The notes beneath the pieces are model-generated. The model ran no database searches, was not told the origin of the DNA, and saw nothing but the letters and a program-made list of their open reading frames with translations. Position numbers and translations under genes: made by a program. From the NCBI RefSeq assembly GCF_000725345.1, contig NZ_CP008852.1, forward strand, positions 2,137,693 to 2,201,692: a stretch of 64,000 nt of DNA, in the 5' to 3' direction. This document shows, in pieces, positions 1 through 64,000 of this stretch. Every line of letters starts with the position of its first letter. The first letter of the stretch is position 1. This stretch comes from Pelosinus sp. UFO1. Lineage in GTDB: Bacteria > Bacillota > Negativicutes > DSM-13327.

Positions 1-821
1 CAATGTTACCAAAAACAGTGGGTATTGTTACTTCACCAACAGGTGCAGTTCTTAGAGATATTATTACTGTATCTAAACGAAGACACCCTGGGATCTTACT
101 AAAGTTATGTCCTGTTCAGGTACAAGGACCAGATGCACCTTTACAAATTGTCCATGGAATTGAAGTCTTTAATAAGTTGTGTAATGTTGATGTTATTATT
201 ATTGGACGTGGTGGGGGCTCTATTGAAGAATTATGGGCATTTAATGATGAAAGAGTGATACGAGCTATTGCCGCTTCAAAAATTCCTATTGTCTCTGCAG
301 TTGGCCATCAGACAGATTATACCTTGGCAGATTTTGTAGCTGATCGTCGGGCAGCTACACCATCGCAAGCAGCAGAATTTGTTGTACCTGATGTCAGAGA
401 GCTTCACAAATATGTCTCTACCTTAAAAAGCATGTTAGAAAGTAATGCACGGGGTGTATTGAAGAATCATCGCATGAGGCTTGAGCAATTTACAAGGAGC
501 AGAGTTTTTAAATATCCGTATGAGAACCTAGCAATAAAACAACAACTGGTCGATAATCTGCTGCAAAATTTGCAGCAGGTAATGAAGAAAATGGTCATAG
601 AAAAACAACATGGTTTTAAAATTATGGCCGAAAAGTTATCAATGCTGAATCCACTAGCTGTATTGGCACGAGGATACGGTATTGTGCGTACAAACGATGG
701 ACAACTTGTTAACAATGTTACGACACTGCAGCCAGGAAAAAGAATTGAAATTGTGCTCAATGAAGGTTTGATAGATGCTGAAATAATTCGCGTACAGGAG
801 GGGCATTATGGTAAGAGCTAA
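1..821 (+). CDS. xseA: Exodeoxyribonuclease VII large subunit, C-terminal part (5' partial)
   Basis: XseA is the catalytic subunit of exonuclease VII, which degrades single-stranded DNA in both directions to short oligonucleotides together with many copies of XseB. The window starts inside the gene; the readable frame begins LPKTVGIVTSPTGAVLRDI, a motif that in the family lies just after the N-terminal OB-fold domain, so roughly the first 130 residues are missing. The glycine-rich GRGGGSIEELWAFND segment and the SAVGHQTDYTLADFVAD segment of the catalytic domain are present, followed by the helical coiled-coil region and the C-terminal ARGYGIVR strand. The stop overlaps the xseB start by 14 bases, indicating translational coupling. 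Identification is firm. Confidence 0.95.
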   Translation, partial: MLPKTVGIVTSPTGAVLRDIITVSKRRHPGILLKLCPVQVQGPDAPLQIVHGIEVFNKLCNVDVIIIGRGGGSIEELWAFNDERVIRAIAASKIPIVSAVGHQTDYTLADFVADRRAATPSQAAEFVVPDVRELHKYVSTLKSMLESNARGVLKNHRMRLEQFTRSRVFKYPYENLAIKQQLVDNLLQNLQQVMKKMVIEKQHGFKIMAEKLSMLNPLAVLARGYGIVRTNDGQLVNNVTTLQPGKRIEIVLNEGLIDAEIIRVQEGHYGKS

Positions 822-1074
822 GAAAAAAGAAGAGTTAGATGAAATGTGTTTTGAAAAGGCTTTGGAAAATCTAGAAGCTATTGTAAAACAGTTGGAAAAG
901 GGAGAATTACCATTAGATGAATCATTAGCCAACTTTGCTGAAGGAGTAAATTTATCGAAAATTTGTTTAAATAAATTAAATTATGCTGAACAGCAAATAG
1001 ATAAAATTTTATTAGAAGAAAAGGGAAAAGTAATAGAAAGACCCTTATTGTTACAGGAGGACGATAGATGTTAA
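808..1074 (+). CDS. xseB: Exodeoxyribonuclease VII small subunit
   Basis: This 88-residue, mostly helical protein is the small subunit that coats the coiled coil of XseA in exonuclease VII. The family core is visible: FEKALENLEAIVKQLEKGEL followed by LDESLANFAEGVNLSKIC. Length and position directly after xseA match the family. The ATG is preceded by CAGGAGG at 796-802, inside the end of xseA, and the gene overlaps the next start (ispA) by 7 bases, so xseA-xseB-ispA are probably one polycistronic unit. A short lysine/glutamate-rich N-terminus precedes the domain. Nothing unusual was noticed. Confidence 0.95.
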   Translation: MVRAKKKEELDEMCFEKALENLEAIVKQLEKGELPLDESLANFAEGVNLSKICLNKLNYAEQQIDKILLEEKGKVIERPLLLQEDDRC

Positions 1075-1946
1075 AACAATATTGTCAGGAAAAAGGTAAA
1101 ATAATTGATGAAGCTTTAGGCAAATTTGTTCCCTGCGAAAATATGTATCCACCAGCTATTTTTGAAGCTATGCGTTATAGTTTATTTGCGGGTGGAAAAC
1201 GTTTACGTCCGATATTACTCATGGCAGCAGCTGACGCTGTTGGTGGAACAGGTACTGATTATCTTAACATAGCCTGCGGATTAGAAATGATTCACACCTA
1301 TTCTTTAATTCACGATGATTTACCAGCAATGGACGATGATGACTATCGAAGGGGTAAATTAACTAGCCATAAAGTTTTTGGTGAAGGTATGGCCATTTTA
1401 GCTGGAGATGGGCTATTAACTGCAGCATTTACAGTTATGTTGTCTCAGCCCGCCGTTAAGCCTGATGTGCTAGTAAAAGTCTTAGGGGAGATTAGTACTG
1501 CTGCGGGTGCTACAGGTATGATCGGTGGACAAGTCATTGATTTATCTTCTGAGGGAGAAGTTATTTCTATTGATACTCTCGCTTATATGCACCAAGCAAA
1601 AACGGGAGCCTTATTTAAAGCTGCTCTAAGAGCTGGGGCACAATTAGCAAGAGCAAAAGAATGGCAAATTGAAGCATTAACAAAATATGCAGAACAATTT
1701 GGTTTGGCTTTTCAAATAACGGATGATATCTTAGATGTAACTGGCTCGCAAGAAAAAATTGGAAAACCAATTGGTAGTGATATGAAAAATCACAAAGCAA
1801 CCTATGTAACCTTATATTCTTTAAATGAGGCAAAGATAATGGCAAATCAAGCCGTAAATCAAGCCCTAGAAGCGTTAAGTCATTTTGGTCATGAAGCTGA
1901 TATCTTGAGGGAAATGGTACGGTCTTTATTAACACGAGATAATTGA
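1068..1946 (+). CDS. ispA: Farnesyl diphosphate synthase (polyprenyl synthetase family)
   Basis: It is predicted to condense isopentenyl diphosphate with dimethylallyl/geranyl diphosphate to farnesyl diphosphate, the precursor of undecaprenyl phosphate and quinones. The 292-residue length fits short-chain trans-prenyltransferases. The first aspartate-rich motif is DDLPAMD near residue 83, in the DDxxxxD form typical of bacterial farnesyl synthases; the second is DDILD near residue 219. GGKRLRP near residue 42 binds the diphosphate. An AGGAGG site precedes the ATG inside xseB. The location between xseB and dxs is the common Firmicute arrangement. Farnesyl rather than geranylgeranyl specificity is inferred from the DDxxxxD motif and context. 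Confidence 0.93.
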   Translation: MLKQYCQEKGKIIDEALGKFVPCENMYPPAIFEAMRYSLFAGGKRLRPILLMAAADAVGGTGTDYLNIACGLEMIHTYSLIHDDLPAMDDDDYRRGKLTSHKVFGEGMAILAGDGLLTAAFTVMLSQPAVKPDVLVKVLGEISTAAGATGMIGGQVIDLSSEGEVISIDTLAYMHQAKTGALFKAALRAGAQLARAKEWQIEALTKYAEQFGLAFQITDDILDVTGSQEKIGKPIGSDMKNHKATYVTLYSLNEAKIMANQAVNQALEALSHFGHEADILREMVRSLLTRDN

Positions 1947-1956
1947 GGTGTTTATT

Positions 1957-2415
1957 GTGGCAGAGTGTATCGCTCTTATGGGAAAAAATATTATATTGGC
2001 CACCGCTCTGACTGCCTGGTTTTGCGCTCAAGTTCTCAAGACATTAACGTCCTATTGGAAGCATGGTGCGCTTAATTTTGAACGTTTAGTAGGTGCGGGC
2101 GGAATGCCTAGTTCCCATACGGCATTAGTAATGAGCTTAGCCTGGGCTGTAGGACTTCATGATGGCTTTGATTCATCATTATTTGCTGTAACTATTGTAT
2201 TGGCAAGTATTGTTATGTATGATGCAGCTGGAGTACGTAGAGCAGCTGGGAGGCAAGCAAAAGTTATTAATAAGTTAGTGCGTCAACTACGTGCAGAACA
2301 TACAGTACGTGATATTCGCTTGAAGGAGCTCTTAGGGCATACGCCTCTAGAAGTATTAGCTGGAGCAATATTAGGAATTACTATTGCCCATGGCTTTAAG
2401 AATTTATTAGGATAA
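1957..2415 (+). CDS. Divergent PAP2 family membrane protein (YuiD-like)
   Basis: This is a small integral membrane protein of about 152 residues resembling the YuiD/divergent PAP2 phosphatase family, in which the phosphatase-like signature is retained in part: GGMPSSHTALVMSLAWAVG near the middle, then YDAAGVRRAAGRQA, then GHTPLEVLAGAILGI. The SSHT and GHTPLEV segments correspond to the histidine-bearing PAP2 motifs. The start is placed at GTG 1957 because GAGGTG lies six bases upstream; an in-frame GTG at 1948 is part of that ribosome site. The gene follows ispA and precedes dxs, so a role with polyprenyl diphosphates is plausible but is inference only. Confidence 0.85.
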   Translation: MAECIALMGKNIILATALTAWFCAQVLKTLTSYWKHGALNFERLVGAGGMPSSHTALVMSLAWAVGLHDGFDSSLFAVTIVLASIVMYDAAGVRRAAGRQAKVINKLVRQLRAEHTVRDIRLKELLGHTPLEVLAGAILGITIAHGFKNLLG

Positions 2416-2426
2416 CAAGTATATCA

Positions 2427-2452
2427 TAAGGGCTTTGTGATAAGCCTTTAAT
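2427..2452 (+). terminator. Weak hairpin after the PAP2-like gene
   Basis: AAGGGCTT and AAGCCTTT can pair around a short loop, with one G-U pair. The T tract is poor, so this may only partly terminate transcription before the dxs promoter. Confidence 0.3.
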
Positions 2453-2496
2453 ATCACAGTAACTATAGAAAACTTAATGCTGATTGAATCATGTTA

Positions 2497-2505
2497 TGTT
2501 ATAAT
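2497..2505 (+). promoter_or_regulatory. Extended -10 promoter for dxs
   Basis: TGTTATAAT is an extended -10 element (TGnTATAAT). No good -35 is seen at the usual distance, as expected for extended -10 promoters. Transcription would begin near 2512, which also argues against the TTG at 2517 being the dxs start codon. Confidence 0.45.
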
Positions 2506-2546
2506 GTTTTTACAGATTGTGGATTACTGAAAGAGGGTTGTTATAT

Positions 2547-4433
2547 TTGAAGACAATACTTGAGGCCATTAATAAGCCCCAAGATTTAAAAAAACTCTCA
2601 TTTGAACAAATGAGAGTTTTAGCGGAAGAAATTCGTCATTTTTTAATCTGTTCCGTCTCTAAGACAGGCGGACATTTAGCCCCCAACTTAGGTGTTGTAG
2701 AGCTAACGATTGCTATACATAAAATATTTAATAGCCCCGTTGATAAAATCGTATGGGATGTTGGTCATCAATCATATGTACACAAAATTTTGACAGGTAG
2801 GCATAATGAGTTTTCATCGTTACGTCAGTTTGGTGGTATAAGTGGATTTCCTAAAATAAGCGAGAGTGTGCATGATGCTTTTGGCACAGGTCATTCTAGT
2901 ACGTCTATATCTGCTGCATTAGGAATGTCATTAGCTAGAGATATCGTAAACGACAAAGAAAATGTACTAGCTGTTATTGGTGATGGTTCTTTGACTGGCG
3001 GTCAGGCCTATGAAGCATTAAACCATGCTGGACATTCAGGAACAAATATGATTGTTATTCTTAATGATAATGAAATGTCCATTGCTAAAAATGTTGGTGC
3101 TATTTCGGAATATTTGTCTAAAATGCGTACAGAGCCCAAATATACAAAAGTTAAACAAGATATTGAATTTTTGTTACGGCGTATTCCAGCGATTGGTGAT
3201 ACAGTAGCAAAAACTGTAGAGCGTGTCAAAGACAGTTTGCGCTACCTACTAGTCCCTGGTGTTCTATTTGAAGAATTAGGATTTAATTATATTGGCCCGA
3301 TCGATGGACATAATTTAGAATTGCTTTGTGAAGTTCTTGAAAAAGCGAAAAAGATGCAGGGGCCTATTCTAATCCATGTTCTTACTTGTAAAGGAAAAGG
3401 TTATAAACCTGCTGAATGTAATCCAGGTAAGTTTCATGGTGTTGGGCCTTATTGTGTCGAGTCTGGCGAAGTGATAAAAAAGGGTAATAACCCGACGTAT
3501 TCAAGTGTCTTTGGTGATACTCTGCTAGATTTAGCAAAGCAGGATTCACGCATTGTGGCGATAACAGCCGCTATGCCAGAAGGAACTGGTCTCAAGAAGT
3601 TCGCAGCTGCCTTTCCTAAACGGTTCTTTGATGTAGGTATTGCTGAACAAAATGCGGTTACCATGGCTGCGGGCATGGCAGTTAAGGGAATGAAGCCAGT
3701 AGTGGCCTTATATTCAACTTTTTCTCAAAGAGCATATGATCAGATTTTGCATGATATCTGTTTGCAAAAACTACCTGTAATATTTGCATTAGACCGGGCC
3801 GGAATTGTAGGTGACGATGGTCCAACTCATCATGGATTATTTGATTATAGTTTTTTGCGGCATATTCCGAATTTAGTAATTATGGCACCAAAGGATGAAG
3901 ATGAACTACGGCATATGCTGCTTACGGCAATCAATATGAATGGGCCAGTTGCTATTCGATATCCACGTGGTAGTGGCTTGGGAGTCCCCATTGACAAGCC
4001 TTTACAGGCGATTTCCATAAGTTGTGCTGAGGAACTAAATAGCGGCACAGATGTAGTCTTCTTAGCAGCTGGTTCTATGGTTGAACCTTGCCAATCTGCC
4101 AGTAAGCTACTTGCCTCAAAAGGGATAAGCGCTGGTGTAGTAAACGCTAGATTTATAAAACCGTTAGATGAGCAGATTATCCGAAAATTATCGCGGGACG
4201 TTGGTGTTATTGTTACGGTAGAAGAGAATACCTTAACTGGAGGATTTGGCTCAGCCGTTCTTGAATATATAAATACGCAAAGTTTTAACTGGGTTAAAGT
4301 GCTACGGTTAGGTTTTCCTGATAAGTTTATTGAACAAGGCGCACGAACTCAACTATTGGAAAAATACGGTTTGACAGCAGAAGCTATTGCTGCTGAGGTA
4401 AATTCTTTTGTCCAAAAATTTGGAGCGCGGTGA
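2547..4433 (+). CDS. dxs: 1-deoxy-D-xylulose-5-phosphate synthase
   Basis: DXS condenses pyruvate and glyceraldehyde 3-phosphate with thiamine diphosphate, the first step of the MEP isoprenoid pathway. The thiamine-diphosphate site is seen as VIGDGSLTGGQAYEALNHAG with the downstream NDNEMSI, and substrate-site histidines in WDVGHQSYVHK and GTGHSSTS. The transketolase-type pyrimidine domain (DVGIAEQNAVTMAAGMAVKG) and a C-terminal domain follow. I place the start at TTG 2547, nine bases after AGAGGG, giving MKTILEAI and 628 residues; in-frame TTGs at 2517 and 2538 lack a ribosome site. tlyA follows within four bases. The gene pairs functionally with ispA, ispH and fni elsewhere in the window. 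Confidence 0.95.
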   Translation: MKTILEAINKPQDLKKLSFEQMRVLAEEIRHFLICSVSKTGGHLAPNLGVVELTIAIHKIFNSPVDKIVWDVGHQSYVHKILTGRHNEFSSLRQFGGISGFPKISESVHDAFGTGHSSTSISAALGMSLARDIVNDKENVLAVIGDGSLTGGQAYEALNHAGHSGTNMIVILNDNEMSIAKNVGAISEYLSKMRTEPKYTKVKQDIEFLLRRIPAIGDTVAKTVERVKDSLRYLLVPGVLFEELGFNYIGPIDGHNLELLCEVLEKAKKMQGPILIHVLTCKGKGYKPAECNPGKFHGVGPYCVESGEVIKKGNNPTYSSVFGDTLLDLAKQDSRIVAITAAMPEGTGLKKFAAAFPKRFFDVGIAEQNAVTMAAGMAVKGMKPVVALYSTFSQRAYDQILHDICLQKLPVIFALDRAGIVGDDGPTHHGLFDYSFLRHIPNLVIMAPKDEDELRHMLLTAINMNGPVAIRYPRGSGLGVPIDKPLQAISISCAEELNSGTDVVFLAAGSMVEPCQSASKLLASKGISAGVVNARFIKPLDEQIIRKLSRDVGVIVTVEENTLTGGFGSAVLEYINTQSFNWVKVLRLGFPDKFIEQGARTQLLEKYGLTAEAIAAEVNSFVQKFGAR

Positions 4434-4436
4434 AAA

Positions 4437-5249
4437 ATGAGTAAAGTACATAAAGAACGTTTGGATGTTTTGTTATTGGATAAAGGCTTAGTTTCTAGTA
4501 GGGAACGAGCTAAGTCTTGTATTATGGCAGGATTAGTATTTGTTGATGAACAAAAGATTGATAAAGCTGGTACTTTAGTGCCAGTAGATAGCAACATTGT
4601 TGTTACTGGTGATAATATTGGTTACGTAAGCCGTGGTGGATTAAAATTAGCAAAAGCCTTGAATTTCTTTTCCGTAAATTTAGTCGATAAGGTTATGGCG
4701 GACGTAGGTGCTTCCACAGGTGGATTTACGGATTGCGCATTAAAAAATGGTGCTAAACAGGTCTATGCGATTGATGTTGGCTATGGTCAATTAGCTTGGT
4801 CTCTTAGAACTGATAGTCGAGTTATTAATATGGAACGTACTAACATTCGTAATGTTACCTTAGAGCAACTAGGACAGCCCTTAGATTTTGTTTCTATTGA
4901 TGTTGCATTCATATCACTAACAAAAGTACTACCTGTTATTAAAACGCTATTATCCTTGACTGGTACAGTAGTGGCTTTGATAAAACCACAATTTGAGGCC
5001 GGACGAGGAAAAGTTGGCAAAAAAGGAGTAGTAAAAGATCCTTTAGTTCATAGTGAGGTTATTCATAATGTTATCAATCATGCATGTGAATTAGGATTTA
5101 CACCCCTTGGCCTTACGTACTCTCCAGTAAAAGGTCCAGAAGGTAATATAGAATATCTTGTTCATTTAGCAAATTTTACAGCAGAGTTAGGAGTTACTGG
5201 TGAGACCATAGAAAAGATTGTACAAGAAGCTCATGCGGGAGCCATATAG
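4437..5249 (+). CDS. tlyA: TlyA family rRNA (cytidine-2'-O)-methyltransferase
   Basis: The 270-residue protein has an N-terminal S4 RNA-binding domain (KERLDVLLLDKGLVSSRERA, residues about 5-65) and a C-terminal FtsJ-like Rossmann methyltransferase domain with the S-adenosylmethionine motif DVGASTGGFTDCAL and the KPQFEAGRGKVGKKGVVKD segment. TlyA (YqxC in Bacillus) methylates ribose 2'-O positions of 16S and/or 23S rRNA; some homologues were labelled hemolysins historically. It sits between dxs and nadK, the standard Firmicute order, and is probably cotranscribed with dxs because only three bases separate them. Whether it modifies one or both rRNAs cannot be read from sequence. Confidence 0.92.
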   Translation: MSKVHKERLDVLLLDKGLVSSRERAKSCIMAGLVFVDEQKIDKAGTLVPVDSNIVVTGDNIGYVSRGGLKLAKALNFFSVNLVDKVMADVGASTGGFTDCALKNGAKQVYAIDVGYGQLAWSLRTDSRVINMERTNIRNVTLEQLGQPLDFVSIDVAFISLTKVLPVIKTLLSLTGTVVALIKPQFEAGRGKVGKKGVVKDPLVHSEVIHNVINHACELGFTPLGLTYSPVKGPEGNIEYLVHLANFTAELGVTGETIEKIVQEAHAGAI

Positions 5250-5325
5250 AAAGTTGTTATTGGCAAAGCAATTTTATTATAGAGTGTACTAAAAGCCGCG
5301 CAACCTTAATGTAACAAGGCTGTTT

Positions 5326-5357
5326 TAATGGCAGGAGATTTAAATCACCTGCCATTA
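5326..5357. repeat. Uninterrupted 32-bp dyad in front of nadK
   Basis: TAATGGCAGGAGATTT is followed directly by AAATCACCTGCCATTA; the two 16-base arms are complementary except at one position. There is no T tract, and the dyad ends 30 bases before the nadK start, so an operator or a leader hairpin is more likely than a terminator. Confidence 0.6.
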
Positions 5358-5386
5358 TGGTGTATTTAAATAATGGGGGATTGTGT

Positions 5387-6256
5387 GTGTTAACAATAGG
5401 TCTATTTCCTAATACGAACAAGCAGAGTGTAGTTACTGTGCTAGGTTGGATGGTGCAGTACTTTAAAGAGCATGGTGTACGTGTTTTATTACCTACAGAG
5501 GCTGCAGAAAAAATGGGATATCTAGAGTTAGCCTGTAGTCAAAAAGATATGGTAAAGGAAATTACAGTAGGTGTTACAATAGGTGGCGATGGGACCTTAT
5601 TAAATACAGCAAGAGAAATTGCTTGTGCTGGTATACCTATATGCGGAATTAACATGGGGCAATTAGGTTTTTTAACTGAAGTAGAGCTCCCCGATTTAAG
5701 CAGCTCCTTAGATAAACTTGTTCGTGGAGAGTATCGTATTGAAGAACGATTGATGTTAGATGCAATCATTGTTCGTAGAGGCAAGACCATTTATGTTTCT
5801 TCCGTTCTGAATGATGTGGTAATTAGCAAAAGTGGAGTCTCACGTATGATTAAGTTCAATCTATTTGTTGATGAAGAATTAACAGCTAATTATGCAGCTG
5901 ACGGTTTAATTATAGCTACAGCAACTGGTTCCACAGGATATTCATTATCAGCAGGCGGTCCTATTATAAATCCTAAGTTAAAAGTGATTGTATTAACACC
6001 TATTTGCTCTCATACATTACATGTCAGACCATTAGTAGTTTCCGATGAAGAAGAAATAAAAGTAGAGATGATAGCAAATCAGGATGATGTTGTTTTAACA
6101 ATTGATGGACAGACAGTATATAGCTTATTGCCTGAAGATACTGTGCTCGTGAAACGTTCATCCTTTAGGGCACAATTTATACGACTTAATAATAGAAGTT
6201 ACTACGAAACACTACGTACTAAACTATGGCGGAGTGAGACAAATGCAAACTTTTAA
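5387..6256 (+). CDS. nadK: NAD kinase
   Basis: NAD kinase phosphorylates NAD+ to NADP+ using ATP or polyphosphate. The signature GGDGT is present in TIGGDGTLLNTAREIA, followed by GINMGQLGFLTE, and the second domain has ANYAADGLIIATATGSTGYS. The start is taken as GTG 5387, seven bases after GGGGGA, giving 289 residues; the upstream in-frame ATG at 5357 sits in a dyad repeat with no ribosome site. The gene overlaps the following methyltransferase by 14 bases and leads the unit nadK-methyltransferase-argR-recN, a conserved Firmicute order. The 32-bp dyad immediately upstream may be its control site. Confidence 0.94.
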   Translation: MLTIGLFPNTNKQSVVTVLGWMVQYFKEHGVRVLLPTEAAEKMGYLELACSQKDMVKEITVGVTIGGDGTLLNTAREIACAGIPICGINMGQLGFLTEVELPDLSSSLDKLVRGEYRIEERLMLDAIIVRRGKTIYVSSVLNDVVISKSGVSRMIKFNLFVDEELTANYAADGLIIATATGSTGYSLSAGGPIINPKLKVIVLTPICSHTLHVRPLVVSDEEEIKVEMIANQDDVVLTIDGQTVYSLLPEDTVLVKRSSFRAQFIRLNNRSYYETLRTKLWRSETNANF

Positions 6257-6857
6257 TGCAGTCAAATTGGCACAATATTTATTACTCCCGAAAGTTAATG
6301 AAGCGCAATGTATGATAGATGCGACGGCTGGAACAGGTAGGGATACTTTATTCTTAGCAGAAAATTCTTCTAGTGATTCCATTATTTGGGCTTTTGATAT
6401 TCAAGAATTAGCAATTTTAAAAACACAAGATTTACTAAATCATCATAAAGTGGCCCCTGACAAGGTAAATTTGGTAGCAGATAGCCATGCTAGTGTAGCT
6501 TCCTATGTAAATAGTCCTATCGACGTAGCTATGTTTAATTTAGGATATTTACCTAATGCAGATCATACTATTACAACGCATTACCAATCAACAATAGAAG
6601 CTTTACAACAAATTTTAGATTTACTTTGTACCGGCGGTCTCATTTCCGTAGTAACCTATCCTGGGCATCAAGAAGGATATCTTGAGCAGCAGGCTGTAAA
6701 TGAGCTATTTAAATCATTACCATCAAAGTTATTCACTGTGGGCTCTTGGTCTATGATGAACCATAGTAATCAGCCTCCCATATTATATGTAGTTGAAAAA
6801 ACGAGGAGTGAAGCCTGTGAAAGTTTTGCGTCACGCCAAAATAAAAGCAATAATTGA
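6243..6857 (+). CDS. SAM-dependent methyltransferase of the YtqB/MnmM family
   Basis: This class I methyltransferase of about 204 residues carries motif I DATAGTGRDTLFLAE and the family motif MFNLGYLPNAD, which replaces the NPPY-type catalytic motif. Bacterial YtqB homologues have been assigned as MnmM, the enzyme that methylates the wobble uridine intermediate nm5(s2)U to mnm5(s2)U in tRNA; older annotation says rRNA methylase. The start is ATG 6243, eight bases after GGAG at 6231-6234. It overlaps argR by 41 bases, so the two are translated in coupled fashion. The family call is strong; the exact RNA substrate is transferred from family knowledge. Confidence 0.85.
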   Translation: MQTFNAVKLAQYLLLPKVNEAQCMIDATAGTGRDTLFLAENSSSDSIIWAFDIQELAILKTQDLLNHHKVAPDKVNLVADSHASVASYVNSPIDVAMFNLGYLPNADHTITTHYQSTIEALQQILDLLCTGGLISVVTYPGHQEGYLEQQAVNELFKSLPSKLFTVGSWSMMNHSNQPPILYVVEKTRSEACESFASRQNKSNN

Positions 6858-7269
6858 AGATAATGTAATTGAAACGCAAGAAGAATTAGCTACTGCATTG
6901 CGCAAGCAAGGAATTGAAGTAACGCAGGCTACCGTCTCAAGAGATATAAAAGAATTGATGCTTATCAAAGTCCCTGCTGGAGATGGCCGCTATCGTTATG
7001 CTTTTCCTGTAGAACAAAGCGCAGCTTTTCTACAGCCCCGAATGGAGCGAATATTTCAGGATTCTGTTATTGGTATAGATTATAGTGAAAATATTGTAGT
7101 GATAAAAACATTGCCTGGTACTGCACAAGCCGTTGCGGCTGCCATCGATAATACCAAATGGCCAGATATTATTGGTACAGTAGCTGGTGACGATAATATT
7201 TTGGTTGTTGTTAAGCCAACTGATGCAGTTCCTCAGGTGATGGCAAAGTTACATACATTATCACAGTAA
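6817..7269 (+). CDS. argR: Arginine repressor
   Basis: ArgR is the hexameric arginine-responsive regulator of arginine biosynthesis and catabolism. The N-terminal winged helix is seen as ETQEELATALRKQGIEVTQA then TVSRDIKELMLIKVP (residues about 20-55), and the C-terminal oligomerisation/arginine-binding domain includes GTVAGDDNILVV with its aspartate pair. I choose GTG 6817, seven bases after GAGGAGTG, giving VKVLRHAKI and 150 residues, the normal family length. The arrangement nadK-argR-recN is widely conserved in Firmicutes although the functions are unrelated. No ARG box was identified in the neighbourhood. Confidence 0.94.
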   Translation: MKVLRHAKIKAIIEDNVIETQEELATALRKQGIEVTQATVSRDIKELMLIKVPAGDGRYRYAFPVEQSAAFLQPRMERIFQDSVIGIDYSENIVVIKTLPGTAQAVAAAIDNTKWPDIIGTVAGDDNILVVVKPTDAVPQVMAKLHTLSQ

Positions 7270-7288
7270 AAATTAGGAGAGAAATTAC

Positions 7289-9004
7289 GTGTTAAAATCA
7301 TTGACTGTTACTAATTTTGCATTAATTGAGCAGGCTATGGTGGAATTTGATGAGGGTTTAAATATACTAACTGGAGAAACAGGTGCTGGTAAGTCGATCT
7401 TAATTGATGCCCTCAGTATTATCTTAGGCAATCGAGCATCTGTTGATTCGATTCGCACTGGTTGTGATTATTTTCGAGTTGAGGCAGTATTTGATATTTC
7501 CAAGAACTCTACCATTTATAAAATAGTAGAAGATCAGGGCATTATCGTAGAAGATGATGCAATATTAATCATAAGCCGTCGTTTTTCTCGACAAGGTAAA
7601 AATGTTATCTTGATTAATGGATGCCATGTTACTGTAACTATTTTACGACAAATAGGTGAAAAACTTGTTGATATGCATGGTCAACATGAAAATCAGGCTT
7701 TATTACGCCCCGAGTCTTATTTATTTTTATTGGATGCTTTTGATAATAAAATTAAAGACATTTTGGGTGAATATCATATCGTTTATCAGAATTGGCAAGA
7801 AATAATGAAACAGCAATCGTTACTCGAACAAAATTCAAGAGAACGAGCTCAGCGTATTGATATGCTCAGTTGGCAAACACAAGAAATAGCTGCTGCAGAA
7901 CTAAAGCCCAATGAAGAGGAAGACATTGAGAGGCAATTACCCGTACTAGCTAATGTTGAGAAAATTACCACTGCTGTCAATCGTGCCTATTTTTTGTTAG
8001 AACAAAGTAGTAATGGAATGAAGGGTATTTTACCAGCACTGGCTGAGGTAAAACATGAACTAGAAGTCATTGCTCGTTATGATAACCGAATACAGGGACA
8101 ACTTAATGTTATCAGTGATGCTTTATACCAATTAGAAGAAAGTTGCATGGATTTGCGCGTATATAGTGATCAAATTGATTATGATCCCAATAATTTATCC
8201 GTATTGCAAGAACGTATGGATTTGATTTATAAGCTGAAAAAGAAGTATGGTGGAAGTACTGGAGAAATATTAGCTTATTATGAGTCTGCACTTTCCGAGT
8301 TGGCAGATATTCATAATTATGATAAAAATATCATCAAATTGCGTGAACAACAGAAAGAAATAGAAAGGTCATTAGGGCAATTTTCTGAAAAGATTACGGC
8401 TTTGCGACAAGAAGCTTCTAAATTACTTGCTAAGCAGATCTGTGGACATTTAAATGATTTAGGCATGACAAACGCGAAATTTAGTATAGAAGTAACAAAA
8501 AGCTCAAACTTTACTTTTAATGGAGCTGATGAAGTAATTTTCTTATTCTCAGCCAATCTTGGAGAACAAACCAAACCCTTGTATAAAATTGCTTCAGGTG
8601 GTGAACTTTCTCGTATTGCTTTAGCAATAAAAACAGTTTGTGCCCATCGTGATGCTGCTGGTATTATGGTGTTCGATGAAATTGACGCTGGAATAGGCGG
8701 TCAAGCTGGGCATATGGTAGCAGAAAAGGTTGCTAAAGTGGCATCGACTAGACAAGTGTTGTGTATCACTCATTTACCACAGATCGCGTGTATGGCTGAT
8801 CGCCATATTTATATAAAGAAGCAAATTGAGGGTGAAAGAACGAATACTGTAATCCAAGTTTTGGATAAAGAGGAACAATTGCTTGAAATAACAAGAATGA
8901 TTTCAGGTACTGATATAACAAAAATCGCATTGGACAATGCCAAACAAATGTTTGATTCTGCATATCGTAAAAAAGAAAAATGGGAAAATAAAGCGCAAGC
9001 ATAA
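7289..9004 (+). CDS. recN: DNA repair protein RecN
   Basis: RecN is an SMC-like ATPase that acts early in double-strand break repair. The 571-residue protein starts MLKSLTVTNFALIEQ and has Walker A GETGAGKSILIDAL near residue 30, a long central coiled-coil region, and the C-terminal ABC signature SGGELSRIALAIK followed by Walker B VFDEIDAGIGG. The GTG start has AGGAGAG eight bases upstream. The stop codon lies inside the terminator hairpin. The position just before spoIVB-spo0A is the classical arrangement in Bacillus and Clostridia. Confidence 0.96.
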   Translation: MLKSLTVTNFALIEQAMVEFDEGLNILTGETGAGKSILIDALSIILGNRASVDSIRTGCDYFRVEAVFDISKNSTIYKIVEDQGIIVEDDAILIISRRFSRQGKNVILINGCHVTVTILRQIGEKLVDMHGQHENQALLRPESYLFLLDAFDNKIKDILGEYHIVYQNWQEIMKQQSLLEQNSRERAQRIDMLSWQTQEIAAAELKPNEEEDIERQLPVLANVEKITTAVNRAYFLLEQSSNGMKGILPALAEVKHELEVIARYDNRIQGQLNVISDALYQLEESCMDLRVYSDQIDYDPNNLSVLQERMDLIYKLKKKYGGSTGEILAYYESALSELADIHNYDKNIIKLREQQKEIERSLGQFSEKITALRQEASKLLAKQICGHLNDLGMTNAKFSIEVTKSSNFTFNGADEVIFLFSANLGEQTKPLYKIASGGELSRIALAIKTVCAHRDAAGIMVFDEIDAGIGGQAGHMVAEKVAKVASTRQVLCITHLPQIACMADRHIYIKKQIEGERTNTVIQVLDKEEQLLEITRMISGTDITKIALDNAKQMFDSAYRKKEKWENKAQA

Positions 9005-9022
9005 GCTTGCGCTTTATTTTTC
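8988..9022 (+). terminator. Intrinsic terminator of the nadK-recN unit
   Basis: A perfect 13-bp stem, ATAAAGCGCAAGC with GCTTGCGCTTTAT around an ATAA loop, is followed by a T-rich stretch. The recN stop codon lies in the loop. Confidence 0.9.
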
Positions 9023-9222
9023 GTCAAAATCGCCGAATTTCAAAATACATAAGATTATACGTGAATATCAACAGAATAATAGCCTTATAAAACGGGAATC
9101 TTTAAAGTTAAGAGGTTAAGAAGAAAAATCAATTTTCTTGGTGTCTTCTCTTTACTCAAACGTATGACTGTTTTTTTCTAGGTAGTTTTGAATACGATTA
9201 GGGAGGGGGAAATAATAAAAAT

Positions 9223-10566
9223 ATGAAAAATAGTAGGTACCGTTCTCTTTTGGGAATGTGTCTTGCAGTGTTAATTGTTGCCTTCTGTTTTTCGCCGCAG
9301 TTTCGTACTATCTATGAATTTCCACCTCATATGCGTATCATTGAAGGAGAAGTTGCGTTATTTAATGTTAATTTTCCTTTAACACTAAGTGTTGAGCCCG
9401 ATGAAGAAGACCAATCCGCTCTGCCCAAATATGCGTTATCCCGATCCGTATTCTTAGAAACTTTAAAATTAAGAACAGCTACTATTCAATTTAAACTGTT
9501 AGGTATCATTCCCATTCGGACAGTACAAGTAGATGTGCTACCAACTATTAAATTGGTTCCTGGAGGACACTCGATAGGTGTTGTATTACATTCTCGGGGT
9601 GTCATAGTAGTTGGGAATTCACCTGTTTCTACGAATAATGAGCAATATGTAACGCCGGCGAAAGATGCAGGAATTACTGTTGGTGACGTTATTTTAAGTA
9701 TTAATGATATTCCTGTACAAAGCGATAGCCAAGTAGCTGAAATTATTGACAATACTGGTAGACAACAGGAAATATTAAAAATACTTATAAAACGTGGTGA
9801 AGAACAAATAACAATTAATTTAAAACCAGTGCTATGTAATGATACCAAAAGATACAGAGTTGGATTATTTGTACGTGATAGTGCTGCTGGTGTAGGTACC
9901 TTGTCTTTTTATGATCCGAAAACTCATGCTTATGGGGCGTTAGGGCATGTAATCACAGATAGCGATACAAACCAACCGATTGATTGTGCTCAAGGTAAAA
10001 TAGTGTCAGCGGCAGTGTCGGGAATTCAACATGGTAAGAGAGGACAACCAGGAGAAAAAATTGGTGTATTTATTGATGAAGACCATCTGCTGGGAAATAT
10101 ACAGAAAAATACTAAGTTCGGTATATATGGACAGTTGCATGATAACATAGCAAATGACCTATATTCTGAAGCAATACCTGTTGCTTCAATGAATCAAGTT
10201 CAGACGGGGCCTGCTGAGATTTTAACAGTTGTAGATGGGCAAACCATTGAGCGTTTTAAAATTGAAATTCAAAAAGTAAACTTACAAGAATATCCTGATG
10301 GTAAAGGACTCGTTATTAAAATAACTGATCCTATTCTACTAGAAAAAACAGGTGGTATTGTCCAAGGTATGAGTGGTAGTCCTATTATTCAAAATGGTAA
10401 GTTAGTTGGTGCAGTAACCCATGTATTTGTTCATGATCCAACTAGAGGCTACGGATGCTTTATTGACTGGATGCTAATGGAAATTGGCGTAGTTCCTAAA
10501 TCTGAAAAACAATCTGCCAGAAAACTATTTACGTTTTCTGGTTTTTTTATGGAAAATACATATTAA
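9223..10566 (+). CDS. spoIVB: SpoIVB peptidase (stage IV sporulation protein B)
   Basis: SpoIVB is a serine peptidase of family S55 secreted from the forespore into the intermembrane space, where it cleaves SpoIVFA and so triggers pro-sigma-K processing in the mother cell. The protein has an N-terminal membrane anchor (LGMCLAVLIVAFCFS), a PDZ domain around residues 110-200 (AKDAGITVGDVILSINDIPV) and the peptidase domain with the catalytic serine in GMSGSPIIQNGKLVGAVTHV; a partner histidine lies in YGALGHVITD. The ribosome site AGGGAGGGGG is strong. Spo0A follows immediately, the standard pairing. Sigma-F/G control is expected from the family; no convincing promoter was found. Confidence 0.95.
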   Translation: MKNSRYRSLLGMCLAVLIVAFCFSPQFRTIYEFPPHMRIIEGEVALFNVNFPLTLSVEPDEEDQSALPKYALSRSVFLETLKLRTATIQFKLLGIIPIRTVQVDVLPTIKLVPGGHSIGVVLHSRGVIVVGNSPVSTNNEQYVTPAKDAGITVGDVILSINDIPVQSDSQVAEIIDNTGRQQEILKILIKRGEEQITINLKPVLCNDTKRYRVGLFVRDSAAGVGTLSFYDPKTHAYGALGHVITDSDTNQPIDCAQGKIVSAAVSGIQHGKRGQPGEKIGVFIDEDHLLGNIQKNTKFGIYGQLHDNIANDLYSEAIPVASMNQVQTGPAEILTVVDGQTIERFKIEIQKVNLQEYPDGKGLVIKITDPILLEKTGGIVQGMSGSPIIQNGKLVGAVTHVFVHDPTRGYGCFIDWMLMEIGVVPKSEKQSARKLFTFSGFFMENTY

Positions 10567-10683
10567 AGATAGATAAGAACCTCTTTGCTTGTAATATTTA
10601 GGCAAAATGTGTAACAATTTAACGATAAATAATAAGCTAAAATATGGTTTTTTTTTCCATAGAAGGAAGGGATTTATATAGCT

Positions 10684-10691
10684 TTGTCGAA
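10684..10691 (+). promoter_or_regulatory. Spo0A box (0A box) upstream of spo0A
   Basis: TTGTCGAA matches the Spo0A-binding consensus TGnCGAA exactly and lies 40 bases before the spo0A start. It suggests autoregulation, as known for Bacillus subtilis spo0A. A GAAGGAAGG about 15 bases upstream with GTCGAATTG resembles a sigma-H promoter, but the spacing is too long. Confidence 0.5.
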
Positions 10692-10730
10692 TTGATATTA
10701 TTAGAGAAAACAGCAGGGAGAGGATTTTAC

Positions 10731-11501
10731 GTGATTAGAGAAACAATTAAAGTAGCTATTGCAGATGACAATAGAGAATTTGTTGGTATTGTTCAGGACT
10801 ACCTTACTCAACAAGCAGATTTTCAATTAGTTGGTATTGCTTACAATGGTGAAGAAATTTTATCAATAATTGAAGAGAAAAGTCCTGATGTAGTAATTTT
10901 AGATATTATTATGCCTCATCTTGATGGTATCGGCGTTTTAGAACGTCTTAATACATTAGCTGCTAAGCGGCCTAAAGTTATAATGCTTACTGCCTTTGGA
11001 CAAGAAAGTATTACACAGCGTGTCGTAGAATTAGGGGCTGACTACTATATATTAAAACCATTCAATATGGATGTACTAGCTAGTAGAATTAGACAATTAG
11101 CCACTACTATCACAACACAGCGCCCAGTCGTGGCTCAAGCAATTAAGGCTCGCCCAGTTGATGTAGAAGTTACTAATATTATCCGTGAAATTGGTATTCC
11201 AGCGCATATTAAGGGTTACCAATATTTACGAGATGCGATTATGATGATTATCACTGAAATTGATTTATTGGGTGCTGTAACTAAAGTTTTATATCCTATG
11301 ATTGCTGAAAAATATTCTACTACACCTAGTCGTGTGGAACGCGCTATTAGACATGCCATTGAAGTGGCTTGGAGTCGTGGTAATATGGATATGATTAATC
11401 GTTTATTTGGTTATACTGTTAAGTTGGAAAAAGGAAAACCGACTAACTCAGAATTTATGGCAATGATTGCCGATAAATTAAGATTGGAAATGCGGGCATA
11501 A
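10731..11501 (+). CDS. spo0A: Sporulation master regulator Spo0A
   Basis: Spo0A is the phosphorelay response regulator that commits the cell to sporulation. With GTG 10731 as start (GGGAGAGG seven bases upstream) the protein has 256 residues. The receiver domain shows the acidic pair D12-D13, the phosphorylation site D58 in [13 protein letters not shown], the MLTAFGQE threonine region and the lysine in ILKPFNMD. The C-terminal sigma-A-contacting and DNA-binding domain has the invariant recognition helix [20 protein letters not shown]. An in-frame extension back to 10644 lacks a ribosome site and contains the 0A box, so it is rejected. A strong terminator follows. Confidence 0.97.
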
Positions 11502-11518
11502 GTTATCACTTTTAGAAC

Positions 11519-11560
11519 AAAGCTCTACAAACTAGATTACTAGTATGTAGGGCTTTTTCG
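11519..11560 (+). terminator. Intrinsic terminator of spo0A
   Basis: AAAGC-CTACA-ACTAG pairs with CTAGT-TGTAG-GCTTT, with two small mismatches and a short loop, and is followed by TTTTTCG. Confidence 0.8.
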
Positions 11561-11726
11561 TGGTGAACGAAGTAACTTTTATACATAAGGTGAAGGTGAT
11601 TGGGTAAGAATTATAGAAGTGTATAATGTCCATTAGGATTTATAAATATTATTTTAATATAAATGTTCTTAAAAGTAATATATGTATACGTATTCCTAAA
11701 TATACCGATAAATTGGGGGTAATCTT

Positions 11727-12254
11727 ATGAGTCATTTAGCGGAAAAATTTATAGACACAAAAGTAGTTTTCGAGGGTAAATTGCTCAAGGTATTTTCTGA
11801 TAAAGTAGAGCTACCAAATGGTACTGAAGCATCACGAGAATTTATTAAACATCCTGGGGCTGTAGCGGTTGTTCCAATTACACCAGAGGGGAAAATTGTA
11901 TTAGTAAGACAGTTTCGTTATCCTGTAGGTAAGGTCATGCTAGAAATACCAGCTGGGAAACTAGATTATGGTGAACATCCTGATGCGTGTGCATTAAGAG
12001 AATTAGAAGAGGAAACTGGCTTTATCGCAAAAAATATAAAAAAGCTGACCTCTATTTATACTACTCCCGGGTTTACTGATGAAATAATACATCTTTATAT
12101 TGCTGATCAATTATCAGTATCTAAGCAACGGCTAGACGAAGATGAATTTTTAGATGTTGAACTGTATACAAAAGAAGAAATAAAAACTATGATTGCCGAT
12201 GGTAAAATTAATGATGCTAAAAGTATGCTTGCTTTATTGTTAGCAGAAATATAA
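11727..12254 (+). CDS. nudF: NUDIX hydrolase, ADP-ribose pyrophosphatase
   Basis: This 175-residue Nudix enzyme is predicted to hydrolyse ADP-ribose to AMP and ribose 5-phosphate. The Nudix box is complete: GKLDYGEHPDACALRELEEE followed directly by TGF, with the metal-binding REvEE glutamates. The preceding VAVVPITPEGKIVLVRQFR and the PAGK segment are typical of the ADP-ribose pyrophosphatase subgroup (NudF/YqkG). In Bacillus and many Firmicutes this gene sits immediately upstream of spoIIM, as here, which supports the subgroup. A GGGGGT ribosome site precedes the ATG. Substrate specificity is inferred from family and context. Confidence 0.9.
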   Translation: MSHLAEKFIDTKVVFEGKLLKVFSDKVELPNGTEASREFIKHPGAVAVVPITPEGKIVLVRQFRYPVGKVMLEIPAGKLDYGEHPDACALRELEEETGFIAKNIKKLTSIYTTPGFTDEIIHLYIADQLSVSKQRLDEDEFLDVELYTKEEIKTMIADGKINDAKSMLALLLAEI

Positions 12255-12367
12255 CCAAGTTATTTTTTAAATGAATAAGTTAACACGATAAAGTAAGTGG
12301 ACAAATAAGGTATAAACTCAGCTTGCATGACATATATCATAACAGAAGAAACAGGGAGGATGGTCGC

Positions 12368-13009
12368 ATGCTGGGGTATCTTCGCCAAAATTTTGGAATG
12401 TATTTAAAGGCAAACATTGTTGCTTATTTTTTTATGATTCTTATTTTTGTTATTGGTATTGTTGTGGGGGCATTAGCTGTAAAGATATTGCCAGATGAAC
12501 AAAAAACTGAACTTATTAATTACTTGCGTATTTTTTTTACAGGATTGGCTCAGGGAACTGAAGAAGTTGCCTCCTCTGAAACTATGATTGGTGTCGTAAT
12601 GTTTAACAACGCTAAAACAGTAGTTTTAATGTGGATACTAGGATTTACTATTGTTGGAATACCTTTTGTATTATTTATTTTATTTACAAGGGGTTTTATA
12701 ATTGGCTTTACTGTAGGATTTTTAGTAAATGAATATGTCATGAAAGGATTATTATTTGCATTTGCATCCGTACTGCCACATAATTTATTTGCCGTTCCAG
12801 CTATCTTAGTGCTTAGTGTATCAGCAACTACATTTTCTCTTATGCTATTACGCCGTAAGACCTATGGTAAGGTAAATATATGGTATGAAGCAATTCGGTA
12901 TTCAATTTTATGCATGATAATTTTAGCCCTTATGCTGTTTGCAGCTTTGCTAGAAGTATATATTTCACCAGTATTTATGAAACTAGCAGCAAGCTTATTA
13001 GCGAAGTAG
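12368..13009 (+). CDS. spoIIM: Stage II sporulation protein M
   Basis: SpoIIM is a polytopic membrane protein which with SpoIID and SpoIIP forms the DMP machine that removes septal peptidoglycan and drives engulfment. The 213-residue sequence has an N-terminal cytoplasmic helix, then several hydrophobic segments (ANIVAYFFMILIFVIGIVVG, VVLMWILGFTIVGIPFVLF, LLFAFASVLPHNLFAVPAIL) matching the family; the VLPHNLFAVPA segment is characteristic. ATG 12368 is chosen because GGGAGGA lies seven to eight bases upstream; an in-frame extension to 12323 has no ribosome site. The partner spoIIP is at 60838 in this window. In Bacillus the gene is sigma-E controlled. Confidence 0.94.
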   Translation: MLGYLRQNFGMYLKANIVAYFFMILIFVIGIVVGALAVKILPDEQKTELINYLRIFFTGLAQGTEEVASSETMIGVVMFNNAKTVVLMWILGFTIVGIPFVLFILFTRGFIIGFTVGFLVNEYVMKGLLFAFASVLPHNLFAVPAILVLSVSATTFSLMLLRRKTYGKVNIWYEAIRYSILCMIILALMLFAALLEVYISPVFMKLAASLLAK

Positions 13010-13017
13010 CAGTGAGC

Positions 13018-13050
13018 ATAAAAGAATACTCGGCTATTCTTTTATTTATT
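13018..13050 (+). terminator. Intrinsic terminator of spoIIM
   Basis: ATAAAAGAATA pairs with TATTCTTTTAT around a CTCGGC loop, followed by T-rich sequence. Confidence 0.65.
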
Positions 13051-13077
13051 AATTTGAGTATTGGAATAATAATTATG

Positions 13078-13110
13078 AGGACTGTAAATTTTACAGTCCT
13101 TATTCTATTT
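13078..13110 (+). terminator. Second hairpin after spoIIM
   Basis: AGGACTGTAA pairs with TTACAGTCCT with almost no loop, followed by TATTCTATTT. It is probably a second or backup terminator in front of the yqzK-like gene. Confidence 0.5.
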
Positions 13111-13184
13111 ATAGTTGAATAAAGCAGGTAGATAGTGAATAAGCATTATATTAAGTTAAGCTAATTAGGAGGTGGAGTAGAAAA

Positions 13185-13391
13185 GTGGTAATTAATTTCT
13201 CAGGAAACAGTCTTATAAAGAAAACAAAACTTATTTTTAAGTTAATTATCTTAGTAATTATAGTATTTTATATTTTGCCGAAATTGTTAAGTTTGTTGTG
13301 GTATCTAAATCCTCCTGAACTTAAAATACGTGAAGAACATTTATTAGAGAAGCCGCTAAGGGTAATCTCAAATATAATAAATTATAGTTAA
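13185..13391 (+). CDS. Small membrane protein, DUF4227/YqzK-like
   Basis: The 68-residue protein has a basic N-terminus, one strongly hydrophobic segment (LIFKLIILVIIVFYILPKLL, residues about 16-35) and a short hydrophilic tail with NPPELKIREEH. It starts with GTG 13185 behind AGGAGGTGG. In Bacillus the short single-pass protein YqzK (DUF4227 family) lies between spoIIM and xerD, exactly this position, and the layout (one membrane helix followed by a charged tail) fits. The function of the family is not known. The family assignment rests mainly on context and architecture and is moderate. Confidence 0.6.
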   Translation: MVINFSGNSLIKKTKLIFKLIILVIIVFYILPKLLSLLWYLNPPELKIREEHLLEKPLRVISNIINYS

Positions 13392-13519
13392 CAAAAAAAA
13401 ATGCCATAAAGTATGGATTTTGTTAATATTAAACAGGAAAAGAGAATATTATGTGGAATAAGGAATTAGAAAGATTTTCGTGATTTTATGACTGGAAAAG
13501 TAGAAAAAGGGTGGTAAAA

Positions 13520-14407
13520 ATGGAAGGTTATGTTAATGAGTTTATTAACTATCTTGCAGTTGAAAGAGGTTTGGCACAAAATACGCTAGAATCATATGGT
13601 CGTGACTTGCATCAATTCCAAGTTTATTTACAAAATGGAAATATGGAAATCTTAAAAGACTCTAATCGCACTACCATCCTCAGTTATTTAAATAATCTTC
13701 AATCTAAAGGAAGAGCCGTTTCCACAATTTCCCGCAACCTTGCTGCAATAAAATCATTTTATCAATATCTGGTACGTGAACGTTATTTAGAAAAGGATCC
13801 CGCTGCTAATCTTGAGTCTCCAAAACTTGAGAAAAAGTTACCAAAGGTTCTAAGTATTGGTGAAGTTGAGGAATTATTAAAACAACCTAGTGGATTTTTA
13901 CCTACAGGTCTTAGGGATAAGGCAATGTTAGAACTTTTATATGCTACAGGCATTCGCGTTTCTGAATTAATATCTTTGAATATATCAGACGTTAATTTAG
14001 AGATGGGATATATAAAATGTTATGGTAAAGGTGCCAAGGAACGTATAGTTCCTTTAGGCTCGATAGCTGCCAAGTGTGTACAGGATTACGTTGGTAAAGG
14101 ACGTTCTAAACTAATACGTACATATGAAGAAGCCGCCCTTTTTGTTAATCATCATGGAAATCGATTGACAAGGCAGGGGTTTTGGAAAATTATAAAAAAA
14201 TATGCACAGGAAGCTGATATTAGTAAAGCGATTACTCCTCATACATTGCGTCACTCTTTTGCTACACATTTACTAGAAAATGGTGCCGATTTACGTTCTG
14301 TACAAGAAATGCTTGGTCATGCAGATATTTCTACTACGCAGATTTATACTCATGTTACTAAAAATCGCTTAAAAGAAGTGTATGATAAAACACATCCCCG
14401 AGCATAG
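13520..14407 (+). CDS. xerD: Tyrosine recombinase XerD
   Basis: XerD resolves chromosome dimers at the dif site together with XerC, or with CodV in Firmicutes. The 295-residue protein has an N-terminal SAM-like core-binding domain (residues 1-90) and the catalytic domain with the complete set R146 (ATGIRVSEL), K170 (YGKGAKER), H241 and R244 (HTLRHSFATHLLENG), H267 (MLGHADISTTQIYTH) and nucleophile Y276. ATG 13520 follows AGGGTGG by about six bases; upstream GTG 13511 is less likely. Position after spoIIM/yqzK is the usual ripX/xerD locus, so this is the housekeeping enzyme rather than a phage integrase. Confidence 0.93.
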   Translation: MEGYVNEFINYLAVERGLAQNTLESYGRDLHQFQVYLQNGNMEILKDSNRTTILSYLNNLQSKGRAVSTISRNLAAIKSFYQYLVRERYLEKDPAANLESPKLEKKLPKVLSIGEVEELLKQPSGFLPTGLRDKAMLELLYATGIRVSELISLNISDVNLEMGYIKCYGKGAKERIVPLGSIAAKCVQDYVGKGRSKLIRTYEEAALFVNHHGNRLTRQGFWKIIKKYAQEADISKAITPHTLRHSFATHLLENGADLRSVQEMLGHADISTTQIYTHVTKNRLKEVYDKTHPRA

Positions 14408-14464
14408 TAGTAGCATAAGTAATTAGGCTAGTTTTAAAAGGAAATTAATTGTTATATTTGTTTT

Positions 14465-14550
14465 GGGCCAATAGGATAGCTAGATTGTGTGCTCATCAAG
14501 TTTTTTTCTGTCTTGAAAAAAATAGGATTAAGCTTATTTCCTATTGACCC
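14465..14550. repeat. Spaced inverted repeat between xerD and pdp
   Basis: GGGCCAATAGGA at 14465-14476 and TCCTATTGACCC at 14539-14550 are complementary apart from one position, separated by 62 bases that include nested CAAG/CTTG. The 236-bp gap otherwise shows no gene. It may fold in RNA or act as a distal dyad. Confidence 0.4.
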
Positions 14551-14643
14551 GATGGATTTTGTAGAAAGTTAATTTCTACTCTTTTGAAAATATTATTAGT
14601 TAAGGACAGAGCTTTTTTCACAAGAAATTCTGAGGTGAAATAA

Positions 14644-15969
14644 ATGAGACTGTTAGATATTATTACTAAAAAACGTGATGGCTTTGTTCTCACCGATTTG
14701 GAAATCAACACTTTGATTCATGCATATACGAATGATGAAATACCTGACTATCAAATGGCAGCGTGGTTAATGTCAGTATATTTTCAAGGGATGACGATTG
14801 AAGAGACCGCAACGCTAACTATGGCAATGGCCAATTCAGGTAATATGATGGATTTAACTGCTGTTCCTGGTATTAAAGTAGATAAGCATAGCACTGGTGG
14901 CGTGGCTGACACTACCACGTTAATATTAGCACCCTTAATAGCGGCAGCTGGGGTACCAATTGCTAAAATGTCGGGAAGAGGATTAGGTTTTACAGGTGGA
15001 ACACTTGATAAATTAGATGCTATTGCGGGAATCAAGACAACTCTATCACAAAGTGAATTTATTAGTATTTTGCAAAAACATAATGTAGCAGTAATTGGCC
15101 AGAGTATTGATATTGCACCAGCAGATGGTAAGATCTACGCATTACGAGATGTAACTGCTACGGTTGAAAGTATTCCTTTGATAGCTTCCTCAATAATGAG
15201 CAAAAAAATTGCTGCTGGAGCCAACAAAATTCTACTTGATGTAAAGGTCGGTAAGGGCGCCTTTATGAAAAAAATGGAAGATGCAATAAAATTGGCTGAA
15301 ACTATGGTACACATTGGTCAATTAGTAGGAAGAGAAACTAGAGCTATCGTAAGTAGTATGGATGAGCCACTGGGACAAGCCATTGGTAACAGTCTAGAAG
15401 TACAAGAGGCTATAAATATATTAAGTGGACGTGGGGAAGAATCTCTAAGACATGTTAGTTTATTTCTAGGAGCTCATATGCTTCATATGGCTCGTGCTGT
15501 ACCAAATATTACTGTTGGCTATGAAACCTTAACTAAATTGTTAGATAACAAAATAGCCTTAGCTAAATTTAAAGAGTTTATATTAGCCCAAGGTGGTAAT
15601 GCAAACATAATTGATAACCCAAATTTATTGCCACAAGCAAAAATAAAGGTTAAAGTAGTAAGTACAGATAGAGGCTTTGTACAAATGGTTGATGCTGCAA
15701 AAATTGGCAATTGTGCTATGAGATTAGGGGCTGGGCGAGAGTACAAGGGGCAAAAAATAGACTTAGCAGCTGGAATAATGTTAGAGCAACGAGTTGGTGA
15801 CTTTGTTGAAAAAGGGCAGCTTCTTTGTACTATCTATGCCAACGATGAACGCCATGTAAAAGAAGTGCAGGCATTACTTTTAGATGCTATTAAAATTGGT
15901 AGTGATAAAGTTTCTAAAACCAAGTTAGTTTTAGGAACTGTAGATATACAAGGGTTCCAGGCTATATAA
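14644..15969 (+). CDS. pdp: Pyrimidine-nucleoside phosphorylase
   Basis: It cleaves uridine, deoxyuridine and thymidine phosphorolytically to the base and (deoxy)ribose 1-phosphate. The 441-residue protein begins RLLDIITKKRDGFVLTDLEI and has the glycosyltransferase family 3 N-terminal helices, then the phosphate-binding loop KHSTGGVADTTTLILAP, the substrate segment KMSGRGLGFTGGTLDKLD and the C-terminal barrel-sandwich domain. K-H-S-T-G-G and the S-G-R segment are the family signature; length matches the pyrimidine (Pyn) rather than thymidine-only subgroup. In Bacillus relatives nucleoside genes (deoB, punA) occupy this slot between xerD and dacF; here only pdp is present. A terminator follows. 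Confidence 0.93.
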   Translation: MRLLDIITKKRDGFVLTDLEINTLIHAYTNDEIPDYQMAAWLMSVYFQGMTIEETATLTMAMANSGNMMDLTAVPGIKVDKHSTGGVADTTTLILAPLIAAAGVPIAKMSGRGLGFTGGTLDKLDAIAGIKTTLSQSEFISILQKHNVAVIGQSIDIAPADGKIYALRDVTATVESIPLIASSIMSKKIAAGANKILLDVKVGKGAFMKKMEDAIKLAETMVHIGQLVGRETRAIVSSMDEPLGQAIGNSLEVQEAINILSGRGEESLRHVSLFLGAHMLHMARAVPNITVGYETLTKLLDNKIALAKFKEFILAQGGNANIIDNPNLLPQAKIKVKVVSTDRGFVQMVDAAKIGNCAMRLGAGREYKGQKIDLAAGIMLEQRVGDFVEKGQLLCTIYANDERHVKEVQALLLDAIKIGSDKVSKTKLVLGTVDIQGFQAI

Positions 15970-15991
15970 AATTATATTAAACCAAAAATTG

Positions 15992-16017
15992 GACTAGCTT
16001 AGCTAGTCTTTTTTTAT
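15992..16017 (+). terminator. Intrinsic terminator of pdp
   Basis: A perfect GACTAGC / GCTAGTC stem with a TTA loop is followed by seven T residues. Confidence 0.85.
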
Positions 16018-16030
16018 TGTTAAATTTCCA

Positions 16031-16060
16031 GTGTAATTGGTTTTTATCTTGGAGAAGCTA
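16031..16060 (+). promoter_or_regulatory. Candidate sigma-F-type promoter for dacF
   Basis: GTGTA, a 15-base spacer and GGAGAAGCTA resemble the forespore sigma-F consensus (GYWTA, about 15-16 bases, GGnRAnAHTW) with one mismatch in each box. dacF is sigma-F controlled in Bacillus subtilis. Only sequence similarity supports this. Confidence 0.4.
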
Positions 16061-16087
16061 AAAAAAAGAGAAAGGAGTGTTTTGCTT

Positions 16088-17263
16088 ATGTGTCGACTGA
16101 AGAAATTTAGAATGATTCTTCTTCTTGTCTGTATTTTAGTTTTAACAAGTGCCTTCAATCAAACGATACAAGCTGCCGACAATAAGAAAGCAATAAATGC
16201 AAGCTTTCAAACAACGGCGCAATCCGCTATTTTGATGGATGGTAATGGTACAATCCTATATGAAAAAGAATCACACAAACGTTTACCGCCTGCAAGCGTT
16301 ACAAAGTCTATGACTTTGTTATTAGCGACTGAGGCGGTAGAACAAGGCAGGGTTAAATTAACCGACACAGTACAAATATCTGAAAATGCTTGGCACCAAG
16401 GTGGTTCACAAATATGGTTAGAACCTGGCGAGACAATGACTTTACACGAATTAATGATTGCCATCGCTGTGGTTAGCGCTAATGACGCTGCAGTAGCTGT
16501 TATGGAACATATATATGGAAGCCAAGAAGCTGCTGTGGAGGCTATGAACCAACGTTGTATTAGTCTAGGGCTTAATGATACTCATTTTGCAAATGTAAAT
16601 GGTCTACCAGCACCTGATCATTATATGAGTGCATATGATACAGCACTCATTGCTAAAGAAGCGGTCAAACATCCTTTATATATGGAGCTCTGTGGTATAA
16701 AAGAATATTGGTTGCGTGATGGGAAAAATTGGCTAGTAAATACAAATAAATTATTATGGTGGTATAAGGGAGCAGATGGTTTGAAAACGGGCTGGACACA
16801 AGAAGCCCAATATTGTTTCGCTGGAACAGCGAAGCGTGACGGCTTACGGTTGATATCTGTTGTATTTGGTACACCTGAACCACGTTCTCATTTAAGAGAA
16901 AGTATAAAATTATTTGACTGGGGCTTCGCGAACTTTTCTGCAATGTCTATTGTAAATGCTGGAGAAGTCATTGAAAGAATAATGATTAATAAAGGGATGG
17001 AAAAAGAAGTTCAACTAATTGCTTCTGAAAACTTAACTTTATTATTAGGTAAAGGTGAAAGTAAAAATATACAAAAGAAAGTGGTAGTAAATCCTGCGGT
17101 TACAGCTCCTGTTGCACAAGGTCAAAAATATGGAGAACTATTAGTATTACGTGATGGTAAAGAAGTAGGTAAGGTCGATTTAGTAGCGGAAAAAGCTATA
17201 GAAAAGGCAAGTTTACTCAGGACATTGCAAAATATGATTACTAACCTATTCTCTATAAAGTAA
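16088..17263 (+). CDS. dacF: D-alanyl-D-alanine carboxypeptidase (DacF type)
   Basis: A penicillin-binding protein of peptidase family S11 that trims the terminal D-alanine from peptidoglycan stem peptides, here probably in spore cortex formation. The 391-residue product has a signal peptide (ILLLVCILVLTSAFNQTIQA), the active-site SxxK at S70-K73 (PASVTKSM), the SxN motif in VVSANDAAVAVME and KTG in GLKTGWTQEA, followed by the C-terminal beta domain and a short terminal helix (LQNMITNLFSIK) that could anchor it to the membrane. Start ATG 16088 follows GGAG by ten bases; TTG 16082 is an alternative. Placement directly before spoIIAA is classical for dacF. A paralogue lies at 30174. Confidence 0.92.
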   Translation: MCRLKKFRMILLLVCILVLTSAFNQTIQAADNKKAINASFQTTAQSAILMDGNGTILYEKESHKRLPPASVTKSMTLLLATEAVEQGRVKLTDTVQISENAWHQGGSQIWLEPGETMTLHELMIAIAVVSANDAAVAVMEHIYGSQEAAVEAMNQRCISLGLNDTHFANVNGLPAPDHYMSAYDTALIAKEAVKHPLYMELCGIKEYWLRDGKNWLVNTNKLLWWYKGADGLKTGWTQEAQYCFAGTAKRDGLRLISVVFGTPEPRSHLRESIKLFDWGFANFSAMSIVNAGEVIERIMINKGMEKEVQLIASENLTLLLGKGESKNIQKKVVVNPAVTAPVAQGQKYGELLVLRDGKEVGKVDLVAEKAIEKASLLRTLQNMITNLFSIK

Positions 17264-17271
17264 TAATAGTT

Positions 17272-17300
17272 AAAGCGGAAAAAATTCCGCTTTTTTTATT
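17272..17300 (+). terminator. Intrinsic terminator of dacF
   Basis: AAAGCGGAA and TTCCGCTTT pair around an AAAA loop, followed by a T tract. It lies just before the sigma-H promoter of spoIIAA, separating the two units. Confidence 0.85.
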
Positions 17301-17305
17301 TTTGT

Positions 17306-17334
17306 GCAGGAAAAATTTACCTTTTGAAGAATAA
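17306..17334 (+). promoter_or_regulatory. Sigma-H promoter of the spoIIA operon
   Basis: GCAGGAAAA (-35), an 11-base spacer and GAAGAATAA (-10) match the sigma-H consensus RnAGGAWWW, 11-12 bases, RnnGAATWW at every defined position. The spoIIA operon of Bacillus subtilis is transcribed by sigma-H, so site, spacing and context all agree. Confidence 0.85.
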
Positions 17335-17367
17335 TATTAGCAGAGCTAAGTGAGGAGGAAAAAAATA

Positions 17368-17703
17368 TTGAATATAACTACATCACTGAAACGAGGTGTC
17401 CTTTTGGTACGAGTCGAAGGCGAATTGGATATGCATGTTGCAGCAGAGTTTAGGCAAAAGGTAGATAACGCATTAGAAACAAGCGGTGTACAAAATGTTT
17501 TATTTAATTTACAAGGTGTTAATTTTATTGATAGTTCTGGCTTAGGAGTTCTTTTAGGACGTTATAAGAAAATTAGTGGCTTGGGCGGTGTTATGTCCGC
17601 GACTCAAATTCAACCACAAGTATCTCAAATATTTGAGTTATCAGGTTTATTAAAGATTATTAAGCTATATCATTCAGAAAAAGAAGCGTTAGAATGTTTA
17701 TGA
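17368..17703 (+). CDS. spoIIAA: Anti-sigma-F factor antagonist SpoIIAA
   Basis: SpoIIAA is the STAS-domain anti-anti-sigma factor which, when dephosphorylated by SpoIIE in the forespore, binds SpoIIAB and frees sigma-F. The phosphorylatable serine is in NFIDSSGLGVLLGRYKK (second serine, about residue 57). The start is TTG 17368, nine bases after AGGAGG, giving 111 residues; the in-frame GTG at 17350 overlaps the ribosome site itself. Genes spoIIAA, spoIIAB and sigF are spaced by about ten bases and form one operon behind the sigma-H promoter at 17306-17334. Confidence 0.95.
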   Translation: MNITTSLKRGVLLVRVEGELDMHVAAEFRQKVDNALETSGVQNVLFNLQGVNFIDSSGLGVLLGRYKKISGLGGVMSATQIQPQVSQIFELSGLLKIIKLYHSEKEALECL

Positions 17704-17713
17704 GGAGGGCATC

Positions 17714-18145
17714 ATGGCAATAAAAAATCAAATTACAATGAGTATTCAAAGTCTTAGCGAAAATGTTGGTATTGCCAGGGTGAGTGCTGCAGCTTTTGCA
17801 GCTCAAATTGATTTTACTTTAAATGAAATTGAGGAAATTAAAGTTGCTGTATCAGAAGCCGTTTCTAATGCTGTTATACATGGATATGAATACCAGAATG
17901 GGGAAATAGAAATTAGAATGACTCTGTATAATGATAAATTAGAATATATTATCATTGATCATGGTAAAGGAATTACGGATATTGATTTAGCACGGCAGCC
18001 TTCCTATTCGACTGATCCAGAACGTATGGGTTTGGGATTTGCATTTATGGAATCCTTTATGGATGAACTGGCAATCACGTCAGAGGTCAACAAAGGTACA
18101 GAAGTGCGAATGGTAAAAAAAACGTTACTAAAAACGGAGCATTAG
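17714..18145 (+). CDS. spoIIAB: Anti-sigma-F factor SpoIIAB
   Basis: SpoIIAB is a GHKL-fold serine kinase that holds sigma-F inactive and phosphorylates SpoIIAA. The ATP site is complete: N box EAVSNAVIHGY, G1 box DHGKGITD and G2 box RMGLGFAFMESF, within 143 residues, the normal length. GAGGAGG lies directly before the ATG. The gene sits between its two partners in the spoIIA operon. Nothing atypical is seen. Confidence 0.96.
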   Translation: MAIKNQITMSIQSLSENVGIARVSAAAFAAQIDFTLNEIEEIKVAVSEAVSNAVIHGYEYQNGEIEIRMTLYNDKLEYIIIDHGKGITDIDLARQPSYSTDPERMGLGFAFMESFMDELAITSEVNKGTEVRMVKKTLLKTEH

Positions 18146-18155
18146 GTGGTACGCC

Positions 18156-18887
18156 ATGCTTGAAGATAAAGAGATAAAGGCCTTGCTAATTAAAGCACAA
18201 AACGGTGATCAGATCGCTAAGGAATACATTTTAGAAAATAATATAAATCTTGTTAGAAGCGTTGTACATCGATTCACAAACCGTGGGTATGAATGGGATG
18301 ATTTATTTCAGTTAGGGTGTATTGGGCTGGTGAAAGCAATCGAACGTTTTGATACTACATTTAGTGTCAAATTTTCTACATATGCGGTACCAATGATTAT
18401 TGGTGAGATACGTCGATTTATGCGAGATGATAATCCTGTTAAAGTTAGTCGGCCTATTAAGGAGCTAGCATATAAAGTACATCGTACCCAAGAAAGGTTA
18501 CAAGGTCTTTTAGGCCGAGAACCGACAATAGCGGAAATTGCGAAAGATTTAAGCTTAGTACCGCAAGAAATAGTAGCGGCACTTGAAGCGAATCAATCAC
18601 CTGTATCATTATATGCCAGTGTATTTCATGATAGTGGAGATCCAATACTTCTTCTTGATCAGTTAAAGTATTGTGATGGGCAAGACAATGCTTATTTTGA
18701 AAACCTAGCGCTAAAAGAAATTTTGTTACGTTTACCAGAAAAAGAGCGTGTAGTGATTCAGTTACGTTTTTTTGCTGATAAAACACAAGCAGAGGTAGCT
18801 GAGATAATAGGATTATCTCAGGTGCAAATATCGAGAATTGAAAAATATGCTCTTAAATTAATGAGAGAATTTATGCAGACCTCCTAA
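18156..18887 (+). CDS. sigF: RNA polymerase sporulation sigma factor sigma-F
   Basis: Sigma-F is the first forespore-specific sigma factor. The 243-residue sequence carries region 2 (NLVRSVVHRFTNRGYEWDDL, then FQLGCIGLVKAIERFD and the KFSTYAVPMIIGEIRRFMRD stretch), region 3 (VSRPIKELAYKVHRTQERL) and region 4 with a helix-turn-helix (TQAEVAEIIGLSQVQISRIE). Third gene of the spoIIA operon. The stop codon lies in the loop of the terminator hairpin. In the opening part, INLVRSVVHRF is the SpoIIAB-contacting area in homologues; assignment of that contact here is by family only. Confidence 0.96.
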   Translation: MLEDKEIKALLIKAQNGDQIAKEYILENNINLVRSVVHRFTNRGYEWDDLFQLGCIGLVKAIERFDTTFSVKFSTYAVPMIIGEIRRFMRDDNPVKVSRPIKELAYKVHRTQERLQGLLGREPTIAEIAKDLSLVPQEIVAALEANQSPVSLYASVFHDSGDPILLLDQLKYCDGQDNAYFENLALKEILLRLPEKERVVIQLRFFADKTQAEVAEIIGLSQVQISRIEKYALKLMREFMQTS

Positions 18888-18909
18888 ATAGAGGTCTTAT
18901 TTTTTTATT
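18877..18909 (+). terminator. Intrinsic terminator of the spoIIA operon
   Basis: AGACCTC and GAGGTCT pair around CTAAATA (containing the sigF stop codon), followed by TATTTTTTTA. Confidence 0.85.
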
Positions 18910-18942
18910 TAAAAGGACATAATAATAGTAGAGGTGAGAATC

Positions 18943-19101
18943 GTGTTTCGCAATAAAAAATATATTATTATAGCGCTGGTAGTAACGTTAGGCACAGGTA
19001 TATTTACATGGTTTTTCTTTGATGGCAAGTTGCCACATCGATCACCTATACGGGCAAAGCAAGTTTTCTACCAGATAGTAACGAATAGAGTTCTTATGTA
19101 A
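18943..19101 (+). CDS. Small single-pass membrane protein, unknown
   Basis: I do not recognise this 52-residue reading frame. It starts with GTG 18943, six bases after GAGGTGA, and ends TAA at 19099-19101. The product has a basic N-terminus (MFRNKKY), one hydrophobic segment (IIIALVVTLGTGIFTWFFF, residues about 8-26) and a basic hydrophilic tail (GKLPHRSPIRAKQ). It lies between the sigF terminator and the dodecin gene, in sporulation territory. The clear ribosome site and sensible topology argue for a real gene; expression in the forespore is conceivable but is inference only. Confidence 0.5.
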   Translation: MFRNKKYIIIALVVTLGTGIFTWFFFDGKLPHRSPIRAKQVFYQIVTNRVLM

Positions 19102-19206
19102 AATATAACGGTATTTTCTTATAGAAAAAATATGAGCAAGTATAATACCAATAGTTGTGCGCAAACTATAGAGGAACCACATTATTTTATCAAGGAGGTA
19201 ATAAGC

Positions 19207-19407
19207 ATGGTTGTAAAAGTTATTGAATTAGTTGGAACTTCTAGTCATAACTGGACAGACGCAGTAGACAATGCAGTCATGGAAGCATCTAGATCAATTG
19301 ATGACATATTGGGTGTTGAAGTAACTAACTTTACTGCTAATATTGACAATGGGCACATAGCAGAATACAAAGCCGATGTAAAAGTAGCTTTTAAAGTAAA
19401 TCATTAA
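19207..19407 (+). CDS. Dodecin family protein
   Basis: Dodecins are small proteins that assemble as hollow dodecamers and bind flavins or flavin breakdown products. The 66-residue product begins MVVKVIELVGTSSHNWTDAV and has the ASRSIDDILGVEVTNFTANI strand-helix-strand pattern of the family, with the usual VKVAFKV ending. The start is ATG 19207 behind a perfect AAGGAGGT; an in-frame extension back to 19132 has no ribosome site. It is flanked by terminator-like hairpins and is probably monocistronic. A storage or flavin-buffering role follows from the family. Confidence 0.88.
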   Translation: MVVKVIELVGTSSHNWTDAVDNAVMEASRSIDDILGVEVTNFTANIDNGHIAEYKADVKVAFKVNH

Positions 19408-19422
19408 AAGTATATGGATGTT

Positions 19423-19455
19423 AAAGAGAGAGTGCCTTTTTGGTACTCTCTCTTT
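19423..19455 (+). terminator. Hairpin after the dodecin gene
   Basis: AAAGAGAGAGTGCC pairs with GGTACTCTCTCTTT (one G-U pair) around a T-rich loop. The T tract afterwards is short, so termination strength is uncertain. Confidence 0.6.
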
Positions 19456-19482
19456 AGATAAACAACTTTTATCTATTTTAAC

Positions 19483-19511
19483 GCATATTTCAGAACACTG
19501 TGGTCAAAATA
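19483..19511 (+). promoter_or_regulatory. Candidate sigma-G/sigma-F promoter for the spoVA operon
   Basis: GCATA, a 17-base spacer and CAAAATA resemble the sigma-G consensus (GMATR, 17-18 bases, CATnMTA) with one mismatch. The Bacillus spoVA operon is sigma-G controlled, which fits its position 65 bases before spoVAC. Confidence 0.4.
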
Positions 19512-19575
19512 AGAAAAGACTTCTTTTGTAAAGGTAGAAAAGTTAATACGATAAATTTTTTTAAAGGTGAATTGA

Positions 19576-20028
19576 ATGAAAAACGAGCAGCAGGAAATGC
19601 AACAAGAGAAATATCAAAGTAAAGTGGATAACCTTACACCTAAGCCTCCCTTGTTAAAAAACATTTGCTGGGCTTTTATAGTAGGGGGAATTATTTGCAC
19701 TTTGGGGCAGTTAATTACAGATTATTTTGTAGGGCTAGGGTTTGTGAAGAAGGAAGCATCAGCCTATTCTACAGTGGTACTAGTGTTTTTAGGGTCTTTT
19801 TTAACGGGGTTAGGGCTTTATGATGATTTAGGTAAACGGGCTGGAGCAGGTTCGATCGTACCCATCACAGGGTTTGCTAATTCAATCGTAGCACCTGCTA
19901 TGGAGTTTAAGCGGGAAGGTTATGTATTTGGAGTGGGTGCGAAAATGTTTGTTATTGCTGGACCAGTATTAGTCTATGGAATGATAACATCTTTCATTAT
20001 AGGATTAATTTATTGGCTAAGACTATAG
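19576..20028 (+). CDS. spoVAC: Stage V sporulation protein AC
   Basis: SpoVAC is an inner-spore-membrane protein of the channel complex that moves dipicolinic acid into the forespore and out during germination; the Bacillus protein has been described as mechanosensitive. The 150-residue sequence has a hydrophilic N-terminus followed by hydrophobic segments (ICWAFIVGGIICTLGQLITD, VLVFLGSFLTGLGLYDDLG, FVIAGPVLVYGMITSFIIGL) with the family motif AGAGSIVPITGFANSIVAPA. It is first of an operon with spoVAD only about ten bases away. spoVAA and spoVAB homologues are absent, as in many Clostridia and Negativicutes. Confidence 0.95.
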   Translation: MKNEQQEMQQEKYQSKVDNLTPKPPLLKNICWAFIVGGIICTLGQLITDYFVGLGFVKKEASAYSTVVLVFLGSFLTGLGLYDDLGKRAGAGSIVPITGFANSIVAPAMEFKREGYVFGVGAKMFVIAGPVLVYGMITSFIIGLIYWLRL

Positions 20029-20039
20029 GAGGTGATTAA

Positions 20040-21047
20040 GTGAATAAAAAGAAAGGAAAGCAAAGTATTCTATTTGCAAATCCACCAGTAATAACAAGCG
20101 TAGCCAATATTGTTGGCCCTATGGAAGGGGAAGGATTCTTACAACAATATTTTGATACGATTATGCAGGATAATTTACACGGTTTAGCTAGTTGGGAACA
20201 ATGTGAATCTTATATGATGGAATATGCTATTAAAAAGTCTGTAGAAAAAGAAAATAGTACAATAGATAATATTGATTGTATTTTTGCTGGTGATTTGTTA
20301 AATCAGTTAATGAGTACTCATTTCGCTATGAAAAATTTACAGAGACCTTTTTTAGGACTTTATGGAGCTTGTTCCACTATGGTAGAAGGCATGTTGCTTA
20401 GCGCGATAATGTTAGATGGTGGCTTTGCTAGTAAGGTTGTAGCTGCTGCTTCTAGTCACCATGATGCTGCAGAACGTCAATATCGATTTCCTAATGAAAT
20501 GGGTGTACAACGACCCCCTAGTGCACAATGGACAGTAACGGGCTCGGGCGCAACCGTTGTTTCAATATCGGGAACTGGTCCACGCATTACCGGAGCAACT
20601 ATTGGTAAGATTGTAGATTTCGGTATTAAAGATCCCAACGCAATGGGACCTGCAATGGCGCCAGCAGCTGTTGATACGTTATGGCAACATTTTCAAGATA
20701 CAGGAAGGACTCCAAATTATTATGATATGATTTTCACTGGTGATTTAGGGAGTGTAGGAAGAGATTTAGTAATCCAATTGCTGCAAGAAAAAGGCCTTGA
20801 TATAGCAACGAATTACCAAGACTGTGGGTGTATGATTTATCGAGAGGAACAAGATGCTCACGCAGGTGCGAGTGGATGCGCTAGTTCGGCAATTGTCTTT
20901 ACTGGTCTTATATACCAGAACTTAATGAGTGGTAAATGGGAAAAAATCCTTTTTTTAGGAACTGGAAGTTTACATAGTACAACTTCTTATCAACAAAAAG
21001 AGTCAATTCCTTGTATTGCTCACGCAGTAGCAGTAGAAGTATTATAA
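20040..21047 (+). CDS. spoVAD: Stage V sporulation protein AD
   Basis: SpoVAD is the soluble, thiolase-like dipicolinic-acid-binding subunit of the spore DPA channel. The 335-residue protein shows the thiolase-fold elements GLYGACSTMVEGMLLSAIML and AAASSHHDAAERQYRFPNEM, then TGSGATVVSISGTGPRITGA, and DCGCMIYREEQDAHAGASGC near the end, all typical of SpoVAD. The GTG start at 20040 follows AGGAGGTGA. spoVAE follows after 27 bases. Length is standard for the family. Confidence 0.96.
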   Translation: MNKKKGKQSILFANPPVITSVANIVGPMEGEGFLQQYFDTIMQDNLHGLASWEQCESYMMEYAIKKSVEKENSTIDNIDCIFAGDLLNQLMSTHFAMKNLQRPFLGLYGACSTMVEGMLLSAIMLDGGFASKVVAAASSHHDAAERQYRFPNEMGVQRPPSAQWTVTGSGATVVSISGTGPRITGATIGKIVDFGIKDPNAMGPAMAPAAVDTLWQHFQDTGRTPNYYDMIFTGDLGSVGRDLVIQLLQEKGLDIATNYQDCGCMIYREEQDAHAGASGCASSAIVFTGLIYQNLMSGKWEKILFLGTGSLHSTTSYQQKESIPCIAHAVAVEVL

Positions 21048-21062
21048 TTTCATGTAGAAAAA

Positions 21063-21070
21063 GGGGGGGG
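21063..21070 (+). repeat. G8 homopolymer in the spoVAE ribosome site
   Basis: Eight consecutive G residues form the ribosome-binding region of the next gene, four bases before its TTG start codon. Such tracts can slip during replication and would change spacing or strength of the site. Confidence 0.6.
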
Positions 21071-21074
21071 AATA

Positions 21075-21437
21075 TTGCAACTATATATTATGGTTTTTGT
21101 CATTGGGGGAGGCTTGTGCGTTCTTGGTCAATTGTTAATGGATGTAACACCACTAACGCCCGCCCACGTTTTAGTACTATTTGTGGTTTTGGGAGGAATA
21201 TTAAGTGGACTAGGCTTATATCAGCCATTGGTTGACATTGCTGGAGCTGGGGCAACTGTGCCGCTGTTAGGTTTTGGTCATGCGTTAGTCAGTGGGACGA
21301 TTGAAGATATAAATAATTATGGTTTTTTGGGAATCTTTAGCGGTGCTCTAAGGTCAACAGCCTCAGGTATAATGGCCGCAGTTGTTTTTGGCTTTTTTAT
21401 GGCAGTATTATTTAACCCTAGGAGTAAAGGCGGATAA
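21075..21437 (+). CDS. spoVAE: Stage V sporulation protein AE (SpoVAEb type)
   Basis: A 120-residue integral membrane subunit of the SpoVA DPA channel, related to SpoVAC. Hydrophobic segments include IMVFVIGGGLCVLGQLLMD, HVLVLFVVLGGILSGLGLYQ and GIMAAVVFGFFMAVLF, with the motif IAGAGATVPLLGFGHALVSG parallel to that of SpoVAC. The TTG start at 21075 is preceded by a run of eight G residues in AAAAAGGGGGGGG, so initiation could be sensitive to slippage. The stop TAA overlaps the next ATG (TAATG), giving translational coupling to a gene that is not part of the classical operon. Confidence 0.92.
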   Translation: MQLYIMVFVIGGGLCVLGQLLMDVTPLTPAHVLVLFVVLGGILSGLGLYQPLVDIAGAGATVPLLGFGHALVSGTIEDINNYGFLGIFSGALRSTASGIMAAVVFGFFMAVLFNPRSKGG

Positions 21438-21829
21438 TGCTAGCAGTCGACATTATTGGTATAGCTGCAACAATTCTTCTGATAGGAATACGTTATCCTC
21501 ACTATGTTTTAGTAGCTGCATTTATTCACGAGTTAGGTGGCATTTTAATTACTGTGTTTCTACATGGGCAAATTGATAGTATAGTAGCAGCTGGGGCTTT
21601 TGGGACAATAGAAGTTAGTAATTATAATGCAAGTTTTATAGGAATTTTGATTTTATTTAGTGGTTCCTTAGCAAATTATATTGCAAGCTCTCTAACAGGT
21701 GGAATTGTCTTTGAATCAACGTCTCGATTACTAAATCCGATAAGTATTCTAAAATCTCCTTTTTCTGTGATAAATTATCGATTGTGTATCGTATCCTGCG
21801 TTATTAACCTTTGGAAGATTTTTATGTGA
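21437..21829 (+). CDS. Unrecognised membrane protein inside the spoVA operon
   Basis: This 130-residue protein has about three hydrophobic stretches (residues about 4-34, 36-55 and 66-85) and a basic tail. It contains FIHELGGILITV in the second helix region and FSGSLANYIASSLTGG in the third; this order loosely recalls M50-type membrane proteases (HExxH, then a PLAN-like motif), but the second zinc histidine is a glycine, so proteolytic activity is not expected. Start ATG 21437 overlaps the spoVAE stop. It and the next gene separate spoVAEb from spoVAEa, which are adjacent in Bacillus. Function unknown; a spore membrane role is inferred from the operon only. Confidence 0.75.
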   Translation: MLAVDIIGIAATILLIGIRYPHYVLVAAFIHELGGILITVFLHGQIDSIVAAGAFGTIEVSNYNASFIGILILFSGSLANYIASSLTGGIVFESTSRLLNPISILKSPFSVINYRLCIVSCVINLWKIFM

Positions 21830-21838
21830 GGTGCAATT

Positions 21839-22525
21839 GTGCAAAAAAGAGCTTCACGACGTTCAATGAATAGTGGAAGAAAAAATGAAGAACAACAGAC
21901 AAATAAAGTAGAAAAACAGGGAGATTCCATTTCGCAAAAAGACTGTAATACAGATAGTTTAATTGCTGACATGGCTCAAGGATTTATTCAGGCGCAAGCT
22001 AATACAGTGAATAATGCCAGCAAACTATCTAATAAGGATGTTATATCACTATTAGAAAAAGTAAATAATCAATTGGAAGAAATAAAAGGATCCACCAAAG
22101 AAAAACAAAATGTAGGGAACCAAGCACAAGGTGGTCAATCCTCTAATAAAAAATCCACACAGCAAGAAGAAGTGGAACAATCAACTAGTGGTAGTAGTAG
22201 TAAGGAAAAAACAGATCAGGAATTACTAAAACAGCTAAAAGAGTTAGTAGGTGCAACACTTCAAGAAAAAGGCAAAAATGAAAATAGTATAAATACATCT
22301 TCGAAATCACAAAATGATAGTAGTGAAAATTCAGATACAAAAAATCAACAACAAAGTAATATGCCAGCTCAGATGGCGAGTCAGGTACTAGCACAAGCGC
22401 AGTATGAGTTAGCTAACGAGCTAGAAAATAGTTTAGAAAAACTTAAGCAAGTTATTAAAAAAAGTGAAAAAGTTGCTACAAATATTAGTAATCTATTAGG
22501 TGAAGAAAACAAAAATAAATCTTGA
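21839..22525 (+). CDS. Hydrophilic low-complexity protein inside the spoVA operon
   Basis: I do not recognise this 228-residue protein. It has no hydrophobic segment and is very rich in Gln, Asn, Ser, Lys and Glu. A basic start (MQKRASRRSMNSGRK) leads to a first predicted coiled coil (SLLEKVNNQLEEIKGS, about residues 70-85), a disordered Ser/Gln/Lys middle (GGQSSNKKSTQQEEVEQSTS) and a second helical region (AQYELANELENSLEKLKQVI). Composition resembles spore-coat or scaffold-like proteins, but this is only a resemblance. GTG 21839 follows GAGGTGCAA. It overlaps the open frame before spoVAEa. Presence in the operon suggests forespore expression. Confidence 0.7.
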   Translation: MQKRASRRSMNSGRKNEEQQTNKVEKQGDSISQKDCNTDSLIADMAQGFIQAQANTVNNASKLSNKDVISLLEKVNNQLEEIKGSTKEKQNVGNQAQGGQSSNKKSTQQEEVEQSTSGSSSKEKTDQELLKQLKELVGATLQEKGKNENSINTSSKSQNDSSENSDTKNQQQSNMPAQMASQVLAQAQYELANELENSLEKLKQVIKKSEKVATNISNLLGEENKNKS

Positions 22526-22535
22526 GGTGAAAGTA

Positions 22536-23135
22536 TTGTCAAAAAAAATAAGAGTAATACTAGTTACAGATGGTGATAGAGTCGCGCAACATGTTGTAGA
22601 GGAAATGGCTACATCCCTGGGGTTACGTTGTATCTCGGCTTCTGGCGGAAATCCCACTCCAATAAGTGGACAAGAGATTGTTACTTTATTAAAACAAGTT
22701 CATCATGATCCGGTATTAGTTATGTTTGATGATAGGGGCAGTCGTCATAAAGGCAATGGAGAAGTTGCTATGGAATATGTGGCTTCTCATCCTGATATTG
22801 AGGTTTTAGGAGCTGTTGCAGTGGCATCAAATACAACTGGTATAGCTGGAATTGCTACTGATGAATGTATTACCAGTGGAGGTGACATCGTAAATAATCG
22901 TTCTGTCGATAAAAATGGCGCTATAAAAGGTGGGCATCATAATAAGTCTATTATTACGGGAGATACGGTAGATGTACTAAATGATGTGGACATACCTTTT
23001 ATTGTAGGGATAGGAGACATTGGCAAAATGGATAGAGCAGATGATATAAGCCGAGGTGCACCTATTACTCGTAAAGCAATTGAAGAGATTTTAAAACGGA
23101 GTGGCATTGAATATGGAAGAACAAGAGAGAATTAA
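22536..23135 (+). CDS. spoVAEA: Stage V sporulation protein AE1 (SpoVAEa)
   Basis: The 199-residue soluble protein belongs to the SpoVAEa family, whose Bacillus member interacts with SpoVAD and appears to bind the dipicolinate complex. Visible family segments are KIRVILVTDGDRVAQHVVEE, MFDDRGSRHKGNGEVAMEYV, GIATDECITSGGD and IVGIGDIGKMDRADD. The start is TTG 22536 with GAGGTGA six bases upstream; an in-frame GTG/ATG extension to 22500 runs into the preceding gene without a ribosome site. It overlaps spoVAF by 23 bases. Confidence 0.9.
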   Translation: MSKKIRVILVTDGDRVAQHVVEEMATSLGLRCISASGGNPTPISGQEIVTLLKQVHHDPVLVMFDDRGSRHKGNGEVAMEYVASHPDIEVLGAVAVASNTTGIAGIATDECITSGGDIVNNRSVDKNGAIKGGHHNKSIITGDTVDVLNDVDIPFIVGIGDIGKMDRADDISRGAPITRKAIEEILKRSGIEYGRTREN

Positions 23136-24615
23136 TAAAGACTTAGATCATAATATTAATTATTTAAAGGACTTATTAGGCGTTGGAGAAAGCTTTGACA
23201 TTATTTTTCGTGAATATAAGGTAGGACACAAAAGGGCAGCATCATTCTCAATCAATGGTATGACAAATGACGTAATACTTACCAATGTTTTTCAGGATAT
23301 GCTTACACTACATCCAGAAGAGTTATCAATAAATACTTTACAAAAGTTGTTTTATACTCGAGCAACGCATTCTCAAGTGAAGTTAATGGATAATATGAAA
23401 GATGCGGTAACGAGTCTATTATCTGGTGAATTGTTATTTTTAGTAGATGGAGAAACGGAACTAATAATCTTTGATGCTAGAGCATATCCTGCAAGGATGC
23501 CTAGTGAATCCACTATTGAAAAAGTAACTAGAGGTTCACGAGATGCATTTGTTGAAACGTTACCCTTCAATACAGCATTAATTAGACGACGCCTACGTGA
23601 CCCCAATTTACGCTTTGAAATCGTAAAAGTAGGTGTACGCTCAAGAGGAGATATTGCCGTTTGCTATATCAAAGATATTACGGACCCTAAGCTTATAGAT
23701 ATCGTAAAACAACGCTTAAATAACATCAACATTGATGGTATACCGATGGCAGAAAAGGCTATAGAGGAGTATATTGTCGGTGGAAGTAAGTGGAATCCAT
23801 TGCCAAAAATAAGATATACGGAACGTCCCGATGTCGCAGTAGTTCATTTGCTAGAAGGGCATGCCTGCATAATTTCTGATAACTCACCGAATATAATGAT
23901 ACTTCCAACTACCTTTTGGCATCACGTACAGCATGTAGAAGAGTTTCATCAGCACGTAATGATTGGGTCTTATCTTCGCCTAGTAAGACTTTTTGGCATA
24001 TTATTATCTTTGTTATTACCTCCATTATGGCTGGCATTGGTTTTACAGCGTCATTTACTACCAGAGGCTTTGGCGTTTCTTGGCCCGCGGGATCCGGGGA
24101 TTATTCCCATTGGTTTTCAATTCCTTTTAGCTGAGGTCGGCGTAGAGCTAGTACGCATGGCAACTGTTCACGTGCCGACTGCGCAAGCTACTTCTCTTGG
24201 TTTTATTGGTGCCTTTATGTTAGGTGATTTTGCTACCAAAGTTGGTCTCTTTGGTAATGAAATTATTTTTTATACTGCTGTGGCAGCCGTTGGTGCTTTT
24301 GCCACGCCAAGTATAGAATTTGCTATGGCTATAAGGTTTTTTCGTGCGGTTTTATTATTGTTAGTTCTATTCTTCAAGTTACCAGGTTTAATAGTAGGAT
24401 TAATAGGTATCTTTATAGTAATGGCTACTACTAAGTCATTCGGAATTCCTTATTTATGGCCATTCTTACCTTTTAACTTAAATGGGATGAAAGATGTCTT
24501 ACTACGATTACCTTTACCAAGCAAAGTTTTACGTCCTGCCATATTAAAACCTCTAGATCCTGACCGATTAGAGAATGAAAATAAAAAAGATGAAGACAAA
24601 GATGAAAACAAATAA
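23113..24615 (+). CDS. spoVAF: Stage V sporulation protein AF (GerA-type spore germination protein)
   Basis: SpoVAF is the last SpoVA operon member and is homologous to the A subunits of GerA-family germinant receptors. The 500-residue protein has a large hydrophilic N-terminal domain (residues 1-280) with TLPFNTALIRRRLRDPNLRF and DITDPKLIDIVKQRLNNINI, followed by about five membrane helices (LRLVRLFGILLSLLLPPLWL onwards), including the conserved GPRDPGIIPIGFQFLLAEVG. The C-terminus is charged (EKNK-rich). ATG 23113 is chosen (GGAG eleven bases upstream); TTG 23107 is possible. The operon ends at a strong hairpin. Confidence 0.93.
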   Translation: MEEQERINKDLDHNINYLKDLLGVGESFDIIFREYKVGHKRAASFSINGMTNDVILTNVFQDMLTLHPEELSINTLQKLFYTRATHSQVKLMDNMKDAVTSLLSGELLFLVDGETELIIFDARAYPARMPSESTIEKVTRGSRDAFVETLPFNTALIRRRLRDPNLRFEIVKVGVRSRGDIAVCYIKDITDPKLIDIVKQRLNNINIDGIPMAEKAIEEYIVGGSKWNPLPKIRYTERPDVAVVHLLEGHACIISDNSPNIMILPTTFWHHVQHVEEFHQHVMIGSYLRLVRLFGILLSLLLPPLWLALVLQRHLLPEALAFLGPRDPGIIPIGFQFLLAEVGVELVRMATVHVPTAQATSLGFIGAFMLGDFATKVGLFGNEIIFYTAVAAVGAFATPSIEFAMAIRFFRAVLLLLVLFFKLPGLIVGLIGIFIVMATTKSFGIPYLWPFLPFNLNGMKDVLLRLPLPSKVLRPAILKPLDPDRLENENKKDEDKDENK

Positions 24616-24651
24616 TGAATCCTCGCTTAAGCGAGGATTCATTATTTTCCC
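24614..24651. terminator. Bidirectional terminator between spoVAF and the lipoprotein gene
   Basis: AATGAATCCTCGC and GCGAGGATTCATT form a perfect 13-bp stem around TTAA. T-rich sequence follows on both strands, so it can end the spoVA transcript and the convergent lipoprotein transcript. Confidence 0.9.
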
Positions 24652-25385
24652 TTATAGTATTCTCTTATTTTCGCCATGCTTTCGTTTATATTTGCTATGT
24701 GTTCTTCTGCAGAACCCTTATTCTCAGCTTCAACGGCGTCTTTTAGTTGCTTTACCGAGGAATGAGTTTTGGTTGTTTCAGAGAGGATTCCTATCTTTTC
24801 CATACTAGGCTTGGTTTGCCCCCAGGTGCCCTCTAGTTCTTTCATTTTGGCCTGGGCCTTTTTCCAAGCCATATCGTGGATATAGAAACTAACGTTTCTA
24901 ATCGTGTTACCAACTGCAACAATATCTGAAAGGGGTGAAAGCTTATATGATTTGCCTATATCACTAATGTTAGCCATGAATTTATTAAGACTTTCATAAG
25001 AATCAGCATTTTTATGTCCACTAATATCAGTTACTAATTTCTCTAGAGCACCGTCAGCCTCTTTAACTCCTTTTTTGTCACCAATTTGATTCTTTATCTG
25101 AGGCCATAATGCTTGTAATGTACTTAGTCCACTTTCAGCTTGCGCCCAGTTACCATTTACAATGCCTTCAAAGATAACTCCAGCAGTGGCTTCTAAATCA
25201 TATAATTCTTCCGGCGGAGCTGTAAATCGCTGGGTTAAAGGTGGATTTGGTTTAGTCTCTACCGGTTTTCCGGCAGGTCCTATTTCTGGCTTCTTTGCTG
25301 GGCTAAACATACTGCAACCACTTAGCAGTAATGATATACTAATTATTGCTGCCAGCTTTTTATAGGATGATTTTAGTCGTGACAA
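24642..25385 (-). CDS. Lipoprotein of unknown function
   Basis: A 247-residue secreted lipoprotein: basic start, hydrophobic signal (KLAAIISISLLLSGC) and lipobox LLSGC with the modified cysteine near residue 24. After a proline-rich linker the mature part is almost entirely alpha-helical with amphipathic repeats (WAQAESGLSTLQALWPQIKN, MAWKKAQAKMKELEGTWGQT), suggesting a helical bundle. The start is TTG 25385, eight bases after AAGGAGGGG on the minus strand. It is the only minus-strand gene in the first 29 kb and shares a bidirectional terminator with spoVAF. I could not place it in a named family. Confidence 0.8.
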   Translation of the reverse strand: MSRLKSSYKKLAAIISISLLLSGCSMFSPAKKPEIGPAGKPVETKPNPPLTQRFTAPPEELYDLEATAGVIFEGIVNGNWAQAESGLSTLQALWPQIKNQIGDKKGVKEADGALEKLVTDISGHKNADSYESLNKFMANISDIGKSYKLSPLSDIVAVGNTIRNVSFYIHDMAWKKAQAKMKELEGTWGQTKPSMEKIGILSETTKTHSSVKQLKDAVEAENKGSAEEHIANINESMAKIREYYKGK

Positions 25386-25530
25386 TGCAGTTACCCCTCC
25401 TTTTGACTATAGCATTTGCGTGTAGTATACTATTTATTCTTAATTTTTAGTAAAATAGAAGGGATAAATCCATAATATCTCTTTCATCTAGCCAAGATTC
25501 TCATAAAATATTTTAAATAGGGTTATTTTT

Positions 25531-25559
25531 TTGCTTTAGCTAAATTTTTCTAGTATAAT
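25531..25559 (+). promoter_or_regulatory. Sigma-A promoter for the M50 protease gene
   Basis: TTGCTT, a 17-base spacer and TATAAT. The ribosome site and start lie 45-55 bases further on. Confidence 0.55.
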
Positions 25560-25613
25560 TAGGTTACAATTTGCTTTTTATGAGAAAGTAGTATAGCTTG
25601 AGGGGGAACAAGA

Positions 25614-26234
25614 GTGTTTGGTTTCGATGAAAATATGATATTTAGAATTCCAGCTCTACTTATTGCTTTGACTATTCATGAGTATGCTCATGCTAGAGTG
25701 GCGGTATGGCTAGGAGATAATACTCCACGAATGATGGGACGGTTAACATTAAATCCTATTGCCCATCTTGATCCCTTCGGACTGATTATGTTATGGCTAT
25801 TCAAATTCGGTTGGGCCAAGCCAGTACCAATTAATCCTAACAATTTTGCAGATTGGCGAAAAGGAAACATATTAGTTTCTCTTGCAGGGCCCATTTCAAA
25901 TGTAATTGTGGCATTTGTGGCTGCCATTACTTATGGTGTACTATTTAAGTTGCATCTCCTTTCAAGTGGAATAGCTATGATTATAAGTTTTACTTATAGC
26001 TATAATTTAATTTTTGCAGTTTTTAATATGATTCCCTTACCACCACTTGATGGATCAAAAGTATTAATGAATCTATTGCCAGGACGGCAAGCTTATTTTT
26101 TTGAGAGAATTGAGCCCTATGCTCCATTTATTTTAATGGCACTAGTCCTTTTTAATATGATTAACGTTTTTATTGGACCATTTTATAGTGCTTTAGATTT
26201 TATTATTAATCAATTAGTAGGAAAAATTCTTTAA
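25614..26234 (+). CDS. Site-2 protease family (M50) membrane metalloprotease
   Basis: This 206-residue integral membrane protein carries the zinc motif HEYAHA (HExxH) in LIALTIHEYAHARVAVWLGD and the second-ligand region PLPPLDGSKVLMNLLPG (NxxPxPxLDG type), with NPIAHLDPFGLIMLWLFKFG between, as in the YwhC/YdgA-like rhomboid-sized M50 group. LAGPISNVIVAF is the typical membrane helix between the motifs. No PDZ domain is present. The GTG start follows GAGGGGGAA. Substrate unknown. In many Firmicutes this gene lies just before trpS-scpA-scpB, as here. Confidence 0.9.
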   Translation: MFGFDENMIFRIPALLIALTIHEYAHARVAVWLGDNTPRMMGRLTLNPIAHLDPFGLIMLWLFKFGWAKPVPINPNNFADWRKGNILVSLAGPISNVIVAFVAAITYGVLFKLHLLSSGIAMIISFTYSYNLIFAVFNMIPLPPLDGSKVLMNLLPGRQAYFFERIEPYAPFILMALVLFNMINVFIGPFYSALDFIINQLVGKIL

Positions 26235-26250
26235 CAGGGGGAACTTTGAA

Positions 26251-27240
26251 ATGAATAAAGGACGTATTTTTAGTGGCATGCAGCCATCAGGTAAATTTCA
26301 TTTGGGAAATTATATGGGTGCATTAGAAAACTGGGTAAAATTACAACATGAATATGAGTGTTTTTTTAGTATAGTTGATTGGCATGCCTTAACCTCCTCC
26401 TTCGAGGACACGAGTAAGATTCCAGAACGTATTCACGAAATGGCTTTAGATTGGCTAAGTGCTGGTCTTGATCCAGAGCGTAACGTTATTTTTGTACAAT
26501 CACATGTAAAAGAACATGCAGAACTACATCTATTATTATCCATGATGACTCCATTATCTTGGCTAGAACGGGTACCTACTTATAAAGATAAATTACAGCA
26601 ATTGGGTGTACAAGGAAAGGATATAAATACCTACGGCTTTTTAGGATACCCAGAGTTAATGACTGCAGATATCATTTTATATAAAGCAAATATAGTTCCT
26701 GTAGGGGAAGATCAAATTCCACATTTAGAGTTGTCACGCGAAATAGTACGGCGATTTAATAATTTATACCAACCTGTTTTTCCCGAACCTCAAGCTAGCT
26801 TAAGTCGGGCTGCTGTTTTACCAGGTATTGACGGGAGAAAGATGAGTAAATCTTATGGGAATGAAATTCCTTTTGCGGCTAGTCCTGATGAACTTAGGGC
26901 TAGGGTTCGTCTAATGGTAACGGATCCTCAGCGGGTCAAAAGAACAGATCTAGGGAATCCTGATGTATGTACCGTTTACACTTTTCATAAGATTTTCAAC
27001 AAAGAACAGTCTGCTGAAATTGCTCAATCTTGCCGGCAAGCAACATTAGGGTGTGTAGACTGTAAAAAATGTTTAGCAGAGAAGATGGTTACTAATTTGG
27101 CCGATATGCATGTACGCCGTCAAGAGTTAGAAGCTAATCCAGGGCGGGTTAAAGAAATTTTAGTTTATGGTGGCGAAAGGGCAAGAAAAGTTGCTGCGAA
27201 GACAATGGAAGAAGTTCGCCAAGTCATGAACCTTGCTTAA
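26251..27240 (+). CDS. trpS: Tryptophan-tRNA ligase
   Basis: Class I aminoacyl-tRNA synthetase charging tRNA-Trp. The HIGH-type motif is in GKFHLGNYMGAL (residues about 13-24) and the KMSKS loop in GRKMSKSYGNEI. The 329-residue length is normal for bacterial TrpRS. A CxxC pair (VDCKKCLAEKM) is present in the C-terminal domain. Start ATG behind AGGGGGA. It overlaps nothing but lies two bases before scpA, so trpS-scpA-scpB form one unit. No T-box leader was seen upstream, so tryptophan-dependent control is not evident. Confidence 0.96.
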   Translation: MNKGRIFSGMQPSGKFHLGNYMGALENWVKLQHEYECFFSIVDWHALTSSFEDTSKIPERIHEMALDWLSAGLDPERNVIFVQSHVKEHAELHLLLSMMTPLSWLERVPTYKDKLQQLGVQGKDINTYGFLGYPELMTADIILYKANIVPVGEDQIPHLELSREIVRRFNNLYQPVFPEPQASLSRAAVLPGIDGRKMSKSYGNEIPFAASPDELRARVRLMVTDPQRVKRTDLGNPDVCTVYTFHKIFNKEQSAEIAQSCRQATLGCVDCKKCLAEKMVTNLADMHVRRQELEANPGRVKEILVYGGERARKVAAKTMEEVRQVMNLA

Positions 27241-27242
27241 GT

Positions 27243-27950
27243 ATGTCGGAATATAAAATTAAATTAGAAGTTTTTGAAGGCCCAATGGACCTATTAATGC
27301 ATTTGATTGAAAAAAATCAAATTGACATTTATGATATACCTATTGCAATAGTAACGGAGCAATACTTAGGATATCTTAAATCCTTAGAGATGTTTAATAT
27401 TGATGTTGCTAGTGAGTTTTTACTCATGGCAGCAACTTTATTACAAATAAAGTCGCGTATGTTATTACCACGAAAACCACAGACCATTGAAATAGATGAG
27501 GAAGAAGACCCACGTCAAGAACTTGTTGATCGGTTATTAGAATATCGCAAGTTTAAGGAAATGTCTGCGGTGATGGAAAACATGTTACGGCAGCGAGAAC
27601 ATTTCTTCACCCGTTTACCAGAAGAATTCCCAGTGAAGATCCCATTACCTGAAGGATTGAATATTAATGATTTGGTAGTAGCATTTGCTGCGGTATGGGA
27701 AAGTAGTATTGATGATTATGAACTTGTTTCTCGTGAGGAATTTAGTGTGCAGGATAAGATGTATGATATTATCCACTTATTATATAAATACAAGGGAAAA
27801 TTAGAATTTAGTCAGACTCTAATTCGTAAAGGAACTAAATCCGAGGTAATCGCCTCCTTCTTAGCATTACTAGAATTAGTGAAATTGCAAAGGGTGATCA
27901 TTGCTCAGCAAGAACGCTTTGGAGCCATCAATATTACATTGAAAGAGTGA
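27243..27950 (+). CDS. scpA: Segregation and condensation protein A
   Basis: ScpA is the kleisin subunit of the SMC-ScpAB condensin. The 235-residue protein starts YKIKLEVFEGPMDLLMHLIE with IDIYDIPIAIVTEQYLGYLK, the N-terminal kleisin domain, an acidic middle (IDEEEDPRQELVDRLLEYRK) and a C-terminal winged-helix domain (SEVIASFLALLELVKLQRVI). It follows trpS by two bases and scpB by seven, typical of this locus. Confidence 0.96.
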   Translation: MSEYKIKLEVFEGPMDLLMHLIEKNQIDIYDIPIAIVTEQYLGYLKSLEMFNIDVASEFLLMAATLLQIKSRMLLPRKPQTIEIDEEEDPRQELVDRLLEYRKFKEMSAVMENMLRQREHFFTRLPEEFPVKIPLPEGLNINDLVVAFAAVWESSIDDYELVSREEFSVQDKMYDIIHLLYKYKGKLEFSQTLIRKGTKSEVIASFLALLELVKLQRVIIAQQERFGAINITLKE

Positions 27951-27957
27951 AGAATTA

Positions 27958-28473
27958 ATGTTTTACTTACAATATAAAAAGCATGTAGAAGCTCTACTTT
28001 TTGTTAGTGGCGATCCAATCTCTACACATAAAATGGCACAAATTCTTGAAATCCCCGAGGAACATATTAATTTATTGGTTGAACAGCTAATACAAGATAT
28101 GGCTGAAGATAGCCGTGGATTGACGATTGTTAAAGTTGCTGCTGGTTACCAGCTTTGCACTAAACCTGAATTATCTTCTATATTAGAAAGGTTAGGGCAA
28201 GTTCAAGATAATAAGTTATCCGCTGCTGCTATGGAAACCTTATCAATTATCGCTTTTAAACAGCCAATTACAAAGCTAGAAATTGAAAGTATCCGTGGTG
28301 TGAAGATTGATAGAGTGTTAGCTACATTAAATGAGCGGCAAATGATAAAAGAAATAGGACGTAAAGAAGCTATTGGAAGACCCATTTTATATGGAACAAC
28401 CGAGACGTTTTTAAAATGTTTTGGTTTAAATGGCCTACAAGATTTACCTCCTTTAATCGAACTTCTACCGTAA
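27958..28473 (+). CDS. scpB: Segregation and condensation protein B
   Basis: ScpB dimers bind the kleisin ScpA and regulate the SMC condensin. The 171-residue protein has two winged-helix domains: KKHVEALLFVSGDPISTHKM with the LEIPEEHINLLVEQL helix, and AMETLSIIAFKQPITKLEIE with the family signature IRGVKIDRVLATL. GRPILYGTTETFLKCFGL closes the second domain as in all ScpB proteins. It ends the trpS-scpA-scpB unit at a strong terminator. Confidence 0.95.
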   Translation: MFYLQYKKHVEALLFVSGDPISTHKMAQILEIPEEHINLLVEQLIQDMAEDSRGLTIVKVAAGYQLCTKPELSSILERLGQVQDNKLSAAAMETLSIIAFKQPITKLEIESIRGVKIDRVLATLNERQMIKEIGRKEAIGRPILYGTTETFLKCFGLNGLQDLPPLIELLP

Positions 28474-28497
28474 ACAGCCCCTAGGGGCTGTTTTTTT
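28472..28497 (+). terminator. Intrinsic terminator of trpS-scpAB
   Basis: AAACAGCCCC and GGGGCTGTTT form a perfect 10-bp stem with a TA loop followed by a T tract. The stem starts in the scpB stop codon. Confidence 0.92.
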
Positions 28498-28564
28498 GTA
28501 TATGTATCTATTCTTAGGTTAACACTAAGAAGACGTAAAGAATAATAGTAAGGGAGCAACAAGA

Positions 28565-29230
28565 GTGGAACTTTGGTTAATGTTACTAATCGCTATTATA
28601 ATAATTAGTTTGCTACTTTTTTTTAGTAAGATATATATAGATATTAAATATAAGCGTAATGGTAAGAATGATTATATTAAGGTAGATGTTTCTATGTTAA
28701 AAAGATTGTTAGTCTATCAGATGGAAGTTCCGATTGTAGAAGTAGACGATAATAAGAGTCCCTTTTTAATTCAATCTGTATTAAAAACTGCTAACGCTAG
28801 CGATGAAGTATATAAAAAAAAGGAAAAACGCCTTATAGATAAGATGGCAAAGTTATATAGTAAGCGGCCGAGTAAATTAAAGCATGCTATTCACCAAATT
28901 AATTATTTCACTCATTTGTATTCCAAGGCTATTGATAAGATCCTTAGATTAATAGTTTGTGAAAAATTTTACTGGAAAACTGCCTATGGGGCAGAGGATG
29001 CTGCCCTAACAGGAATCATGGCAGGATTATTATGGACAGGGCAAACATTTTTGATCACTCAATTTAAAAGACGTATTACTTTACTTGGTAAACCGGTTAT
29101 TATGTTACATCCTATATTTGGATGTAATCAGTGCGAGGTAGATTTTCAATGTATATTCAGCATAAGACTTGGTAATGTTATAAAAGCAATTAGGAGTATA
29201 TATGCTATTAAAAATGAAAAGGAGAAATAA
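28565..29230 (+). CDS. DUF2953 domain-containing protein (YtfI-like)
   Basis: A 221-residue protein with an N-terminal membrane helix (WLMLLIAIIIISLLLFF, residues about 3-20) followed by a basic soluble part. The C-terminal half has TAYGAEDAALTGIMAGLLWT and HPIFGCNQCEVDFQCIFSIR, segments found in DUF2953/YtfI proteins. The gene is directly upstream of ytfJ (three bases), as ytfI is in Bacillus. It is thought to be sporulation-linked by that pairing, but no biochemical function is known. The GTG start has GGGAGCAA upstream. Confidence 0.85.
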   Translation: MELWLMLLIAIIIISLLLFFSKIYIDIKYKRNGKNDYIKVDVSMLKRLLVYQMEVPIVEVDDNKSPFLIQSVLKTANASDEVYKKKEKRLIDKMAKLYSKRPSKLKHAIHQINYFTHLYSKAIDKILRLIVCEKFYWKTAYGAEDAALTGIMAGLLWTGQTFLITQFKRRITLLGKPVIMLHPIFGCNQCEVDFQCIFSIRLGNVIKAIRSIYAIKNEKEK

Positions 29231-29232
29231 AA

Positions 29233-29673
29233 GTGTCTGAACATCCAATTCAAGGGCTAATGAAAACAGCTATGGAAAGTATTAAAGATATGGTAGATGT
29301 AAATACAATTGTTGGTGATGCTGTTGAAACTCCGGACGGAACTATCATTATACCAATTTCTCGAGTATCCTTTGGTTTTGCAGCTGGAGGAGGCAATTGT
29401 GAACCCGAAAACATAGAGGAGTCTAAAGCCGCTATTTCATTTGGTGGTGGTAGTGGTGCAGGAGTAAGCGTAAAGCCAGTAGGCTTTTTAGTCTGCTCAG
29501 CAGTGCATGGCGTTCGCTTTATGCCGGTAGAAGGGAATGTTATTTATGATAGATTAATAGATTTGGTACCTAAGGTATTGACTAAGATTCAAGAAATGCT
29601 AGAAAACACGAAGAGTGATAGTATGGATGATATGGATGAATTAGCGGAAACTGCTGAAACACAAGGTAAGTAA
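29233..29673 (+). CDS. ytfJ: GerW family sporulation protein YtfJ
   Basis: YtfJ (GerW) is a conserved sporulation protein linked in Bacillus to lysozyme-type germination. The 146-residue product has ETPDGTIIIPISRVSFGFAA, a glycine-rich segment (FGGGSGAGVSVKPVGFLV) and a C-terminal acidic tail (SDSMDDMDELAETAE), the full family layout. The GTG start follows AAGGAGA within the end of the ytfI-like gene. Sigma-F control is known for the Bacillus gene; no specific promoter was found here since it is the second gene of the pair. Confidence 0.93.
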   Translation: MSEHPIQGLMKTAMESIKDMVDVNTIVGDAVETPDGTIIIPISRVSFGFAAGGGNCEPENIEESKAAISFGGGSGAGVSVKPVGFLVCSAVHGVRFMPVEGNVIYDRLIDLVPKVLTKIQEMLENTKSDSMDDMDELAETAETQGK

Positions 29674-29735
29674 TTGTTTATTCAATTGCTTCACCTCAAA
29701 TCAAGTTTATTTTAGTAAAGAAGTAGTAACATATA

Positions 29736-29783
29736 CTACTAAGTAAAAAACCGCACATTATAGTGCGGTTTTTTACTTAGTAG
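29736..29783. terminator. Bidirectional terminator, 21-bp perfect stem
   Basis: CTACTAAGTAAAAAACCGCAC and its exact complement GTGCGGTTTTTTACTTAGTAG surround ATTATA. T runs lie in the outer stem on both strands, so it serves ytfJ and the convergent small gene. Confidence 0.9.
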
Positions 29784-29791
29784 GTAGTATC

Positions 29792-29980
29792 TTATTGTAA
29801 TTGATCTAATTTTTCTTTAATTTGGGTTGCATGTAACGCTTCTGCTTCTGCAAAGTGACTGTACATCTTAGAAACATCTGCATTTTTAATCTGTTTAGCA
29901 AAGGTTTGGTAATCGCGCACTAACTCTTGTTTGCGCGTTAACGTATTGCGTAAAGCAGTTGTCATATCTAGTGATTCCAT
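29792..29980 (-). CDS. Small helical protein, unknown
   Basis: A 62-residue, all-helical reading frame with a strong ribosome site (GGGGGTGA, seven bases before the ATG on the minus strand). Sequence: an N-terminal helix (TTALRNTLTRKQELVRDYQT) and a C-terminal helix with MYSHFAEAEALHATQIKEKL. The E-x-E-x-L-H pattern recalls half of a ferritin-like/rubrerythrin bundle, so a short ferritin-like relative is possible, but too few ligands are present to claim metal binding. It is convergent to ytfJ with a shared hairpin. I do not recognise a named family. Confidence 0.65.
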   Translation of the reverse strand: MESLDMTTALRNTLTRKQELVRDYQTFAKQIKNADVSKMYSHFAEAEALHATQIKEKLDQLQ

Positions 29981-30100
29981 AAATTCACCCCCTTTACTTT
30001 ATCGAGAAGGCATTAAATTAAAACAAAGAATTAATTATTTTAATTAATGCGAACTATATAGTATTATTTCCTACTACTATCGTAAAAATGTATCTTTGTT

Positions 30101-30129
30101 TTGACGATTAGACAGAACATCGTTATAAT
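30101..30129 (+). promoter_or_regulatory. Sigma-A promoter for the second D,D-carboxypeptidase gene
   Basis: TTGACG, a 17-base spacer and TATAAT, 45 bases upstream of the start codon. This suggests vegetative rather than sporulation-only expression. Confidence 0.7.
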
Positions 30130-30173
30130 ATAAAAGAGTTGTTTTAACCATCATTCAAGAAAGGGAAAAATTC

Positions 30174-31331
30174 ATGATTAAACAAAAGAAAGTAATCGCA
30201 TCCATTGTTGTTTTTATGTTTGTATCAGTTATTACAACAACTGTTGGCTTTGCGTCTACCAATTCTCCTAATGTTACAGCGAAGGCAGCTATTGTTATGG
30301 ATGCAGCTACAGGCAAGGTTTTGTACAGTAAAAATGCTGAGGAACGTAAATATCCTGCCAGTACTACAAAAATGATGAGTTTAATTGTTGCTCTTGAACA
30401 TGGTAATCTTGATGATCTAGTCACTACAAGTGCCAATGCTGCTAGTACTGAGGGATCCTCTCTCTGGTTAACGCAAGGAGAAAGTTTAAAAATGATTGAC
30501 CTGTTGTATGGCATTATGCTTATATCAGGGAATGATGCCACTGTGGCTGTCGCAGAACATATTTCAGGATCGGTAGAAAACTTTGCTAAATTAATGACAG
30601 AGAAAGCACATGCGATTGGAGCTAAGGACACCCATTTTGCTAATTCTAGTGGTTTACCTGATCCAAATCATTATAGTACTGCGCATGATTTAGCACGAAT
30701 TGCAGCATATGGTTATAAAAATCCCTTGTTTACCCAAATTGTAAGTACTGAGCATAAAGTGATTCCTTGGCCAGGTAAAGGATTTGATCGTGATTTATAC
30801 AATGAAAATAAAATGCTTTGGTTTTATGAAGGGGGCAACGGTGTAAAAACAGGTTATACCGATGTTGCTGGACGTTGTTTGGTCTCAGGTGCTAAGCGTA
30901 ATAATATACAACTAGTTGCAGTAGTTTTGGATAGTGAAACCATGTGGGACGATTCAAAAGCCTTGTTAGATTTTGCATTTGCTCAGATAAAATCAGAAAA
31001 AATGTTTGAGCAGGGCGATATATTAAATACCATTAAAGTACTAAATGGCAAGTCGGAAGTAGTGAGATTGTTAGCTGATACTAGTATCTCTGTTCCTGTC
31101 TCAGAATCAGATAAAGATGCATTTCATACAATCGTTGACGCGCCCAGTAAAATGGAAGCTCCAATAGTAAAAGGACAAAAACTTGGTACCGCTAGAGTCC
31201 TTTATAATAATACCGAAATTGCTACTATTGATCTAGTTGCAGAAGAAAGTGTCGAACGTAAATCTTTCTTTGGCACGCTATTTACATCTGCTTGGAGTAT
31301 CTTTACATTTTTCATTAAGAATTTTGCCTAA
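30174..31331 (+). CDS. dacB: D-alanyl-D-alanine carboxypeptidase (family S11)
   Basis: A low-molecular-weight penicillin-binding protein trimming pentapeptides in peptidoglycan. The 385-residue product has a signal peptide (ASIVVFMFVSVITTTVGFAS), SxxK in YPASTTKMMSLIVALE, SxN in LISGNDATVAVAEHI and KTG in GVKTGYTDVAGR, then a C-terminal beta domain and terminal hydrophobic helix (FTSAWSIFTFFIKNF) for membrane attachment. It is clearly paralogous to the dacF product at 16088. Position just before spmA-spmB corresponds to dacB of Bacillus, the sporulation-specific enzyme that lowers cortex cross-linking; the housekeeping promoter upstream makes that role less certain. Confidence 0.88.
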   Translation: MIKQKKVIASIVVFMFVSVITTTVGFASTNSPNVTAKAAIVMDAATGKVLYSKNAEERKYPASTTKMMSLIVALEHGNLDDLVTTSANAASTEGSSLWLTQGESLKMIDLLYGIMLISGNDATVAVAEHISGSVENFAKLMTEKAHAIGAKDTHFANSSGLPDPNHYSTAHDLARIAAYGYKNPLFTQIVSTEHKVIPWPGKGFDRDLYNENKMLWFYEGGNGVKTGYTDVAGRCLVSGAKRNNIQLVAVVLDSETMWDDSKALLDFAFAQIKSEKMFEQGDILNTIKVLNGKSEVVRLLADTSISVPVSESDKDAFHTIVDAPSKMEAPIVKGQKLGTARVLYNNTEIATIDLVAEESVERKSFFGTLFTSAWSIFTFFIKNFA

Positions 31332-31358
31332 AGTGAGATAAGATCTCACTTTTTTATT
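31330..31358 (+). terminator. Intrinsic terminator of dacB
   Basis: AAAGTGAGAT and ATCTCACTTT form a perfect 10-bp stem with AAG loop, followed by TTTTATTTT. Confidence 0.9.
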
Positions 31359-31416
31359 TTAATTAAATTGTTCTAGTGATAACAGGTACATCATACCTTC
31401 ATAAGGGGTGATGTAT

Positions 31417-32010
31417 ATGATTAATTTAATCTGGCTATTATTGCTGGTGGCAGGTATACTATATGCCGGTTGGCAGGGTAGAATAGAAGTGGTAACACAA
31501 GGTGCAATTAGCGCGGCGGAAGGAGCAGTAGGATTATCTTTTAAGTTAATTGGGATTATGTGCTTATGGCTAGGCATTATGAAAATTGCTGAATTAGCAG
31601 GTATTGTAAACTTTATTTCACGACTATTGGGCCCGGTCATTCGTTTTCTATTTCCTAGTGTACCAAAGAATCATCCAGCTATGGGAGCAATTATTATGAC
31701 TCTTAGTGCGAATATGCTAGGCCTTGGTAATGCAGTTACGCCACTTGGTATAAAAGCAATGCAAGAATTACAACAACTTAATAAAGAAAAAGATACAGCC
31801 TCACCTGCTATGTGTACACTATTAGCATTATGTACAGCAGGATTTACATTGGTGCCTGCTACCATTATCGCAATTCGATCTGCTGCAGGATCAGTTAATC
31901 CAACTGAAATTATTGGTGCAACGTTAATCGTGAGTTTTATTGCCACTATTAGTGTGATCATTGCTGATCGCCTTTGCCGAATTTATTATCAATGTCGTGT
32001 AAGGAGGTAG
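31417..32010 (+). CDS. spmA: Spore maturation protein A
   Basis: SpmA is a nucleoside-recognition-domain (Gate family) membrane protein needed for full spore core dehydration. The 197-residue protein has about five hydrophobic segments and the family core LSANMLGLGNAVTPLGIKAM, preceded by GLSFKLIGIMCLWLGIMKIA. ATG 31417 is used, eight bases after AAGGGG; GTG 31408 and ATG 31411 overlap the ribosome site. spmB follows after four bases. The pair may transport a solute, but the substrate is unknown. Confidence 0.93.
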   Translation: MINLIWLLLLVAGILYAGWQGRIEVVTQGAISAAEGAVGLSFKLIGIMCLWLGIMKIAELAGIVNFISRLLGPVIRFLFPSVPKNHPAMGAIIMTLSANMLGLGNAVTPLGIKAMQELQQLNKEKDTASPAMCTLLALCTAGFTLVPATIIAIRSAAGSVNPTEIIGATLIVSFIATISVIIADRLCRIYYQCRVRR

Positions 32011-32014
32011 ACGG

Positions 32015-32548
32015 ATGTTTATCCTACTCTCCGAGCACTTATCTGTTTGGGTGATACCCATCATTTTATTACTGGTTCCAACAATTGCCTACTTTCGCCA
32101 TGTAAAGGTATATGAAGCTTTTGTAGAAGGCGCATCTGAAGGATTTTACACTGCAATTCGAATTATGCCCTTTTTGGTAGCCATGATGGTTGCAATAAAT
32201 ATTTTTAGGTTATCAGGTGCAATGGATCTAGTAGTAGAGGCTATAAATCCGGTTTTAACATTTTGTGGCGTTCCACCGGAGCTAGTACCATTGGCTATCA
32301 TGCGCCCGCTATCAGGTACGGGAGCATTAGGTTTAACTACTGAAATATTAAATACCTATGGACCCGATTCTATGCTTGGTCGAATTGCTTCTACTGTCTT
32401 AGGAAGTACAGATACAACTTTTTATATATTAACGGTATATTTTGGTGCGATTGGTATAAGTAATCCACGTTATTCAGTTTTGGTTGGTTTACTTGGTGAT
32501 CTGATCGGCTTTTGGGGCTCTATCTATATATGCCAACATTTATTCTAG
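32015..32548 (+). CDS. spmB: Spore maturation protein B
   Basis: Partner of SpmA, also a Gate-domain membrane protein. The 177-residue sequence has AFVEGASEGFYTAIRIMPFL, then PLAIMRPLSGTGALGLTTEI and GSTDTTFYILTVYFGAIGIS, the diagnostic SpmB segments. AAGGAGG precedes the ATG. spmA-spmB end at a strong terminator, and the next gene downstream is the interrupted flavoprotein gene. Confidence 0.94.
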   Translation: MFILLSEHLSVWVIPIILLLVPTIAYFRHVKVYEAFVEGASEGFYTAIRIMPFLVAMMVAINIFRLSGAMDLVVEAINPVLTFCGVPPELVPLAIMRPLSGTGALGLTTEILNTYGPDSMLGRIASTVLGSTDTTFYILTVYFGAIGISNPRYSVLVGLLGDLIGFWGSIYICQHLF

Positions 32549-32604
32549 TGCTTATAGATGTTACCGATCTTATGCTATTTCTTATAGAAGGATAAAGTAG
32601 GTAT

Positions 32605-32640
32605 AAAAAAGGATGATTATGTAATCATCCTTTTTTATTT
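32605..32640 (+). terminator. Intrinsic terminator of spmAB
   Basis: AAAAAAGGATGATTA and TAATCATCCTTTTTT form a perfect 15-bp stem with TG loop, followed by ATTT. Confidence 0.92.
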
Positions 32641-32712
32641 GCTATTTAAGTGTCACTTATCGTTGAAGAGAATAGACTGTAGTGTGATAGCAGAATGTAT
32701 GGGGGGATGTTT

Positions 32713-33756
32713 ATGGTAAAGGTTGTAGTAATTGGAGGAGGATGGGCAGGATGCGCTGCAGCATTGTCAGCAGCTAAAACTGGAGCCCATGTGCTTTTAT
32801 TGGAGCGTACTGATTTGCTATTGGGCACTGGTCTAGTAGGAGGTATATTCCGTAATAATGGAAGATATACAGCAGCAGAAGAAGCCATTGCTATGGGGGG
32901 CGGAGATGTATTTGTTGCTATGGATGCTAATACTAAACATAAAGGTTTCTCATTCCCAGGACATAAACATGCTTCTACATATGACGTAACAACAATGGAA
33001 CCGTTGGTTAAAAAAATATTACAAAACTATGGTATTGAAATTAGGACTTATACTCGAGTAGTTGATGTAGTAAAACTTGGCAAGAAGATTCAGGCCTTAG
33101 TTGTAAATGACGGAGCCGAAATAGACGGTGATGTATTTATTGATGCAACTGGCACGGCGGGATCTATGGGGAATTGTCTTAAATATGGTAACGGGTGCGC
33201 CATGTGTGTATTACGTTGTCCCGCATTTGGCCCACGAGTAAGCGTTACAGCGAAAGCAGAAGTAAAAGAAATAATGGGAAGAAAAGCGGATGGATCCTTT
33301 GGCGCAATGAGTGGGTCTTGTAAGCTAGGTAAAGATTCAATTAATAAGGAAATCAGAGACCAATTAGATAGGGAAGGCGTCGTAGTATTACCACTACCAG
33401 AAAAACTGCAAAAAGGCAGTTCGTTAGGTAAAAAAGCATGCACTCAATATGCCTTACCTGAATATGCAGCTAACCTTGTGTTGCTAGATACTGGCCATGT
33501 AAAACTAATGACACCCTTCTTTTCCATAGAAGATTTACGAAAGGTTCCTGGTTTGGAACAAGCTCGTTATGAAGATCCTTATGCAGGGAGTGTAGGTAAC
33601 TCGGTAAGGTATTTGGGAATGGCACCTTGCTCAAGTTCTTTAAAGGTTGAAGGTGTGGAAAATCTGTTTTGTTGTGGTGAAAAATCAGCAATTCTTGTAG
33701 GTCATACGGAAGCTATCGTCACTGGTTTACTAGCAGGTAATAATGCTGTAGCATAG
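32713..33756 (+). CDS. FAD-dependent oxidoreductase, 3'-truncated by the mobile element
   Basis: The protein opens with the FAD-binding dinucleotide fold VVVIGGGWAGCAAALSAAK and ends with LFCCGEKSAILVGHTEAIVT followed by GLLAGNNAV, the GidA/TrmFO-like FAD-site region. It has a Cys-rich patch (GNGCAMCVLRCPAFGP). The frame then stops after one foreign residue (Ala) at the insertion junction. The missing 80 C-terminal residues are encoded at 49133-49376; joined at GCTGT the gene would give 426 residues. ATG 32713 follows GGGGGG by six bases. The downstream partner is the flavin/iron-sulfur reductase at 49388. Its reaction is not known. The truncated product probably cannot fold or couple normally. 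Confidence 0.85.
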   Translation: MVKVVVIGGGWAGCAAALSAAKTGAHVLLLERTDLLLGTGLVGGIFRNNGRYTAAEEAIAMGGGDVFVAMDANTKHKGFSFPGHKHASTYDVTTMEPLVKKILQNYGIEIRTYTRVVDVVKLGKKIQALVVNDGAEIDGDVFIDATGTAGSMGNCLKYGNGCAMCVLRCPAFGPRVSVTAKAEVKEIMGRKADGSFGAMSGSCKLGKDSINKEIRDQLDREGVVVLPLPEKLQKGSSLGKKACTQYALPEYAANLVLLDTGHVKLMTPFFSIEDLRKVPGLEQARYEDPYAGSVGNSVRYLGMAPCSSSLKVEGVENLFCCGEKSAILVGHTEAIVTGLLAGNNAVA

Positions 33757-33777
33757 TACACAAAAAGCGATGCCTCT
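33745..33777. repeat. Left attachment junction (attL)
   Basis: GCTGT core at 33745-33749; host codons for GLLAGNNAV to the left and element sequence AGCATAGTACACA to the right. With the right junction it rebuilds an attP with dyad symmetry about the central GT (9 of 13 positions). Confidence 0.7.
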
Positions 33778-35237
33778 CAAAATTTAATAAAGATATTATT
33801 TGCCTTATCTATCGTGACGCTATGGACAAAGCTCAATACTATTTGTCGTCGTTCTTCTTTGGTTGCACCGTCCCAAATCATATCAAAGTTCGTTAATATA
33901 TTAAATATCTCTTTTGCTGTAGCAACTTGGCTGGTATTTACTTTCATGATTTTATCGTATTCAAGTATTTTACCTTCGAGATAAGCACGGTGCTCATGCA
34001 AATCTTTAATTCGATTAACTAGGTCATCTGCTGAAATAATTTCTTTTTCAAAGGCATCATACCATTTATCTAATTTTTTCTTAATTCCATCTAATTCTCT
34101 TACTGCCTGCGTTTGGGATTTTGTAATATGTTCATTTGCAGTATCTTTTAGAAGTTTATCCATAGTATTTTTTAAAATTATTGGATCCTGTTTATACTCA
34201 TGTAAAGATTTAATGACAGCCATTTCGATCTCAGACGCACGCTTATGTCCACATTTGCAATTCACATCACGAATCATAGATTTTGAAGATCGATCTTGTG
34301 AGTAACAAGTATAATAGTCAACTTTCTCCACTGGATTCCTAGGATTCTTCCATACTTTTTTCATTCGCATCCTAGCACCACACTCACCACAATATATGAT
34401 TCCTGTTAAAAGACCTGACTCGGCGTTTGGGGTGTAACTACTTCTTATTGCTTTAATTTTTTGTGCAGTATAAAATTCTTCCTCTTGGATGATAGCAGGG
34501 TGTTCCCCTTTATTCATATTTCCTTTATGCTCCACAAATCCTGCGTAGAATGCATTTCTAAGGATAGCCCTTATAGTACCTCTTGACCACTGGTTTGCGG
34601 TGCTTGGTGTTGGAGTATGACGTTCATTAAGAGCATCAGCAATATGTTGATACCCTTTGCCACTATTAAGATATTCTGAAAAGATAAAGCGAACTGTTTC
34701 AGCCTCCATTTCATTGATTTCTAATTTTCGAGTGTCGCGATTAAATTTGTACCCTAGCGCAATAGGGCCTCCCATAAAACGACCTTGCTTTGCAGCTTCC
34801 TTTTTCCCCTCGCGTACACGCTCTACGATTGTTTCTCTTTCCAATTGAGCAAAAACGGCCATCATACCAATAGCAGCCTTACCAAATGGGGTAGTAGTAT
34901 CAAATGGTTCAGATACAGATTTAAATCCAACAAAGGAAGGTTCAAAAACGTCTTCAAGTAGATATAAAACATCTTTTTGCCGACGCGATAGCCGGTCAAG
35001 CTTGATAACTATAACGGCTCCGATTTTTTGTTCTTTTACATCCGCTATCAATCGTTGCATTGCGGGCCTATTAAGATTTTTGCCACTGTACCCATCATCA
35101 ATATATAAGTCATATAAATTCCAGCCCTGTGATTGGCAGTAAGCGATGATACGCGATTTCTGTGATGGAAGTGAGACTCCATGTTCTGCTTGTTCATCGG
35201 TACTGACACGCAGATATCCAGCTGCTGAGATTATCAT
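33777..35237 (-). CDS. Large serine recombinase (site-specific integrase)
   Basis: The 486-residue protein has the resolvase catalytic domain (residues about 5-150) with nucleophile S12 in AAGYLRVSTDEQ and the arginine cluster KLDRLSRRQKDVLYLL, the recombinase domain (about 160-265, GGPIALGYKF and AILRNAFYAGFVEHKG), a zinc ribbon (CGECGARMRM ... CKCGHKR, about 280-340) and a coiled coil plus tail. All parts of a functional large serine integrase are present. ATG 35237 follows AGGAGG by five bases. Its 3' end abuts attL, the usual layout. It presumably integrated the 15.4-kb element and could excise it with a directionality factor. Not a transposon resolvase, which would be about 200 residues. 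Confidence 0.93.
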   Translation of the reverse strand: MIISAAGYLRVSTDEQAEHGVSLPSQKSRIIAYCQSQGWNLYDLYIDDGYSGKNLNRPAMQRLIADVKEQKIGAVIVIKLDRLSRRQKDVLYLLEDVFEPSFVGFKSVSEPFDTTTPFGKAAIGMMAVFAQLERETIVERVREGKKEAAKQGRFMGGPIALGYKFNRDTRKLEINEMEAETVRFIFSEYLNSGKGYQHIADALNERHTPTPSTANQWSRGTIRAILRNAFYAGFVEHKGNMNKGEHPAIIQEEEFYTAQKIKAIRSSYTPNAESGLLTGIIYCGECGARMRMKKVWKNPRNPVEKVDYYTCYSQDRSSKSMIRDVNCKCGHKRASEIEMAVIKSLHEYKQDPIILKNTMDKLLKDTANEHITKSQTQAVRELDGIKKKLDKWYDAFEKEIISADDLVNRIKDLHEHRAYLEGKILEYDKIMKVNTSQVATAKEIFNILTNFDMIWDGATKEERRQIVLSFVHSVTIDKANNIFIKF

Positions 35238-35248
35238 AATATCCTCCT

Positions 35249-35618
35249 AGATATATATGTTGGATACAGATCATTTCTGTTTTAGTAGTAGTGAGCTTTA
35301 ATAGATATAGTCTTCATTCCTTTAGTTAATACCTATAAGGTACGCAATTAAATATATTCTTCATATCATTCATTAATTAAAAAAACTTTCTAAGTTTAAT
35401 AGATTTGATTCTATTTTCGCAGGAAGTGATATTTTATTTACAGATGATACAAACGTTTAAGATAAATGAGAACTATATCACTTAACAGCGAGAAATAATC
35501 TTGTGCATGAATTGTAAATCCTAATCTATCTCTAGAATGTTATTGTTATAATTTTCACAAAAACAGTTATCTTTGTTTTTTAGTGACATATATATATGGA
35601 TATAAGGAAAATTAATAG
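35249..35618. other. Non-coding stretch between recombinase and alcohol dehydrogenase genes
   Basis: About 370 bases, very AT-rich, with no reading frame that has a ribosome site. It must contain the divergent promoters of the recombinase and dehydrogenase genes; a TATAAT at about 35544 lacks a good -35. Nothing else was recognised. Confidence 0.5.
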
Positions 35619-35634
35619 AAAGGTGGGAATGTAT

Positions 35635-36834
35635 ATGTGGGAAAGACAAGTTGATTTGGAACGAATTGTGGAAATTCGGACTAAGACTATAGTGTATTTT
35701 GGTGTGGGCGCGATTACTAAGATAACCGAAATTGCGATCATTTTAGCTAAACAGGGGATTAATAAGGTTCTCGTAGTTACTGGTAAGGGGTCACATATCA
35801 AGTCTGGTGCTTGGGTACATGTGGAACAGGCCTTTTCTTTTGCTGGTATCGCACCAGTATTATACAGTAAGATCACTCCCAATCCGACGGTTGATCAAGT
35901 TGATGAAGCAACACAGGTAGCAATGGAGTTTGGAGCACAAGCTGTTATTGCTATTGGTGGTGGCAGCCCGATTGATGCAGGTAAGAGTGTGGCTGTTTTA
36001 TTAGCTAACCAAGGTAAAACAGCACGTGAACTGTACGAATTTGCTTTTGTACCTGAAAAAGCAGTTCCGATTATCACCATTAATTTAACCCACGGAACAG
36101 GGACTGAGGCTGATCGTTTTGCAGTTGTCAGTATACCTGAGAAGGAATATAAGCCGGCTATTGCCTATGACTGCTTGTATCCTATGTACTCTATCGATGA
36201 TCCAGCCCTCATGACTACTTTGCCAGCTGATCAGACAGCCTATGTATCAATTGATGCTATCAATCATGTTGTCGAGGCGGCTACCACAAAATTGGGCAAC
36301 CCTTTTGCCATCAGCTTAGCTCGAGAAACAATTCGCTTAGTTGCCCATTACCTTCCATTAGCTCAGCATAATCCGAAGGATCTGGAAGCCCGCTATTATT
36401 TGCTGTACGCTTCCATGATCGCTGGTGTTGCCTTCGATAATGGACTTTTACATTTTACGCATGCCATGGAACATCCTCTTAGTGGCATGAAACCAGATTT
36501 GGCCCATGGTTCAGGACTAGGAATTCTACTGCCAGCAGTAGTGAAACACATTTATCCAGCCAAGGGAGCTATTTTGGCAGATATCCTAGCACCTTTACTA
36601 CCTGGAATCAAAGGTACGCCAGAAGAAGCACATTCTGCTTACATCGGCTTAAAGCAATGGCTTAAGGCACTCGGCATAAAGGAAAACTTGCGTGAGGAAG
36701 GATTTGTAGATGGTGATGTGGCTCGTCTGACAGATTTAGCTTTTGAAACTCCTAGCTTGGGGTTACTACTCAGCATGGCACCAATTGAGGCCAGCCGGAA
36801 GACGGTTGCTGCTATTTATGCAGATTCTCTATAA
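35635..36834 (+). CDS. Iron-containing alcohol dehydrogenase
   Basis: A group III (Fe-type) NAD(P)-dependent alcohol dehydrogenase of 399 residues. The nucleotide-binding motif GGGSPIDAGKSVAVLLANQ and the metal-ligand region FTHAMEHPLSGMKPDLAHGS (histidines near residues 265-280) are clear, with TITLTHGTGTEADRF-like ITINLTHGTGTEADRFAVVS between. ATG 35635 is preceded by AAGGTGGG; earlier in-frame ATGs at 35596 and 35629 are too close to or before the ribosome site. It is within the mobile element, upstream of a Crp/Fnr remnant and the gcv operon. Substrate cannot be deduced; homologues act on butanol, ethanol, glycerol or 1,2-propanediol. Confidence 0.88.
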   Translation: MWERQVDLERIVEIRTKTIVYFGVGAITKITEIAIILAKQGINKVLVVTGKGSHIKSGAWVHVEQAFSFAGIAPVLYSKITPNPTVDQVDEATQVAMEFGAQAVIAIGGGSPIDAGKSVAVLLANQGKTARELYEFAFVPEKAVPIITINLTHGTGTEADRFAVVSIPEKEYKPAIAYDCLYPMYSIDDPALMTTLPADQTAYVSIDAINHVVEAATTKLGNPFAISLARETIRLVAHYLPLAQHNPKDLEARYYLLYASMIAGVAFDNGLLHFTHAMEHPLSGMKPDLAHGSGLGILLPAVVKHIYPAKGAILADILAPLLPGIKGTPEEAHSAYIGLKQWLKALGIKENLREEGFVDGDVARLTDLAFETPSLGLLLSMAPIEASRKTVAAIYADSL

Positions 36835-36835
36835 A

Positions 36836-36879
36836 AAAATGCCTCAAGGATTCTGGAGCGAATCCTTGTAGGCATTTTG
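36836..36879 (+). terminator. Intrinsic terminator of the alcohol dehydrogenase gene
   Basis: AAATGCCTCAAGGATTC pairs with GAATCCTTGTAGGCATTT (one bulge) around TGGAGC, followed by TTGT. Confidence 0.8.
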
Positions 36880-36899
36880 TATGTTTACTATTACGACTA

Positions 36900-37244
36900 T
36901 AGATAATGATAGTAAATTCTGCTGCTTCCTATTCAAATTATATTTATCAGATACCTTCAGCATATTATATTGAAGCGCTGGAAGATTCAGATGTATTAGT
37001 CATTATACAAATTATATGACTTATATTGATAGTGAGCCACTATTTTTGTCATTACAAGACGATACACAGAATACATTTATTATATAAAAGAAGAGAGAAG
37101 CTTACTTTAATATGATACTTAACAACGTTGCCGTGATATTATTGAGAACATTTAGATATCTATTCTAAAGTAAAACAAAAGCATGTTGCATCTTACTTAG
37201 GGGCTTCTCCTGAAACATTAAGCCTACTTAAGAAAAAATGGTAA
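36900..37244 (+). pseudogene. Crp/Fnr family regulator, degenerate remnant
   Basis: Three separated stretches in different frames match parts of a cyclic-nucleotide-domain regulator. First YIYQIPSAYYIEALEDSDVL (near 36940-37000), the end of the cNMP-binding domain; then YFNMILNNVA (near 37105-37135), the dimerisation helix; finally KQKHVASYLGASPETLSLLK at 37175-37235, the helix-turn-helix and C-terminus ending KKKW at the TAA 37242-37244. Frameshifts, stops and an internal deletion of the region before the helix-turn-helix make it non-functional. It may once have controlled the neighbouring alcohol dehydrogenase gene. Confidence 0.7.
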
Positions 37245-37351
37245 AAAGCACTTTTTATCATCATATCTATTAATAATTACATTTATTCGGAAAAATTCTA
37301 CAAGGATTCAAATGCGAATTTTTTGACAGGATAATCATCGATAAAATACGA

Positions 37352-37380
37352 TTGACACAAATTAACTAATTTGCTAGAAT
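37352..37380 (+). promoter_or_regulatory. Sigma-A promoter of the glycine riboswitch/gcv operon
   Basis: TTGACA, a 17-base spacer and TAGAAT; the start of transcription is expected near 37387, about 35 bases before the first aptamer. Confidence 0.85.
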
Positions 37381-37417
37381 ATTCGTAATAGTAAAATAAT
37401 GCATAGGGATGATGGTT

Positions 37418-37574
37418 ATAGGGAGAGATCGCTAAATGCGGCGCCGAAGGAGCAAGAACTTTGTCAAACTCTCAGGCAAAAAGGACCGTAACCGGACTAT
37501 ACTCTGGAGAGCACGCCTTGTGTAAAGGCGTCACCGATGGGGAGCCTATTTAGGCAAAACTCTCAGGTACAACA
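37418..37574 (+). ncRNA. Tandem glycine riboswitch (two aptamers)
   Basis: Aptamer 1 (about 37418-37497) has GGGAGAGATCGC, GCGCCGAAGGAGCAA and AAACTCTCAGGCAAAAGGAC-like conserved segments; aptamer 2 (about 37500-37574) has TCTGGAGAGC, the GCGTCACCGATGGGGAGCC segment and AAACTCTCAGGTACAACA. These are the hallmark GAGAG...CCGA(A/T)GG...CTCTCAGG blocks of gcvT-type glycine aptamers, joined by a short linker. The second aptamer runs directly into a terminator hairpin, so glycine binding is expected to allow readthrough into gcvT, as in known ON switches. Confidence 0.93.
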
Positions 37575-37626
37575 GACAGAGACAAAGGAGGATTCGTCCG
37601 CCTTTGTCTCTGTCTTTATTTTTTTT
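37574..37626 (+). terminator. Expression-platform terminator of the glycine riboswitch
   Basis: AGACAGAGACAAAGG pairs perfectly with CCTTTGTCTCTGTCT around an inner GGA/TCC stem with a TTCG tetraloop, followed by TTATTTTTTTT. It begins at the last bases of aptamer 2, giving the overlap needed for ligand control. Confidence 0.92.
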
Positions 37627-37654
37627 AAAACCAAGCAGAAAGGGGAGATGGATT

Positions 37655-38758
37655 ATGGCAGCATCAAAAAAGACGCCTCTATATGAGACACATTTAGAGT
37701 ACGGTGGAAAGATTGTTGAATTTGGAGGTTGGCTACTGCCAGTACAGTATACTGGGATTTTGGAGGAACATCGAGCAGTTAGAGAAAAGGCTGGCTTATT
37801 CGATGTTTCACATATGGGGGAGGTACTTGTCAAGGGGCCTGATGCCTTTGCATTTGTACAAAAATTAGTAACGAATGATGTATCTCGCCTTGCTAATCAT
37901 AAAATACAGTATACGCCCATGTGTTATCAGGATGGTGGTACTGTTGATGATTTGCTTATTTATAAGCAGGGTGAAGAAGAATATTTATTAGTTATTAATG
38001 CGGCTAATATTGAGAAAGATTGGCAGTGGATGCAGGAAAATAAGGGAGGCTTTCATACAGAATTAATCAATTTATCCGATCACACAGCGCAGCTAGCCTT
38101 GCAAGGTCCCCTAGCTCAGGCTATTCTTAGCCAATTGACAGATGTAGCTTTAGAAAATCTAGAGTATTATTGGTTTTTACCAAAAGTAATGGTGGCAGGC
38201 AAGGAGACGCTAGTATCTAGAACTGGTTATACTGGCGAAGATGGATTTGAAATTTACTGTCGTCCAGAGGATGCAGCATCATTGTGGAATTCTATAATGA
38301 CCGCAGGTAAGTCTTATGGGCTGTTACCTGCAGGTCTAGGCTGTAGAGATACTCTGCGTTTTGAAGCTTGCCTGCCACTCTATGGGCATGAATTATCCAA
38401 GGAGATTTCCCCCTTAGAAGCAGGGATTGGTATGTTTGTGAAGCTGGATAAAGGTGACTTTATTGGTTGTGCTGCTTTAGCAGAGCAAAAGAAAAATGGC
38501 GTAAAACGTAAAATTGTAGGTTTTGTTATAACTGGACGAGGGATTGCTCGGCCTGAATATCCTGTAATGGCACAAGGGCGATGCATTGGGACAGTAACCA
38601 CAGGAACCTATTCGCCAAGTTTGGATAAGAATATCGGTCTTGCTTTAGTAGAAGCCGAATTTGCTATAATTGGACAGCAATTTGATATAGAAATTCGTGG
38701 TAAGAAGGTAGCTGCTCAAGTAATTCCTAAACCATTTTATAGAAGAAAGGGGAAATAA
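37655..38758 (+). CDS. gcvT: Glycine cleavage system aminomethyltransferase (T protein)
   Basis: T protein transfers the methylene unit from aminomethyl-lipoyl-H protein to tetrahydrofolate, releasing ammonia. The 367-residue sequence begins KKTPLYETHLEYGGKIVEFG and shows HRAVREKAGLFDVSHMGEV, SRTGYTGEDGFEIYC and LGCRDTLRFEACLPLYGHEL, the folate-binding and family signatures. ATG 37655 follows AAAGGGGAG; the in-frame extension to 37604 lies in the riboswitch terminator. First gene of the operon gcvT-H-PA-PB-radical SAM-radical SAM-lipM-lpd. Base composition is somewhat richer in G+C than the flanking host genes. Confidence 0.95.
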   Translation: MAASKKTPLYETHLEYGGKIVEFGGWLLPVQYTGILEEHRAVREKAGLFDVSHMGEVLVKGPDAFAFVQKLVTNDVSRLANHKIQYTPMCYQDGGTVDDLLIYKQGEEEYLLVINAANIEKDWQWMQENKGGFHTELINLSDHTAQLALQGPLAQAILSQLTDVALENLEYYWFLPKVMVAGKETLVSRTGYTGEDGFEIYCRPEDAASLWNSIMTAGKSYGLLPAGLGCRDTLRFEACLPLYGHELSKEISPLEAGIGMFVKLDKGDFIGCAALAEQKKNGVKRKIVGFVITGRGIARPEYPVMAQGRCIGTVTTGTYSPSLDKNIGLALVEAEFAIIGQQFDIEIRGKKVAAQVIPKPFYRRKGK

Positions 38759-38760
38759 AA

Positions 38761-39150
38761 ATGAAAACTCCAGTAGAATTAAAGTATTCACGCGACCATG
38801 AATGGGTAAAAATTGAGGGAACTCGTGCAAGGGTGGGTATTACCGATTATGCTCAGTCTCAGCTTGGTGATGTAGTGTTTGTTGAGGTGCCTACAGTGGA
38901 CAGTAAGATAGCTGTAGGGGCGAGTTTTTCAGTGGTAGAGTCAGTGAAAGCAGTATCTGATATTTATGCACCTATTGGTGGTGTGATTGTGGAAGTAAAT
39001 GAGACGCTTACTGATGCACCAGAAATTATGAATGAAGATCCTTACGGCGAGGGTTGGCTGGTAGTCATCGAAATAGCCGATCCAGCAGACTTGAACCAAC
39101 TACTTAGTAGTGACGAGTATGAAAAATTAATAGCTGAGGGAGGTCATTAA
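38761..39150 (+). CDS. gcvH: Glycine cleavage system H protein
   Basis: The lipoyl carrier of the glycine cleavage system. In 129 residues it has the lipoyl domain with the modified lysine K63 in SVVESVKAVSDIYAP, typical EWVKIEGTRARVGITDYAQS start and the DPYGEGWLVVIE ending. Two bases after gcvT and one base before gcvPA. It is the likely substrate of the LipM-type transferase and radical SAM proteins encoded downstream in the same operon. Confidence 0.97.
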   Translation: MKTPVELKYSRDHEWVKIEGTRARVGITDYAQSQLGDVVFVEVPTVDSKIAVGASFSVVESVKAVSDIYAPIGGVIVEVNETLTDAPEIMNEDPYGEGWLVVIEIADPADLNQLLSSDEYEKLIAEGGH

Positions 39151-39151
39151 A

Positions 39152-40498
39152 ATGGGGTGGAGCTATTTACCTCATACTTACGAAGACCGACGTGCCATGC
39201 TTGCTGCCATTGGTGTAGAGAAAGTGGAAGATCTTTTTAATGATATTCCAACCCATCTATTATTTAATCGCCCACTACAGTTACCTGCTCCCATGTCGGA
39301 GCTGAATTTGATAAACTACCTTCATAAATTAGCTGGGGTAAATGCTAATCTCCAGGAATATACTTGTTTTCTAGGTGCAGGGGCTTATGATCACTACATA
39401 CCAAGTGTGATTGACCATGTAATAAGACGTTCTGAGTTTTATACAGCTTACACTCAATATCAGCCAGAGATCTCCCAAGGATACTTGCAAGCATTATGGG
39501 AATACCAAAGTATGATCTGCCAGTTAACAGGGATGGAAGTCTCCAATGCTTCCATGTATGACGGTGGTACCGCCTTAGCCGAGGCGGCAATGATGGCATG
39601 TAACGTCACAGATCGCAGTGAAGTGCTGGTAGTAAGCACAGTGCATCCTCATTACCGCACTGTGCTCACTACGTACGGAACGGATTGGGGATATAAAACA
39701 ACAGAGATTGGTTATACAGATGGTACTGTGAATAGGGAAGAACTCACACAATTAATGAGCAAAAATATCGCTGCTGTCATCATTCAATCACCTAATTTTT
39801 TCGGGTGTATTGAAGATATAAAAAAAATTGCTGACCTTACTCATGCAGAGGGAGCATTGCTTATCGTAGCTGGCGATCCTATTTCCTTAGGTATTTTAGA
39901 AGCACCTGGTGTACTTGGTGCCGATATCGTAGTTGGTGAAGGCCAGTCTATGGGATTAGCAACTGCTTTTGGTGGTCCTTATCTGGGTTTTTTTGCTGCT
40001 AATGAGAAACTGATGCGCAAGATGCCTGGTCGTATTGTGGGGCAGACCGTGGACCATGATGGTAATCGAGGATTCGTGTTAACTTTACAGGCAAGGGAAC
40101 AGCATATACGTAGGGAAAAGGCGACTTCAAATATCTGCTCCAATGAAGCTTTGTGCGCCTTAACAGCTGCTGTATATTTGAGTGCTGTTGGTAAAGAGGG
40201 TCTGCGTCAGGTAGCCGAATTATCACTGCAAAAATCTCACTACGCATGCCGTGAGCTGACAAAACTAGAAGGATTCACCTCTGTATTTGGGGCAAGTTAT
40301 TTTAAAGAATTTATTATACGTTGTCCAAAATCCATCGCTCAAATCAATGAAGAATTACTACAGGAAAAAATGATTGGTGGATTGGACCTTGGTATTTATT
40401 ATCCAGAACTTAAAAACTGCATGCTATTGTGTGTAACAGAAAACAGGACGCAGGACGATATTAACCAATTGGTAAAGAAATTGGGGGCGATAGTATGA
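39152..40498 (+). CDS. gcvPA: Glycine dehydrogenase (decarboxylating) subunit 1
   Basis: N-terminal half of the P protein, which with subunit 2 decarboxylates glycine via pyridoxal phosphate and loads the aminomethyl group onto GcvH. The 448-residue protein contains [20 protein letters not shown] and the [20 protein letters not shown] segment, [15 protein letters not shown], and [20 protein letters not shown], all conserved in split-type GcvPA. AGGGAGG precedes the ATG. Its stop overlaps the gcvPB start by four bases (ATGA). Confidence 0.96.
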
Positions 40499-41946
40499 GA
40501 AAAACTAAATCCTTGATTTTTGAAATAGGGAAAGAAGGTCGCTGTGCCATAGATATGTCAAAATGTGATGTACCAGAAGAAGCCATTACATCACTAATAC
40601 CCCGAGAATTCTTACGAAAAAATCCTGCGGCCCTGCCAGAAGTCAGTCAACTAGATTTAATGCGTCATTATACAGAACTGTCTGAACGGAATTTTGGTGT
40701 AGATTCAGGCTTTTATCCATTAGGTTCGTGCACCATGAAGTATAACCCAAAAGTGAATGAAGATATCGCCCGTTATCCTGGATTTGCTTTATTGCATCCT
40801 TTGCAGCAGCCTGAAACAGTGCAGGGCGCCTTAGAACTGTTATATAACATGGAACAGTATCTTGCTGAGATTGCAGGAATGGATGCTGTTACCATGCAGC
40901 CAGTTGCAGGTGCTCATGGTGAATTGACCGGATTAAAGCTGATTCGGGCCTATCATCGGCGCAATGGGGAAGCGCGAAACAAAGTTATCGTGCCTGACTC
41001 GGCTCATGGCACCAATCCTGCATCAGCTGCCGTATGTGGGATGGAAATCGTGGAAATAAAATCAAATGAAGATGGATCTATCAATTTAGAAGCACTCCGC
41101 AGAGCAGTAGGACCAGATACGGCTGCCCTCATGTTGACTAATCCAAGCACCTTGGGATTGTTCGAAACCAATATTCAAGAAATTGCTAGCATTGTCCATA
41201 ATGCGGGTGGACTGTTATATTATGATGGGGCTAATGCCAATGCCATTTTGGGGATTGTTAGGCCTGGAGATATGGGCTTTGATGTTGTCCATTTTAATCT
41301 TCATAAGACCTTCGGTACACCACATGGGGGTGGTGGTCCAGGCTCAGGACCTGTAGGTGTAAAGCGTAGCCTTGCCCCATTTTTACCTACCCCTGTGCTC
41401 ACTTTTGATGGAAGTAAATATGACCTAGATCATAATCGTCCACTGTCTATTGGCAAGGTACATTCTTTCTATGGTAATTTTGGGATTATTGTTCGTGCCT
41501 ACGCTTATATCCGTGCTTTAGGTCCAGATGGATTGCGCCAAGCCAGTCAAGATGCTGTAATGAATGCCAATTACTGTTTGACCCAGTTGCGGCAACAGTA
41601 CCATGCTCCTTTTACTCGTTTTTGTATGCATGAATGTATCTTAACATCCAAGGAACAAACTCAATATGGCATTCGAACGCTAGATATTGCCAAACGACTA
41701 CTGGATTATGGTTATCATCCACCCACCATATATTTCCCTATGATTGTAGAAGAAGCACTCATGATTGAACCAACGGATACAGAAAGCAAGGAAACCTTAG
41801 ATGGATTTATTGCTGTAATGAGAAAAATTGCGCAGGAGGCCAAAGAAGACCAGTCCCTAATTAAGAGTGCTCCCAGTACTACAGTAGTTGGGCGTTTAGA
41901 TGAAACTTTGGCCGCTCGCAAACCGGTTGTAAGATGGAAAGAATAA
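40495..41946 (+). CDS. gcvPB: Glycine dehydrogenase (decarboxylating) subunit 2
   Basis: C-terminal half of the P protein, carrying the pyridoxal-phosphate lysine K271 in [20 protein letters not shown]. Other family segments are [20 protein letters not shown] and [36 protein letters not shown], and [20 protein letters not shown]. The 483-residue length is normal for split-type GcvPB. Its end overlaps the next gene by 13 bases, indicating coupled translation with the radical SAM genes. Confidence 0.96.
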
Positions 41947-42734
41947 TTTGTTTTACATACCCCAAGAATACCAAATCCATCAGTGTCACAGAAAATCGCT
42001 GTGAACAAAATTGCGCTCATTGTGGTGGTCATTATCTTAAATACATGTTGCCAATCTCTGCTATGCAGGAGAGCAACGCCACTAGCTTTTTGATTAGCGG
42101 CGGCTGTAAAGCTGACGGGACCGTTCCTATTGGTCAGCATATTTCTGAACTGAGAGCCTTAAAACGAGGAAGGCTTTATAATCTTCATGTGGGATTGATA
42201 GATAAGGCTGAAATTGTAGAAATCGCTGAGATTGCTGACTGTATTTCTTTTGATTTTGTTGGTGATGATGAGACCATTCGTGAAGTATTTGGTATAGAAC
42301 GGACAGTAAGTGATTATATCCATTGTTATAAAGAATTACGTCAAAAAGTTAAGGTAATGCCCCATATTTGCATTGGTCTACATGCTGGCGAGATCAGAGG
42401 CGAATATCAAGCAGTGGAACTTTTGCAGGAGCTCGGTATGGATGCATTAACATTTATTATTTTTACACCAACTCGTGGGACTCGTTATGCAGATTGTTTG
42501 CCCCCAAAGATGGAGGAGGTAGTAAAACTATTAACGTGGGCTCGTCAGGTATGTCCCTCGATACCCATTCACTTAGGTTGTATGCGTCCTGGTGGACATT
42601 ATCGTAGTGAAATTGATCAATGGGCGGTTAAAATCGGTATGGATACGATTGTGAATCCTACGCCTAAAGCTGTGGCACTAGCAAAAAAATTAGGCATGTC
42701 TATCTTATGGACTGAGGAGTGCTGCGTACTATGA
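41934..42734 (+). CDS. Radical SAM protein, probable subunit of a LipS1/LipS2-type lipoyl synthase
   Basis: A 266-residue radical SAM protein with the 4Fe-4S/SAM motif C23-x3-C27-x2-C30 ([14 protein letters not shown]). Further residues of note are [20 protein letters not shown] and [14 protein letters not shown] in the barrel and a C-terminal ECCVL that could add cysteine ligands. It is too short for classical LipA and lacks LipA's N-terminal CxxxxCxxxxxC motif. The neighbours gcvH and lipM, and a second radical SAM gene overlapping it by four bases, match the known two-protein lipoyl synthase LipS1/LipS2 described in archaea and bacteria. I cannot tell which of the two this is. Function is by context and family, not proven. 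Confidence 0.75.
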
Positions 42735-43714
42735 ACCTTTGGAAACTTTCTGCAGGTACAGCCTGCGTAATTGGCAAAAAGAAAATTAAAGCGGATGTTC
42801 TGCCTACTACTGCTTATATTATGCTCGGGGAAAGGTGCAAAAACAACTGTCAATTTTGTGCCCAGTCACGGGACAGTGAGGCCAGGGTAAACCTGCTTTC
42901 CAGGGTAACTTGGCCAGTTTTTCCGAAGGAAGAAGCTGCCGCCGGAATCAGAGATACTTATAAAGCAGGAGCAATAAAGCGAGCTTGTTTGCAGGTGGTA
43001 TACAGCGCAAATAGTTGGGATACTACTGTTAATGCACTTGAATTATTACATGTTAGCAGTGCGGTTCCTATCTGCGTATCCAGTCATCTAGAAACAGTAA
43101 AGCAGGCGAGAGAACTTGTATCAAGAGGCGCAGAAAGGGTTTGTATTGCTCTAGATGCCGCTACGCCAGAGTTATACGAGAAGGTGAAAAACGGCCAGTG
43201 GGCTTCCAAGTGGAGCCTCTTACTAGAGTGCACACTGGCATTGCCGGGCCTTGTTACCACGCATCTCATCGTAGGATTAGGAGAAAGTGAAGAGGATATG
43301 GTGAGTCGAATGGCGGCCTGTATTGATAAAGGAATCAGAATTGGCTTATTTGCCTTTACGCCTATACGTGGGACCCCTTGGGCACATCTGAATGCGCCAA
43401 CAATTGCTCACTATCGGCGCATTCAGATTGCTCATCATCTGCTTAGGAACGGGTATAAGCAGGATATCATTGGCTACCAGGATGGGATCATTTCCGAGTT
43501 TAATGTACCCGAGGTTGAGTTATTAAGGATATTAGAAGACGGTCAAGCTTTTCAAACAAGTGGCTGTGATGATTGTAATCGTCCTTACTATAATGAGCGT
43601 CCTGGCGGTCTTATGTATAATTATCCTCGCCGCCTTACTTCTTTAGAAGTTACTAAGGCCATTGAGGAGTGCGAGATTGTTAGGGGAGAATATGATGAAC
43701 TGGCGACTAATTAA
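42731..43714 (+). CDS. Radical SAM protein, probable second subunit of a LipS1/LipS2-type lipoyl synthase
   Basis: A 327-residue biotin-synthase-like radical SAM protein with C36-x3-C40-x2-C43 (GERCKNNCQFCAQSRDS). The AQSR tail after the motif is BioB-like, but BioB's later conserved arginine/cysteine set is not obvious and no bio genes are near. Near the C-terminus is FQTSGCDDCNRPYYNERPGG, a second CxxC cluster that could bind an auxiliary iron-sulfur cluster, as expected for a sulfur-inserting enzyme. ATG 42731 overlaps the previous stop (ATGA). With the preceding gene it probably inserts two sulfurs into octanoyl-GcvH. Misannotation as biotin synthase would be easy. Confidence 0.75.
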   Translation: MNLWKLSAGTACVIGKKKIKADVLPTTAYIMLGERCKNNCQFCAQSRDSEARVNLLSRVTWPVFPKEEAAAGIRDTYKAGAIKRACLQVVYSANSWDTTVNALELLHVSSAVPICVSSHLETVKQARELVSRGAERVCIALDAATPELYEKVKNGQWASKWSLLLECTLALPGLVTTHLIVGLGESEEDMVSRMAACIDKGIRIGLFAFTPIRGTPWAHLNAPTIAHYRRIQIAHHLLRNGYKQDIIGYQDGIISEFNVPEVELLRILEDGQAFQTSGCDDCNRPYYNERPGGLMYNYPRRLTSLEVTKAIEECEIVRGEYDELATN

Positions 43715-44519
43715 CAGTGGGTTCGCTGATGCCGCAATAAATATGGCTGTTGATGAAGCCATATTACTGGCACATAGCGCTGGTAAAGTTCCGCCCACAC
43801 TCAGGTTCTATGGCTGGCAACCTGCAGCAGTTAGTCTAGGATATTTTCAAAGGGCGATGTCTGAAATTGATTTTGATCAATGTAAAGAGCGTAACATTGA
43901 CGTGGTACGCAGATTAACTGGAGGTAGAGCAGTTCTGCATGATGCCGAGCTCACCTATAGCATTGTGGTCCAGGAAGATGACCCTCTAATCCCTAAAACC
44001 ATTACGGCATCTTATCGCTATTTTAGCAACGGTTTATTAGTTGGTCTTAGGGAACTTGGTATACAGGCACAAATGACTGTGCCTGCAGCGGCTTATGGGC
44101 AGAGGAAAAAACAACCTGCGTCAGCGGCTTGCTTTGATGCTCCTTCTCATTATGAAGTTACAGTAGAAGGGCGAAAGCTGGCGGGAAGTGCCCAGGTACG
44201 TAAGAATGGCGTTATTTTACAGCATGGATCGTTACTATTGCGGTTTTTCGCTGAGCAGTTTGTAGAGTTACTGCGGCTGCCATCAGTAGAAAAACGCCAG
44301 CAGACAGCTCAAATGTTAAAGGGGAGAGCTACAGCGATTGAAGATGTGTTAGGAAGAACCGTAACGTGGCAAGAAGTGTATCATCCCATGCCCGAGGCTT
44401 TTGGGGCGGCTCTAGGCATCAAGCTAGTGAGTGGAGAACTTACAGAAGAAGAAAAGAGAGTAAGTAAAGAGTTGGCGTCAACAAAATATAGTCAGGACTT
44501 CTGGAAAATGCTTCGTTAG
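43692..44519 (+). CDS. lipM: Octanoyl-[GcvH]:protein octanoyltransferase, LipM type
   Basis: A lipoate/biotin-ligase-fold protein of 275 residues. It has the RRLTGGRAVLHDAELTYSIV segment common to LplA/LipM and, decisive for LipM, a cysteine C147 in SAACFDAPSHYEVTVEGRKL, the position of the catalytic cysteine of Firmicute LipM, which moves octanoyl groups from acyl carrier protein to GcvH. K162 follows in GRKLAGSAQ. ATG 43692 follows AGGGGAG; the gene overlaps the preceding one by 23 bases. A lipoate-ligase role (LplA) is the alternative, but no adenylation-specific motif was seen. Confidence 0.82.
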   Translation: MMNWRLINSGFADAAINMAVDEAILLAHSAGKVPPTLRFYGWQPAAVSLGYFQRAMSEIDFDQCKERNIDVVRRLTGGRAVLHDAELTYSIVVQEDDPLIPKTITASYRYFSNGLLVGLRELGIQAQMTVPAAAYGQRKKQPASAACFDAPSHYEVTVEGRKLAGSAQVRKNGVILQHGSLLLRFFAEQFVELLRLPSVEKRQQTAQMLKGRATAIEDVLGRTVTWQEVYHPMPEAFGAALGIKLVSGELTEEEKRVSKELASTKYSQDFWKMLR

Positions 44520-44550
44520 CTGTGGCAACAATACCAAGGGAGGGAAAAAA

Positions 44551-45957
44551 ATGGGTTATGATGTAGCGGTGATCGGCGGTGGTCCTGGAGGCTATGTTGC
44601 CGCCATACGAGCTGCCCAATTAGGCGGGAAAGTATTATTGGTAGAAAAGGATAAGATGGGTGGAGTCTGCTTAAACCGAGGTTGTATTCCTACCAAAACC
44701 TTATTAAAAAGCGCTGAAAAATGGCAAGAACTTAAGAATTGTCATGAATTTGGTCTGCAGGCTGAGAATATAGGATTTGATTTTGATGCCATTAGATTAC
44801 GTAAAAATCAAGTTGTTAACAAGCTGCGTGGCGGTATTGAACAGTTAATTAAAAGCAATGCTATAGAAACGATATATGGAGTAGGAGTACTAGAAGGGCC
44901 AAATCGGTTGATTATCACACAAGGAAAAGAGAAAATCAGTTATGAAGCAAAACATATTATTGTTGCTACAGGTTCTGAGCCCATGCATTTACCTATACCA
45001 GGCCAGGATTTGCCTAATGTCATTGACAGTAATCAGCTGCTAGAGATAGATCATGTACCACGCAGTATGATGGTCATTGGTGCAGGTGCGGTAGGGATTG
45101 AATTTGCCGCTATTTTTCAATCCTTTGGCTCAGATGTAACCGTAGTAGAAATGCTGCCGACAATTTTACCGAATATTGATAATGAAATAGTCAAACGTAT
45201 GGGGATCCTTTTACGCAAACAGGGCATAAAAATGCTGACAAATACCAAAGTAATTGGTATGGAGGAAAACAACGAAGGCGTTAAGGTTTCTCTTGATAAT
45301 GGTAAGTCAATTCAAGAACTCACTGTGGGAAAAGTATTAGTAGCAACTGGACGAAAACCTATAGTAGCTGGGCTAGGGCTTGAAGCTGCAGGTATTGATT
45401 ACAGCCAGGCTGGTATTAAGGTGAACAGCAAAATGGAGACCAATATACCTGGAATTTATGCTATCGGTGATGTCACTGGAGAGGAAATGTGGGCTCATGC
45501 CGCCTCGGCAGAGGGTATGGTTGCTGCAGAAAATGCATTGGGTGGTAATATTAGTATGGATTACAGTGCAGTGCCAGGTTGTATATTTACTACGCCAGAA
45601 TTAGCTATGGTTGGGCTTAATGAGAAGGAGGCTCAAGACACAAACATAGATATAAAAGTTAGTAAATTTAATTTTGCTAGTAATGGTAAGGCTGTTTCTA
45701 TGGGGGAAGCAGATGGTTTAGTCAAAATTATAGCCGATGCTAATAATGATAAAGTACTAGGCATGCATATCTTAGGAGCCCACGCTAGTGATCTAATTAT
45801 GGAAGGTGCAATCGCCATTCATAATGGCTTAACGGCAGATCAAATTGCCCACACAATTCACCCTCATCCTAGTTTATCTGAGACGGTAATGGAGAGCGCC
45901 CATGGAATTAATGGTGATATCATCCATCAGTTTATCTTGAAGGGACGACCTCTATGA
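44551..45957 (+). CDS. lpdA: Dihydrolipoyl dehydrogenase (L protein)
   Basis: Flavoprotein that reoxidises dihydrolipoyl-GcvH with NAD+. The 468-residue protein has FAD fold VAVIGGGPGGYVAAIRAAQL, redox disulfide C40/C45 in GGVCLNRGCIPTKTLLKSAE, NAD fold MVIGAGAVGIEFAAIF and the C-terminal catalytic histidine segment AHTIHPHPSLSETVMESAHG. AGGGAGGG precedes the ATG. It completes the four-component glycine cleavage system and ends the operon; a terminator lies 40 bases on. Confidence 0.96.
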   Translation: MGYDVAVIGGGPGGYVAAIRAAQLGGKVLLVEKDKMGGVCLNRGCIPTKTLLKSAEKWQELKNCHEFGLQAENIGFDFDAIRLRKNQVVNKLRGGIEQLIKSNAIETIYGVGVLEGPNRLIITQGKEKISYEAKHIIVATGSEPMHLPIPGQDLPNVIDSNQLLEIDHVPRSMMVIGAGAVGIEFAAIFQSFGSDVTVVEMLPTILPNIDNEIVKRMGILLRKQGIKMLTNTKVIGMEENNEGVKVSLDNGKSIQELTVGKVLVATGRKPIVAGLGLEAAGIDYSQAGIKVNSKMETNIPGIYAIGDVTGEEMWAHAASAEGMVAAENALGGNISMDYSAVPGCIFTTPELAMVGLNEKEAQDTNIDIKVSKFNFASNGKAVSMGEADGLVKIIADANNDKVLGMHILGAHASDLIMEGAIAIHNGLTADQIAHTIHPHPSLSETVMESAHGINGDIIHQFILKGRPL

Positions 45958-45994
45958 GTATTTTCTAATTTACTAAAGACATTTTTGAAAATAT

Positions 45995-46040
45995 AAGACA
46001 CAGCACGTCCATTTAGTAGTGGAATAGTGCTGTGTCTTTT
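45995..46040 (+). terminator. Intrinsic terminator of the gcv operon
   Basis: AAGACACAGCAC and GTGCTGTGTCTT form a perfect 12-bp stem around a 20-base loop, followed by TTCTGCG. Confidence 0.75.
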
Positions 46041-46114
46041 CTGCGTCATTATATTTTTTATCTATAGTAATGTTGGAAAGCAGTAGCTCATAAACTGTAC
46101 GGGAGGTGGTGAGG

Positions 46115-46261
46115 GTGGAAAAAACAGCATCCCCTAAGTATAACGTGACAGTAAGTTATAATCCTCATAAAGATTTAGATAAATTGGCTAGAGGATACGC
46201 AGTTATGATTAAAGTCGCCATTCGTATAATAAAGAAGAAGAAGATTTCTGAAGTAGAATGA
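46115..46261 (+). CDS. 48-residue basic protein, unknown
   Basis: A short reading frame with a strong ribosome site (GGGAGGTGGTGAGG) just before GTG 46115. The product is hydrophilic and basic: KYNVTVSYNPHKDLDKLARG followed by YAVMIKVAIRIIKKKKISEV. The lysine-rich helix could bind nucleic acid. It lies inside the mobile element after the gcv operon. I do not recognise it. Small basic element-encoded proteins sometimes are excision factors for serine integrases, so it is a candidate, without further support. Confidence 0.5.
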   Translation: MEKTASPKYNVTVSYNPHKDLDKLARGYAVMIKVAIRIIKKKKISEVE

Positions 46262-46336
46262 CTTCTCCGGCAAAAAAATGGACAGGATAGTGATTAATTT
46301 GTTGTAAGGATAAAATTTAAGTAGTTTAGATTTACT

Positions 46337-46438
46337 CTAATCTATTTTGAAAAAACCAAGTTTTGCATAAGTATACACCGCTCCAGCAAGCAATGCGCCT
46401 CCTACAAGTAGAGCAATCGTACATGACTGGTCTTGCAT
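46337..46438 (-). CDS. 33-residue hydrophobic protein, unknown
   Basis: A tiny minus-strand frame with GGAGGG eight bases before the ATG at 46438. The product has one membrane segment (TIALLVGGALLAGAVYTYAK) and a short charged tail. Ribosome site, length of the hydrophobic stretch and clean start/stop make it plausible as a single-pass microprotein. No family recognised. Confidence 0.4.
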   Translation of the reverse strand: MQDQSCTIALLVGGALLAGAVYTYAKLGFFKID

Positions 46439-46542
46439 ATAATAATCCCTCCGTTTTTCATAATAATTACTCTTTATAGTGTATTCATTATTCACTATAA
46501 TGTTAACTTTGATTTTTTAGATCTAGTTGAGAAAATAGAATA

Positions 46543-47025
46543 TTAGGACGGAATCGATGGTATTTTTAAAAAACATCTGTAATATAACCTAGACACATAT
46601 AAAGAAATGAATAAAGTTATCCATGAAATATAACCTGTCCAATTTATGTACTTAATGAGCTGTGTATAATTCTGAAATATAAGTTCTAGACCAGTGATAG
46701 CGAAGCAGGTACTAGCATAGTATATAAACTTAATTGATCTGCCTTTACTTTCTGGATAATAGATATTTTAAAAAACACAAATGACAGGGTAGGCTAAATA
46801 CTCAAAGGAAAAATTAGTTCTATTAACCTCAGAGAAAAAACGTATAGGGTATTCGATAAATCCCAAATCAACGGTAACTAACCCAAAAAACCAAGTGAAC
46901 GATTGCATAAATAAGAAACTGATTTGGGCATTGCGTTGTTTATATCTGGGAATAAATAGCACATAAGAAGCTATTGGGATAAACCACATTATATATAATA
47001 TAAATTTTTCAAGTGACATTATCAT
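46543..47025 (-). pseudogene. CBO0543-like integral membrane protein with one in-frame stop
   Basis: The frame from ATG 47025 reads EKFILYIMWFIPIASYVLFI, then a second hydrophobic segment, reaching YPVICVF and an in-frame TAA at 46768-46770. Without that stop the same frame continues for about 74 codons: NIYYPESKGRSIKFIYYAST, then TGLELIFQNYTQLIKYINWT and ISWITLFISLYVSRLYYR, to a TAA at 46543-46545. Total length about 160 codons with four or so membrane helices fits the CBO0543 family of small membrane proteins known from Bacilli and Clostridia. A single TTA-to-TAA change would explain the stop. The shortened 85-residue product could still be made; function unknown. Confidence 0.7.
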
Positions 47026-47155
47026 TCTCCTTACATCAATTTGTTATTGTTGTGATTCTCTAATCGAAAAATCTTATTATCAATTATTCCCATTAAAAAG
47101 GAATGTAAGATTTATTATTGAGCTTTCCCTCATTCATTATCTTGAAAAATGGAAA

Positions 47156-47180
47156 TAGATATGGCGTAATACCATATCTA
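47156..47180. repeat. Small perfect inverted repeat
   Basis: TAGATATGG and CCATATCTA flank CGTAATA. No T tract follows on the plus strand. It lies 39 bases before the possible small gene at 47219 and could be an operator. Confidence 0.35.
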
Positions 47181-47218
47181 GTATGTGTAGTATATGGGGA
47201 TAGTAGGAGTGATTTTAT

Positions 47219-47416
47219 ATGATGGTGGTTAATTCTGATAAAATGATAATATGGTGTTTGCATTCGCAAACCTACAATGTAGTAGTTTTTATTTATCTTA
47301 TCATTATTATCACCAATCAGTGGTCTATTTGCTCCATACAAGTAAATTTAAGATCATGGATGTGTAAGTATGTCATAATTTTTATATTGCCTTATAGCAG
47401 GAATTTTTTGGATTAG
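47219..47416 (+). CDS. Doubtful 65-residue membrane-type protein
   Basis: AGGAG lies nine bases before ATG 47219, and the product has one hydrophobic stretch (VVVFIYLIIIITNQW) and a second weaker one near the end (CKYVIIFILPYS). Codon use is irregular and no family is recognised; it could be a decayed gene or chance. The rest of the 47026-47635 gap (about 610 bases) holds only the small inverted repeat and AT-rich sequence. Confidence 0.25.
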   Translation: MMVVNSDKMIIWCLHSQTYNVVVFIYLIIIITNQWSICSIQVNLRSWMCKYVIIFILPYSRNFLD

Positions 47417-47635
47417 GTAGTAAGTTTTAAATATGATAGATTTACTTTCTATGGGTGATTTTCTAGAAATATAAGTAGAGACTTTATTGAAAGTTTAAAA
47501 AGAGTTACATATGTTATTGGTTATATATGGCCGATAAGAGGATAAAGATATTCTCTTAACAAAGTGATGACGGTAGAGCCTAAAAATTAGCTGATAAAAA
47601 AGAAGTAAACCGATAATTAAGATGGAGGAAGTTAT

Positions 47636-48241
47636 ATGATCTACAGAGTGGACATACTTTTATTTGATAAATTTGAAACATTAGATGTCTTTGGTCCTGT
47701 TGAAATACTTGGGGGTTTGCCTGATATTTTTAAATTGAATTTTGTATCTGCTAATGGAGGAATTGTTGAAAGCTCTCAAAATGTAAGAGTAGATACTAAT
47801 TTATATACAAGCGAAAAAGGTAAGGAAAAAATTTTTCTTGTGCCAGGTGGAATTGGAACAAGAGAAAATATTCAAGACAACAATTTTATAAATCTTATTA
47901 AAACTTTTTCTAGTCAATCAAAATATATACTTAGCATATGTACAGGTGCGGCTTTACTCGCTAAAACGGGAATGCTAAATGGAAAAAGAGCAACAACAAA
48001 TAAAAGAGCATTTAATTGGGTTACAGAGCAAGGGAAAGATGTTCTGTGGATAAAAGAAGCAAGATGGGTAAGGGATAATAATATATATACATCTTCAGGG
48101 GTATCGGCTGGAATAGATATGACATTAGGATTTATAGCAGACCTTTTGGGGAAGGAAAAAGCATTAGAGATTAGTCAAAGGATTGAATACTTCTGGAATG
48201 AAAATAGTAACTATGACCCGTTTTCCAAGATGTATGAATAA
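47636..48241 (+). CDS. DJ-1/PfpI family protein
   Basis: A 201-residue protein of the DJ-1/PfpI superfamily with the nucleophile elbow cysteine C102 in [20 protein letters not shown], followed by [13 protein letters not shown] and the early acidic residue in [13 protein letters not shown]. This subgroup resembles isonitrile hydratase InhA and the N-terminal part of GATase-like AraC regulators, but no helix-turn-helix is attached. AGGAAG precedes the ATG. It stands alone in the AT-rich right part of the mobile element. Substrate unknown; stress-related deglycase or isonitrile hydratase activity would be guesses. Confidence 0.85.
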
Positions 48242-48283
48242 TTGATTATATAAAATAAGGGAAGTCAAAGTGGCTCCCCAATT

Positions 48284-48424
48284 TTATAAATAGCAATATA
48301 TCGCAGACAAACAATATGCACACAGGGCCTGTTCATTGCCAAATTTACGTTGTACAAAACATTCTCTTTCTTGACCACAAGCATCACATTTCATATATTC
48401 AGACTCGCTACTTGCAGAAAGCAT
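48284..48424 (-). CDS. 46-residue zinc-ribbon microprotein
   Basis: Minus-strand frame with AAGGGG upstream of ATG 48424. The product carries two CxxC pairs 18 residues apart, YMKCDACGQERECF and ALCAYCLSAIYC, forming a compact zinc-ribbon pattern. The frame is open from start to stop with no other defect. Such microproteins are often adaptor or nucleic-acid-binding; the function is unknown. It lies within the mobile element. Confidence 0.5.
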   Translation of the reverse strand: MLSASSESEYMKCDACGQERECFVQRKFGNEQALCAYCLSAIYCYL

Positions 48425-48660
48425 AAATACGCCCCTTTTTAAATTTAGCTTGTAATAAAATCATATCCTTTATACGGAGCTAATTAGGAATATTATTACC
48501 TTGCCCGATTGTGTATTAATTGTACAAGAGGATGTTTGAAAAATACCAAAGTTTATGAGGATATATATTAATAGACTATCTTTACACCTAGCGGGATTAT
48601 TGATCTTTTGTTGAAAAAGTGAGTTGGCTTAATTTGTAGATAAGTATCGGAGGTAGAAAT

Positions 48661-48840
48661 ATGGCGGCAACAAGATATTACGATGTAAAAATTACTGTTC
48701 TAAAAAAGATTGAAGTAGGTGATATAGCATTAGGGCATGATTATCCTTGGATTAAGCAAAAAGGAACTGAAATATTTTGTTGTGCTGATGGGCTTCATCC
48801 AATTCTTTATAAATTAGAAAGAATTGAAAATAGTATCTAA
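48661..48840 (+). CDS. Short TIGR04076-like protein
   Basis: A 59-residue protein behind CGGAGGTAG. Its start (YYDVKITVLKKIEVGD) and end (CCADGLHPILYKLERIE) match the two ends of TIGR04076 proteins, which usually have about 90 residues, and GHDYPWIKQKGTEIFCC corresponds to the segment before the CC pair. The usual middle part (with a PEGFCxWAW-like motif) is missing, so this is either a short subfamily or an internally deleted copy. The family has no firm function. Confidence 0.5.
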   Translation: MAATRYYDVKITVLKKIEVGDIALGHDYPWIKQKGTEIFCCADGLHPILYKLERIENSI

Positions 48841-48990
48841 GTAAAACTATCTTATTAATACAATAGCGAGAGCTATGAGAATTATTGGCCTCCTAGATAT
48901 TCACCAAGCTGCACAATTAAAAGCTGGGGACGGATTGTAGGATATGTAATAGTATTTATTTTGAGATGAGGACAATTGTTCAAGGAATGG

Positions 48991-49033
48991 AAATACAAGA
49001 GACTCCCTAGAGTTTAGGGAGTTTCTTGTATTT
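48991..49033. terminator. Hairpin near the right end of the element
   Basis: AAATACAAGAGACTCCCTA pairs over 19 positions with TAGGGAGTTTCTTGTATTT (one G-U pair) around GAGTT. T-rich ends on both strands suggest a bidirectional terminator insulating the element from the host gene fragment. Confidence 0.75.
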
Positions 49034-49099
49034 ATTATAGGAAATAATGGATGGCTACATCAAAAGAATGTCCTAATTATTTAGTATAATGAAGAAAAG

Positions 49100-49134
49100 T
49101 ATTATTGCATATCATATTGTAAATTACGCTGTTA
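49100..49134. repeat. Right attachment junction (attR)
   Basis: Element sequence ending TGTAAATTAC leads into the GCTGT core at 49128-49132, after which host codons resume with TTAGACATTG. See the left junction for the reconstructed attP. Confidence 0.7.
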
Positions 49135-49376
49135 GACATTGTTTGGATATGCAATATTTAGAATTACCAACAACATTAGTCTCTGGTGACTTCATCCACT
49201 TTGTACATGAACAGATGAAAACTGAAGCGGGATTAAGTATGCGTTATTCTTTTTCAGGATCTGTATATTTTGAAAGAATGAAAAATCTATCCCTTTATTC
49301 TATAAACCGTACTGAAATAAATGAAAGAGTAACTCGTGCTGGATTGAATGATATCTATAATATATGCCTAGTATAA
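49133..49376 (+). pseudogene. 3' fragment of the interrupted FAD-dependent oxidoreductase
   Basis: From the junction the frame reads RHCLDMQYLELPTTLVSGDF, then MKTEAGLSMRYSFSGSVYFE and INERVTRAGLNDIYN to the TAA at 49374-49376: 80 codons. It has the helical C-terminal domain expected after the GLLAGNNAV motif of the left fragment. The open frame can be extended leftward to an ATG at 49089, but those codons belong to the element and no ribosome site is present. Left coding part 1037 bases plus 244 here equals 1281, a multiple of three. The partner gene starts 11 bases on. Confidence 0.85.
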
Positions 49377-49387
49377 GGAGGTATAAG

Positions 49388-50365
49388 ATGGATAGGAATA
49401 TATTCCAGTGTATTGATATTAATTCAAAATATTGCCCATGTTTATTAGCAGAAACGAATCAGTGTGTTGTTTGCAGTCATTTAAAAGGAGACGGTACTTG
49501 TAATTGCAATTGGGCGGGAGTATGTATATTATACGAAAAACATTGGCAGTATAAAAAACAACCACAAAGTGATGAAATCATAAAAACAAGGAAGGAAGAA
49601 GAGGTTAACTTTGTTATAAAAGAACAAATTAGTGAGAATACATATAGGCTAGAAATGCAAGTGAGTAATGAATTTGCCGAACAATTAACTTCAATCGGTT
49701 CTTTTGTTTTTTTACGGCGTCCAAATGATCCACACTTTTTTTCTTTCCCCGTTAATATTATGAAAGTGGAAAATAATACGATACAAGTAGTCATAGAAAC
49801 CATCGGACCTAAATCACTTAGGATTATAGCCGATAATAACTGTAAAATAGTCATACGTGGACCTTACTGGAACGGAGTTTTAGGTCAGCCCTGGATTGAC
49901 AATCTTACTTATGGTAAGATAATATTAGTAGCTGGTGGTATAGGGCAAGCCCCAGGATTACCTCTTGCGGTTAATTTAATGAATAAGGATAAGAATAATC
50001 AAGTTATGACCATATTAGCCCCTGGTAAGGTAGGAAGTATATTTATTGCAGAAGAATTACATCAATTAGGTGCTCTAGTACATATTGTACCTTCCTTGCG
50101 TAAGGTAGGAATGCCTACGCTTAAAAAGTGGATAGATCAGGAGAAGCCCGACCTTATAGTAAGCGCCGGACCTGATAGTCAACATTATGGAGTAATAACA
50201 GCTATGCAGGAAGCAGGAGTTAATATACCTATGGTGGCGACTAATAATGCTACAATGTGTTGTGGTGAAGGTATTTGTGGCAGTTGCTTAAAAAAGGTAC
50301 AGGGAAACAAAGAAATTAGACTTTGTAAACAACAAACTGATTTTTATAACATTATGGTAGATTAA
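49388..50365 (+). CDS. Flavin/2Fe-2S reductase, dihydroorotate/sulfide dehydrogenase electron-transfer-like
   Basis: A 325-residue protein of the ferredoxin-NADP reductase-like family used as electron-transfer subunits (PyrK/SudB type). It has an unusual Cys-rich N-terminus (C8, C16, C18, C26, C29, C38, C40, C46) that could hold an extra metal cluster, then a flavin-binding beta barrel (SFVFLRRPNDPHFFSFPV), an NAD fold (GKIILVAGGIGQAPGLPLAV) and a C-terminal 2Fe-2S motif (MCCGEGICGSCLKKVQ ... RLC). ATG 49388 follows AAGGAGGT. It lies directly after the oxidoreductase fragment, and in the uninterrupted state both would be cotranscribed; together they probably form one redox complex. Confidence 0.82.
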   Translation: MDRNIFQCIDINSKYCPCLLAETNQCVVCSHLKGDGTCNCNWAGVCILYEKHWQYKKQPQSDEIIKTRKEEEVNFVIKEQISENTYRLEMQVSNEFAEQLTSIGSFVFLRRPNDPHFFSFPVNIMKVENNTIQVVIETIGPKSLRIIADNNCKIVIRGPYWNGVLGQPWIDNLTYGKIILVAGGIGQAPGLPLAVNLMNKDKNNQVMTILAPGKVGSIFIAEELHQLGALVHIVPSLRKVGMPTLKKWIDQEKPDLIVSAGPDSQHYGVITAMQEAGVNIPMVATNNATMCCGEGICGSCLKKVQGNKEIRLCKQQTDFYNIMVD

Positions 50366-50390
50366 TTATTTTTCAAAGGAGCTTATTATA

Positions 50391-51110
50391 TTGGAACGTT
50401 TGCAGAAAGTTATCAGCCAAGCTGGAGTTGCTTCTAGAAGAGAATCCGAAAAAATTATACAACAAGGTCGAGTGACGGTAAACGGTAAGGTAGTTACGGA
50501 AATGGGGACGAAAGTAACTCCAGGTAAAGACCGGATTATGGTTGACGGTAAGCCTATAGCCGGTGAGAAACTCGTCTATATTTTACTGTATAAACCAAAG
50601 GGAATATTAACTACACTAAAAGATCCCCAAGATCGTAAGACAGTGGCATCATTAGTTAGTGATATTACTCAGCGTATCTACCCAGTAGGTCGGCTTGATT
50701 ATAATACAGAAGGCCTACTATTATTAACTAATGATGGCGCACTAACCCATGCATTAATACATCCAAGTAAGAAAATAGATAAAACTTACATAGCCAAGGT
50801 TGCTGGCAGACCGTCACAGGAAAAACTCGACTTACTTAGGGTTGGTATTCAATTAGAGGATGGCATGACAGCACCCGCTGTAATAAACATGATAGATTTT
50901 GATCGAGAAAGAAATATGACGAGTCTACAAATCACAATTCATGAAGGCAAAAATCGTCAAATACGACGTATGTTTGAGGCAATCGGTTCGGATGTGAAGC
51001 AACTTAAACGGGTTCAATTTGCCTTTCTGACACTTGAAGGTTTACGCCGAGGTAGTTATAGACACTTACTTCCTCAAGAAGTAGAAGCCTTACAGAATCT
51101 CAATAAATAA
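50391..51110 (+). CDS. rluB: 23S rRNA pseudouridine synthase (RluB family)
   Basis: Converts a uridine in 23S rRNA helix 89 region to pseudouridine. The 239-residue protein has an N-terminal S4 domain (RLQKVISQAGVASRRESEKI) and the RsuA/RluB catalytic domain with the active aspartate D103 in PVGRLDYNTEGLLLLTNDG and HEGKNRQIRRMFEAIGSDV near the end. The TTG start follows AAAGGAGC. In Firmicutes rluB commonly follows spmAB, which further shows that the mobile element split an originally compact locus. Confidence 0.93.
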   Translation: MERLQKVISQAGVASRRESEKIIQQGRVTVNGKVVTEMGTKVTPGKDRIMVDGKPIAGEKLVYILLYKPKGILTTLKDPQDRKTVASLVSDITQRIYPVGRLDYNTEGLLLLTNDGALTHALIHPSKKIDKTYIAKVAGRPSQEKLDLLRVGIQLEDGMTAPAVINMIDFDRERNMTSLQITIHEGKNRQIRRMFEAIGSDVKQLKRVQFAFLTLEGLRRGSYRHLLPQEVEALQNLNK

Positions 51111-51120
51111 ATAAGAGTGT

Positions 51121-51155
51121 GAGCCCTTATTTGCAACATAATAAGGGCTTTTTGT
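51121..51155 (+). terminator. Intrinsic terminator of rluB
   Basis: GAGCCCTTATT pairs with AATAAGGGCTT (one mismatch at the base) around TGCAACAT, followed by TTTTTG. Confidence 0.85.
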
Positions 51156-51208
51156 TATACTACATATAGGAATTTTATGCACTAAAATCTACATGAAAGG
51201 GTGTTTAG

Positions 51209-52453
51209 ATGAAAAAGATTATTGTAATTGGTGGTGGGCCGGCAGGAATGATGGCCGCCGTTAGTGCCAGCCAAAATGGTGGAAAAGTAACTATTTTAGA
51301 AAAGATGTCTGTTGTAGGTAGGAAATTATCTATTACTGGTAAAGGTAGATGTAATATTACTAATATTGCTGATAAGGAAACTATTATCAAAAACATGCCG
51401 GGAAATGGCTCTTTTATCTATAGTGCCTTATATAGTTTTAGTAACCAAGATATCATCGATTTTTTAAATAGCTATGGAGTAATGACTAAGGTAGAACGGG
51501 GTGGACGTGTCTTCCCTGTAAGCGATCAAGCAAAAGATGTCGTGCAAGCTTTTATGAAGGCCTTTAAAGAACTTGATATAGAAGTGGTAACGGGTCAGCA
51601 GGTAAAAAGAATTCTCACGCATGATGGTAAAGTAACAGGAGTTCTTGCTAATAACAATGTTCAGTACAGGGCTGACGCTGTGATTTTAGCCACTGGTGGT
51701 GCTTCTTATCCTGGTACTGGTTCCTCTGGCGATGGATATCGTATGGGTGAAATGATTGGACATACAATTGTTCCATTAAAGCCGTCGTTAGTACCACTAG
51801 AGGTAGGGGAAGATTGGATTGGTGAGCTACAAGGGTTATCATTAAAAAATGTATCTGCTAGTGTAATTTTTGGAGGCAAAAAAGTAGCGGATGATTTCGG
51901 CGAGATGTTATTTACTCATTATGGGTTATCTGGACCTATTATTTTATCATTAAGTAAGAAGGTAGCTGAACTACTAACAAACCATCCCAATCAAGAGGTA
52001 CTAATACAAATTAACTTAAAACCAGCTTTAACATCTGAAGTGTTAGATAAACGAATTCAGCGAGACTTTGAAAAATTCGCCCGCAAACAATTGAAAAATT
52101 CACTTGGTGAATTACTACCAGCTAAATCAATTAATGTCATTATCGATTTAGCGCATTTGGATCCGGATAAATTTGTTCATCAAATAACAAAAGGCGAGCG
52201 TGCCCGATTAGTAGAACAGATCACAAAATTAACCTTTACAATAACAGCCACACGTCCAGTTAGTGAGGCAATTGTCACAGCAGGTGGTATACACGTTAAG
52301 GAAATCAACCCCAAAACCATGGAATCAAAAGTGGTGGAAGAACTGTATTTTGCTGGTGAAGTAATTGATATTGATGGTTATACTGGTGGATATAATTTGC
52401 AAGCTGCTTTTTCTACTGGATATGTAGCAGGTCAAAATGCGGCAGAAATGTAG
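51209..52453 (+). CDS. HI0933 family NAD(P)/FAD-dependent oxidoreductase (YtfP-like)
   Basis: A flavoprotein of 414 residues with N-terminal FAD fold IIVIGGGPAGMMAAVSASQN and the HI0933/YhiN markers VVGRKLSITGKGRCNITN, then ILATGGASYPGTGSSGDGYR, LFTHYGLSGPIILSLS and the C-terminal YFAGEVIDIDGYTGGYNLQA. The family is widespread in Firmicutes (YtfP); biochemical roles are known for only a few members such as bile-acid and flavin-linked reductases. ATG after AAAGGGTG. A single gene between terminators. Confidence 0.9.
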   Translation: MKKIIVIGGGPAGMMAAVSASQNGGKVTILEKMSVVGRKLSITGKGRCNITNIADKETIIKNMPGNGSFIYSALYSFSNQDIIDFLNSYGVMTKVERGGRVFPVSDQAKDVVQAFMKAFKELDIEVVTGQQVKRILTHDGKVTGVLANNNVQYRADAVILATGGASYPGTGSSGDGYRMGEMIGHTIVPLKPSLVPLEVGEDWIGELQGLSLKNVSASVIFGGKKVADDFGEMLFTHYGLSGPIILSLSKKVAELLTNHPNQEVLIQINLKPALTSEVLDKRIQRDFEKFARKQLKNSLGELLPAKSINVIIDLAHLDPDKFVHQITKGERARLVEQITKLTFTITATRPVSEAIVTAGGIHVKEINPKTMESKVVEELYFAGEVIDIDGYTGGYNLQAAFSTGYVAGQNAAEM

Positions 52454-52531
52454 CATCTAACAGATCAGTATGTACTGGAAGAAACGGCGTATAATAAAGA
52501 CAAAAAGGTAGAAAAGCGGGTGACATCTTTA

Positions 52532-53062
52532 GTGACTAACTCTAAGGACAATTGGATGGAACGTGGTGAAGCTATACTATTTCGCTTGCTAGTAATCTGT
52601 ATTACGACGTTGTTTATATCCCAACTGTTGCTATTTAAAGAAGGTACACGAATCTATTTATCGAAAGTTGATCAAATGGAAGGTGAACGTATTACTGCTG
52701 CTATACCTCTACATACAGATACGCCCTTACAAATTGTTGAAGAAACTACTGTTATTAAACACTATCAAAATCTTTTGCGTAAAAGTAAGGTACTTCTAAT
52801 TCACATGGTTAAACCATCTACAGAATCAGATGTTTTTATAATGGTAAATGGTAAAAGAGTAGACGGATTTACCAAGGGCAATAGCAAGATTACCATATAT
52901 GATGGTGATTATGTTGAGATTGATGCAACAGCCCTTGCTCAGCCAATTCAATTTATTATTAATGTCCCAGATAATGATCTACTTTCTCCACAGGATGGCT
53001 TAATCGTAGAAGGATCGAAGAGAATTCTGCCAATTGGTAAAATAAAATTTAAAAATGAGTAG
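52532..53062 (+). CDS. Unrecognised membrane-anchored protein
   Basis: A 176-residue protein with one N-terminal membrane helix (AILFRLLVICITTLFISQLL, residues about 15-35) and an extracytoplasmic domain rich in beta strands: VFIMVNGKRVDGFTKGNSKI and TIYDGDYVEIDATALAQPIQ followed by FIINVPDNDLLSPQDG. GTG 52532 is chosen, eight bases after GGTGA; GTG 52520 overlaps the ribosome site. It stands between the HI0933 flavoprotein and aroF. I could not assign a family; topology suggests a type II membrane protein exposed outside the cytoplasmic membrane. Confidence 0.75.
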   Translation: MTNSKDNWMERGEAILFRLLVICITTLFISQLLLFKEGTRIYLSKVDQMEGERITAAIPLHTDTPLQIVEETTVIKHYQNLLRKSKVLLIHMVKPSTESDVFIMVNGKRVDGFTKGNSKITIYDGDYVEIDATALAQPIQFIINVPDNDLLSPQDGLIVEGSKRILPIGKIKFKNE

Positions 53063-53136
53063 TAAAAAGGATAATAGAATCTGGCGGTGAATTATAAATA
53101 AATATATTTTTGTTAAATTATCGGAGGCTCTTATAG

Positions 53137-54147
53137 ATGATTATTGTAATGACAGATTCGACAGATAAACAAATCGAACATGTAATGGGGAAATTTCGCC
53201 AGCATGAAATAGAGGTTCATTGTCTTAATAGTTATGGTAAAACAATTATTACGGCGATTGGTGATTCTTCAACTTGTAATCCTGCAAGTTTTGAACGAAT
53301 GCCAGGGGTTGAAAAAGTAATATCAATTGTAACGCCGTTCAAATTAGTTAGCCGGGAGTTTCGGCGAGAAAATACTATAGTAACTGTTGGTAATGCTGTA
53401 TTTGGTGATAAAAATGTATCTGTTATTGCTGGTCCATGTGCTGTCGAGGGATATGAGCAATTACTAGAAGCTGCCCTAGCCGTAAAAAAAGCTGGAGCAT
53501 GTATGCTTCGTGGAGGGGCTTATAAACCGCGCACATCACCATATAGCTTTCAAGGACTCGAAAAAGAGGGATTGGCAATACTTAAAGCCGTTTCTCTTAA
53601 GGCAGGATTACCAGTTGTTTCCGAGGTAACAGATCCTCGAACAGTTGAAATGATGAGTGAGTATGTAGATATGCTACAAATTGGTACCCGCAATATGCAA
53701 AACTTTGTACTTTTAAAAGAAGTAGCCAAAAGCGGGAAACCGATCTTACTTAAACGTGGTCTATCAGCTACTATGGAAGAGTGGTTGATGGCAGCAGAAT
53801 ATATTATGGCTGGTGGCAATGAGAATATAGTGTTATGTGAACGCGGTATTCGTACTTTTGAAACATATACGCGTAACACCTTAGATTTAAATGCAATACC
53901 TTTAATCAAACACCTTAGTCATTTACCAGTTATTGTTGATCCTAGTCATGGTACTGGGAATTGGCGTTTAGTTAACCCAATGTCAAAAGCCTCTCTTGGA
54001 GCTGGAGCGGATGGCTTAATTATTGAAGTTCATCCTTGTCCAGAAGAAGCTGTTTCCGATGGGCAACAATCGCTAACACCTCACAATTTTGAACAAATGA
54101 TGAGAGAATTACAATGCCTGGCAATGGCTATTGATAGGGTTATGTAA
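53137..54147 (+). CDS. aroF: 3-deoxy-7-phosphoheptulonate synthase
   Basis: DAHP synthase, first enzyme of the shikimate pathway, condensing phosphoenolpyruvate and erythrose 4-phosphate. The 336-residue protein has a ferredoxin-like N-terminal regulatory domain (residues 1-70, MIIVMTDSTDKQIEHVMGKF) and the AroA-I-beta barrel with SVIAGPCAVEGYEQLLEAAL, MLRGGAYKPRTSPYSFQGL, ILLKRGLSATMEEWLMAAEY and VDPSHGTGNWRLV (metal/substrate residues). The N-terminal domain in homologues mediates feedback by tyrosine/phenylalanine or is a remnant. AroA follows after 33 bases, so the two are likely cotranscribed. Confidence 0.94.
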   Translation: MIIVMTDSTDKQIEHVMGKFRQHEIEVHCLNSYGKTIITAIGDSSTCNPASFERMPGVEKVISIVTPFKLVSREFRRENTIVTVGNAVFGDKNVSVIAGPCAVEGYEQLLEAALAVKKAGACMLRGGAYKPRTSPYSFQGLEKEGLAILKAVSLKAGLPVVSEVTDPRTVEMMSEYVDMLQIGTRNMQNFVLLKEVAKSGKPILLKRGLSATMEEWLMAAEYIMAGGNENIVLCERGIRTFETYTRNTLDLNAIPLIKHLSHLPVIVDPSHGTGNWRLVNPMSKASLGAGADGLIIEVHPCPEEAVSDGQQSLTPHNFEQMMRELQCLAMAIDRVM

Positions 54148-54180
54148 TATAGTTGACTAAAACATGGGGGGAGATTTTAC

Positions 54181-55476
54181 ATGTTAGAAAATATAACTAT
54201 AAGTCCTAAAGGTGGTTTATCTGGAACAATACATATTCCCGGCGATAAATCCATTTCTCATAGAAGCGTTATGTTTGCAGCACTTGCTTCTACACCTGTA
54301 GTAATAAAAAATTTCTTATACGCTGAAGATTGTCTATCAACTGTTAGTTGTATGCGAGCATTAGGGGCAAAAATTGAAAAAGATGCATCTAATAACTTAC
54401 ATGTTCTAGGAAATGGATTACATGGTTTACAAGAGCCGCCTAACATAATGGATGCAGGAAACTCTGGGACTACATTACGTCTATTATCAGGTATTTTAGT
54501 AGGACAACCCTTTTTTAGTGTACTTACAGGTGATGCCTCTTTGCGTAGTAGGCCGATGGCTAGAGTCGTTACTCCTTTAACTAAGATGGGCGGGAAAATA
54601 AGCGGTCGTCAAGATACGCGGTATATTCCTATGGCTATCATGCCAAGTGAAAAAATAGAGGGTATAGAATATAATATGCCAATGGCTAGTGCTCAAGTAA
54701 AATCAGCAATATTATTGGCAACGCTATTCGCAAGTAGCCCAAGTATTGTGACAGAACCATATATATCCCGTGACCATACAGAACTTATGTTAGAGACTTT
54801 TGGTGTAAAAATTGAAAGACAAGGTACGAGTGTAGGCGTTAGTCCTGTAGCTGAGTTACAGGCACCAGCGGAAATTGATGTGCCTGGGGATATAAGCTCA
54901 GCTGCCTTTTGGTTAGTAGGGGCATCCATTATTCCTAATAGCCATTTAACTCTTAAAAATGTTGGAATAAACCCAACTCGCACAGGCATTTTAGATATAC
55001 TAAGGCAAATGGGGGCAAATATAACGATCGAAAATGAACGTTTTAGTGGTGCTGAGCCTGTAGCTGATCTAGTGGTCAAATCAGCCGAATTAAGAGGTGT
55101 TACAATTGAGGGCCCTATTATACCAAGACTAATTGATGAAATACCAGTATTGGCTGTAGCAGCTTTATTTGCAAACGGGCAGACTGCGATTCGGGATGCT
55201 GACGAATTAAGGGTAAAGGAAACTGATCGATTAAAGGCTGTTGCTAGCGAACTGGGTAAAATGGGAGCCATTATAACGGAAACAAAGGATGGCCTTATCA
55301 TTAATGGCCGCCAGCAATTACAGTTTGCCAAATGTTGTTCTTACCATGATCACCGAATGGCTATGTCTCTTGCAATTGCTGGTGCTGCATCAAATGGTGT
55401 GGAAATTAATCAACCTGATTGTGCTAATATTTCTTATCCTAATTTCTTTACAACATTAGATATTATTAGAGCATAA
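54181..55476 (+). CDS. aroA: 3-phosphoshikimate 1-carboxyvinyltransferase (EPSP synthase)
   Basis: Sixth shikimate-pathway enzyme, adding the enolpyruvyl group of phosphoenolpyruvate to shikimate 3-phosphate. The 431-residue sequence carries IPGDKSISHRSVMFAALAST, the NSGTTLRLLSGIL segment, SLRSRPMARVVTPLTKMGG and the C-terminal DELRVKETDRLKAVASELGK with YHDHRMAMSLAIAG. The Gly in the NSGTT region and the alternate spacing are typical of class II-like Gram-positive enzymes; herbicide sensitivity cannot be deduced. A hairpin follows. Confidence 0.96.
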   Translation: MLENITISPKGGLSGTIHIPGDKSISHRSVMFAALASTPVVIKNFLYAEDCLSTVSCMRALGAKIEKDASNNLHVLGNGLHGLQEPPNIMDAGNSGTTLRLLSGILVGQPFFSVLTGDASLRSRPMARVVTPLTKMGGKISGRQDTRYIPMAIMPSEKIEGIEYNMPMASAQVKSAILLATLFASSPSIVTEPYISRDHTELMLETFGVKIERQGTSVGVSPVAELQAPAEIDVPGDISSAAFWLVGASIIPNSHLTLKNVGINPTRTGILDILRQMGANITIENERFSGAEPVADLVVKSAELRGVTIEGPIIPRLIDEIPVLAVAALFANGQTAIRDADELRVKETDRLKAVASELGKMGAIITETKDGLIINGRQQLQFAKCCSYHDHRMAMSLAIAGAASNGVEINQPDCANISYPNFFTTLDIIRA

Positions 55477-55480
55477 TTTT

Positions 55481-55522
55481 ATACTGCTTCCAGTTATAGA
55501 TTGGAAGCAGTATATTTAATTT
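55481..55522 (+). terminator. Hairpin after aroA
   Basis: ATACTGCTTCCA and TGGAAGCAGTAT form a perfect 12-bp stem around a 9-base loop. The following ATTTAATTTT is only moderately T-rich. Confidence 0.65.
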
Positions 55523-55539
55523 TGTATATGGAGGAAGTC

Positions 55540-56214
55540 ATGAAAAAATTAATTATTGCGATAGATGGGCCTGCTGGAGCAGGTAAGAGTACGGTTGCTC
55601 AAATACTGGCTCATAGGCTTCGTTATAACTATATTGATACAGGAGCAATGTATCGGGCGATTACCTGGAAAGTAATGAAAACCAATGTAAATAATGATAT
55701 AATAGCTATTGAAAATATAGCTAAAAATATTAAGATTCAATTAGATTACGTCGATGGAAAGACTACGGTATTTGTAGATGGTTTTAATGTTACTGAGGAA
55801 ATCCGTAATCCAGAAATTTCTCGGCTGGTTTCTGAAATTGCTCAAATTAGAGCTATACGTGATGCTATGCTCCAATTGCAACGTCAAATGGCCACCGCTG
55901 GTGGAGTTGTTATGGATGGACGTGATATTGGCACCCATGTCCTACCTAATGCGGATGTAAAAGTATTTTTAACCGCTTCCATTAAAGAACGTGCTGACCG
56001 CCGATGGCGAGAATTAACGGAGAAGGGATTTATTGTTAATCGTGAAGAACTTGAGAAAGAAATAGCTGACCGCGATAAAGCAGATAGCGAACGTGAATTT
56101 GCACCACTAATACAGGCTTCTGATGCTATATTAATTGATACAACTACACTTTCTATAGAAGAAGCGGTAACAGCAATTTTAAAAAATTGCGAGGAGAGAT
56201 CTAGCCTTGTATAA
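55540..56214 (+). CDS. cmk: Cytidylate kinase
   Basis: Phosphorylates CMP and dCMP. The 224-residue protein has the P-loop IAIDGPAGAGKSTVAQILAH, the substrate segment YIDTGAMYRAITWKVMK and GVVMDGRDIGTHVLPNADVK, then the lid FLTASIKERADRRWRELTEK. ATG 55540 follows GGAGG by five bases; the in-frame extension to 55501 lies in the aroA hairpin. Order aroA-cmk-plsC-ispH is the typical Firmicute and Negativicute arrangement. Overlaps plsC by eight bases. Confidence 0.95.
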   Translation: MKKLIIAIDGPAGAGKSTVAQILAHRLRYNYIDTGAMYRAITWKVMKTNVNNDIIAIENIAKNIKIQLDYVDGKTTVFVDGFNVTEEIRNPEISRLVSEIAQIRAIRDAMLQLQRQMATAGGVVMDGRDIGTHVLPNADVKVFLTASIKERADRRWRELTEKGFIVNREELEKEIADRDKADSEREFAPLIQASDAILIDTTTLSIEEAVTAILKNCEERSSLV

Positions 56215-56797
56215 CGTAGTTAGGGTCTTTTTACATTATTTTTTTAAGGTTATTTTTCGTTGTAAAATTATTGGAGCCGATAATATACCCTCCCATGGTG
56301 GTGCAATTATAGCTGCTAATCATGTGAGTCTGTTTGATCCCCCTGTAGTTGGAACTGCTTTCGCTAGACCTATTCATTTTATGGCCAAAGAGGAATTATT
56401 CGCAAAACCAGTTTTAAAATGGATTTTCACAAAGTTGAAAGCCTTTCCTGTGCGTCGTGCTACAGCTGATCGGACTGCCATTCGTCATGCGATTACTTTA
56501 CTAAATAATGGTGAGCTACTCGGCCTTTTTCCAGAAGGTACACGTAGCAAGACGGGAAAACTAGGTAAACCAGAAACAGGCTTGGCTATGATTGCTTTAA
56601 AGTCTGGAGCCCCAGTAGTGCCTGCCGCAATAATTGGTACTAATAAGGTCTGGAAAGATGGACTTCTATTACCGCGTTTTATAGTTAAGTTCGGTAATCC
56701 GATCACTGTTGAACAGGGAAAAGCTGATAAAGAAGCAATGGAAAACCTTAGTAATAGAATAATGCAAGAGATTTCTCATTTATTAGAAGAAAGATAA
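56207..56797 (+). CDS. plsC: 1-acyl-sn-glycerol-3-phosphate acyltransferase
   Basis: Acylates lysophosphatidic acid at position 2 in phospholipid synthesis. The 196-residue membrane-associated protein has the acyltransferase motifs NHVSLFDPPVVG (NHxxxxD), FPEGTRSKTGKLGKPETGLA and VPAAIIGTNKVWKDG. The TTG start at 56207 overlaps the end of cmk and follows GAGGAGAGA. Membrane attachment is through the hydrophobic N-terminus (VRVFLHYFFKVIF). A terminator follows. Confidence 0.93.
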   Translation: MYNVVRVFLHYFFKVIFRCKIIGADNIPSHGGAIIAANHVSLFDPPVVGTAFARPIHFMAKEELFAKPVLKWIFTKLKAFPVRRATADRTAIRHAITLLNNGELLGLFPEGTRSKTGKLGKPETGLAMIALKSGAPVVPAAIIGTNKVWKDGLLLPRFIVKFGNPITVEQGKADKEAMENLSNRIMQEISHLLEER

Positions 56798-56814
56798 ACT
56801 ACTACATTAAAAAC

Positions 56815-56849
56815 AAAAGGTACTTATGATCTGCATAAGGTACCTTTTT
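56815..56849 (+). terminator. Intrinsic terminator of cmk-plsC
   Basis: AAAAGGTACTTATG pairs with CATAAGGTACCTTTT (one bulge) around ATCTG, followed by a T tract. Confidence 0.85.
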
Positions 56850-56964
56850 GTTTACTGCTTGAAACAGTACATCCTCTTTTTATGTTACAGTCACTAAATA
56901 AAAGGAATTATATTATTTACAGGGAATATCAATAAGTAATTTGCAATTAATAGGAGGTCACCCT

Positions 56965-58935
56965 ATGAAAATATTCACGGCCGAACACCTAGGCTTTTGT
57001 TATGGTGTTAAACGTGCAGTGGCAATGGCTCAGGAGTGTGTCGGCATGGAAGGTGAGATACATACGTTGGGGCCTATCATTCATAACCCTCAAGTGGTTA
57101 AACGTTTATCAGATCAAGGAATTGAGGTAATTAATGATTTATCCTTAGTAAAGGATAAGAGTACAGTTATTATTCGTTCTCATGGTATTGGTCCAAATGT
57201 ATACGCAAAAGCTGAGTCAAAAAATTTACAAATTATTGATGCTACTTGTCCCCATGTAAAAAAAGCACAGCAATCAGCTCATGAATTATTCCAGGCTGGT
57301 TATACTGTGGTAGTAATTGGTGAAAAGCATCATCCAGAAGTGAAAAGTATCGTTGAGTGGTCAAATAATAAAGCTGTAGTGGTAGAATCAGTTGTTGAAG
57401 CGCTGGAAGTACCTAATACACTTAAAATAGGTGTCGTGGCACAGACTACTTTTGCAGGAGAATTATTTCAAAGGATTGTTACTATATTACAAGAAAAATG
57501 TGAAGAATTGAAAATCTGCCGGACAATCTGTACAGCTACTGATCTTAGACAACAGTCAGCACTTGATATAGCGAGTAAAGTTGACTTGATGTTAATCATT
57601 GGAGGTAAAAATAGTGCAAATACATCAAGGTTAGCCCAATTATGTCGTGATGAAGGGAGCCTTGTCTATCACATCGAGACGGCCGCCGAACTTATTATAC
57701 AAGATTTTTATGGGGTGGAGACAGTTGGTATTACTGCTGGAGCATCTACACCAGATTGGTTAATAGAGGAGGTTTATAAAAAAATGCAAGATTTTAATGA
57801 AATTTTAAATTCGGGGATCAAGAAGCTTGAGCAAGGTAGTATTGTAAAAGGTAAAATTGTAGGCATTCGTAAAGATGAAGTTTTTGTAGATATCGGTTAC
57901 AAAGGAGAAGGAAGCATTTCTCTAGCCGAGCTAGCCTATCCGTTTCCGGAAAATGCTGCAGAAGTAGTCAGTGATGGGCAAGTTATTGACGTTTTTGTAT
58001 TAGATGCAGATCCTGCTGATGGAGTGATAAAATTATCGAAGGTAAAAGCGGATGCAATTGTTGGTTGGGATATATTAGAGCAGGCATTTCATGATAAAAC
58101 AACACTCGATGCCAAAGTACTAGAAGTTGTTAATGGGGGGTTAAAAGTATCCGTTTTAGGTATAAATGGTTTTATTCCGGCTTCTCAGGTAGATCTTCGT
58201 TTCACAGAAGACTTATCCGCCTTTTTAAATCAAACGTTAACGCTTGTTCCTATTGAAGTCGATAAAGCAAAAAAACGTGTTGTATTATCTCGTAAAATCT
58301 TATTAGAAGAACAACGCCGTCTGAAAGAAGAAGAAACGATTGCAACCTTAGCTGTTGGCCAAATTATAGAAGGTACAGTACGACGTATTGTTGATTTTGG
58401 TGTTTTTGTTGATATTGGTGGAATCGATGGACTAGTACATATTTCTGATTTGTCATGGCATCGTATCAACAAACCTCAAGAAATTGTAGCGTTAGGAGAT
58501 CAAGTCAAAGTACTCATCTTAAAAATCGATCGTGAGGCAAAAAGAATTTCTCTTAGTTTAAAACAGGTAGGACGTGATCCTTGGTTAGATTTAATAGAAC
58601 AATTTTCTATAGGTGCCATCGTAAAGGGCAAAGTTAGTAATATATCAAAATTTGGAGCTTTTGTAGAAATCGTTCCAGGTGTTGAAGGCTTAGTGCACTT
58701 ATCAGAATTGTCGGATGAGAGAGTAAATAAAGTTGAGGAAATAGTAAGTCTTGAACAGGAAGTGTCTGTAAAAATATTGGAGATCGACAAATCTAGTAAA
58801 CGTATTTCTCTAAGCATTAGTAAAGCACAGCAGGATGCAGATCGAGTAGAATATCAATCTTATTTAGATAAGAACGAAGGTACAGGTTTAACAATTGGAG
58901 ATAAACTTGGGCACCTATTTAAAAAACTAGAATAG
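56965..58935 (+). CDS. ispH: Bifunctional HMBPP reductase IspH / ribosomal protein S1-like fusion
   Basis: Residues 1-280 are IspH, the 4Fe-4S enzyme of the last MEP-pathway step giving IPP and DMAPP: cluster cysteines lie in EHLGFCYGVKRAV (C12), IIDATCPHVKKAQQ and CRTICTATDLRQQSA, with SHGIGP and TTFAGE/NSANTSRL-type substrate residues. Residues about 300-650 contain four S1 RNA-binding domains, for example GSIVKGKIVGIRKDEVFVDI and GQIIEGTVRRIVDFGVFVDI then GAIVKGKVSNISKFGAFVEI. Such IspH-S1 fusions are known in Negativicutes and Clostridia. ATG 56965 follows AGGAGGTCACC. Total 656 residues. Whether the S1 part works on ribosomes is not known. Confidence 0.95.
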   Translation: MKIFTAEHLGFCYGVKRAVAMAQECVGMEGEIHTLGPIIHNPQVVKRLSDQGIEVINDLSLVKDKSTVIIRSHGIGPNVYAKAESKNLQIIDATCPHVKKAQQSAHELFQAGYTVVVIGEKHHPEVKSIVEWSNNKAVVVESVVEALEVPNTLKIGVVAQTTFAGELFQRIVTILQEKCEELKICRTICTATDLRQQSALDIASKVDLMLIIGGKNSANTSRLAQLCRDEGSLVYHIETAAELIIQDFYGVETVGITAGASTPDWLIEEVYKKMQDFNEILNSGIKKLEQGSIVKGKIVGIRKDEVFVDIGYKGEGSISLAELAYPFPENAAEVVSDGQVIDVFVLDADPADGVIKLSKVKADAIVGWDILEQAFHDKTTLDAKVLEVVNGGLKVSVLGINGFIPASQVDLRFTEDLSAFLNQTLTLVPIEVDKAKKRVVLSRKILLEEQRRLKEEETIATLAVGQIIEGTVRRIVDFGVFVDIGGIDGLVHISDLSWHRINKPQEIVALGDQVKVLILKIDREAKRISLSLKQVGRDPWLDLIEQFSIGAIVKGKVSNISKFGAFVEIVPGVEGLVHLSELSDERVNKVEEIVSLEQEVSVKILEIDKSSKRISLSISKAQQDADRVEYQSYLDKNEGTGLTIGDKLGHLFKKLE

Positions 58936-58947
58936 GGAGATGAAAGG

Positions 58948-60012
58948 GTGCGCCAGTCACGTAAATTAGATCATTTAAAATATTCTTTAGCTTTAACAGA
59001 TGGCCCTGGTGACAGTGGTTTTGCAGATATTTCCTTGATACATAATTGTCTTCCTGATTTAGCTTGGAATCAAATTGATATTTCAAGTTCTATTGCTGGT
59101 ATACCTCTTCATCATCCCCTAATTATTAATGCAATTACCGGTGGAGCGGATGATGTTGCCGAAATTAATAAATCAATTGCAAAATTTGCCCATTTGACAA
59201 ATACGGCAATGGCTGTTGGTTCTCAATATGCTGCTTTAGAGTATACAGATGTAAAATATTCTTATAAAGTTGTGCGCGAAAATAATCCTCACGGTACAAT
59301 TTTTGCGAATTTGGGTGCTTATGCAACTCCTGAGGAGGCTCAATTAGCAGTAGAAATGATAGATGCCCAAGGAATACAGATACATTTAAATGTAGCCCAG
59401 GAAATTGTAATGAAAGAAGGCGACCGAGACTTTTCAGGATATTTATCTAATATTTCGAGAATCGTTGATAAGGTAAAGGTTCCTGTAATTGTCAAAGAAG
59501 TAGGGTGTGGCATTGCGAGAGAACAGGCTATGTTATTAGCCGATACAGGTATACGCGCAATTGACGTGGGTGGTACTGGCGGGACTAATTTTATAGCAAT
59601 TGAAGCTGCTCGTAGTCAAGCAACTATCAATCCTGATATCTTATCTTGGGGAATCCCTACAGTAATAAGTGCAGTTGAAACAAAATCAGTTCTTCCTACA
59701 CAGGTGGATATGATGGTATCTGGTGGAGTAAGATCCGCTTTAGATGTAGTAAAATCTCTTGCTTTAGGAGGTATTGCTACAGGAATGGCAACACCTATCA
59801 TTAGGATGTTGTGTGAAAAAGACATTGATTACGCAGTGAAATGGTTTCAAAACTTTCTATATGAAATACAGAGCTACATGCTGTTCTTAGGAGCTAGCAG
59901 TATTAGAACATTAGCAGAAACACCTATAGTCATTACTGGACATAGTAAGGATTGGCTAACAGCTAGAGGAATTGATATAACGAATTATGCTACTTATAAA
60001 AAGCATGGCTGA
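58948..60012 (+). CDS. fni: Isopentenyl-diphosphate delta-isomerase type 2
   Basis: FMN-dependent enzyme interconverting IPP and DMAPP. The 354-residue protein has RQSRKLDHLKYSLALTDGP, then the flavin/NADPH-binding INAITGGADDVAEINKSIA and VGSQYAALEYTDVKYSYK segments, VIVKEVGCGIAREQAMLLAD and DVGGTGGTNFIAIEAARSQA, and MVSGGVRSALDVVKSLALGG. GTG 58948 follows GGGAGATGAAAGG. It is 12 bases after the IspH fusion gene, suggesting cotranscription, and links the products of ispH to ispA. A terminator follows at once. Confidence 0.94.
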   Translation: MRQSRKLDHLKYSLALTDGPGDSGFADISLIHNCLPDLAWNQIDISSSIAGIPLHHPLIINAITGGADDVAEINKSIAKFAHLTNTAMAVGSQYAALEYTDVKYSYKVVRENNPHGTIFANLGAYATPEEAQLAVEMIDAQGIQIHLNVAQEIVMKEGDRDFSGYLSNISRIVDKVKVPVIVKEVGCGIAREQAMLLADTGIRAIDVGGTGGTNFIAIEAARSQATINPDILSWGIPTVISAVETKSVLPTQVDMMVSGGVRSALDVVKSLALGGIATGMATPIIRMLCEKDIDYAVKWFQNFLYEIQSYMLFLGASSIRTLAETPIVITGHSKDWLTARGIDITNYATYKKHG

Positions 60013-60028
60013 GGCCATGCTTTTTTTG
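59998..60028 (+). terminator. Intrinsic terminator of ispH-fni
   Basis: AAAAAGCATGGC and GCCATGCTTTTT form a perfect 12-bp stem around TGAG (with the fni stop codon), followed by T residues. Confidence 0.93.
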
Positions 60029-60086
60029 CATTTTTTTTCTCGTAAGAGGGCAAGATAAACCATAAAATACAATTGAGGTGAAAAAT

Positions 60087-60845
60087 ATGAATATGCCAAT
60101 AGGAATGATTATGCTATTGGTGGTTGGAGTTTTGGTTTATTTTGGCGTGGCTCATCGAATCCTGGATAGAATGCGTTTAACAGATAAGCAGGCTTTACTT
60201 TTTATTCTGGCTGTAATTGCGGGAAGTTTTATTGATATTCCTCTTATGCGTACACCCGTAGATGTAAGCATAAATGTTGGAGGAGCTTTGTTACCAGCAT
60301 TACTATCTATTTGGCTGATTTTTAAGGCAGATGAAACAGCTGAAAGGGTGCGTGCAATCTTAGCTGCTATTTTGGTAGCCGCAGCTGTATCCTTAGGTTC
60401 TCGCTATTTGCCATATGAACCAGAAAATATGTTTTTAGATCCTAAAATTATATACGGCGTTTCGGCGGGTCTAATTGCTTATTTAGCTGGGCGCTCGAGG
60501 CGCAGTGCTTTCGTTGGTGGAGCTCTAGGCATTGTATTAAGCGATATTGTGCATTTAGTTACCCTTATGAGGCTAGGGATTGCTGGAACAACAAATATTG
60601 GCGGTGCAGGTGCTTTTGATGTAGTGTTAATTGCCGGAATTGTAGCAGTTATGGTAGCGGAATTAGTTGGCGAAACACGAGAGAAAATGCAAGGCGGCCC
60701 AGAACTTGGTAGGTACCGCCCAGAGGGACTATACGAATTCAGTAAAGAACTTTCCCATACTAATCAGAAAAATAAACCAACTAGCAATCAAACTGACCCA
60801 GTTGACGACACGAAGCAAAAAGATAGAGGTGAGGGAAATGACTAA
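60087..60845 (+). CDS. DUF1614 domain-containing membrane protein
   Basis: A 252-residue protein with about seven hydrophobic segments (for example GMIMLLVVGVLVYFGVAHRI, ALLFILAVIAGSFIDIPLM, DVVLIAGIVAVMVAELVG) and a long hydrophilic C-terminal tail. The segment INVGGALLPALLSIWLIFKA is conserved in DUF1614 proteins. ATG 60087 is used because GAGGTGA ends six bases upstream and GTG 60078 is part of that site. It overlaps spoIIP by eight bases, so a sporulation-related role is suggested, but the function is unknown. Confidence 0.85.
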   Translation: MNMPIGMIMLLVVGVLVYFGVAHRILDRMRLTDKQALLFILAVIAGSFIDIPLMRTPVDVSINVGGALLPALLSIWLIFKADETAERVRAILAAILVAAAVSLGSRYLPYEPENMFLDPKIIYGVSAGLIAYLAGRSRRSAFVGGALGIVLSDIVHLVTLMRLGIAGTTNIGGAGAFDVVLIAGIVAVMVAELVGETREKMQGGPELGRYRPEGLYEFSKELSHTNQKNKPTSNQTDPVDDTKQKDRGEGND

Positions 60846-61998
60846 ACTGCGGGGGGCAGTTATAGTACTACTTTTATTATGCAGTATGACTATACAAGGG
60901 TATACACATGAGCGAAGTGATGGTGGATATTTTTCTATCGTGGATGAGAGTGGCACCGTGGTCTATATAACTGGTTGGGGAGTACGAGTGGGTGATGAGT
61001 TCCTTACTGAAAAAAATAAGCGCTATGAAGTTATTAGTATAGAAGGTGATATAGCCCATAGCAAATTAATAGGTGATGTCAATTTAAGTAAATATGGGCA
61101 ATCAGAAGACAATCCACTCGTAAGTTTATTAAAACCTAGTATCACATGGGCTCAAGGAAGTGGTAAAGTAGCTGTTTACCATACTCATTCTGATGAGTCT
61201 TATACTCCTACAGATGGCAAGGATAGTATTCTCGGAGCTGGTGGCATCTATAAGGTGGGAGACAGTTTTACCAGTGCCCTTCAGTCCAAGGGATTGGAAG
61301 TGTTTCACTCCGATGCAAAACATGATCCACATGATGATATGGCTTATGAACGTTCACGACGAACTGTAACAGATCTATTAAAAAAACAACCTGATGCTAT
61401 TTTCGACATTCACCGAGATGCCGCACCTCCAGAAGTATATAAGGCTAACATTGATGGTAAGGATGTTACTAAATTACAGTTAGTTGTTGGTAAATATGGA
61501 CCAACGGGTAAACAAATTGAGGATTATGCCTTGCAAATTAAAGCTGCCTCAGATACGCAGCATCCTGGTTTAATAAAGGGTATCTTTTTTGCTAAAGGCG
61601 GCGATTATAATCAAGATTTGCACCCACGGTCGATGCTGCTTGAAGTTGGCTCAGACAAAAATGATCGGCAATCGGCAGAAAGAGGTGTTGCTTTGTTTGC
61701 TGATGTAGTGCCAACAATCTTAGGAAAAACAGCAGCAACACCAAATAATGTTGCCGGACAAGCAGGGCTAGGCACTACAGAGGCAGGTCCTTCTGGTGCA
61801 AGTAAATCAATGGGTTGGATCGTAGGAGCTTTGATTATTGGTGTAATCGCCTTCTTATTTTTAAGCACTGGTAGTATGAAAGAAGCAAAGGGAAAGCTTA
61901 AACAGTTTACAACAACTGAGTTTGCGAACTTTTTTGGACCAAAAATAAAACAAAAAAAAGAGATTGACAAGGAAAATAACAAAAAAGACGAAGATTAG
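60838..61998 (+). CDS. spoIIP: Stage II sporulation protein P
   Basis: SpoIIP is the amidase/endopeptidase of the DMP engulfment complex. The 386-residue product has an N-terminal membrane anchor (GAVIVLLLLCSMTIQGYT), the zinc amidase domain with VAVYHTHSDESYTPTDGKDS, AIFDIHRDAAPPEV and PRSMLLEVGSDKND, and a second membrane helix near the C-terminus (WIVGALIIGVIAFLFLS) followed by a basic tail. ATG 60838 follows GAGGTGAGGG; the extension to 60667 lies in the preceding gene in another frame. The partner spoIIM is at 12368. The C-terminal helix is unusual compared with Bacillus SpoIIP, which has only the N-terminal one. Confidence 0.9.
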   Translation: MTKLRGAVIVLLLLCSMTIQGYTHERSDGGYFSIVDESGTVVYITGWGVRVGDEFLTEKNKRYEVISIEGDIAHSKLIGDVNLSKYGQSEDNPLVSLLKPSITWAQGSGKVAVYHTHSDESYTPTDGKDSILGAGGIYKVGDSFTSALQSKGLEVFHSDAKHDPHDDMAYERSRRTVTDLLKKQPDAIFDIHRDAAPPEVYKANIDGKDVTKLQLVVGKYGPTGKQIEDYALQIKAASDTQHPGLIKGIFFAKGGDYNQDLHPRSMLLEVGSDKNDRQSAERGVALFADVVPTILGKTAATPNNVAGQAGLGTTEAGPSGASKSMGWIVGALIIGVIAFLFLSTGSMKEAKGKLKQFTTTEFANFFGPKIKQKKEIDKENNKKDED

Positions 61999-62000
61999 TA

Positions 62001-62029
62001 TTGACGTATGTAGAATATTTTTTCATAAT
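62001..62029 (+). promoter_or_regulatory. Sigma-A-like promoter upstream of the DUF512 gene leader
   Basis: TTGACG, a 17-base spacer and CATAAT, overlapping the end of spoIIP. The predicted transcript would run about 130 bases to the hairpin at 62135-62165 before reaching the DUF512 gene. Confidence 0.5.
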
Positions 62030-62134
62030 ATAATAGTGTTTCATGAGAATATATAGTATGATATGAATATAATGGGTTTTACAATAAGCATATTTATAAA
62101 TCTTAATGAAGAAAATATAAATACGTGCTATTTT

Positions 62135-62165
62135 AGAGTGATGCTCTTTCATCACTCTTTCTTTA
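62135..62165 (+). terminator. Hairpin terminator before the DUF512 gene
   Basis: AGAGTGATG and CATCACTCT form a perfect 9-bp stem around CTCTTT, followed by TTCTTTATTT. It ends spoIIP or attenuates the leader starting near 62036. Confidence 0.75.
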
Positions 62166-62215
62166 TTTGCAGGAAATAAAGAAAAATTAAGGAATATACA
62201 TAAGAGGTGAGATTG

Positions 62216-63523
62216 GTGGTATATAGCGGTATTATTGCAAAAGTTATGCCAAATAGTATTGCTGAAGAAGTAGGATTAGAATCTGGAGATCGTTTGCTTG
62301 CCGTAGATGGAGAAAACATTCGAGATATCATTGATTTAAGCTTTGCTTTAGCAGATGACTGTGTAGAAATTTTAGTTGAGAAGAAGAACGGTGAACAGGA
62401 AATTCTTGAAATAGAGAAAGAGTATGATGAAGATTTAGGTATTGAATTTGAAAGCGCTGTTTTTGACGGTGTTCGTCGATGTGCTAATAAATGTATCTTT
62501 TGTTTTGTAGATCAGATGGCACCAGGTATGAGGGAAAGTCTATATGTCAAAGACGATGATTATCGATTATCATTTTTGTACGGAAACTTTGTAACATTAA
62601 CAAATCTTGGCCCACAAGATATTAAGAGAATACGTCAGCTTCATTTGTCACCTTTATACATATCAGTGCATACTACAAATGGTCTTCTTCGTGAGAAAAT
62701 GTTAAATAATAAAAATGCAGGAAACATCATGACACAACTACGTACACTAATTGATAGTGGCGTTGAAATGCATACACAGATCGTATTGTGTCCAGACATA
62801 AACGATGGGGACGAACTAGAAAAAACAATAAATGATTTATATGCATTGCATCCTAATGTATTGTCTATGGCAATTGTCCCTGTTGGCTTAAGTCGTTATC
62901 GGGATGCATGTTATACATTGCAGGGATTTACCCCTGAGAAGGCTCATGCAGTTGTCGATAAAATAACTCAATGGCAAAAAAAATGCCGTGATAAAAGTGG
63001 TACCTCCTTTGTATATTTATCGGATGAATTTTATCTTACAGCTGATTTGCCAATTCCAGCCTATGAGATGTATGATAATTTCCCTCAACTTGAAAATGGA
63101 ATCGGTCTCGTTCGGAATTTCCTTGCTGAATGGCAGGAAGAACCACTTAAAATGCAAGGGTATACTGAGCCTCATTATTTAGATGTAGTTTGTGGCATAT
63201 CTGCAAAAAAAGTATTAGGGCCTTTGTTAGAAAATTTAGAAATACCCAATTTGACGATTCGAGTGCTGTCCGTAGAAAATGTTTTCTTTGGTACGGATAT
63301 AACGGTAAGTGGCTTATTAACTGGACAAGATATTTGTAGCACCTTAGATGAAGTTGGAGGAGTTAGAACTGGGGTTATAGTACCTGGATCAGCTCTAAAA
63401 AAAGGGGAAACAATATTTTTGGATAATACGACATGTGACGAATTAGAAATAAATTTAGGAGTACCTGTACGCGCCGCTTATAGTGCTACGGATTTAAGAC
63501 AGTTATTACAAGCGTGGAGGTAA
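62216..63523 (+). CDS. DUF512 domain-containing radical SAM protein with PDZ domain
   Basis: A 435-residue protein with an N-terminal PDZ-like domain (GIIAKVMPNSIAEEVGLESG, residues 4-75), a radical SAM motif C-x3-C-x2-C in VRRCANKCIFCFVDQM, and the DUF512 C-terminal domain (YLSDEFYLTADLPIPAYEMY, then LDVVCGISAKKVLGPLL). This family is found in most anaerobic Firmicutes, often next to the GTPase gene der. No reaction is established. Start GTG 62216 or TTG 62213 behind GAGGTGA; GTG 62207 overlaps the ribosome site. The next gene begins four bases after the stop. Confidence 0.88.
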   Translation: MVYSGIIAKVMPNSIAEEVGLESGDRLLAVDGENIRDIIDLSFALADDCVEILVEKKNGEQEILEIEKEYDEDLGIEFESAVFDGVRRCANKCIFCFVDQMAPGMRESLYVKDDDYRLSFLYGNFVTLTNLGPQDIKRIRQLHLSPLYISVHTTNGLLREKMLNNKNAGNIMTQLRTLIDSGVEMHTQIVLCPDINDGDELEKTINDLYALHPNVLSMAIVPVGLSRYRDACYTLQGFTPEKAHAVVDKITQWQKKCRDKSGTSFVYLSDEFYLTADLPIPAYEMYDNFPQLENGIGLVRNFLAEWQEEPLKMQGYTEPHYLDVVCGISAKKVLGPLLENLEIPNLTIRVLSVENVFFGTDITVSGLLTGQDICSTLDEVGGVRTGVIVPGSALKKGETIFLDNTTCDELEINLGVPVRAAYSATDLRQLLQAWR

Positions 63524-63527
63524 ATTC

Positions 63528-64000
63528 ATGACTAATTTGGGATTGATTCAAGTATATACTGGCAATGGCAAGGGGAAAACTACTGCTAGCTTAGGTTTAG
63601 CATTTAGAGCATGTGGACATGGTTTAAAAGTATGTATGATCCAATTTATGAAAAATAGTACAGAGTATGGTGAAGTAAAAATCAGTAACTATTTACCTGG
63701 GTTTAAATTAATTCAAGTTGGGCGCAATGATTTCGTAGATTTGGAAAATCCAGAGGATATTGATAAAAAATTAGCACAGGATGGATGGGAGGTAGCAAAG
63801 TCAATCCTAATGTCTAGTGAGTTTGATATTATTATTCTTGATGAAATTAATGTAGCCATGGCTTGTAAATTACTCAATGTGAACAAAGTTATCGATTTCT
63901 TAACAAGAGATTGTGACTCATTAGAAAAACGTCCAGAAATAATATTAACTGGTAGATACGCTCCACCGGAAATTATTGCCGTTGCCCATCTAGTAACTGA
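63528..64000 (+). CDS. cobO: Cob(I)yrinic acid a,c-diamide adenosyltransferase (3' partial)
   Basis: Adenosylates corrinoids in B12 synthesis or salvage (CobO/BtuR type). ATG 63528 follows TGGAGG; 157 codons are readable and the frame is still open at the window end. The ATP-binding P-loop is in IQVYTGNGKGKTTASLGLAF, followed by GLKVCMIQFMKNSTEYGEVK and IIILDEINVAMACKLLNVNK (Walker B-like), then RPEIILTGRYAPPEIIAVAH, the complete family pattern apart from the last residues. Full length would be about 170-180 residues. Confidence 0.92.
   Translation, partial: MTNLGLIQVYTGNGKGKTTASLGLAFRACGHGLKVCMIQFMKNSTEYGEVKISNYLPGFKLIQVGRNDFVDLENPEDIDKKLAQDGWEVAKSILMSSEFDIIILDEINVAMACKLLNVNKVIDFLTRDCDSLEKRPEIILTGRYAPPEIIAVAHLVT

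What the first reader, a model, noticed from the sequence alone, without database searches (positions are those of the whole stretch)
33745..33777. Reconstructed attP shows dyad symmetry around a GT crossover dinucleotide
Combining the right-end element arm (TGTAAATTACGCT), the GT and the left-end element arm (AGCATAGTACACA) gives arms that match as inverted repeats at 9 of 13 positions centred on GT. Large serine integrases use a two-base crossover core flanked by imperfect inverted repeats. This independently supports the junction placement.
Basis: partly seen in the sequence, partly recalled or inferred. Interest (0 to 1): 0.6.

Follow-up and report, generated by a model that had tools for sequence, protein, structure and literature searches.

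The report
Integrase docking site splitting a gene
The short near-palindrome really is the docking site of a DNA-cutting integrase, an almost identical uncut copy sits in a phage, and relatives of this integrase repeatedly split spore-linked genes that would be whole again only if the inserted DNA left.

Summary
Joining the two element arms gives 9 of 13 inverted matches centred on GT. Best check: a phage contig (L096, integrase 72% identical) carries an uninterrupted attP matching the reconstruction at 43 of 50 positions, its dyad on the same GT. In 14 of 14 elements with both ends and a known gene register (the window's included) the symmetry peaks at the homologous dinucleotide: GT in six, AA in eight. 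The 15,383-bp element splits a FAD-oxidoreductase gene that is whole in six relatives. Both halves evolve under purifying selection (dN/dS 0.09 and 0.06). The gene tracks spoIVA in 380 genomes (49 and 51, 47 shared). The integrase's relatives also sit at cotJC-like, ylbJ-like and electron-transfer genes. I read it as a skin-like gene-intervening element of sporulation with metabolic cargo, including the only glycine cleavage system found in this genome. Excision is inferred, not shown.

The parts
33748..33749 (+). GT crossover dinucleotide in attL
   Evidence: Best dyad centre of 13 tested; identical in attL and attR in 6 of 6 elements of this target
33750..33773 (+). left-end element arm of attP (24 bp); outer motif GCGATGC at 33767-33773
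49107..49130 (+). right-end element arm of attP (24 bp); outer motif GATATGC read on the minus strand at 49107-49113
49131..49132 (+). GT crossover dinucleotide in attR
33750..49132 (.). integrated element, 15,383 bp (counting one GT)
   Evidence: absent from six relatives with an intact gene
33777..35237 (-). large serine recombinase (486 aa), its end 27 bp from the GT
   Evidence: PF00239, PF07508, PF13408; PHROG 95 integrase
32695..33756 (+). 5' half of the split FAD-dependent oxidoreductase gene (exact start uncertain)
   Evidence: open frame of 431 aa in relatives
49131..49376 (+). 3' half of the same gene
49364..50365 (+). dihydroorotate-dehydrogenase-like FAD/NAD-binding protein; the same gene is split by a related element in G311
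   Evidence: NF004470 at 294.8 bits, just under its cut-off of 313
37604..45957 (+). cargo: gcvT, gcvH, gcvPA, gcvPB, lipS1, lipS2, lipoate ligase, dihydrolipoyl dehydrogenase
   Evidence: NCBIfam equivalogs over cut-off for GcvPA, GcvPB, LipS1, LipS2 and dihydrolipoyl dehydrogenase; lipoate ligase by Pfam; same gene order in G003 and G007; gcvT and gcvH named from recall
35596..36834 (+). cargo: iron-containing alcohol dehydrogenase
   Evidence: PF00465
47636..48241 (+). cargo: DJ-1/PfpI family protein
   Evidence: PF01965

Best explanation
The site is the attP of a large serine integrase: 24 bp + GT + 24 bp. A dimer of the integrase binds each of attP and attB; the near-core inverted repeats are read by the recombinase domain and the outer GNNATGC by the zinc ribbon; both sites are cut at the GT and exchanged. 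The element so inserted splits a FAD-oxidoreductase gene whose neighbours look like dacB, spmA, spmB and rluB (names recalled). Most likely it is a gene-intervening element of the skin/SP-beta/gin kind: related to temperate phages, without recognisable phage genes besides the integrase, carrying metabolic cargo, and excised precisely in the sporulating mother cell, which restores the gene while the spore lineage keeps the insert. Shown here: the site, its centre, the uncut site in a phage, the empty site, in-frame restoration on joining, purifying selection on both halves, repeated use of spore-linked genes by relatives. Inferred: excision, its timing, the domain contacts and the role of the restored enzyme. 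My confidence is about 0.97 for the attP/GT part and about 0.65 for sporulation-linked excision.
For: Natural uncut attP in L096, 43 of 50 identical, dyad best at GT with 17 of 24. Symmetry peak at the homologous dinucleotide in 14 of 14 elements, plus the G311 element (20 of 26 after scanning 61 registers, next 12) and the free phage contig L025 (19 of 26). Shared tracts of seven cotJC-like elements intersect at exactly AA. Joining flanks gives one open frame through the gene in 10 of 10 elements tested. dN/dS of the split halves 0.093 and 0.063, of the integrase 0.11; five intact neighbours 0.00-0.13. FAD gene and SpoIVA: 49 and 51 of 380 genomes, 47 shared. Targets of relatives: cotJC-like, ylbJ-like, FAD and its neighbour gene. 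cotJC, dacB, spmA and spmB are listed as sigma-E core sporulation genes of B. subtilis in PMC3416734 (passages).
Against: No reads show an excised circle or healed gene. No excision factor was identified. A simple pattern search found no sigma-E- or sigma-K-like promoter before the FAD gene in own; sigma-E-like matches came in 2 of 28 upstream regions, sigma-K-like in 0 of 28. A terminator-like hairpin, not above chance, lies between the spmB-like gene and the FAD gene, so they may not share a transcript. The link of the FAD gene with spoIVA follows phylogeny, so the Fisher value does not prove function. Base -1 is identical in attL and attR in 6 of 6 FAD elements with three different bases, which a strict GT core does not require. 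Some dyads are weak: G318 13 of 24 (0.3% of random junctions), and L034 17 of 24 is reached by 0.7%. The attB dyad at GT is only 2 of 13.
Confidence: 0.75

Rival explanations
1. An ordinary integrative element whose insertion disrupted a dispensable gene; no programmed excision. The att site is the same but the split gene is dead.
For: No excision shown; the share by own and G008 may be one event inherited by both; apart from the integrase no phage function in the 10 element proteins scanned.
Against: Both halves are free of stops in G008 and show dN/dS 0.093 and 0.063 at dS 0.12 and 0.08. Relatives hit the same gene with other inserts (L024 3.6 kb; G318 about 2 kb; G308 about 43 kb) and no stop is reported in their 5' halves, while the 3' halves match over 82 of 82 residues in G318 and G308.
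Confidence: 0.25
2. The halves of the split gene work as two separate polypeptides, so selection is kept without excision. The right half has an in-frame ATG supplied by the element (49089).
For: ORF 49089-49376 starts in the element in frame with the 3' half.
Against: In L024 that frame has a stop seven codons before the junction and no start between (read by eye), so the arrangement is not general.
Confidence: 0.08
3. The crossover dinucleotide is one base to the left (TG), and the symmetry centre is offset.
For: Base -1 matches between attL and attR in 6 of 6 FAD elements although it varies (T, A, C).
Against: Dyad at TG is 6 of 13 and 8 of 24 in the window, against 9 and 16 at GT; in the natural attP 4 and 8 against 9 and 17. 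In the cotJC-like group base -1 differs in L026 and L029.
Confidence: 0.04

Closest known systems
skin elements in sigK (SpoIVCA of B. subtilis; CD1231 of C. difficile)
   Same: Large serine recombinase at one end, precise split of a gene, att sites with an outer short inverted repeat beyond a longer imperfect one (PMC5025042, passages).
   Different: Target is not sigK; cargo is metabolic; excision and an excision factor are not shown here.
gin element in gerE of B. cereus ATCC10987
   Same: Non-phage intervening element that splits a sporulation gene (PMC5595907, passages).
   Different: gin has three recombinase genes and a restriction system; this one has one recombinase and a glycine cleavage operon.
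SP-beta in spsM and phi3T in kamA
   Same: Phages whose integrase also serves gene restoration in sporulation (PMC6957869, passages; PMC4191935, search listing only). Here viral contigs L095 and L096 carry the closest integrases.
   Different: Other gene targets; the relation of the integrases was not compared here.
yin element in yabG of C. botulinum
   Same: Serine-recombinase element in a sporulation gene, excised as a circle (PMC10747680, passages).
   Different: Prophage-like; other target.
Listeria LI (A118-like) integrase attP
   Same: About 50-bp attP, outer zinc-ribbon motif near bp 16-24, central crossover dinucleotide (PMC3783163, passages).
   Different: Motif letters and target differ; the 5-bp inward shift in attB was not clearly seen here.

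Membership tests
large serine integrase att site | recombinase with Resolvase, Recombinase and zinc-ribbon domains | tested here: met
large serine integrase att site | attP about 50 bp with imperfect inverted arms around a dinucleotide | tested here: met
large serine integrase att site | outer half-site motif in both arms at the same distance | tested here: met
   GNNATGC at 18-24 in 11 of 12 half-sites of the FAD group
large serine integrase att site | outer motif shifted about 5 bp towards the centre in attB | tested here: inconclusive
   attB dyad at GT is weak, 2 of 13; a GATATGC lies at 14-20 on the right arm only (by eye)
large serine integrase att site | cleavage at the central dinucleotide | not testable with these tools
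   needs purified protein
sporulation gene-intervening element | precise split of one gene, restored in frame by joining | tested here: met
sporulation gene-intervening element | interrupted gene is a sporulation gene | tested here: inconclusive
   tracks spoIVA and lies beside spmA/spmB-like genes (names recalled), but no functional proof and no sigma-E/K promoter found
sporulation gene-intervening element | excision during sporulation with an excision factor | not testable with these tools
   no reads; no factor found
prophage | phage structural or replication genes in the element | tested here: not met
   10 element proteins scanned against PHROGs, integrase included; the other matches are to enzyme-like families of unknown or doubtful label. 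GcvH, GcvPA, LipS1 and the lipoate ligase were not in that scan.

The most novel reading that the evidence does not exclude
A group of large serine integrases, shared with temperate phages and found both in the window's class and in Pelotomaculum-, Desulfotomaculum- and Heliobacterium-type spore formers, lives by splitting several different spore-linked genes (a FAD oxidoreductase, its electron-transfer neighbour, cotJC-like, ylbJ-like). In this genus one such element carries the cell's only glycine cleavage and lipoylation operon, so mother-cell excision would both restore an enzyme and discard that operon from the dying cell only.
Probability: 0.4. Interest if true: 0.78.

Novelty: new variant of a known kind. 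Interest (0 to 1): 0.6.

Why it matters
It turns a by-eye palindrome into a tested att site with a natural uncut counterpart, gives matched attP and attB sequences for an integrase group, and points to genes that may undergo programmed DNA rearrangement in anaerobic spore formers. If excision is confirmed, the FAD oxidoreductase and its neighbour would be new sporulation genes, found through the elements that split them.

Tried and rejected
Considered and dropped: chance palindrome; another centre within GCTGT; tRNA target (no tRNA in the window); phage remnant in the element.

Led nowhere: promoter search before the FAD gene; a shared excision factor between L024 and the window element (beyond the integrase only short stretches of 11-22 residues matched); the 15-base att pattern in viral contigs gave 33 stretches, of which only the L096 contig resembled attP beyond the seed (43 of 50; next 30 of 50); a second viral scan with the L096 integrase returned only that contig. 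The order-level search repeated the family set of 10 genomes. The -1 base identity is unexplained. Targets of L050 (G290) and viral contig L098 were not found. In one search I translated the 3' half in a wrong frame; searches use the right one. In one search the alcohol dehydrogenase comparison failed (1239 bases against 1238 in G008); I did not follow it and dropped that row.

Papers: the listings named no paper on splitting of cotJC, ylbJ or this FAD gene, but searches list only 10-15 of 31 to 1,475 papers, and the library holds open-licence papers only. Nearest print found: a C. difficile prophage lies beside a CotJC-like gene (PMC11222575, one passage); it is not said to be split.

Full report
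The two quoted arms are real and each is found once without mismatch, at 49118-49130 and 33750-33762. Joined on GT they match as inverted repeats at 9 of 13 positions. The coordinates given cover only the left junction.

Is it more than chance? Random joins of window sequence reach 9 of 13 in 0.16% of trials, and 16 of 24, the score of the longer arms, in 0.006%. Of 13 centres tested GT is the best (9 of 13 and 16 of 24; next 6 and 11). The tract shared by the two junctions, GCTGT, would by itself leave four possible dinucleotides.

Empty sites. Of 10 genomes in the family, two carry the insert (own and G008), six have the gene in one open frame of 431 aa (G001, G003, G004, G006, G007, G009), one is cut at a contig end (G002) and one has only a 60% match (G005). 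In the six, the sequence passes from the left flank to the right flank at this point. G008 carries the same element at the same base, integrase 97% identical.

The uncut attP. A viral contig of 63 kb (L096) encodes an integrase 72% identical. Just after it lies an uninterrupted site that matches the reconstruction at 43 of 50 positions, with its own dyad best at GT: 9 of 13 and 17 of 24. The 18.8 kb read from this contig has an anti-repressor and a ParB-like protein and no real match to the FAD gene (one 40-residue match at E 0.009), so I read it as a free phage. L095, another viral contig, integrase 78% identical, ends in the same gene at the same place. L025, a contig filed under Pelotomaculum with amidase and tail-fibre genes, has an uncut site of the AA type.

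Homologues. Scanning named genomes for close peptide matches gave 14 loci: one at the same FAD gene (L024), twelve with a cotJC-like half (L026-L037; both halves seen in seven), one free (L025). Scanning 380 genomes of the class gave 15 matches in 12 genomes: seven at the FAD gene (own, G008, G078, G083, G294, G308, G318), five at cotJC-like halves (both halves seen only in G318), one in the neighbouring electron-transfer gene (G311), one at a ylbJ-like gene (one half seen), one unresolved. G078 looks like the L024 genome or a near copy. The names are weak in part: the intact own-genome copy of the cotJC-like protein matches NCBIfam manganese catalase below its cut-off (127.7 of 350 bits) and 'cotJC' is recalled; the ylbJ-like fragment scores 236.1 of 304.65 bits. 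Identity does not sort targets cleanly: G308 (49%) and G294 (43%) use the FAD gene too.

The rule. For the elements whose two ends I could read with a known gene register, 14 of 14 peak at one homologous dinucleotide among 21 centres: GT in six FAD elements, AA in eight cotJC-like ones. The weakest are G318 at the FAD gene (13 of 24) and G008 (14 of 24); random junctions reach the observed score in 0.3% for G318, 0.1% for G008, 0.7% for L034 and less for the rest. The G311 element, where I scanned 61 registers, gives 20 of 26 at AA, next 12. In seven cotJC-like elements the tracts shared by both junctions intersect at exactly AA. The outer motif GNNATGC lies at 18-24 in 11 of 12 FAD half-sites; GATATG or close forms start at 18 or 19 in the other group. 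This agrees with the outer zinc-ribbon motif of LI integrase attP (PMC3783163, passages) and the outer repeats of skin (PMC5025042, passages).

A caveat. Base -1 is the same in attL and attR in 6 of 6 FAD elements although it varies between them. It differs in L026 and L029 of the other group. I read GT as the core but cannot explain this.

What the split gene tells. Joining the flanks at the dinucleotide gives one open frame in 10 of 10 elements tried. Between own and G008, both of which carry the insert, dN/dS is 0.093 for the 5' half, 0.063 for the 3' half and 0.11 for the integrase; five intact neighbours give 0.00-0.13 and four cargo genes 0.10-0.18 (the alcohol dehydrogenase row failed and is left out). 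Only five substitutions fall in the 3' half, so that value is rough. A dead gene would not be expected to look so.

Sporulation link. In 380 genomes of the class the FAD gene is found in 49 at E 1e-150 and SpoIVA over cut-off in 51, 47 shared. FAD without SpoIVA: G084 and G090. SpoIVA without FAD: G094, G095, G315 and G294, and G294 does hold the 3' half. Fisher gives 8e-53, but relatedness inflates it. The neighbours look like dacB, spmA, spmB and rluB; Pfam supports a D-Ala-D-Ala carboxypeptidase for the first, NCBIfam gave no match over cut-off for the spmA- and spmB-like proteins, so those names are recalled. PMC3416734 lists cotJC, dacB, spmA and spmB among sigma-E core sporulation genes (passages). 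Known intervening elements split mother-cell genes almost always (PMC6957869, passages; also PMC5595907 and PMC10747680, passages). Against: no sigma-E- or sigma-K-like promoter found before the FAD gene in own, and sigma-E-like matches in only 2 of 28 upstream regions.

Cargo. The element carries a glycine cleavage operon with LipS1/LipS2. By GcvPB search at E 1e-60, 8 of 10 family genomes have one match each: own and G008 in the element, six others at 77-78% identity, in G003 and G004 about 0.9 Mb from the FAD gene, in the drafts on other contigs. The gene order is the same in the two I looked at, G003 and G007. The glyA-like gene next to it in G003 (name recalled) has its own-genome match in a different neighbourhood. 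Whether the operon moved or was acquired is open.

Tree. Own, G008, L095 and L096 form a fully supported group inside a FAD group of seven (97/91). L044 (G308) and L048 (G294) use the same gene but fall outside it in the drawn tree; deep forks are open and L048 is a long branch, so more than one origin of this target is likely but not shown.

Verdict. The larger point is a group of phage-related integrases that split spore-linked genes. Excision in sporulation is my inference.

Noticed in passing
window 37604-45957: A whole glycine cleavage system with LipS1/LipS2 lipoyl synthases rides on the element and is the only copy found in this genome by GcvPB search; six other genus members hold one outside the FAD gene.
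   Followed up: partly
window 32649-32712: A strongly conserved stretch upstream of the FAD gene (AGTGNCACTTA ... GAATAGACTGTAGTGTGATA) in nine aligned sequences from eight genomes; possibly a promoter of unknown type.
   Followed up: partly
G311 C2, about 105.6-156.0 kb: A related integrase with a roughly 50-kb element splits the electron-transfer gene next to the intact FAD gene.
   Followed up: partly
L024, about 7.86-11.5 kb: Only 3.6 kb: integrase plus small ORFs, a minimal element at the same base.
   Followed up: partly
G304 FAD gene (L089): Reported with one internal TAG.
   Followed up: no
window 35596-36834: The alcohol dehydrogenase gene differs in length by one base in G008 as located by the script; frameshift or locating error.
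   Followed up: no
PMC11222575: A C. difficile prophage lies beside a CotJC-like gene (one passage); worth checking whether it splits or ends in it.
   Followed up: no
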